Part shown: positions 1-29,014 of the stretch, piece after piece
Layout: the number at the start of each line of letters is the position of its first letter
How positions within the stretch are numbered: position 1 is the stretch's first letter
Source of the DNA: a virus
Length of the DNA stretch: 29,014 nt
Strand: one strand, 5' to 3'
IMG/VR virus record: IMGVR_UViG_3300002350_000002
Span: 78,717-107,730 of that record
Notes under the pieces: model-generated
Database searches by the model: none
What the model saw: only the letters and a program-made list of their open reading frames with translations
Told to the model about the DNA's origin: nothing
Position numbers and translations under genes: made by a program

Positions 1-57
1 GATACGCTAGAATTGATAAAAGAAGGATCATTGGAAGGATTATACGAACTGGAGTAA
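1..57 (+). CDS. 3' end of an unidentified protein (partial)
   Basis: An open frame enters from the left edge and ends with TAA at 55-57. The 18 visible residues end in GSLEGLYELE and are acidic and helix-prone. It stops two bases before the ATG at 60, so it is probably co-transcribed with the recombination-like gene that follows. Too little is visible to assign a function. Confidence 0.55.
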   Translation, partial: DTLELIKEGSLEGLYELE

Positions 58-59
58 AA

Positions 60-752
60 ATGGTTAAGAAAGTAGCAGAAGAATTGCAAGTGGTAGAAGA
101 AAAAATTAACAGCAACAGCCCCGAATGGAACGAACATGTTCTTTCACATTTTCAGCAAGATGAGCTAGTTGATGGAAATCCAACTGTAGATGGATTAAGG
201 CGAGTTGCTGAACTTTTAATTGGGCCAATCATCTCTGGAAAAGCAAATATTGTCCAATCACCCAATCCAGATAACGATGGGCGATGTGTAGTATCATACA
301 CTGTTATAGTTAAATCCTTAAATGGCTCTGACTTAACATTTGAGCAAACAAGCCTAGCAGATTGTTATGCTGGAAATTGTGATCCAAGGTTTGCAGTATT
401 TGCATCAGCGGTTGCAGAAACTAGGGCCGAAGGAAGAGCATTAAGAAAATTACTTAGACTACGCAAAATAATTGCAGCGGAAGAAGCTGGCCTTGTTCCA
501 GCCGAAGAAAACGGGTCTAACGGAAAAATAACAGCTACTCAAATGAGTTTTATCGAAACTCTGTGTAATAGGAACGATATCAATGTTCCTGTTTATTTGG
601 GTGACTCAAAAAGCTTCAGCTTTAGTGGTAGGTTGGAGGAAGTTCCTTATAGGTCAGCAGTGGCTATCATAGCCCATCTATCTGAGCTTCAGCGTAATAA
701 TGCATCGATTAACCCTAAGTATAAGGGTTATAACCCCAATTGGAGAAAGTAA
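60..752 (+). CDS. Probable phage ssDNA-annealing / Rad52-like recombination protein
   Basis: A soluble 230-residue protein. The middle has a beta-hairpin-like stretch (CVVSYTVIVKSLNGSDLTFE, about residues 76-95) followed by a helix rich in small residues and arginine, AVAETRAEGRALRKLLRL (about 117-134). This strand-then-helix layout, with an A-x-A-E-T-R-A-x-G-R-A-L-R core, resembles Rad52/Sak-type single-strand annealing and related ssDNA-binding phage proteins. After a linker, a C-terminal domain begins at GKITATQMSFIETLCNRNDI (about 155-174), like the short helical tail domains often found on phage annealing proteins. The family call rests on recalled pattern similarity, not on a profile match. 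If it is right, the protein would promote strand annealing during phage replication or recombination. It shares TAATG with the next gene, which implies translational coupling. Confidence 0.5.
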   Translation: MVKKVAEELQVVEEKINSNSPEWNEHVLSHFQQDELVDGNPTVDGLRRVAELLIGPIISGKANIVQSPNPDNDGRCVVSYTVIVKSLNGSDLTFEQTSLADCYAGNCDPRFAVFASAVAETRAEGRALRKLLRLRKIIAAEEAGLVPAEENGSNGKITATQMSFIETLCNRNDINVPVYLGDSKSFSFSGRLEEVPYRSAVAIIAHLSELQRNNASINPKYKGYNPNWRK

Positions 753-754
753 TG
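742..754 (+). promoter_or_regulatory. RBS and coupled start for the zinc-ribbon gene
   Basis: GGAGA at 742-746 lies five bases before ATG 752-754. That ATG overlaps the TAA of the previous gene (TAATG). This supports ATG 752 over the in-frame TTG at 740, which lies upstream of the GGAGA and has no ribosome binding site of its own. Confidence 0.7.
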
Positions 755-1126
755 AAGGCTATTGTACCTTTTAAAATTTGCACTGTAGAAATTGAATCTG
801 AGTCTGTAAAAGATCTTTTTAGAGAAATTGCAACTCTTGCTGAAGTGCTCAATGAAGAAAAGTGCGGTGTTTGTGGTGAAGAACACATTGTGCCTAAAAC
901 AAGAAATGTAGAAAAAAATAAAAAGTTTTATGAATATTTTGAGATGAGTTGTTCTAATCCAAAATGTAGGGCAAGGTTAAACTTTGGTCAAAAGCAAGAC
1001 GGTTCTGGAATTTTTCCAATTCGTAAGCTTGATGCTAATGGCAAGCCAGACCGTGAAAATGGGTCATACGGCTCGCATAATGGTTGGTCTAAGTACAAGG
1101 GCGGTAATGTAGATGAAGTGCCTTAA
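752..1126 (+). CDS. Small zinc-ribbon-like protein
   Basis: A 124-residue protein, counting from ATG 752, with two Cys pairs: CGVCGEEH and, about 40 residues on, SCSNPKC. The CxxC...CxxxxC arrangement suggests a single zinc-binding ribbon. The C-terminal part is Gly/Asn/Lys-rich (NGSYGSHNGWSKYKGGN) and looks partly disordered. Its position directly behind the annealing-like protein, with overlapping stop and start, suggests a partner in DNA replication or recombination, possibly nucleic-acid binding. The exact family is not recognised. The last 14 bases overlap a possible downstream small gene. Confidence 0.7.
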   Translation: MKAIVPFKICTVEIESESVKDLFREIATLAEVLNEEKCGVCGEEHIVPKTRNVEKNKKFYEYFEMSCSNPKCRARLNFGQKQDGSGIFPIRKLDANGKPDRENGSYGSHNGWSKYKGGNVDEVP

Positions 1127-1280
1127 TATCGAATCTATGACAATAGATGATATAAAAGAAGAACTCCTTTGGCTGAAAGGCTTTGATGCCGATTGGTCAA
1201 AGGAGCTTTATAATTTGCTTAAAAAAGAACTATCTATTAGAGATATTCAAGCTCAACCCAAAGAGCATACTGAGTCTTAG
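1113..1280 (+). CDS. Possible 55-residue hypothetical protein
   Basis: ATG 1113 opens a frame that runs to TAG 1278-1280, overlapping the zinc-ribbon gene by 14 bases. The product has a charged amphipathic core (TIDDIKEELLWLKGFDADWS, then KELYNLLKKEL) that reads like a real two-helix protein, not a random frame. A purine-rich AAGGGCGG lies 7 bases upstream and may be a weak ribosome binding site; an internal ATG at 1137 has none. Its last 44 bases run antisense through the 3' end of the minus-strand gene at 1237-1848, which is unusual. No function can be given. Confidence 0.5.
   Translation: MKCLNIESMTIDDIKEELLWLKGFDADWSKELYNLLKKELSIRDIQAQPKEHTES
1149..1205 (-). terminator. Candidate terminator of the late (minus-strand) operon
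   Basis: Read on the minus strand, CTCCTTTG (1205-1198) pairs perfectly with CAAAGGAG (1171-1164). Up to three more pairs are possible inward, including wobbles. The arm is followed by a T-rich run, TTCTTCTTTTATATC. It lies about 32 bases past the stop of the last late gene. The loop is long and the T-run interrupted, so this is a weak candidate. The arms also lie inside the possible 55-residue gene on the other strand. Confidence 0.35.
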
Positions 1281-1848
1281 ATCCAATCGTATCTGGACTA
1301 GCAGAAAGTGCTAAGTACCAATCATGTCTACTATCAATAGTGTTAGAACCACTTGGGCTTAATCCTGATGTACCAGGAGAATCTGTAAGGGTCATATAGC
1401 CAGTTCCTGCTGGCGTTGACCAAGTATTGCTTCCAGAGCCAATCAAATCTTCATTTGAAGCTGGATGAATCAATTCTGCAACTTTGGTAGTAACACCGCT
1501 TGCTTCATTAGATATACTTGTCCTGTCATAAATTCTAAGTTTTGTATTTTGAGTTTTTACCCCAGTGGTATGGGTAAATCTAACATTTAAAGTGGCAAGA
1601 CCATTTGCTATTGTTCGTAAGTGCCTTGCAGCACTACCGTTAGGATAACCAGATGCAGTGTTAAAATACTTTATATTTTTGGCTTTACCGCCATTTGTTG
1701 CACCTTGACTATCGGTTATATAGGTATCATCCTGATATTGTCCAACAGCAACAGATGACCCAAAACCGCTAGACCCATAAAAACCTATACCGCTAGATAT
1801 AATGTTTTCAAGAGAAGCATCGCCAGCAAAAAAACTAATTGTAGCCAT
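1237..1848 (-). CDS. Small Gly/Ser/Thr-rich virion-type protein
   Basis: A 203-residue protein with no signal peptide or membrane segment. It is rich in Gly, Ser, Thr and Asn and predicted to be mostly beta (SFFAGDASLENIISSGIGFY near the N terminus, LNVRFTHTTGVKTQNTKLRI in the middle). This composition, and similar openings recalled from environmental phage structural proteins, suggest a minor virion or tail-surface protein. It starts at ATG 1848 behind a strong AGGAG (minus strand, AGGAGAAAAAATATGG) and is the last gene of the late operon, in a usual place for decoration, fibre or receptor-binding components. Its 3' end overlaps the plus-strand module by 44 bases. No enzymatic motif is seen. 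Confidence 0.75.
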   Translation of the reverse strand: MATISFFAGDASLENIISSGIGFYGSSGFGSSVAVGQYQDDTYITDSQGATNGGKAKNIKYFNTASGYPNGSAARHLRTIANGLATLNVRFTHTTGVKTQNTKLRIYDRTSISNEASGVTTKVAELIHPASNEDLIGSGSNTWSTPAGTGYMTLTDSPGTSGLSPSGSNTIDSRHDWYLALSASPDTIGSKTQYALWVELEYL

Positions 1849-1872
1849 ATTTTTTCTCCTATGTACATAATA

Positions 1873-3144
1873 TTATACACCAGTTACAACCACAGTTCCA
1901 AGTTTATATTCTACAGAAGGATCTTGTGTACCTTTCATTGTTGAGCAATTATAAGAAAGAGTCCAACTATCAGGATAATTAGTCCAAATACCGTTTAGTA
2001 TTACTGTTTTTGAGTCTATTAGTTGTCTATTGTAATGATCTTCTTGAAAATAAGCCCCAGGTGGAAGTGAATGGAAATACGAACAACTAGTTGTTCCATC
2101 GGCTTCTTGTGTATATCCACCCCATGTGTTACCGCAACAGGTATAAGGATTCTGGTATTGGTCTTGGCAAGGCTCAGGAGGTTGGACACCGCAAAAACCA
2201 GGAACCGAAGGAGTAAAAAAACTTAGTCCAAAACCATATTGATAACCACAACTTTGATATACAGACAAAAATAGTTTTTCAGATTTATTTATTACGGTGA
2301 AACTAGCTATGCCACAATCTACATATTCAACTTTTGTAGTTGTCTCACCTTTACCATATGATTTACAATAATCTAATGGAAATTCTATTACTGATTCAGT
2401 TATATAGCTTGCTTGCCCATTTATAATCCAAGTTGATCCATTCGTTGCATCTGCACCACATGGATCAGTACAAAAATATCTTAGTTCTACCCCATCTGGA
2501 CCGTTAAAGTATTTGCTTGGTACATCAACAATAATCATAGGCCCAGTTGGTTCATCCCATTTTACAGAATGAATTATTTCTGGCTCAGACCAGTCTTGTA
2601 CATTGTAATAATAGAGTCCATTTTCTTCGTCTTGGAACAAAGTTGCTTTTGTGAATTTTGCCCATAATTGACATTCTCTTTTAACATTATCTTGTTTTTC
2701 TTCAAGGCTAAAAATTGAAAGTACATGTGCTGGATTAACTCCACCTGGAGCACCTAGCCAAGCTGAACTATCTCCATCCCAATCTTCAACAAGATATCCA
2801 GAAAATACTGAACCAGAAAGTCCTGATGTAACTGAACCATATCCTGCTGGTGTACCACTTCTACTCTGAGCTTGCCACCCTATATCTCCAGCCCAATAAA
2901 GATCTCCATTTTCTTTAAAAGTTGCATTGTCTGCTATGTACTGTGAACCATTTCCTGGACTAATTAATGGCAACCATGTTAGCGTTGACATTGGTTTTGG
3001 GTATTTCCTATGTATCCAAGGAGCAATTTTATAACCCATGTTATATGAAAATGGATAAGTGTCAAATGATTCAACTTCAGCATTTGGATCATTCTTTGGC
3101 ACTCTGCATTTACAACCACCTGGTGTGCAACAATTACATGGCAT
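1873..3144 (-). CDS. Cys-rich tail/virion protein, unidentified
   Basis: A 423-residue protein opening with a dense cysteine cluster (MPCNCCTPGGCKCRVPKNDP, 6 Cys in the first 14 residues). A further Cys-rich stretch lies near residues 300-350 (CGVQPPEPCQDQYQNPYTCC). Between them it is aromatic- and Gly-rich, and looks like a beta-structured extracellular adhesin or fibre domain. Because the hub-like protein just upstream also ends in Cys-rich modules, the two may sit together at the tail tip. The start ATG 3144 lies one base past the stop of that protein, with AAGG upstream, so translation is probably coupled. The N-terminal cysteines could bind metal or form disulfides; the sequence alone does not decide. 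No known family was recognised. Confidence 0.75.
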   Translation of the reverse strand: MPCNCCTPGGCKCRVPKNDPNAEVESFDTYPFSYNMGYKIAPWIHRKYPKPMSTLTWLPLISPGNGSQYIADNATFKENGDLYWAGDIGWQAQSRSGTPAGYGSVTSGLSGSVFSGYLVEDWDGDSSAWLGAPGGVNPAHVLSIFSLEEKQDNVKRECQLWAKFTKATLFQDEENGLYYYNVQDWSEPEIIHSVKWDEPTGPMIIVDVPSKYFNGPDGVELRYFCTDPCGADATNGSTWIINGQASYITESVIEFPLDYCKSYGKGETTTKVEYVDCGIASFTVINKSEKLFLSVYQSCGYQYGFGLSFFTPSVPGFCGVQPPEPCQDQYQNPYTCCGNTWGGYTQEADGTTSCSYFHSLPPGAYFQEDHYNRQLIDSKTVILNGIWTNYPDSWTLSYNCSTMKGTQDPSVEYKLGTVVVTGV

Positions 3145-3145
3145 A

Positions 3146-6100
3146 TTAAAACACCTTTATGTCATTTTTCTCAAGGACATCAACCAATTGAACAAACTTT
3201 TTAGTCAAAGCTTTAAGCTCTGCTCTTAGTAGTTTAACTTCCAAATTTGGAAAACTTGAGCCAAAAACCGCTGGAGGAAGAGGTTGTGTTGAACATTTTG
3301 CAACACTAACACTTTTTGTCCATATATCGCCACCACCACTAACATAACCATCACCAGGACTTTGTGGGGAACATACAACAGCTTCAACAACAGTTACGCA
3401 TGTTGGGGCAGGAGTAGTTGTTGTAGTACTAGTTGTAGGATCAGGAGTTGTAGTAGTGGTACTGGTTGTTGTACATATTGGATCACATTGAGCATTTTGT
3501 GAATCTGCTTGTTGCATACAATCATCTAAATTTGTATACTCTCCCGATTCACCAGTTTCACAACTTCTACATGTGTAACAAGTGCTTTGATCACAACCAC
3601 CAGTAATCTTATAGCAACCTTGACATCTTGGGTCTTCAGAATCAGCTATTGCTCTTGCAGCTTCGCAACCATTTTCACAAACTCCATCGATTAATGTTCC
3701 TGGATATCCTCCAGTGCCATTTGGTGCTGTTGAACAATAATGACAAAATGTCTCTTCATTTTGATATAAGTAGTATGTATCACAAGGTGCTGGCGTAGTA
3801 GTAGTAGTACATGCTGGTATATTTGCATTTTGCTGATCCCTATCCATATTACAATTTTCAACTTTATTTGGACCAGTATATTCTCCATTTGCATCATAAT
3901 AACAACTAAAGCATGGATCATCAAAAACAAGTGTCATTGAGCAACCAGCATTAAGTCCTGGTAAATATGATTCGCATTCAGCTAGTGGGTATGGTCCTTG
4001 TAAAACAAGTTCGGCTCCACAATCTGCACTACAGTTATAACACTGTGTTCCCACTCCTGTTTCAACAACACAATATCCTGGTGGTGCAGGAGTAGTGGTT
4101 GGAGTAGTAGTTGGGGCACTAGTAGTACTAGTAGTATCAGGATCTTCATGCCCCTCACATTCTGAACCCTCTTCTGGCAAAATTACTTCTTTTGCAAGAC
4201 CATGCCAAAACCACAATGTATTTATGATTGGAACTATTGTTCCATCTGGACATGTTGTTATACCATCAACATATGGCACACCTTCACTCATACCAAATGT
4301 TCGTATGACATCTACAGACTTATGTTCTGGACATTCTATTGTTTTGCCATCATCCTGTCGTATCGGGACTGTGTAAATATCTGTTACATGTTCTGTTACT
4401 TCAAAATCTGCATAGTAATTATATGCACTTTTATTCTCTCCCTCTGTTGGGACACCACTTGTGATGTTGATTTTACAATTTGCTTCTTTTGGACATAATG
4501 CCTCATATATTTTTGCTTGTACTTTTAAATCATTGTATCTAGGTATTGAACCTTCGCCCTTTATATACCACCTATTGTCAAAAACAGAATAGTGTGCAAG
4601 AGTTTGAGTATTTCTTATTTGAGGTTTGCTTGAAAGATTATAGACTTGAACATACTGATTACTCAACAGATCATTAGTATACATTTGCATAAATGCATAC
4701 GAAAGTCTTCCAGATGTATTGCATGTGAAATTGCTTCCTGCAATATTATTCGATGATTGCACCCTAACAACATCATGAGAAGTCCACACACCCCTTGCTG
4801 AATCCCATACAAGATCAACTGGGCCAGTTAGTTTGTTTTGTGCTGCTTCCCAAGGAGCATTTGGAACAACATAAGGATCTGGAGTAAACTTGTGTGTTAA
4901 ACCATAATCATTGATAAATCCTTGATCTGCATTTGGTACAACATAACCTGACCAAAGATCAACTCCCCATCCAGAAACCATCAGTGGTCCACGAAGAGCA
5001 ATAGCATTAACATCTATAGGTTGAGAGCCAGCACCTACAGATCCTGCGGTTGAAAAATATTTTGTTGGTTCATTATGATTATCCCAATAGTTTTGATTAC
5101 AATCTATCAATGTGTCAAAATGACAAAATCTTTTAAAAGGATTGTATGTTATAGATGTTGGAACTTTACCTTGTCTAATATCAACTAATTTATCGCCTCT
5201 TTCATATTGTGGATCTCTATAATTTGTAAATTTTTGAGTAACTAAAACATCTGGTGTTACTGGCCAGCAATGTGGCAAGTATCCAGATGTTGATTCAAAT
5301 GCTCCACCACTATTTGCAAAATTATTTCTAAATGGAACATATAATGTATCCATTGATGCGACTGCTTTAGAATTTATTTGTACAGAATCAAGCTCTTTAT
5401 CAGCAAGATCTTTCATTGATTCATTTTGCTTATATGATGCACCAAGAGTTTTTGTTCTTGAGTACATACCAATACCAAAATATGCACCAGGACCAGCATT
5501 AGCTATACCAATACCCATAACCATTAAAGCATGTGGACTCATTCTGTCATGTCTTCGACCTAAAAAGTCTAAGAAGAAAGATCTTATCTTACCGCCCATT
5601 TCTGAACGATTTGCAGACTGTTGTCGTGCAATTGTGTCCATATAGGCTTTTAAAATATTTCTTCTGTCTTCATTTTGTCTTGCTGTTTGTTGCCTCATTC
5701 TATTTATTACAATTTCTGATGTTACACCAAATCTTGGCGTAAATGTTCTAAAAGAGTATTGGGTTGTTACTCCATTAGGACCATAATTTACACCAACAGA
5801 TGTTACAATAGCACCGTTTTTAACCAACTCATCTCCAAGACTATGCTCTGGAGCAGATACCATTGTCAAGCTTCCAGTTTCAAACTTGTCAATTGGTTGT
5901 ATGTCTTTTATTTTTTTTGAAAAAACTTCTCCTAAATTTGCACCTGAGCCAAATTCCCAAGGTGTAAGGCTTGAATCATTTTCAACTTTAGTAAGACCAC
6001 CTTTACCACTATTCATGTACCAAGGACCATATGCATCATTAGTGGTAGCAACAAGACCTATTGCCATTAATCGTGGAGTGATTGGTATAAATCCAACTTT

Positions 6101-7945
6101 GAAAAGATCAGACGAACCTATCTGAGTTACCCCATTAAATATCCCAAAAAGAAATCTTGCTAATGGATCATGCCCAAGTTCTGATCTTTCGTTTTCTGGA
6201 CCTAGTAAAAGTACAGATTGTGGCAAAGAAACATGAATATGTTCTTTTCCATCAACCATGATATATTTATCAGAAACGGTCAATTTTAAATAAATGTAAT
6301 TTCCTAGCACATAGCAGTCTGCACTTGTGTCATCTATTTGATATGTTCCTGGTGTTGCTTGTATGACTGCCCAATTTTGCAGTTTTCCTTTGGGGTCTTT
6401 AAATTGTCCATCAAATATTGGTGTTGGAATGCTTGCAAATGGACTAGAAACAACTTGAGTTGGGTCCATCCACCCACTTTGAGATGGAAGAATGTTGTAT
6501 GTTCCATTTTGTTCATCCGTTAATGAGTCTTGTGGTGATTTTTTTTCTAGTTTATTTCTTACTGTTAATCCTCCAGTTTTGCTAGTTTCACCATCAGGAC
6601 CGATGTTATTCGCTCTTCCTTTAAGATTAGAACTACCCCCACCATTTACTTGAACTAAAAATTGTTTTCCCCAATATGTTTCACAATAACTTTTTAAATA
6701 TGAATACAATCTTGCTGCTCTTCTTACGCCAATATCATTTTCTTTTTCTGAAAAATATCTTCTTAATGTAGTTGTACCAGCACCACCAAAACGGCTCCAA
6801 TAAAGACGATCAGCATCCCAATCTCTAGCCCCTCTTAAAAAAATATTTGCATATCTTCCTGGTTCATAAAGTTCAAGATAAAATTCCCAAGATTCTTGAG
6901 AACCCATAACACATTGTAATTCTAAAGAATTTGTTAAGTAATAGTTACCGCCTTCTATATCTTCAATACCAATAGCTGGAATATTTATGTTTTCCATTAC
7001 TTCTAAAGTGTAAGCTTGTCCTAGAAGATTATAATATGTTTTAACCTCATAATTAATTTTTGTCTGAGGGGTTCCATTTATGTCAACACCCCAATAGTAT
7101 TTAATAACTGAATTTGGATCAGTATATGTATCAAAACCTCTATCGAACAATATGGTTTGTTCTTTTGCCCCACCCCACACAACAAAATTACAAGTAACAC
7201 CATTTGCTGCTTCATTTCCAGCATCCCAAGATATGCACTTTTTATTTTTCGCCATTGTCTTTATGCTATCTACAACTTTTTGATTGGCTGCATCTTGTGC
7301 AAGAGATTGCAATTTTATCCTAAAAGTTTTTCCTTCTAAAACTAATCTCCACATATGACCAGTAGCATCACATATTTGTGAAACAACATCTAGCAAGCCA
7401 ACTTTTGGCCCAGGTATTCTATAGTAATCAGGAAGACCTGTTAATATTGCAGATATATCAACGCCATATCGTTCATTGCCACTTCTAACCCCACATATGC
7501 CAGACAATGCTCCAACGCCAGCAACAAATGCATTAACACTCATTCCAGATGCATTTGAATTTGCTAGTCCATAACCACTTTTTTCATAATATCTAAAAAC
7601 ATTAAAATAATTATCAACTAAACAGTCACCATCATCTTTATTTCCGTAAAAATTTCCAACTACACATTGGACATTTCTTAAGATTTCTTTTCCCTCACTT
7701 AATGTAGCTTCATAAGTAATTCCACCGCTACTATGCCTTTCTACAACCCTATCTAAAAAACCAACAAAGGTAAATTTTCCTTTAAAACTAAAGTCCATAG
7801 CTTTACCAATAGTGTAAGACTCTATAGTCTGACCATCTTCGGGAGCCATTTTTACTGTTAAAGTTGAACCAGCATCATTCCATCCAACACTAGATGAAAA
7901 ATCTATAACCTTAAGACCAAGAAATGTTTGAACATCAAATGCCAT
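3146..7945 (-). CDS. Baseplate-hub / tail-tip protein with C-terminal Cys-rich modules
   Basis: The chosen start, ATG 7945, gives 1,599 residues (MAFDVQTFLGLKVIDFSS...). An in-frame TTG at 7999 would overlap the previous gene and lacks support. The first 300 or so residues resemble hub or tail-associated proteins of the gp27/gpD type: FTFVGFLDRVVERHSSGG and VGLLDVVSQICDATGHMWRL are typical of that fold. The middle (about 300-1250) is a long, largely beta region of unknown role. From about residue 1268, three Thr/Pro linkers separate Cys-rich modules with the repeated theme C-(Y/F/H)-x-C...G-x-Y...C. The last 35 residues form a probable coiled coil (LEVKLLRAELKALTKKFVQL), perhaps for oligomerisation. 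The gene lies downstream of the tape measure and two tail proteins, as expected for a baseplate hub. The C-terminal modules are probably surface-exposed and host-facing (inference). Confidence 0.7.
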   Translation of the reverse strand: MAFDVQTFLGLKVIDFSSSVGWNDAGSTLTVKMAPEDGQTIESYTIGKAMDFSFKGKFTFVGFLDRVVERHSSGGITYEATLSEGKEILRNVQCVVGNFYGNKDDGDCLVDNYFNVFRYYEKSGYGLANSNASGMSVNAFVAGVGALSGICGVRSGNERYGVDISAILTGLPDYYRIPGPKVGLLDVVSQICDATGHMWRLVLEGKTFRIKLQSLAQDAANQKVVDSIKTMAKNKKCISWDAGNEAANGVTCNFVVWGGAKEQTILFDRGFDTYTDPNSVIKYYWGVDINGTPQTKINYEVKTYYNLLGQAYTLEVMENINIPAIGIEDIEGGNYYLTNSLELQCVMGSQESWEFYLELYEPGRYANIFLRGARDWDADRLYWSRFGGAGTTTLRRYFSEKENDIGVRRAARLYSYLKSYCETYWGKQFLVQVNGGGSSNLKGRANNIGPDGETSKTGGLTVRNKLEKKSPQDSLTDEQNGTYNILPSQSGWMDPTQVVSSPFASIPTPIFDGQFKDPKGKLQNWAVIQATPGTYQIDDTSADCYVLGNYIYLKLTVSDKYIMVDGKEHIHVSLPQSVLLLGPENERSELGHDPLARFLFGIFNGVTQIGSSDLFKVGFIPITPRLMAIGLVATTNDAYGPWYMNSGKGGLTKVENDSSLTPWEFGSGANLGEVFSKKIKDIQPIDKFETGSLTMVSAPEHSLGDELVKNGAIVTSVGVNYGPNGVTTQYSFRTFTPRFGVTSEIVINRMRQQTARQNEDRRNILKAYMDTIARQQSANRSEMGGKIRSFFLDFLGRRHDRMSPHALMVMGIGIANAGPGAYFGIGMYSRTKTLGASYKQNESMKDLADKELDSVQINSKAVASMDTLYVPFRNNFANSGGAFESTSGYLPHCWPVTPDVLVTQKFTNYRDPQYERGDKLVDIRQGKVPTSITYNPFKRFCHFDTLIDCNQNYWDNHNEPTKYFSTAGSVGAGSQPIDVNAIALRGPLMVSGWGVDLWSGYVVPNADQGFINDYGLTHKFTPDPYVVPNAPWEAAQNKLTGPVDLVWDSARGVWTSHDVVRVQSSNNIAGSNFTCNTSGRLSYAFMQMYTNDLLSNQYVQVYNLSSKPQIRNTQTLAHYSVFDNRWYIKGEGSIPRYNDLKVQAKIYEALCPKEANCKINITSGVPTEGENKSAYNYYADFEVTEHVTDIYTVPIRQDDGKTIECPEHKSVDVIRTFGMSEGVPYVDGITTCPDGTIVPIINTLWFWHGLAKEVILPEEGSECEGHEDPDTTSTTSAPTTTPTTTPAPPGYCVVETGVGTQCYNCSADCGAELVLQGPYPLAECESYLPGLNAGCSMTLVFDDPCFSCYYDANGEYTGPNKVENCNMDRDQQNANIPACTTTTTPAPCDTYYLYQNEETFCHYCSTAPNGTGGYPGTLIDGVCENGCEAARAIADSEDPRCQGCYKITGGCDQSTCYTCRSCETGESGEYTNLDDCMQQADSQNAQCDPICTTTSTTTTTPDPTTSTTTTTPAPTCVTVVEAVVCSPQSPGDGYVSGGGDIWTKSVSVAKCSTQPLPPAVFGSSFPNLEVKLLRAELKALTKKFVQLVDVLEKNDIKVF
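3408..3475 (-). repeat. Thr/Pro linker 3
   Basis: Encodes TTTSTTTTTPDPTTSTTTTT followed by PAP, at about residues 1488-1513 of the hub protein. It separates the last Cys-rich module from the C-terminal segment that ends in the coiled coil. Confidence 0.7.
3480..4080 (-). repeat. Four Cys-rich modules in the hub protein C terminus
   Basis: Four units share a C-x-x-C opening, a Gly-(x)-Tyr turn and a second cysteine pair. They open at CYNCSADCG, CFSCYYDANGEY, CHYCSTAPNG and CYTCRSCETGESGEY, and each ends in a cysteine near an Asn/Asp-rich helix or a Thr linker. Even cysteine counts and short spacing suggest small disulfide-bonded domains. The units are too diverged at DNA level to be recent copies. 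Confidence 0.6.
3784..3813 (-). repeat. Thr/Pro linker 2
   Basis: Encodes CTTTTTPAP between Cys-rich modules at about residue 1376 of the hub protein. The triplet run here is nearly pure (GTAGTAGTAGTAGTA on the plus strand), a microsatellite able to change length by slippage. Confidence 0.7.
4083..4141 (-). repeat. Thr/Pro linker 1
   Basis: Encodes TTSTTSAPTTTPTTTPAPP at about residue 1268 of the hub protein, joining the tail-tip body to the first Cys-rich module. The DNA is a degenerate ACT/ACA triplet run (GTA/TGT on the plus strand). Confidence 0.7.
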
Positions 7946-7958
7946 TTTGTGACCCGCC
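7943..7958 (-). promoter_or_regulatory. RBS deciding the hub-gene start
   Basis: On the minus strand GGCGGG (7958-7953) lies seven bases before ATG 7945-7943. The spacing is good, although the motif is not a perfect Shine-Dalgarno sequence. This start leaves a 26-base gap after the preceding stop, while the TTG at 7999 would overlap that gene by 28 bases. Confidence 0.55.
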
Positions 7959-7971
7959 AATAAAATTGTTT

Positions 7972-9219
7972 TTAAACAAATTCCCCACCATAAGTCCAAG
8001 TAATACTTCTGGTAACTTTTCCAGTTCTTTCATCAAAAGTCATTTCATCTTTATCAACAAAATAACTGGTTCCATCTGAAGGCTTATACTTACTAACGGA
8101 TGGTTCATTATAACCTCCATCCTTATATATTACCGTAATGTTTACAGACAAACTACCCTGTTTTTTAGTTCCAAATCTTTGTAATATTGGTCCTGACTCT
8201 TTTCCAATTGCTGCAATAGAAGCATAAAATTCTGTTGGTACATTATCAGTTATATCTACAGTCCTATAAATCTCACCATCCTCTTCAATTCCACCAGAAG
8301 CATCCATGTTTACCGTTATGGTTCCACTTATAATGTTCCTTGAAACAGAAATAGATTTTATTTTATCTGTGTCAGAACCTTCATAGGAATCTCCAATTTC
8401 TGGAATTGTCATTGTTGAAAAATATGCGTTTGCGTTTGCGTACTTATCTCCACCTCCTTCACCAGCAAGTCCTTTTATACTTATTTGTTTTGAGAAAGTT
8501 TTATAAATTGAGTCAGAAGATTCTTTTATAGAATATGTTTCTTCAACTAAAGCACTTGTATTGCATACAGTCCAACTTTCTGTGCATTCAACTGAGTTTT
8601 TTTCAGTGTTAACTGTATAGTTAGTCGTTTTATTGTAAGCCGAACCTGTTGTGGCTGGCAAATAACTTGCACCATCAGTAAAACTAGATGAAGCTGGCAA
8701 TTTTGCTATAGCTAATTGATAAGTTGCAGTTTCAGAACTATTTAATGTAATACTTCTAGATCTTGTTACTTTTACAAATCTGTTATACTCATCTGCTGGA
8801 TCTAAAGACCAATTTTCATCAACATCTTGTGATTCAAATAAAACTTTTTCAAAAACTATTGTGTAATCAGCAAAAACATTGCTCGCATCAATTTGATAAG
8901 ATTTTGATTTTAATTTCACCTTACCAGAAAGAAAAGGGGCACTCATTGTTCCAGTAACAAATAGATCATTTACAGAATGAACAACCAATCCTTCTATTAG
9001 TGAATGAGCACTATTTATATAACCAAGTCTTCCTTTTTCATCAGCTTGTGCAAGATCTACAACTACCCCATTTTGTTTTTCAAGAGAAAGTGCTTTTCCC
9101 TTTAAGGTTACTGTTAATACGCTCTTTTTTACTTTGCCATTTTCTTTAAATTCATTTTCTGTTTGTGCTGTTACAAACGGTGTTGGAATTATAGTCGTTC
9201 CATTAAGGGTGATTGCCAT
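7972..9219 (-). CDS. Tail/baseplate protein, paralogue 2 of a tandem pair
   Basis: A 415-residue, beta-rich protein without membrane segments, clearly related to the product of the gene just upstream (9223-10506). Matching landmarks are the N terminus (MAITLNGTTIIP against MPAIFNGLQLDP, both then reaching a GK and a KGK), the block NRFVKVTRSRSI against KRFTKVSHKISA, GGGDKYANANAYF against GGDNDRYGPASDL, and the C-terminal strand (TGKVTRSITWTYGG against AGKKTRTTVFIWE). A partly repeated E-x-W-T/S-(V/L) motif within the protein suggests an internally duplicated beta domain. It starts at ATG 9219 behind GGGAG, three bases past the preceding stop. Lying between tape measure and hub, it probably belongs to the distal tail or baseplate; its exact role is unknown. 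Confidence 0.75.
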   Translation of the reverse strand: MAITLNGTTIIPTPFVTAQTENEFKENGKVKKSVLTVTLKGKALSLEKQNGVVVDLAQADEKGRLGYINSAHSLIEGLVVHSVNDLFVTGTMSAPFLSGKVKLKSKSYQIDASNVFADYTIVFEKVLFESQDVDENWSLDPADEYNRFVKVTRSRSITLNSSETATYQLAIAKLPASSSFTDGASYLPATTGSAYNKTTNYTVNTEKNSVECTESWTVCNTSALVEETYSIKESSDSIYKTFSKQISIKGLAGEGGGDKYANANAYFSTMTIPEIGDSYEGSDTDKIKSISVSRNIISGTITVNMDASGGIEEDGEIYRTVDITDNVPTEFYASIAAIGKESGPILQRFGTKKQGSLSVNITVIYKDGGYNEPSVSKYKPSDGTSYFVDKDEMTFDERTGKVTRSITWTYGGEFV

Positions 9220-9222
9220 TTA

Positions 9223-10506
9223 TTACTCCCATATAAAAACTGTGGTTCTTGTTTTTTTACCAGCAGCAATGTTTCTTTGTACATTGTCAGATTCGATTAT
9301 ATAATCAGCATCTGGAGCATATTCTAGCGTATTTAATGTGGGATCAGTAAGAGAAACAGCTTCTATTGTTACAGTTTTTGTATGAACTTTTTTTATACTA
9401 ATATCTTGAAATAGTGGTCCTTTTCCCCCATATATTGTTTGATGTGTTACATATGTATCTGGTGGATTAGCTTCTGGACCCATTTGTGTTATATTTACCT
9501 TTCTAGTTTTTGATCCATCTGCTGGTTTAGGATAATCTTCTATTTGATAATCGTAACTAATTATTCCTTTAATCTGATCATGAGTTTCTGATGTTGATAA
9601 AATTGTAACATCTTCATAATCTGCGATTATTCCATCCTTAACAGTTTCCCACAAATCAGATGCTGGACCATATCTATCATTATCTCCACCGTTTAATCCT
9701 GTTATAGTTCCACTGATTGAAGTTGTTCCCCTAAAAGAATTAGAGTCGTTCTTTTCTGTTATTGTTTGATCATGACTTGCTAATGCAGATTCTCCACTAG
9801 CTGGATCATGATATGATAATTCAACATCAGCAGAAACTTCACCAGTTAATACATTTAACCTATAAGACAACTTTCTATTGTGTGCATTGCTAAATGTTCC
9901 ATCAGTAGCACCACTTATATCATTTGGTATTGTATCGGCTATGTTTGCATCGACTTTTGCTTTGGCTTTTTTCCATCCAGCAGTCCATCCACTAGCATCT
10001 TTTATGTCTTTACATTTTGCAGAAATTTTATGAGATACTTTTGTAAACCTTTTATCTTCATCATTTATTTCTACAGTCCAAGACTCATCAAAATTTAAGT
10101 TTATCTCATCTTTTGATGGAACTTTTACCCCATTATATGTAAATGAATCAGCTTCCATTTCAATGGTGTAATCTGAATAATCAACCCAAGTTCCTTCATC
10201 AAAAGAAACAGATTTTATCCTACCGCTACAAGAAAATGTGCCAGTTCCATTCCTAGATGTAAATGAAAAGTCTTTTGTTTCACCATCTGAACTATACGCA
10301 CACTTTGAATTTATGGTTTGTTGTTGTCCGAGTATCCAAGTGTGTTTTGTAGCATTTTTTGCACTTTGAGAAGCTACTATTTTTCCTTTTACAGATATGT
10401 TAAAAAGATACTTTGATAGCTTTCCACTTGTCAAAAACTCTGTTTGTTGAGATACGCTTACTGATTGTATTGGGTCTAATTGTAAGCCATTGAAAATTGC
10501 TGGCAT
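9223..10506 (-). CDS. Tail/baseplate protein, paralogue 1 of a tandem pair
   Basis: A 427-residue beta-rich protein, paralogous to the 415-residue product downstream (shared landmarks are given there). It has two related-looking blocks: one begins DESWTVEINDEDKRFTKVSH near residue 143, and a later one runs through FRGTTSISGTITGLNGGDND near residue 262. No catalytic motif, signal peptide or coiled coil is seen. It starts at ATG 10506, one base past the stop of the LamG-like gene, with GAGG upstream, so translation is probably coupled. Its place in the operon is where distal-tail (Dit) or baseplate ring proteins are usually encoded, but no Dit signature was recognised. Two related subunits could form a hetero-oligomeric ring (inference). 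Confidence 0.75.
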   Translation of the reverse strand: MPAIFNGLQLDPIQSVSVSQQTEFLTSGKLSKYLFNISVKGKIVASQSAKNATKHTWILGQQQTINSKCAYSSDGETKDFSFTSRNGTGTFSCSGRIKSVSFDEGTWVDYSDYTIEMEADSFTYNGVKVPSKDEINLNFDESWTVEINDEDKRFTKVSHKISAKCKDIKDASGWTAGWKKAKAKVDANIADTIPNDISGATDGTFSNAHNRKLSYRLNVLTGEVSADVELSYHDPASGESALASHDQTITEKNDSNSFRGTTSISGTITGLNGGDNDRYGPASDLWETVKDGIIADYEDVTILSTSETHDQIKGIISYDYQIEDYPKPADGSKTRKVNITQMGPEANPPDTYVTHQTIYGGKGPLFQDISIKKVHTKTVTIEAVSLTDPTLNTLEYAPDADYIIESDNVQRNIAAGKKTRTTVFIWE

Positions 10507-10507
10507 T

Positions 10508-11512
10508 TTATACCTCGTCTACTTTTATGTACATGTCCATATCGGCAAAGTGGTTTGTGTAAAAACTAAGCCCATGTATATATAAATACAGTTTATTGTC
10601 TGCTCCTACTACAACATTTGGAATGCTTAAATTAACAGAAGAATTTAAATTGTCGTGCCCTTTTTGAAATAAGTCCACATAATTATTTAAGGATGCTTTA
10701 CCTTCTGTAAATAAATTCATAATATTTGCATAATGTTCATTATCTCTAGATACAAACAAGTCTATTTGCCCATTATTTGGCAGATAACCCTGAGATGTTC
10801 CAGTTCCTTCTATGTAAAGTGTTTTCTCTATGGTTTTTCCCAAAATGTCATTAAACAATGTTAGATTTAAATAATTTTCAATATTTTTCTTAATTGTTAA
10901 AGATTGTGTATACAAGCTCATACCACTAGAAAGATCACCTATTAATGGAACTTCCATATATAAATTTAGACTTTGCTGTTCAGAGCTTCTAACAAAAAGA
11001 TTCATTCCTCTATAAAATATTCTTACTGCCTCATCGCCTTGCATATAAAGGTTTGTTTTGCCATTGAAAGCTATTCTTTTTGGTCCACTAATATAAAGAG
11101 GCAACATTTTTTGCGGATCTTGTTTTAAAAACAATTGCATTTTGTCATCAACTATGCATTTTACAAACATAGTTAAATTTGATTGCATGTTTGAAATTAT
11201 AAATAATGGCATTGAATTTTCTGGAAATGATTTAGTGAACAACCTTCTGATTCTTGTGCTTCTTCCAGCACCTTCTATGAACAATGTTGATGTATTTGAA
11301 TAAGCACCTCTAACATATAGATTTTTTAAAGAAGTATTTTTAGCATTTGATTTAACAAACAAACTTAATGCAGAGATAGGGTTTGACTTTAAAAACATCG
11401 TCATGGTTTTAATATAATCTTTATTTCCATGAGTAAATAAGCTTACATTATTTTCTTCTGCGTTTTTAATAAACAATGAAACATTTGGTATTCCAACATT
11501 TATTGAGTCCAA
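10508..11512 (-). repeat. Array of about 23 degenerate LFIxG repeats
   Basis: The C-terminal half of the LamG-like protein is a run of short units, each with a hydrophobic-aromatic-hydrophobic core (SLFIKN, SLFTHG, TMFLKS, SLFVKS, NLYVRG, TLFIEG, PLFIIS, TMFVKC, QLFLKQ, PLYISG, NLYMQG, NLFVRS, NLYMEV and others). Unit length varies from about 12 to 19 residues. The core alternation suggests one strand per unit, as in a beta-solenoid or fibre shaft. Confidence 0.75.
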
Positions 11513-12487
11513 AAAATAAATTAGTGAAAAGCTGTCACTTATGGCAGGAGTTATACATGGGTTTGTAAACCTTAAAGTAAAATCTCCACCTGGATATATT
11601 TTTAAATTTGAAAATGTTGCTATACCATCTACGGCTTGAACCATAGTTGTACCAACAAATGTTCCTGTTCCAGTATATATTTCTGCTGTAACTCGTAAAT
11701 TAGAAGAAGTTACTACTTGATTGTAAGCATCTCTAACCTCTATGACTGTAGCACCTAAAGCAACATTGGTGTAAGTGCCTGTTGGTTGAGTAGTTATGAC
11801 TAATTGTGTTTCAGTAGTTATCTCATTACAGTAGATAGTTTGTATTTGTGCTATTTCTGTAGAATCAATTGCTTCGTCATATATTCTTAAATCATCTAAT
11901 TGATAGCCACTAGAGGTGTTGGTTATAAAAAATAAATTTGTATTATCAACTATTCTCTCTGTGCTAAACGGTATTGAATAATCTAATGTGTCTGGACTTG
12001 GTGTTGTGCCATCAAAAAAAAGATCTTGTTGTGTTCCATTTAAGGCTAAAGATAATGGTTCAGTTGGGCCTTTATAAACAATTATTATGTTTGTAAACTG
12101 TTGATTAAAATCATTAGCACCTAATTTTATTAAAGCTACTCCAGAATCAAAACCATTATTAAATCCAACACTTAAACTATTTGTTGATGTTTTTATTGAA
12201 ATGTAAAATCTTGTATCTCCACCACCGTATATCTGAAATATAATGTCTTCTTCAACACTTTTTACCCAAAAAGATATTGTCCAAGGAGCATCTACAGTTG
12301 ATGGTAATGGGTTTGATTGTGTAAACACACCACTAGTTAATGGGCCATGATAGCCATCTTGAAAGTTTAAACATTTTTGAACTAGCCCATCAACAAATGT
12401 GACAAGACCTCTAGTATTAGAAAAATCTAAGTTTCCTATACTATCATTCAAGTCGCCATTGAATTTCCACTGATGCGTTAATGGCAT
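10508..12487 (-). CDS. LamG-like/Ig-like tail protein with about 23 short 'LFIxG' repeats
   Basis: A 659-residue protein with three regions. Residues 1-215 look like a LamG/concanavalin-like lectin domain (MPLTHQWKFNGDLNDSIGN at the start, APWTISFWVKS, then LDDLRIYDEAIDSTEIAQI at the end). Residues about 220-325 look like an Ig-like domain (TQLVITTQPTGTYTNVALGA, then DGIATFSNLKIYPGG). From about 326 to the end runs a series of 12-19-residue repeats with a (L/M)-(F/Y)-(I/V/L/T)-x-G/S core, such as NVSLFIKN, TSTLFIEG, KTNLYMQG and MNLFTEG. The lectin-like part suggests glycan binding, and the repeats a stalk or solenoid. Its position just after the tape measure suggests a tail-tip or side-fibre component. 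It starts at ATG 12487, one base past the tape measure stop, with GAGGG upstream. Confidence 0.75.
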   Translation of the reverse strand: MPLTHQWKFNGDLNDSIGNLDFSNTRGLVTFVDGLVQKCLNFQDGYHGPLTSGVFTQSNPLPSTVDAPWTISFWVKSVEEDIIFQIYGGGDTRFYISIKTSTNSLSVGFNNGFDSGVALIKLGANDFNQQFTNIIIVYKGPTEPLSLALNGTQQDLFFDGTTPSPDTLDYSIPFSTERIVDNTNLFFITNTSSGYQLDDLRIYDEAIDSTEIAQIQTIYCNEITTETQLVITTQPTGTYTNVALGATVIEVRDAYNQVVTSSNLRVTAEIYTGTGTFVGTTMVQAVDGIATFSNLKIYPGGDFTLRFTNPCITPAISDSFSLIYFLDSINVGIPNVSLFIKNAEENNVSLFTHGNKDYIKTMTMFLKSNPISALSLFVKSNAKNTSLKNLYVRGAYSNTSTLFIEGAGRSTRIRRLFTKSFPENSMPLFIISNMQSNLTMFVKCIVDDKMQLFLKQDPQKMLPLYISGPKRIAFNGKTNLYMQGDEAVRIFYRGMNLFVRSSEQQSLNLYMEVPLIGDLSSGMSLYTQSLTIKKNIENYLNLTLFNDILGKTIEKTLYIEGTGTSQGYLPNNGQIDLFVSRDNEHYANIMNLFTEGKASLNNYVDLFQKGHDNLNSSVNLSIPNVVVGADNKLYLYIHGLSFYTNHFADMDMYIKVDEV

Positions 12488-12488
12488 T

Positions 12489-15400
12489 TTATGCCCTCAT
12501 TTGATCATTATTGTTGTCTTCAATTGCTGAACGAATCATTCCTGCAACATTAGTTGTTATACCAGACAATGATTGTTGTATTGCTGCTAGTACGCTTGGG
12601 GTATTAAAGCTTACATTCAATGATAATGGTGCAATAGCCAAGTTTATTGTTTTTGGTACACGATCTAGTGCAGATGCTAGATTGTTGACTGCTCTTTCAA
12701 AAGCAAGACTACTAGAGTACATTGCTGATGATGAGCTATTCATTAGTGATCCAACTTTATCAATTAATGACATTGATGATGTTATTGTACCAGCAGCTTG
12801 TCCAAAAGATGTTCCTAATTGTATTACAGCCGAACTCACAAGTCCTGCTACACCTTGTAAATTTTCGGATGCAGATTGAAGTATTTTAAAATCAACACCT
12901 AAAATTGGTCCACTTCCAGAATTAGAACTACCAGTTCCATTTTGATAATAACCAACTTTTCCACCTTTAGCATAATTGTTTACTCTATCTAAAAATGCAG
13001 TTCCAACTCTATCTACTGCTGGTTTACTTACAACAAACTCTCCTGGTGTTAACATAGCTGGTTGAGTATCAGTGGTTGAGCCACCGTTGGCAAAAAATCT
13101 TCTTGGCTGATTATAGTGCGACATTCTTGCATTTTTAATAGTATCTAAAGCTGTAGCTGCTGCCACATCTGTATTGTTTACCGATAGGTTTCCTAAACCT
13201 TTAGTTTGTATTGAAGATATTGCCTGTTGAGCTATGCCCACATTACTTCCTGGAGTATCAGCAAGGCTTCCCATTGCTAATGCTTTGTTAGCACTAACGC
13301 CTTGGAATGTTTGATTTCCAGCCTTACTAAAACCAAGTTCATTCATATAGTCTTTAAGACTTACTTTATCAGCGGGTGGTCCACCAATTAATCCAGATAT
13401 GTATCTGCTTCCAACATCGGACATTTGATAACCACCAATTGGCCCTCTGGAAATTTCTCTATTGTTAAGAATATCTTCGAAAGCCCAATCTTCGAGTGCG
13501 AATTTTGTAACACCAGCCATTTTTGGTGAGCCATATCGAGAATCAGATAACGCATTTAGTCCACCAAGATAATCAGGAATTGCATTTCTACCGCTAAAAG
13601 AAGTAGAACCATAGCCATCACCACCAAATTCTTTTGAGTGTTTTGGTCCATAGAAACTATTGTAAGTGTATCTTCCATATCCTGGCTTGTTTAAAAATCC
13701 TGATCTATCTGCTGCATAATTAGCCAAATTATTAAGAGTGTTTGCGTTACTTCTAGGGTTAAAGTTTTTAGAGGCTAAATAACCCTGTGCCCCTATATCA
13801 AAGTCTGTCCTTTGTCTTCCACGAGAGTTAATGTATCCTCTGCCTGGAGATTGTCCAGAAAGCCTAGCATAGTATGGGTTTATAGCTTGAAGATCACCAC
13901 CACGATATAAGTACTTTACCGCCCCACCACTGTTAAGATTTTGCAAGAGAGGGAGATTAGCAGCAGTTGCCCTAGCATTAACTACATACTCACCAGGAGA
14001 TAGTATTGCTGGTACAGTATCACTGCCCTTTGCGACAAAGAAGGATGGGTCAGGGTTTGGAGCACTGCTTGGAACAATACCGCCAGAGGCCATAGCTATT
14101 GGTTGATCTAAATTATTTTCTTTAGCACCAATCCAATTGTATTTTATACTCTTGTTTTTTTCAAAATAGTCATATATGTTTTTTGAAACCACTTCTTCTT
14201 TCTCTGGAATATTTAAATCTTTTTTTATTTTATCTTTATCATATTTAAAGAAGTCCTCTTTGGTTTGTACATTTCCATCATTAGAACTATATTGCAATGC
14301 ATCAAATTTTGTGTTGAATAAATTGTTGTTGAAGAATGGAACTATTGCAGTAAGTTTTTTACCAAAGTCTTTGCTAAATTGTTCTAATATTAAAGCATTT
14401 TCTTTTTGTCTTTTTTCAATTTCAATATTTTGATATTGTGGCAATAGGCCAGCATATTTTATTTCTTCCACACCATAATTTCTATCTTTATAATATTTTT
14501 TCTGATTTATATTTTTCATTAATTTAACATAATTTAGCAAATCTGTTTTTGTTGCATCTTCCTCATAAGACCCATTAAATAATTCGTTTTCAATATTTTT
14601 TTGTAAATTTTTTCTTTTTTCCTTATCTGTATCTATTTTTCTTGGTTCTGCTCCCTCTAATCCGTCAACTGTATAAGTTGGTTCCATTAAATTAGAAACT
14701 TCTTTATATGTTTGATTTATATAGTCATCAAGTCTTCTTCTTTGAATTGGTAATACATAAAGTCCACCTTTTTGTTTTTTTAGTTTTTCACTTGCACTTA
14801 ATATTGTTTGACCTTCTAAGTTTTCAAGATTTGCAGTAGTTTTTATATTTTGAGCCAACTGTTCTAGCTTTAAATTTTTTCTAAAAACATCATAATTTGT
14901 ATTTAAATCTTTTATAGAATATTCTTGATCATCTGGCATCTTAACACCAAGTGATTTTGCTATTTCTACTATTTTTTGTTCATTTTGATCGTCAAACAAT
15001 ATTTTTGGTCCAAGCTCTTCAATATTTAATATGTTTTTATCTTGTTTAAACAATCTTCCAAATATTGCACTTTTATCATAGTCGTTTATTTTTTCAACAT
15101 CACCTTTTCCAAGTTTTTTCAAAATGAAATCTGTGGCTGCATTTTTTGATTCATATTTTTCTCTGATTTTATTAAGTTGTCCTTCACTTGCCCCACTTTT
15201 TTGCAAAGGAGTTATTTCTGAGATAAACGACTCTGGCATTCCTCTCTCGCCTTTGCCTTTGTCATCTTTTAACTTTTCAAAAAGTATTGCATCTTCTATT
15301 GATGTATAGGGGTTTTCATTAAGATATCTTTGATTTTTTAAATCTCCATATCTCCTATCCGTTACTATTCCATAAGATTCAATTTCATCAGAAAAGTTGT

Positions 15401-18400
15401 TGAAAAACAAAGATGGGTTTTCTTTGAGTAATTTTGTGTATAATGTATCATCCTTGTCATCAAAAAAAGCAGCATTGTCGGAACCCATACCTCTAGCATC
15501 AAACCTTGGTTGTAAATACTTTCTTAGTGTTTTAGCCTCATCGTTTTTTCTTAGTTTTAAATTTCTAGCATATGTATCTCTTAAAAATTTATAAGAAGCA
15601 ATTAAAAATCCGGCTGCACCACCAAGTAATGTGCCACCAGGAATAGGAATAGCACTTCCAGCAAGTGCTCCAGCAGCTATTGTTCCAAGATAAGAAGCTC
15701 CTTGTCCAGCAAGTGTTGTATCAGCATCGCTTTCTCCAAGTATTAAACTTGAACTTTCATATTTTTTCTTGTCGTATAGATTTGCAATTTCTGGAAAAAC
15801 TGTTCCATAATTTTCAACAACAGATTTAATTTGACCTTGATTTTTGTTAGTGGTCAGAGCCGTTCCTATTTTTTCTAAGTCAGTAGCTGTTTGAGGCAGA
15901 AATGCTAATCCTAAAGGTCCAGCAAATGGAGCTACTTTTGGTATTCTTGTAAGACCTTCAAACAGAGGTATAAGTGCTGCTGAAGTTAATGCTTCTGCAC
16001 CCAACTTTTTCTTAATTTCACTTGGATCAACACCATTCATATAATCAACAATTGATGTTTTAACGAGTGGCAATGCTATTTGTGCATAAGTGCCATATTT
16101 TTGTATTGTTTTTCCACCATCGATCATATTGAATTTTGAACTATTGCCAATTATAGTTTTAGAGTTATTGTTTGCTCTAATTAGTTGATTGTTTGTTTCC
16201 ACAAAACTTGCTTTATTTTTTTCTCTTACTCGTTGGACAGCTTTCATTATTTCATTAATTTTTCTACCTTTTGCAATATCTGGAAATTGATTTTGTACTT
16301 GAGCCATTTCACTTGGAGTGACACCGTTTTTTTCTAAAATTTGTCTAACAGTTTTTGGTGCTTCAACAGGTGCATTGTTTTTTGCTGCTGGTTCTGCTTT
16401 AGCTGCTTCAGTTGCTTTTGCTGTTTCAGCTTTTGCTGCTGCTTCTGCTGCTATTTGTTCTGGTGTTGGTGGTAGTGGTCCAACTAATTCTGATGGTGGT
16501 ACTTTGCTTGGTTGAACACCAGTTCTTCCCTCTGTTGTTGTTGGAACAACTGTTCCTTTTCCTGCATCATTTAGATTTGGTTTATTGCCTGTTGTTACAT
16601 CAACTTTTGGTGGTACTTTGCTTGGTTCAGTTTTATTTGTTATATCTGTTTTTACTGGATCTGGTTTTAAACCATATATCTCTTTTGGAATTTCTTTAGG
16701 AATGCCAAGATTTTTTTCGGCTTTTACTTCATCTGGTTTTATATTAAATACATCCCGAACTTTTTTTTCCACTTTCACTTGAACTTTTCCAGCTTTTACT
16801 TCACCATCTGGTTTTATTCCAATTACATTTTTATTTTTTGCTGCGTTTTGTCTTTCTATTTCTTTATTAGCATTTTCTATTCTTTTTCTTGCACCTTCTG
16901 CTCTTTTAAAACCTTCTACTTCTTGTAAAGCTATATTTTCTAATCTAATGACCTCTCTTGCTTGAGCAAGCGATATTGCTCTTTGTTGTTCTGCACTTTT
17001 TATGTTTCGAAAAATGGCTGCTCTTTTAGCATATTCTATTTTTTTAGCTTGAATTTGTTCTACTGATAATCCTTCTGTTCTAAAATTAGCAGTGGCAGCA
17101 TTTTCTCTTGCGTTGTAAATCTGATTTGCTAAAAGATAAGGGTTTCTGGATTGAATTTCCGCTATTACATTACCAGGAATTGGTGTTTCTCTAGTTAATT
17201 TAAGAGGTTTAAGCCCATTTTTAGAAATTAATTTTCTTTCACCATATCTAGCATCCAATTCATTTTGTAAAAACTTGTTGGCATCTGCCTTATACTTTTC
17301 TTTTGAAAGTTGTAACTCATTAGGTTTACCCTCTGTAGATTTTTGTGAAGCAGTAACCATTCTTGTTTTTATGTCATTGGCAATATCCAATGCAATTTTT
17401 TTAGTTATTGGTTGTGCAATAGGACTTTCTAAAAATCTTGAGGTTTTTTTAAGTGTGGCTTTTATTATGTTTTCTGGAACTTTTTTACTCTTTAAAAATT
17501 CGTAAATATTATTATTGGTACTATTTTTAATTGGTTTTTCTATTACAACTGGTTTTGCTTCGTTTGTTTTTGGTTTTGGTATTTCTGAATCTAATGGTGC
17601 TGTTAACTGATCTGCCTCATACATAGTTACAAATCTGTTTTGATCAAGCGGACTTAATTTTTTAAATTCATTTACAAAATCTTGCTTGTTTGCAGCAATA
17701 TTATTATTTGTTTTATCGTTTACAATTCTATTAAATCTTTCTGTTTGTGCTTGTTCTCTATATTTTTTAGGAAGATTTTTATTTTCATATATTTTTTTAA
17801 GGTCGCTTAAATTTAAATCTTTTATTTGTTTCATTGAAACATTTTTATTTCGTTCAAAATTAGAAAGATCATTAATTACTTTTTCAACTTTAATAGGATT
17901 ATTTGATGTTTCTGAAACAACTGGATTTGTTGAAACTTCTGAAGTTGGTTTTCCTGCTCTTTCATCCAATATTTTTTGTAAAACAGCCCTCATTTGTGGA
18001 GTGGTATCTGGACTTTTTATACTAGCTTCTATTTGATTGGTTGGAATATTTTTACCCCAATCTACTCCACCAGCTTTATTCATTGGTATTTCGTCTGATT
18101 TGCCAATACCAATACTTTTTATAATATTTGACTGAAGCTCACCACTGTTAAAATCGCCAACAATATTACCAATACCCTTGACAGTATTTACGCCAAACTT
18201 ACCAATACCTTTACCAAGACGACCAAAAAATCCAGCAAATGGTACATTTCTAGTAACTATACCTTTATTAGTTGTGTCTTTTATAAAAGACTCATATGTT
18301 TTTACTAAACTTTTTCCTTCTTCGGTATACTTTAAATTTTTAATCATTATCATTCTGTCGGCTGCACTTCCTTTCCTATATTTTTTTTGAGCATCTACAT

Positions 18401-21400
18401 CATCTGGAAATAAACCAGCTATTTTTTGATTAGTTCTATATCTTGATGCTAAAGCAACAGTACCAACAGCAGCAAAAGGAGAAGCAATATACCCTGCCAT
18501 AATAGCATTTTCCCAAAACTTTTCATTTGCTTGTATAGCTTTCAAATCGTTATCAGCTTTTATTTGTTCTTCTGTTGATTCATATCCTGGTATTACAATT
18601 GAATCACTATCTTTGGCTTTAATTGCTTCTTGTCCATATGATTTTCCAGTAGAACCAAATAAAGATGCTGCTGCAACTAATCCTGCACCTATAGATTTTT
18701 TAGGATTTAAAAGACCAGCACCAACAAATGCTTTTGCATTAATGTAGGACTTACCAGCTACTTCACTTATGGATGATGTTTTTTTACCTGCTCTTGTCAA
18801 AAATTCTTTAAAAAGTTCTGCCTCTTTACCTTTACCAGCCCCTGATAAAAGACCATCTATTGGAATCTGACCTTTATTTCCTTGTAAATCTTTAAGGGCT
18901 TGTGCATGAAATCCTAATGCATCTTTACCTAAAATTGGGTTAGCACCATAAGCATTGGCTGCTTTTTGATTAGATAAAAAACTTATCATTCTTTTTAATG
19001 AAGCTGCTGGACTTTTTTCTTCAACAATTCTAGCGTGTGTTTCAGCAACTGTTCTTGTTGGTTTAAACAAGTTCTCAAGCGTGTCTAATCCAAGAGATCC
19101 AAATATTGAATTTTTAAGCTTGGCTCCAGGTTTTTCAGCAGCATATGTAAGAGCATGACCACCAAATTCATGCCTAGTGGTTTTTCGTGACGATTGGGGC
19201 TGGACTGGTCCAGCTTCACCTCGTATTAAAGTTACTGCTGTGTCTCTTTTTATATTGTAAAACCCTCTTGTGCTCTCAAGTTGTTCTGGATTTTTTTCTA
19301 ATGTAGGCAGAATATCTTGAAACATCTGCATTTTTTTCATAACTCTTCTATCTGGTCCAACATCTTCTGCTGGTTTACTTAAAATTCTTGAAAATTGATT
19401 AGCTATTCGTTCTCCAAGGTAGTGTCTTGCTCTTTCTAAAAGATATTCAGTGCCCCTTGTTGCTACGCCAGTTGTGTTAAGTGGGTCCATCCTTTTAATT
19501 TTAAGATTACCTGGACCACTATCATTATTCCTAAAAGTTTGTAATATGTTTTGAACACCTGGTTTAGATGAATTTCTCATAAACTCATCTGCTTCACTCA
19601 TACCTCCCAAGCTTAAATAACTAACCTTACCCCCGCCATTCATATGATCTAAAAGACCCTTATTCTTTTTAGCTTTATCTGCACCAACAATAAATTCTCC
19701 AGATTGAACCATAGCTGGAGTTTTACGACCAGCTTGACCGCCCTTAGAAAAACCTAACACTGGAAAATTTTCATCCGCAAGATCAAATCCAAATGTATCA
19801 CTAAATTTTTTATTTTCTCCAAACTGTACTGGAGCACCATATACTAATAAGCCTTGAAAAAATGGGTCTAATTTTGCCCTTCTTCTATAATATTCTTTGC
19901 TATTTCCTTGTGCATCTTTTGCTGTTACATCAAAAACACTTTGATTAGCATTAATATTAGTGTTTTTTTGTTGTTGTGTTAAATCACCACGAATGTACTT
20001 GTCTGTAATTCCAGTAATCCACTGATAATGAACTGGTTTAATATTTAATGGCATTCCAAATATAGCTTTTTTATTTAAAGCTTCTTTTTGTTGCGGATTT
20101 AAATTATTTGTTTTTAACCCTGCGGTTGTTATATCTTTAATTGGAGTCCAAGGTTCATCAAACGCAGGAGAAACTATTGCACTTGCAATAAACTGTCCAC
20201 CCTGATAAGGAATATTCGTAAGATTACTATCTCCAGCTTGTATTCTCAAAGAGTTATTTAAAGCATTTCTTCTCCAAGAACCTCTAAGGTTTCCAAATTT
20301 TTGTAATATAGCAAGATCAACCCTTCTTTGTCTTTCATCATCTATAATTCTTTTTAATTCAACTGCATTAACAGCAACACCAGCACCAGCAGGACCACCA
20401 ACAAAAGCACCGCCAGCCAAATATTTAACAGCACCGCCATCATTCATTGCTTTTGTAGGTTTAACTGTTCCACCGCCATTTAAGGCTTGTAGCAAAGGAA
20501 GATTTTCAGATGTTGCTTTTGCGTTAACCACATATTCGCCATCATTCAACATAGCTGGTATTGTATCTGGACCTATTGGCTTAAATACTTTTGGATCTGC
20601 ACCAACTATCGCAGAAGAATGGGTTACCATACCGCCAGTGCTTAATCTCGCTGGTGCAAATGGTATACCTTGTGGTCTAACAAGATTGTTTTGTGCAACT
20701 GGTGGATTTGCCACTTGTGGTGGTGCAATAGCATTTACATTTTGAGCATTTGGTACTGGAGGTTTTGGTTTTCCTAAAGCTGCTATTTGAATATTTAATG
20801 CTGCTATTTGTGTTGTTGCTGCTGTTGTTTGTGCTTCAAGAATACCCATTTGAGCAGTAAATTGTGTGCCAATAACATTGCCAAGCCTTTTTACATCTTC
20901 AGTAGCTTGTGTAAAAGCAGCACCAGTAACATTATTTTTAATTAAATCTGTTACAAAACCACCAACACCACCCTTAGTAGGATCTTGATCTTTAGCTATA
21001 TCTCTATTGCCTTTTTGATCAGTAGTAATTTTAAGACCTAATGATCCAGCTAAATTTCCTTGAACTTGTTCTTGTTCTGCTCGAAGAGTAGCAAGCCTCT
21101 TACCAATAGCAGCAGTTATTATTGATGCTAATTGTGTAGAATCTGTACCACCTTTATTAGCAGCTTGTATTTCTTCAGATAGTTTGCCTAAGTCAATATT
21201 GGCAGTTTGAACAGCTTTATTTTGAGCAAGTGCCGATGGTAACTTAGCAGCAAGATTACCGCCAGCCAAAGCGTTAATTGCTATAGCTGTACTATCTTTT
21301 CCAACCCCTGGTTGTAATTCTGCTATCTTTTTTCTTTCTTCTTCAGCAAGCAAGAAAGAAGTTATGTCTTTGGTTTTTGGCCTTATCTTATTGTTGTAAT

Positions 21401-24400
21401 AAGCTTGACCACCACCAACCTCTTTATTTTGTATAGCAAGTGCATCTAATGGATTAAATAATGCAACAGACTTTTCTGAAGCTTTCATATCTACTAATTT
21501 TGCATTGCTTTCTAATTGAATCTGCTGTTGTTGAGCCACTTGTGGCATTAACAATTGTTGCCCTAGTCTTGTAAAGAAAACTTCATTTTGTGCAGATAGT
21601 TTTGTAAAAAATTCTCCCTGCAAAGTTTGCTGATCTTTTATTATATTTATCTGTGCCTGTTCTCTTACCGCCATTACTGCAAGAAGCTGTTGATTTAATT
21701 GTGCTAATTGTGGACCAAACTTATCTTGCATTGCTGTTTCTGGTTTAGAAACAAAACCACTTGCTTGTAAAAATTGAGATTTTAATTTTTTGCCTTCATC
21801 TCCAGAAAAATCTAAATATTCAAAAATAGCTTTTCTTTGTTCAACATTAAACCTCAAAAGATTTCCACCAATTGATTTTGCTACATTTGCTAATTGACTT
21901 CCAGCTTGAAGCCTTTGCAATTGTTCTGGTGACGATGTTAATAATTTTTCACCTTTGTTTTCTGTTTCAGATTGTTTTCTTGCATTATCTTGTTCTTCTT
22001 TTGCTATTTCTTGTCTTATTTTTCCAACCCTTTGCTCAATCGCAGAAATCTCTTCGGTTGAATCAGCAAGATTTTTCATAGCTTGGTTAAGAAGAGAAGC
22101 CTCTACTTTTAATCTACCTAATTCATTTGTTGCTTCAACATAATCGCCCCTGCCTTCTGTAGCAGTTAATTTTGAATTGTTTTGTTTTGTTTGTGCCTGT
22201 TCTGTTCTGGCTCTATTTTGCTCTATTTTTGCTTGTATTTCATCTGGTGTCAATTGTTGACCATTTACATTAACGCCAGCTAATCTAGCCTGTTGTTCTC
22301 TAAATGCTTGAGTTTGATCTGCCACATTTGTCATATTCAAACCTATTACATTTTCATTCACATCAGAAAATGGTCTTGCTTTTTTTTGTCTTTTTACCTC
22401 ATCTTCAATAGCTATATTTGTCCTAATATTTCTTGTTTGCTGTTGAATTTTTGAAAGCTTATCAAATTCCTGCACAGTTGTAAGCGTTGCTTGAACTAAT
22501 TTATTTATTCCAGCAACATATGTGTCTGCTGCTTTTTCTAAGTTAACCGTTATGGTTTTAAAAGCATTTAAGAATGGATCAGAAACATTTGACATTAATT
22601 TTTTTGCAAGTTCATTATAATCGCCACCAGACTCTGAAAGCATTTTTGTAAAGTCTTCACCCATTTTTCCAACGACTGAATTTACATAGCTTTGTATTTG
22701 GGTTTCATCAAGACCACCAACACCTTTTAATTGTTGAGTCAAAGCACTACGCAATGCTGATTGTGGATCTTTACCACCACCCATATCATTTGGTCTTATA
22801 TTCGCAAGAATATTGGGGAGTATTGAAGACATTTCTGCCAATACTGTTCCAGAAGATTGTAGATTTTCTCCCGATGAACCAAGACCGCCAGTAATATTTT
22901 TTAAATTAGTCTTAAACCCAGTTGGGTCTATGGAAGGCAATTGAATTTCATTTGATATTTTTTGTTTTTGCGATACTGAAAAATTTGAAGATAGTGAATC
23001 AGTTATAGTTTGAAAAGCTGGTGTTAAATTGTTGAGCGTATTAGCAGCATTAGTTGAAGCATCAGCAATAAGAGAAAATGCTATACTTAATTTTTGTGCC
23101 CCCTCAATTGCTTGTGCTTGACTTTTAGCAGCATTTTGTTGTTTCTCAAAATCTTTTGCAAATGTTTCAAGCTGTTTTTTAATCTTACTTATTGGTTGAT
23201 CTAAACCAATTGCCAATCTTGCAATCTGACTTATGTTTGCACTATCTTTAAAAAACCCTTCAATTTCATATGGTTTTCTTTTTCCCTGCTCATCTCTAAC
23301 AACAGGCGAACTTTTTATATCCTCTTGAAGTTGTTTTGACAAAAGGGCATTTATACCACCAGCTTGTGCAGCATATTGATTTCTTCTTTCTACAGCAGTA
23401 TTTGTTGCTTCTTGACTTGCATAACTTTTTCTACTAAAAAAGGTAGTAGAAGCTGCACTTTTTGTTGAAATTTCGTCATCAATTTTTGATTGAAGGGTTG
23501 TAATTTCATTAAGATTTTCTTGTGATATTTTTCCAAATGATGCAGCAGCAACTTCAAAAGCATTTTTCAACTTATTGCCAGCTTCTTCTAATTTTATGCT
23601 TGAGATTTGTTTTTTAGCATCAGTTAAACCTGATACTATACCAGTAAATCCACCAATCAATGCACCAACAGCCATACCAAAAGGACCAGCAAAACTTCCA
23701 ATCGCCAATCCAGTAGCAGCACCTGTTAAACCACCAGAAATTCCAGCACCAGCCTTTACTATGCTTTCACCTTCTGCTCCACCAGCAACAGCCTTTTTAT
23801 AATCTTCTGCTTGTGGACCTACTGCTGAAGCTATAAGACCAATACCGCTACTAACAGCAAAAGAACTATTTTGAAGACCTTCTTTTGAAACAAGACCTTT
23901 TCCAAAATCAGTAACTTTTCTGAGTATTTTCTTTTGACCTGTTTCTGTATAACCTTGTGTTTTTAACCTATTGGCCAAAACTGGATCATAAAATTCGCCC
24001 TTAGATGAAACTTCAAACTTTCTTCTTCCAGCAACGGTTTCCCTAGCCATTTGTTGAGCTTGCTTATTTGCAAACTTTTCATCAAATTCTAAACCTTTTG
24101 CTTCAGAAAAAGATTTTATTTGATTAAAATAACCAGCCTTCAATCTTTGAGCAGTATTTTCTCTAATTTCTTTACGAGTGCCACCAGTTGCTTCTTCGCC
24201 ATAAAGTTTTTTATAATTAGAAAGTTCTTTCCTTATTTCTTTTTTATAAGCATCGCCATAAGTTGATGTTATTACTTTTCCATCTTTTGTAATATTTCCA
24301 TCTGGATTATCTTTATATTTGTTCTTTAATGCATTAATTTCTGATCCTGTTTTTTCCAGATCTTTTTGTGCCTGATCAACGAATGCTTTATTTCTAGCAG

Positions 24401-27400
24401 CACTTTGATTTACTTGTTTTAAATTGTTTACACTTTGACCAACATTTTTTTGTGCTTCTGCTGTTGTTGAAGCAGCAGCATCAATACTTGCTTGCTTATT
24501 AGCTGCTAAGTTTTCATAGTTTGTTTTAACTCTTGTTGCAGCTTGTATCTTTTTATCAATTGCTTTTTCTTCTCTACTTCCAACAGCAACACCTCTTTTT
24601 TGAGTTTCAAGACCTCTAATTTCTTGCTCTTTAGCTTTAGCGTTTGATATGTGTCTAGCTTGAATATCTCTTTCTTCTTGTTCTTTTGCTTTAACATCTT
24701 TTAATATTCCCTTTCTTTCTTCCATTGTTTTTAGAATTTCTGCTCTTGCAGCATTTATGTTTTCCTCATTTTTTTGACCTTGAGCAACCTTATTAGCTTG
24801 CTGTTTATAAATAGGTTCAAGTGCTTTTACTTGTTTAGTTGTATTGGTAACATCTTCTGCAACAGCTATTGCTTCTTGTCTGTTCTGTCTTTTTTCTGCT
24901 TTATTTGTTGGTATCCTAAGTTGTCCTTCAACCTGTTTTGCAATTTTTATTTCTTCTTTTGTTAAACTGCCATAACCACCCCTAGCAAATTTCTTTCTGC
25001 CAGTCGTATTCATATGGTCTAAGTTAGGAACTCCAATTTTCTTTGTTTCATCTGGAGTATAAATGTATTCTCCTGGCATAACCAACGATGGAATAACCCC
25101 ACCACTAGCCCTTCCAAGTCGAGATAAGTTTGAAGCACCTATGCTATTAACTGAAGATTTTTTAATTACATAAGAACCAATTGGCAAATCTAATGGAACA
25201 CTATCAGTGTTACCAACGCCTGGAACTAAACCTCCAAGAGCTAATTTTTTTTCAAATGATTCGTATACTGATAAATTAGATAAATTAATTGAATCATCTC
25301 TTTGATTTTTATAAGAACTTTTTGGATTTATATTAGCAAGTTTTCCCTCATATAATAATGCCTTGGCTATAATTTCTATGTCTGGAACTTGATTTTTCGT
25401 TACCTTTGTTTCAATTAACTTATCGTCACCTATAAAATCCATTCCTTGTTGATTTGGAAGTTTTACATAATTAGATGTTTGTGGATTTCTTCTTAATTTT
25501 TTAGCAGTATCGGCTTCGCCTAAAGCTCCAGCAATTTGATTGTATTGACTTTGACTACCTTCTCCGATTTTAACCTTAAAATAATTTTCCCCAAGTTGAC
25601 CTAAAAAATTATCTCTTCCACCCACAACCTTTCTTCCAAAAGCTTTTGTAACAGCAGAATTAGCTTTTTCAACAGCTTTTTGTGGAGTTGATTTAGGATT
25701 AGCCATTTCATTTTCATAAACATTTTTTCCAGCGTTTAACATTCTTTCCGAATCTTTTCTATATTTATCATATTTGCCTAATTTATTTCTTTTTATTTGT
25801 CCAATAAATTTATACGCATCTAATTCTGGATCATATAAATCATTTAATGATGTTTTACCAGTTTCTTTAATAACATCTAATACTTTTCCACCCATATCAA
25901 AACGATTTCTTGGAATAACCAACTCACCAGGTTCTAACAATGCAGGAACCTTATCTCCCCTACCAACTCCTGGTACAATTCCACCCTTTGCCATTTTAAT
26001 TATTCCACCAGAAGCTTTTCTTCCCCCAGTTGGCAAAAATGGAGAAAAAGTACTTGGTTGACTTGCTGGTGCAGGAGCAAAAGCCGTACTAGCAAAACCC
26101 TTTGTAAAACTAGTTAAACTTTGAACCGTCTTCACTGCTGCAATAGCAGTTATAACTGGCAAAATTCCTTTTAAAGAATCAGCAAGTGCAATACCAGCAG
26201 AAGCAGCACCAAGAAGTAAATCTATGAGCGATCTAAACGAAGATGTATTGGTAAGATTTCTAATAAAATCTGCAAATTCTTCTTTAACCTTTTGTATTTT
26301 TACGCCAAAAGCCTCTTGTGCTTGTGCAGCATTTAGAGCAAGAGAAGCACCACCTATTTGGGCGATACCTAAAGCTTTCTGTGCGACACCAAATTCTTGA
26401 ATAAGTGGTATAACCTTGGAGATCTGCCTATATCCACCAAGTTCTTCGATAATGGCACTAAACCTTGGATCAGTAGATCTAAGCTCATTAAGAGCACCAG
26501 AAAGCCTTTTAACAGCCTCATATGGTCCAACAAATTGATTTGCAAGACCCAAATCGCCAGCAGCCCTAGCTTCGTCTGCCGTATATCTTAGCTGTACGCC
26601 AATATCCTTAAGTGCTTCAACAGTTTCATTACGCTGTACCCTAGTAAATATAGTTCTAAGGCCAGTACCAATACTTTCTGCACTTTCTCTAGTTGTTTGC
26701 CTAATTGATGTGAATAATGCTAAAAATTCATTTAAGTCACCGCCAGCAGATTTAAAAGCACCACCAGCTTTACGAACACCTTCAATTAAGTCTTGAGCTT
26801 CAACAGCAAATTCAGCAGCAACAGCATTGATTGCACCGAGAGCATTACCCAAGTCTTTTGCACTTATGCCAAACTGATTCATAACCGCAATAGCACCTTC
26901 GGTAGTATCTCTCAGGTTGTCAAAGCTTGGGGCTAATGCAGCTTGAGCCAATGCTTCAAGTGCAACCTTAGTGTCTGCTAAACTTAAGTTAGCTTGTTTT
27001 AATGTCACTGCCGTTGTAAGCAGGTCTTTGCTGGAAACGCCATAATTCTTTGACAGTCTACTTACTTCATTACCTACAGCACCAACTTGTCCAACACTGT
27101 CTGTAGAAACCTGAGTCAATCTAACCATTTCACGATCAAACTCTACAGCAGCAGTTAATGCTTGCTTTAGAGAAGATGTAAAAGTGATAATAGCTCCAGC
27201 AGTAAGTGTAAAAGCAACAAATCTTTTAGCAGCTAAACCTGACTGTCTACCAAACTGTTCCATAGCAGTACTAGCTTCTGCTGCTTGCACTTTAATATAT
27301 CTTAAATTATCTGCATCATTTTTTGGTATACCCAAAGATACTGCACCAACATCTTTCAATTGACTATTGATAGTGTTAGCAGCATTTTTTAAAGATGCCG

Positions 27401-27443
27401 TATTTAATGCTACACTCAACTGTGCCGTTAAATTAAAAGCCAT
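12489..27443 (-). CDS. Giant modular tape measure protein (4,984 residues)
   Basis: Tail tape measure protein: it sets tail length, is packed inside the tail tube and is released at infection. Residues 1-440 carry the family hallmarks (a hydrophobic FVAFTLTAGAIITFTSSL near 73-90, then a PhageMin_Tail-like helical region with EFDREMVRLTQVSTDSVGQV and FGISAKDLGNALGAINAVA). Beyond that the protein is modular. Seven D-x-V-P-A-x-L-x-P-G-E-(Y/F)-V-V cassettes punctuate a nuclease-like domain (about 560-740), a long coiled coil (about 815-1090), a glycine-zipper hydrophobic stretch (about 1191-1272), more coiled coil (to about 2200), an unknown globular part (about 2384-2567), a zincin-like part (about 2620-2830), hydrophobic segments (about 2914-3004, 3815-3848 and 3915-3958), an Ala/Pro/Lys-rich hinge (about 3524-3698), a charged region (to about 4450) and an unknown C-terminal globular part (about 4520-4780). 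It starts at ATG 27443 behind GGGGTG. It is among the longer tape measures known to the author. Confidence 0.92.
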   Translation of the reverse strand: MAFNLTAQLSVALNTASLKNAANTINSQLKDVGAVSLGIPKNDADNLRYIKVQAAEASTAMEQFGRQSGLAAKRFVAFTLTAGAIITFTSSLKQALTAAVEFDREMVRLTQVSTDSVGQVGAVGNEVSRLSKNYGVSSKDLLTTAVTLKQANLSLADTKVALEALAQAALAPSFDNLRDTTEGAIAVMNQFGISAKDLGNALGAINAVAAEFAVEAQDLIEGVRKAGGAFKSAGGDLNEFLALFTSIRQTTRESAESIGTGLRTIFTRVQRNETVEALKDIGVQLRYTADEARAAGDLGLANQFVGPYEAVKRLSGALNELRSTDPRFSAIIEELGGYRQISKVIPLIQEFGVAQKALGIAQIGGASLALNAAQAQEAFGVKIQKVKEEFADFIRNLTNTSSFRSLIDLLLGAASAGIALADSLKGILPVITAIAAVKTVQSLTSFTKGFASTAFAPAPASQPSTFSPFLPTGGRKASGGIIKMAKGGIVPGVGRGDKVPALLEPGELVIPRNRFDMGGKVLDVIKETGKTSLNDLYDPELDAYKFIGQIKRNKLGKYDKYRKDSERMLNAGKNVYENEMANPKSTPQKAVEKANSAVTKAFGRKVVGGRDNFLGQLGENYFKVKIGEGSQSQYNQIAGALGEADTAKKLRRNPQTSNYVKLPNQQGMDFIGDDKLIETKVTKNQVPDIEIIAKALLYEGKLANINPKSSYKNQRDDSINLSNLSVYESFEKKLALGGLVPGVGNTDSVPLDLPIGSYVIKKSSVNSIGASNLSRLGRASGGVIPSLVMPGEYIYTPDETKKIGVPNLDHMNTTGRKKFARGGYGSLTKEEIKIAKQVEGQLRIPTNKAEKRQNRQEAIAVAEDVTNTTKQVKALEPIYKQQANKVAQGQKNEENINAARAEILKTMEERKGILKDVKAKEQEERDIQARHISNAKAKEQEIRGLETQKRGVAVGSREEKAIDKKIQAATRVKTNYENLAANKQASIDAAASTTAEAQKNVGQSVNNLKQVNQSAARNKAFVDQAQKDLEKTGSEINALKNKYKDNPDGNITKDGKVITSTYGDAYKKEIRKELSNYKKLYGEEATGGTRKEIRENTAQRLKAGYFNQIKSFSEAKGLEFDEKFANKQAQQMARETVAGRRKFEVSSKGEFYDPVLANRLKTQGYTETGQKKILRKVTDFGKGLVSKEGLQNSSFAVSSGIGLIASAVGPQAEDYKKAVAGGAEGESIVKAGAGISGGLTGAATGLAIGSFAGPFGMAVGALIGGFTGIVSGLTDAKKQISSIKLEEAGNKLKNAFEVAAASFGKISQENLNEITTLQSKIDDEISTKSAASTTFFSRKSYASQEATNTAVERRNQYAAQAGGINALLSKQLQEDIKSSPVVRDEQGKRKPYEIEGFFKDSANISQIARLAIGLDQPISKIKKQLETFAKDFEKQQNAAKSQAQAIEGAQKLSIAFSLIADASTNAANTLNNLTPAFQTITDSLSSNFSVSQKQKISNEIQLPSIDPTGFKTNLKNITGGLGSSGENLQSSGTVLAEMSSILPNILANIRPNDMGGGKDPQSALRSALTQQLKGVGGLDETQIQSYVNSVVGKMGEDFTKMLSESGGDYNELAKKLMSNVSDPFLNAFKTITVNLEKAADTYVAGINKLVQATLTTVQEFDKLSKIQQQTRNIRTNIAIEDEVKRQKKARPFSDVNENVIGLNMTNVADQTQAFREQQARLAGVNVNGQQLTPDEIQAKIEQNRARTEQAQTKQNNSKLTATEGRGDYVEATNELGRLKVEASLLNQAMKNLADSTEEISAIEQRVGKIRQEIAKEEQDNARKQSETENKGEKLLTSSPEQLQRLQAGSQLANVAKSIGGNLLRFNVEQRKAIFEYLDFSGDEGKKLKSQFLQASGFVSKPETAMQDKFGPQLAQLNQQLLAVMAVREQAQINIIKDQQTLQGEFFTKLSAQNEVFFTRLGQQLLMPQVAQQQQIQLESNAKLVDMKASEKSVALFNPLDALAIQNKEVGGGQAYYNNKIRPKTKDITSFLLAEEERKKIAELQPGVGKDSTAIAINALAGGNLAAKLPSALAQNKAVQTANIDLGKLSEEIQAANKGGTDSTQLASIITAAIGKRLATLRAEQEQVQGNLAGSLGLKITTDQKGNRDIAKDQDPTKGGVGGFVTDLIKNNVTGAAFTQATEDVKRLGNVIGTQFTAQMGILEAQTTAATTQIAALNIQIAALGKPKPPVPNAQNVNAIAPPQVANPPVAQNNLVRPQGIPFAPARLSTGGMVTHSSAIVGADPKVFKPIGPDTIPAMLNDGEYVVNAKATSENLPLLQALNGGGTVKPTKAMNDGGAVKYLAGGAFVGGPAGAGVAVNAVELKRIIDDERQRRVDLAILQKFGNLRGSWRRNALNNSLRIQAGDSNLTNIPYQGGQFIASAIVSPAFDEPWTPIKDITTAGLKTNNLNPQQKEALNKKAIFGMPLNIKPVHYQWITGITDKYIRGDLTQQQKNTNINANQSVFDVTAKDAQGNSKEYYRRRAKLDPFFQGLLVYGAPVQFGENKKFSDTFGFDLADENFPVLGFSKGGQAGRKTPAMVQSGEFIVGADKAKKNKGLLDHMNGGGKVSYLSLGGMSEADEFMRNSSKPGVQNILQTFRNNDSGPGNLKIKRMDPLNTTGVATRGTEYLLERARHYLGERIANQFSRILSKPAEDVGPDRRVMKKMQMFQDILPTLEKNPEQLESTRGFYNIKRDTAVTLIRGEAGPVQPQSSRKTTRHEFGGHALTYAAEKPGAKLKNSIFGSLGLDTLENLFKPTRTVAETHARIVEEKSPAASLKRMISFLSNQKAANAYGANPILGKDALGFHAQALKDLQGNKGQIPIDGLLSGAGKGKEAELFKEFLTRAGKKTSSISEVAGKSYINAKAFVGAGLLNPKKSIGAGLVAAASLFGSTGKSYGQEAIKAKDSDSIVIPGYESTEEQIKADNDLKAIQANEKFWENAIMAGYIASPFAAVGTVALASRYRTNQKIAGLFPDDVDAQKKYRKGSAADRMIMIKNLKYTEEGKSLVKTYESFIKDTTNKGIVTRNVPFAGFFGRLGKGIGKFGVNTVKGIGNIVGDFNSGELQSNIIKSIGIGKSDEIPMNKAGGVDWGKNIPTNQIEASIKSPDTTPQMRAVLQKILDERAGKPTSEVSTNPVVSETSNNPIKVEKVINDLSNFERNKNVSMKQIKDLNLSDLKKIYENKNLPKKYREQAQTERFNRIVNDKTNNNIAANKQDFVNEFKKLSPLDQNRFVTMYEADQLTAPLDSEIPKPKTNEAKPVVIEKPIKNSTNNNIYEFLKSKKVPENIIKATLKKTSRFLESPIAQPITKKIALDIANDIKTRMVTASQKSTEGKPNELQLSKEKYKADANKFLQNELDARYGERKLISKNGLKPLKLTRETPIPGNVIAEIQSRNPYLLANQIYNARENAATANFRTEGLSVEQIQAKKIEYAKRAAIFRNIKSAEQQRAISLAQAREVIRLENIALQEVEGFKRAEGARKRIENANKEIERQNAAKNKNVIGIKPDGEVKAGKVQVKVEKKVRDVFNIKPDEVKAEKNLGIPKEIPKEIYGLKPDPVKTDITNKTEPSKVPPKVDVTTGNKPNLNDAGKGTVVPTTTEGRTGVQPSKVPPSELVGPLPPTPEQIAAEAAAKAETAKATEAAKAEPAAKNNAPVEAPKTVRQILEKNGVTPSEMAQVQNQFPDIAKGRKINEIMKAVQRVREKNKASFVETNNQLIRANNNSKTIIGNSSKFNMIDGGKTIQKYGTYAQIALPLVKTSIVDYMNGVDPSEIKKKLGAEALTSAALIPLFEGLTRIPKVAPFAGPLGLAFLPQTATDLEKIGTALTTNKNQGQIKSVVENYGTVFPEIANLYDKKKYESSSLILGESDADTTLAGQGASYLGTIAAGALAGSAIPIPGGTLLGGAAGFLIASYKFLRDTYARNLKLRKNDEAKTLRKYLQPRFDARGMGSDNAAFFDDKDDTLYTKLLKENPSLFFNNFSDEIESYGIVTDRRYGDLKNQRYLNENPYTSIEDAILFEKLKDDKGKGERGMPESFISEITPLQKSGASEGQLNKIREKYESKNAATDFILKKLGKGDVEKINDYDKSAIFGRLFKQDKNILNIEELGPKILFDDQNEQKIVEIAKSLGVKMPDDQEYSIKDLNTNYDVFRKNLKLEQLAQNIKTTANLENLEGQTILSASEKLKKQKGGLYVLPIQRRRLDDYINQTYKEVSNLMEPTYTVDGLEGAEPRKIDTDKEKRKNLQKNIENELFNGSYEEDATKTDLLNYVKLMKNINQKKYYKDRNYGVEEIKYAGLLPQYQNIEIEKRQKENALILEQFSKDFGKKLTAIVPFFNNNLFNTKFDALQYSSNDGNVQTKEDFFKYDKDKIKKDLNIPEKEEVVSKNIYDYFEKNKSIKYNWIGAKENNLDQPIAMASGGIVPSSAPNPDPSFFVAKGSDTVPAILSPGEYVVNARATAANLPLLQNLNSGGAVKYLYRGGDLQAINPYYARLSGQSPGRGYINSRGRQRTDFDIGAQGYLASKNFNPRSNANTLNNLANYAADRSGFLNKPGYGRYTYNSFYGPKHSKEFGGDGYGSTSFSGRNAIPDYLGGLNALSDSRYGSPKMAGVTKFALEDWAFEDILNNREISRGPIGGYQMSDVGSRYISGLIGGPPADKVSLKDYMNELGFSKAGNQTFQGVSANKALAMGSLADTPGSNVGIAQQAISSIQTKGLGNLSVNNTDVAAATALDTIKNARMSHYNQPRRFFANGGSTTDTQPAMLTPGEFVVSKPAVDRVGTAFLDRVNNYAKGGKVGYYQNGTGSSNSGSGPILGVDFKILQSASENLQGVAGLVSSAVIQLGTSFGQAAGTITSSMSLIDKVGSLMNSSSSAMYSSSLAFERAVNNLASALDRVPKTINLAIAPLSLNVSFNTPSVLAAIQQSLSGITTNVAGMIRSAIEDNNNDQMRA
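12940..13105 (-). repeat. Tape measure PGE cassette 7
   Basis: Encodes FANGGSTTDTQPAMLTPGEF, then VVSKPAVDRVGTAFLDRVN and AKGG, at about residues 4779-4834. It is followed only by the final helical tail of about 150 residues. Confidence 0.75.
13895..14090 (-). repeat. Tape measure PGE cassette 6
   Basis: Encodes ASGGIVPSSAPNPDP, then GSDTVPAILSPGEYVVNARA and LPLLQNLNSGG, at about residues 4451-4516. It is the best-preserved copy and precedes the C-terminal globular part. Confidence 0.75.
18999..19226 (-). other. HEXXGH zinc-peptidase-like motif inside the tape measure
   Basis: Residues about 2740-2815. A beta-like stretch (DTAVTLIRGEA, just upstream) is followed by TTRHEFGGHALTYAAE, with H2758, E2759 and H2763. 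This fits HExxGH, the one-residue-longer variant of HExxH known from the dipeptidyl-peptidase III (M49) family. E2801 in VAETHARIVEE, 38 residues on, is a candidate third ligand. The context (edge strand, Thr-Thr, HE..GHAL helix) resembles zincins. A plain HExxH is absent, so a catalytically dead or coincidental motif remains possible. Confidence 0.4.
19610..19755 (-). repeat. Tape measure PGE cassette 5
   Basis: Encodes SKGGQAGRKTPAMVQSGEFI followed by VGADKAKKNKGLLDHMNGGG at about residues 2563-2611. It directly precedes the zincin-like part. The LLDHMN ending recalls cassette 3 (NLDHMN). Confidence 0.7.
20455..20645 (-). repeat. Tape measure PGE cassette 4
   Basis: Encodes STGGMV, then GPDTIPAMLNDGEYVVNAKA and LPLLQALNGGG, at about residues 2266-2330. 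It ends the coiled-coil region and is closest in wording to cassette 6 (both have EYVVNA(K/R)AT...NLPLLQ-x-LN-x-GG). Confidence 0.75.
24970..25110 (-). repeat. Tape measure PGE cassette 3
   Basis: Encodes ASGGVIPSLVMPGEYIYTPD, then IGVPNLDHMN and ARGG, at about residues 778-825. It precedes the first long coiled coil. The D-x-V-P portion is shortened relative to the other copies. Confidence 0.65.
25150..25240 (-). repeat. Tape measure PGE cassette 2 (diverged)
   Basis: Encodes LGGLVPGVGNTDSVPLDLPI followed by GSYVIKKSSV at about residues 736-765. The P-G-E is replaced by I-G-S, but the GG-x-V-P-G-x-G-x-x-D-x-V-P part is intact. Confidence 0.65.
25224..25766 (-). other. PD-(D/E)XK nuclease-like domain inside the tape measure
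   Basis: Residues about 560-740. A helix with E619 (GQLGENYFKVKIG) precedes a strand with D669 (QGMDFIG) and then LIETKV with E678 and K680, followed by a helix (IEIIAKALLYEG). The E...D-x(8)-E-x-K arrangement matches the active-site layout of the PD-(D/E)XK superfamily (restriction-endonuclease-like fold). The region is soluble-looking and unlike the coiled coils around it, and is bounded by cassettes 1 and 2. Activity is not proven: such motifs occur by chance, and the domain could be a structural relic. Confidence 0.5.
25899..25994 (-). repeat. Tape measure PGE cassette 1
   Basis: Encodes GGIVPGVGRGDKVPALLEPG followed by ELVIP at about residues 484-515. It ends the N-terminal tape-measure core and precedes the nuclease-like domain. 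Boundaries are approximate. Confidence 0.75.
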
Positions 27444-27447
27444 TTTT

Positions 27448-27678
27448 TCACCCCAATAAAAAAGGGCAGGGAATAAGCGTAAATGTACGATTACTCACTA
27501 CCCATCTTTGAAGATACTGTCCGTTATTACTTACTTTCGATATCTTTCTTTTCAACAGGTTCAACCGCTTGAACCTTTTCAGCTTTTTCAGCCAAGGGCT
27601 TGCCTTCATCATCCAAGAATGGAGTAAATTCAACAATATACTCCCCTTTTTCATCAACCAGATTGCCATGAATATCAA
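27448..27678 (-). other. Possible +1-frame extension of the chaperone-position gene
   Basis: In the +1 frame relative to the 287-residue gene the reading is open from just after a TAA at 27681-27679 to TGA at 27450-27448, which is four bases before the tape measure ATG. A single +1 (or -2) shift in this 151-base overlap would add a new C terminus ending QRWVVSNRTFTLIPCPFLLG. A candidate slip site is GAA AAA GGG GAG (A5G4 run at 27651-27643). Frameshifted tail assembly chaperone genes sit in exactly this place in many long-tailed phages. The overlap part is Lys/Leu-rich and could be only a shadow frame. Confidence 0.3.
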
Positions 27679-28390
27679 TTAGTTCATCTTTTTCATTGAT
27701 ATATCTGCCATCTTTGTTGACTAATCTTCCTTCGGAATCAACCCTGTGGCCACTTTTATTAACAAAATTCAAGTCTTGATCTACAAACTTGTACTTCTTA
27801 AGAAATTCATTCTCTGGAAGCTTTTTTTCGTAGTCTGGATCAAGGTTATACAGCATCAACGCTAGGTTACTTGCTGCTGGATTAGTTACTGGGTCATCAT
27901 CCCTATTTAGATAGTCTTCATAACTAGCATAATAAGTTTTACCCGTATCTGAATACACCGTACAAGCACTAACCCAGTAATTGAATTGTGCATTATCTGC
28001 TTGACCTTCAGCAGTATTTGAATCTAACGAAGAACGCTCAGATGTAAGCGACCTAAGTTCAGCCCTGTCTTTCTTCATTTGAAGGGCTAAGTCCTTTGCC
28101 TCAGACAGTTTAATACCGCCAGACTTGATCTTTCTTTCATTAGAATTAATTTTTTCAATTAATTTTTTATACTGAGCTTCCTTATTGTCATCCCACAAGT
28201 TCTGCTCTCGCATCACATTGTTTACTTTAGCACGAAGGATAGCACCTGATTCGACTGCATCCCGAAATGCCTTATTGTATGTCTTTTGCCCTTCTTGTCG
28301 TTGTTTGACATTAGGGCGAATTACGCACAATTCCATCTCTTTGCTATCAAGAGTTACCTTAAAAACCTTCTTGTTATCGTTGACACTCAT
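27527..28390 (-). CDS. Putative tail assembly chaperone-position protein
   Basis: A 287-residue charged, soluble protein immediately upstream of the tape measure, where tail assembly chaperones are encoded. Residues 1-25 look beta (FKVTLDSKEMELCVIRPNV). Residues about 28-140 are strongly helical (LWDDNKEAQYKKLIEKINSN, then KDLALQMKKDRAELRSLTSE), perhaps a coiled coil. A compact middle follows (NYWVSACTVYSDTGKTYYAS). Residues about 205-260 hold a seven-residue tandem repeat, and the C terminus is Lys/Glu-rich. Similar proteins are recalled from environmental phages, without known function. It starts at ATG 28390 behind a perfect AGGAGG, overlapping the previous gene by 17 bases. The chaperone role is inferred from position and the possible frameshift, not from sequence identity. 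Confidence 0.65.
   Translation of the reverse strand: MSVNDNKKVFKVTLDSKEMELCVIRPNVKQRQEGQKTYNKAFRDAVESGAILRAKVNNVMREQNLWDDNKEAQYKKLIEKINSNERKIKSGGIKLSEAKDLALQMKKDRAELRSLTSERSSLDSNTAEGQADNAQFNYWVSACTVYSDTGKTYYASYEDYLNRDDDPVTNPAASNLALMLYNLDPDYEKKLPENEFLKKYKFVDQDLNFVNKSGHRVDSEGRLVNKDGRYINEKDELIDIHGNLVDEKGEYIVEFTPFLDDEGKPLAEKAEKVQAVEPVEKKDIESK
27611..27770 (-). repeat. Seven-residue tandem repeat in the chaperone-position protein
   Basis: Units HRVDSEG, RLVNKDG, RYINEKD, ELIDIHG and NLVDEKG follow each other without gaps, flanked by half-matching ends (FVNKSG and FLDDEGKPL). The core is (V/I)-(D/N)-x-x-G/D. A beta-hairpin ladder is likely. Acidic Asp/Asn-Gly spacing could bind cations, which is untested. 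Confidence 0.75.
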
Positions 28391-28757
28391 CTTTGTCCTC
28401 CTTTGTTTTTAGAAAAGTCTGGTGTCTATTCCAAGAAATCGCATACTGGCCCATCTCATTTTCTACTGCTCTTATTTGATGATTACCGTTGTTGAGTACT
28501 GCCGTTCTACATTCTTCCCATAATTGCTTCCATTCTAACTGTTCATCTGTCAGTTCACTTTCTGGCAAGCGATGCCCCCAAAGCTCTCCAAAATTTTGCT
28601 CAAAAGAAGATAACGCACCAATAAAGGCAGTCCTAACTTTTGTGCTAGTAATTTTAAAAAGCCTAGCTCTTGAATCTGATTGATATTTTTTTTTACCCTT
28701 TTCATTTTCCTCCTGACTTAATCTTAACGCATCCTGCATTTGTTTTTCAACATCCAT
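28374..28757 (-). CDS. Conserved-type late protein of unknown function
   Basis: A 127-residue, largely helical, soluble protein (MDVEKQMQDALRLSQEENEK at the start; TKVRTAFIGALSSFEQNFGE and LWEECRTAVLNNGNHQIRAV inside). There is no membrane segment or catalytic motif. It has a strong ribosome binding site (minus strand AAGGAGATAAAAATGG). It overlaps the 287-residue gene by 17 bases, so the two are probably translated together. Next to the tape measure and tail-assembly genes it may be a tail assembly factor or tail-completion component; that is inference from context. The sequence pattern feels familiar from environmental phage tail operons, but no family can be named. Confidence 0.75.
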   Translation of the reverse strand: MDVEKQMQDALRLSQEENEKGKKKYQSDSRARLFKITSTKVRTAFIGALSSFEQNFGELWGHRLPESELTDEQLEWKQLWEECRTAVLNNGNHQIRAVENEMGQYAISWNRHQTFLKTKEDKDECQR

Positions 28758-28759
28758 TT

Positions 28760-29014
28760 TTATCTCCTTAATTTATTAGATTGCATCTGTAAATCAAGTT
28801 TTGTATCTGGCATGTCTACTTCGTTTAAAAAACCCTTTTCTTGAATCATTTTCAATCTTTGTCTTTTTATATTTTTTGCATTATCATCATTCAATGAATC
28901 AATTCTTTCTCGATCACTTTTTGATTGCCCTATAACAAAAACTTCTCCGCTATTCTTAATCTTATCATTAGATATCAGGTCTTCTACTTGTAATTTTGTT
29001 TGATTTTTCTGTCT
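28760..29014 (-). CDS. C-terminal part of an unidentified late protein (partial)
   Basis: An open minus-strand frame enters at the right edge and ends with TAA at 28762-28760, two bases before the next ATG. The visible 84 residues are hydrophilic and helical, with an Arg/Lys-rich end (DRERIDSLNDDNAKNIKRQR; LQMQSNKLRR). The TTAAGGAGATAA end also supplies the ribosome binding site of the next gene, which implies coupling. Upstream late genes (tail tube, head completion) are expected beyond the window, but this fragment cannot be assigned. Confidence 0.7.
   Translation of the reverse strand, partial: RQKNQTKLQVEDLISNDKIKNSGEVFVIGQSKSDRERIDSLNDDNAKNIKRQRLKMIQEKGFLNEVDMPDTKLDLQMQSNKLRR

Follow-up and report, generated by a model that had tools for sequence, protein, structure and literature searches.

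We describe a giant siphovirus-type tape measure protein (TMP) that is divided into slots by seven conserved sequence cassettes, and whose modules have been replaced, and have moved between slots, among related phages. On balance, we lean towards a reading in which this TMP doubles as a cargo carrier, with modules, predicted enzymes among them, exchanged at the cassettes and delivered at infection. The protein that sets tail length would then probably also take a changing tool set into the bacterium.

Within the window (the whole stretch of DNA analyzed, 29,014 nucleotides), positions 12489-27443 of the minus strand form one open frame of 4984 aa. The sole Pfam match across this frame is PF10145 (PhageMin_Tail; aa 126-337, E=4e-24), its PHROG matches are tape measure families, and its N-terminal core is distantly related to SPbeta YomI. 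The homologous TMPs recovered in two IMG/VR scans, all on metagenome viral contigs, are 43-100% identical over this core, and 56 remained after removal of near-duplicates. Four are close relatives of the window protein (L015, L016, L017 and L037), with core identity of 84-100% per 50-aa block, compared with about 50-75% in the wider set. A cassette directly follows the core, at about aa 460-750, in all 56, and complete TMPs carry between two and seven cassettes. A search of genome contigs returned a single short contig, from a Chitinophagia MAG, and this is insufficient to assign a host. The features of the window protein are listed below, with each slot taking the number of the cassette that precedes it (slots 1, 3, 4, 5 and 6).

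26010..27443, minus strand: N-terminal tape measure core, aa 1-478, with PF10145 at aa 126-337
25884..26009, minus strand: cassette 1, aa 479-520, KGGIVPGVGRGDKVPALLEPGELVIPR, by motif and HMM; DNA homology to L015, L016 and L017 ends here
25236..25883, minus strand: slot 1 module, aa 521-736, putative PD-(D/E)xK-nuclease-like; unrelated modules in L015, L016 and L017
25404..25517, minus strand: putative nuclease residues E643, D669 and E678-x-K680, kept in the window and L037
24978..25235, minus strand: cassettes 2 and 3, in tandem, aa 737-822, by motif and HMM; DNA homology to relatives restarts at the start of the pair
23784..24977, minus strand: first part of slot 3, aa 823-1220, charged and helical or coiled-coil-like by composition
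23619..23783, minus strand: glycine zipper or TM-like hairpin, aa 1221-1275, by composition; zipper at aa 1233-1273
20649..23618, minus strand: long coiled-coil-like tape region, aa 1276-2265, by composition; homologous in all close relatives
20409..20636, minus strand: cassette 4, aa 2270-2345, by motif and HMM
19743..20408, minus strand: slot 4 module, aa 2346-2567, globular-looking; two divergent versions among relatives
19605..19742, minus strand: cassette 5, aa 2568-2613, by motif and HMM
18729..19604, minus strand: zincin-like metallopeptidase module, aa 2614-2905, opening slot 5; by motif, conservation, an AF2 model (pLDDT 64) and slot-1 homologues in L039 and L041
19155..19172, minus strand: HEFGGH (HEXXGH zinc motif), aa 2758-2763; third ligand E2801 at 19041-19043
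14085..18728, minus strand: remainder of slot 5, aa 2906-4453, a helical mosaic, with a Pro-rich stretch and a second hydrophobic Gly-rich stretch, by alignment and composition
13899..14084, minus strand: cassette 6, aa 4454-4515, by motif and HMM; similar motif in 117 isolated-phage records
13086..13898, minus strand: slot 6 module, aa 4516-4786, Gly- and aromatic-rich, by alignment and composition
12939..13085, minus strand: cassette 7, aa 4787-4835, by motif and HMM
12492..12938, minus strand: C-terminal tail, aa 4836-4984, by alignment

A preliminary description of this DNA had counted seven GG…PGE-type cassettes in the tape measure, and this count is confirmed. A cassette HMM finds exactly seven, with starts at about aa 487, 737, 783, 2284, 2574, 4467 and 4784, and has no match in the reversed sequences of all 56 TMPs. 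With 0.0-0.0015 strict motifs expected per shuffle, the cassettes are far above chance. The consensus holds as a motif, but PGE is spelled out in only four cassettes, with IGS, DGE and SGE in its place in the other three. Only 11 aa separate cassettes 2 and 3, which lie in tandem, so the number of slots is five and not six. The cassette motif also occurs in isolated phages, including phages of Gordonia, Mycobacterium and Nodularia, and the five cultured-phage TMPs that were examined carry one or two cassettes each, mostly near the C terminus and bounding no slots; from this small sample, the multi-slot form looks characteristic of an environmental clade. A literature search for PGE-type strings returned nothing relevant. 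In L020, L021, L053 and L056, the cassette 1-type motif and slot 1 are both missing and the core joins the cassette 2/3 pair directly, as expected if cassette and module were lost together as one unit. A shorter junction motif, GG-x-(V/I)-Q-(K/R)-F-x-x-G, gives 135 matches in a looser form against 3.7 in shuffles, with 85 of these near a cassette. It is also found inside slots of the 56 TMPs (e.g. L087, L104 and L073), and may mark the borders of sub-modules.

Among the parts between cassettes, the preliminary description had recognized a glycine zipper, a zincin-like part and a nuclease-like part. The glycine zipper is present at aa 1233-1273, the zincin motif is present as HEXXGH rather than HEXXH, and the nuclease is plausible. 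Slots 4 and 6 of the window, like most other modules, have no recognizable function or domain.

The identification of the slot 5 module as a predicted metallopeptidase is well supported. A Glu lies 43 residues after the first His of its HEFGGH motif, and H2758, E2759, H2763 and E2801 are invariant in eight homologues, the seven others being 20-43% identical to the window's. Some of the eight have HEXXH and some HEXXXH, a variant described for the peptidases of polyvalent proteins (PMC5512222). Over all modules, HExxH-type motifs number 22 against 0.38 in shuffles. The AF2 model has three strands, the motif helix and the Glu helix in the order stated for zincins. A Foldseek search of the model against PDB and BFVD gave no structural match; a profile search of PDB with the zincin alignment gave nothing credible. 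A tblastn search found no such zincin in isolated phages, and a search of viral contigs for further zincin or nuclease homologues returned known relatives only.

For slot 1 of the window, a PD-(D/E)xK-type nuclease is moderately likely on the strength of its residues. It is rated no higher because the module is neither modelled (AF2 on a two-sequence alignment gave an uninformative pLDDT of 37) nor linked by profile to other families. Its candidate residues, E643, D669 and E678-x-K680, are kept in two sequences only, those of the window and L037. What makes the earlier nuclease-like label plausible, beyond the motif, is the presence of such signatures in the same slot of relatives: E–D–(D/E)xK is found in slot 1 of 31 of the 56 TMPs, against 9.7 in shuffled sequences and 11.6 in length-matched other segments, and in an alignment of 17 diverse modules from this slot in other phages, the invariant positions are G, E, D and K alone. 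Comparison by hhalign joined nuclease families N1 and N5 (98%), with the window's own N4 left unjoined, and profile searches of PDB with the nuclease alignments yielded nothing or chance matches.

Some slot-1 contents are without the nuclease signature (e.g. L039 and L019). The slot 1 module of L082 matches the ADP-ribosyltransferase (ART) family PF03496 above the Pfam cut-off and, with E=0.002, ADP-ribosyltransferases of solved structure. Other slot-1 modules have weak matches to DnaJ, ABC1-kinase and the polyvalent-associated LPD14. The 863-aa slot 1 of L024 (G011; aa 533-1395) contains a segment that looks GNAT-like by eye, an ABC1-kinase-like match (E=2e-4) and a zincin HEFVH. An SNase-like slot 1, proposed by motif for L038, L112 and L091, was rejected: the Pfam SNase match is weak and in another phage only (L094, E=0.0025), and phmmer against PDB was unsupportive for L038.

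It could be argued that the swapped modules are non-enzymatic spacers that tune tail length or fit to the host envelope, and that their motifs are decayed or coincidental. The fold and profile searches, which brought no confirmation, and the missing domain in most modules are compatible with spacers. This is nonetheless unlikely, given that homologues otherwise 20-40% identical have few invariant positions, which include the zinc ligands and catalytic-type residues, and given the ART found by Pfam, the weak DnaJ match and the enrichment of HExxH. Another alternative is that the metallopeptidase serves assembly, trimming the TMP in tail maturation while part of the chain stays, with nothing enzymatic injected. 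Cleavage of P1 DdrB before packaging, and the autoprocessing proposed for such peptidases (PMC5512222), provide a precedent, but the nuclease-, ART- and kinase-like modules of the same proteins are left unexplained, and many relatives, several of them incomplete, have no zincin motif. To us, a purely assembly-related role also has a low probability.

The proposal that modules are exchanged whole at cassette borders came with the suggestion that homologous TMPs be aligned to see where changes fall, and this alignment was run on the 56 TMPs. Relative to L015, L016, L017 and L037, the cassettes are islands that are mostly 80-98% identical, and identity in the stretches between them drops to about 20%. 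The slot 1 module exists in three unrelated versions, one in the window and L037, one in L015 and L017, and one in L016. At the DNA level, identity between the window and L016 is 94.3% until cassette 1 ends, with nt 1608 of the frame as its last base; similarity is then lost and restarts at nt 2253, cassette 2 starting seven bases later (2260). Nucleotide numbers in these comparisons are offset by 51, as the loci start 17 codons upstream of the ATG. The same stop at cassette 1 and restart at cassette 2 are seen between the window and L015 or L017, and likewise between L085 and L086, and in L039 and L041, which are 98-99% identical, DNA homology ends inside cassette 1. Across 35 pairs with N-cores at least 80% identical and flanks mostly 87-99% identical, among which same-cluster pairs are not independent, DNA similarity is lost within 60 nt of the cassette 1 end in 27 and within 30 nt in 25, and often restarts at cassette 2.

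Sharp breaks in protein identity show a related pattern: 112 of 362 lie no more than 30 aa from a cassette, compared with 36.7 ± 5.8 when the cassettes are shifted (none of 2000 shifts reaches 112). When one pair per cluster is used, 21-28 of 86-97 breaks are near cassettes, against 8.5-9.8 under shifts. Taken alone, this enrichment could have the conserved islands as its source. Stronger evidence for exchange comes from near-identical DNA around non-homologous modules, from discordant nearest relatives, and from the zincin in other slots. The nearest relative of the window protein is L037 at aa 520-735, L015 at about aa 823-1170, L016 or L037 at about aa 1170-2570, and L017 over most of about aa 3600-4450, a discordance that implies mosaicism. 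Much of the first part of slot 3 shares 94-98% identity with L015, and aa 873-1071 are only 15-62% identical to L016, L017 and L037; the C-terminal part of slot 5 is mostly nearest L017, with identity up to 96%. Slot 1 of both L039 and L041 contains homologues of the zincin module that the window has in slot 5 (E 1e-8 to 1e-34 against window-group modules). Whole-module exchange at cassette borders is therefore borne out by the DNA stops at cassette 1, the three-fold enrichment of breaks and the zincin in different slots, but it is not exclusive to the borders, as about 70% of sharp breaks are away from cassettes, including inside the slot 5 module.

These data also bear on a view that dispenses with exchange, in which the cassettes are purely structural joints (e.g. 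contacts with the tail tube or a chaperone) under purifying selection and the fillers have diverged by mutation. Such a view is in keeping with the one or two cassette-like motifs of ordinary-size cultured TMPs, mostly near the C terminus and bounding no slots, and TMPs are known for false mosaic signals (PMC10684548). However, flanks that are 87-99% identical in nucleotides adjoin modules of other length without detectable DNA similarity, and one module family occupies different slots. For slot 1, joints without exchange are largely refuted; for breaks inside slots 3 and 5 the explanation still stands, and as an account of the whole we consider it quite improbable. Assembly chimeras at cassettes common to co-occurring strains might be feared where the data are all metagenome contigs and the cassettes are conserved repeats, but they are highly improbable because about 17 arrangements of slot 1 are each seen in two or more contigs, the window's own at 100% nucleotide identity over 13 kb in another, independent contig, and because even distant phages have their nuclease-signature modules in one and the same slot.

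Tape measure proteins set tail length and leave the tail at infection. In the exchangeable cargo carrier that we favor, the PF10145 core, the long coiled coil and the glycine-zipper segment would be the fixed part, setting tail length and probably forming an inner-membrane channel, with the glycine zipper as candidate membrane segment. Recombination in or beside conserved cassette DNA would exchange cargo modules between related phages, and in this phage the modules would most likely include a PD-(D/E)xK-type nuclease in slot 1 and a zincin metallopeptidase in slot 5. By analogy with lambda, where TMP exit from the tail and action at the inner membrane have recent support (PMC13190303), the modules would leave the tail with the genome, cross the tube in an unfolded state and take up their fold once in the periplasm or cytoplasm. 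The peptidase may then release modules from the chain or cleave host proteins, and the nuclease may act on host or competitor DNA. More tentatively, and with considerable doubt on our part, TMPs of this clade could be a programmable injection platform, in which cassettes would serve both as recombination patches and, after ejection, as sites at which the protein's own metallopeptidase cuts modules free, and changing nucleases, peptidases, ADP-ribosyltransferases or kinases would be delivered at a stoichiometry fixed with the tail.

Several known systems share parts of this design. Polymorphic toxins combine a constant delivery part with C-terminal effector domains diversified by recombination; the window TMP resembles them in its constant delivery part and swapped putative effectors, and differs in that its slots are several, are internal and belong to a structural protein of the virion. 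Closest in concept are the polyvalent proteins of phages and conjugative elements, giant multidomain proteins that are thought to be injected; their commonest domain is a zincin metallopeptidase, ART, kinase and GNAT domains also occur, and cassette-like recombination has been suggested for the kinases (Iyer et al. 2017, PMC5512222). The likeness lies in a giant multidomain phage protein with zincin-, ART- and kinase-type contents, folds and injection being predicted here. In contrast to polyvalent proteins, the carrier here is the TMP itself, conserved motifs lie at the slot borders, and recent swaps are visible. Tape measure proteins are nowhere mentioned in the polyvalent-protein paper, and a connection between the two was not found in the accessible portions of the open-access literature searched.

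In the accessible part of PMC13277306, Sle1 of contractile injection systems is described as a TMP-like coiled coil with a variable domain that is loaded into a phage-tail device and ejected from it. Sle1 is like the window TMP in joining a coiled coil to variable, interchangeable functional domains and unlike it, within the same part of that source, in belonging to a bacterial particle, having a single C-terminal domain and showing no PGE cassettes. Mycobacteriophage TM4 gp17 has one cassette-like motif, and a peptidoglycan hydrolase motif has been described in it (Piuri & Hatfull 2006, as cited in the accessible part of PMC13277306). Wall-lytic TMPs such as TM4 gp17, SPbeta YomI and those of enterococcal phages share with the window protein an enzymatic domain inside the TMP, predicted in our case. 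Such TMPs presumably have one fixed lytic domain for wall penetration, in line with the annotations of YomI-type matches, and we know of none with an exchangeable series of slots or with a nuclease, zincin or ART.

A survey of phage mosaicism reported mosaic signals in TMPs and confirmed no genuine recent case (PMC10684548). In the present data, recent TMP swaps are visible to the nucleotide, and a recognizable motif marks their borders. This makes it testable whether tape measures deliver enzymes, how tail length holds when otherwise near-identical proteins gain or lose modules hundreds of residues long (e.g. L039 and L041), and whether the tail, instead of the head, can carry 'polyvalent' injected proteins.

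The record carrying the TMP gene is 111.6 kb and also encodes a phage-type DNA polymerase, a ribonucleotide reductase and a terminase/helicase-like ATPase. A PHROG search of the neighbors of the TMP gene was without matches, and one neighbor (10508-12487, minus strand) has a LamG-like domain (PF13385) followed by many short repeats with an (S/N)LF-type core, and is possibly involved in receptor or glycan binding. At 3146-7999 on the minus strand lies a 1617-aa protein, without match in Pfam and PHROG searches, whose C terminus consists of Cys-rich repeats linked by Thr/Pro (TTTTTPAP). In L027 (4691-9130; G000:C1 63490-67929), two ORFs cover consecutive parts of PHROG 405 and represent a split DNA polymerase. 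An Rfam search of the gap of about 900 bp between the halves was without match; a 212-aa ORF lies in it, and an intron or homing endonuclease insertion is possible.
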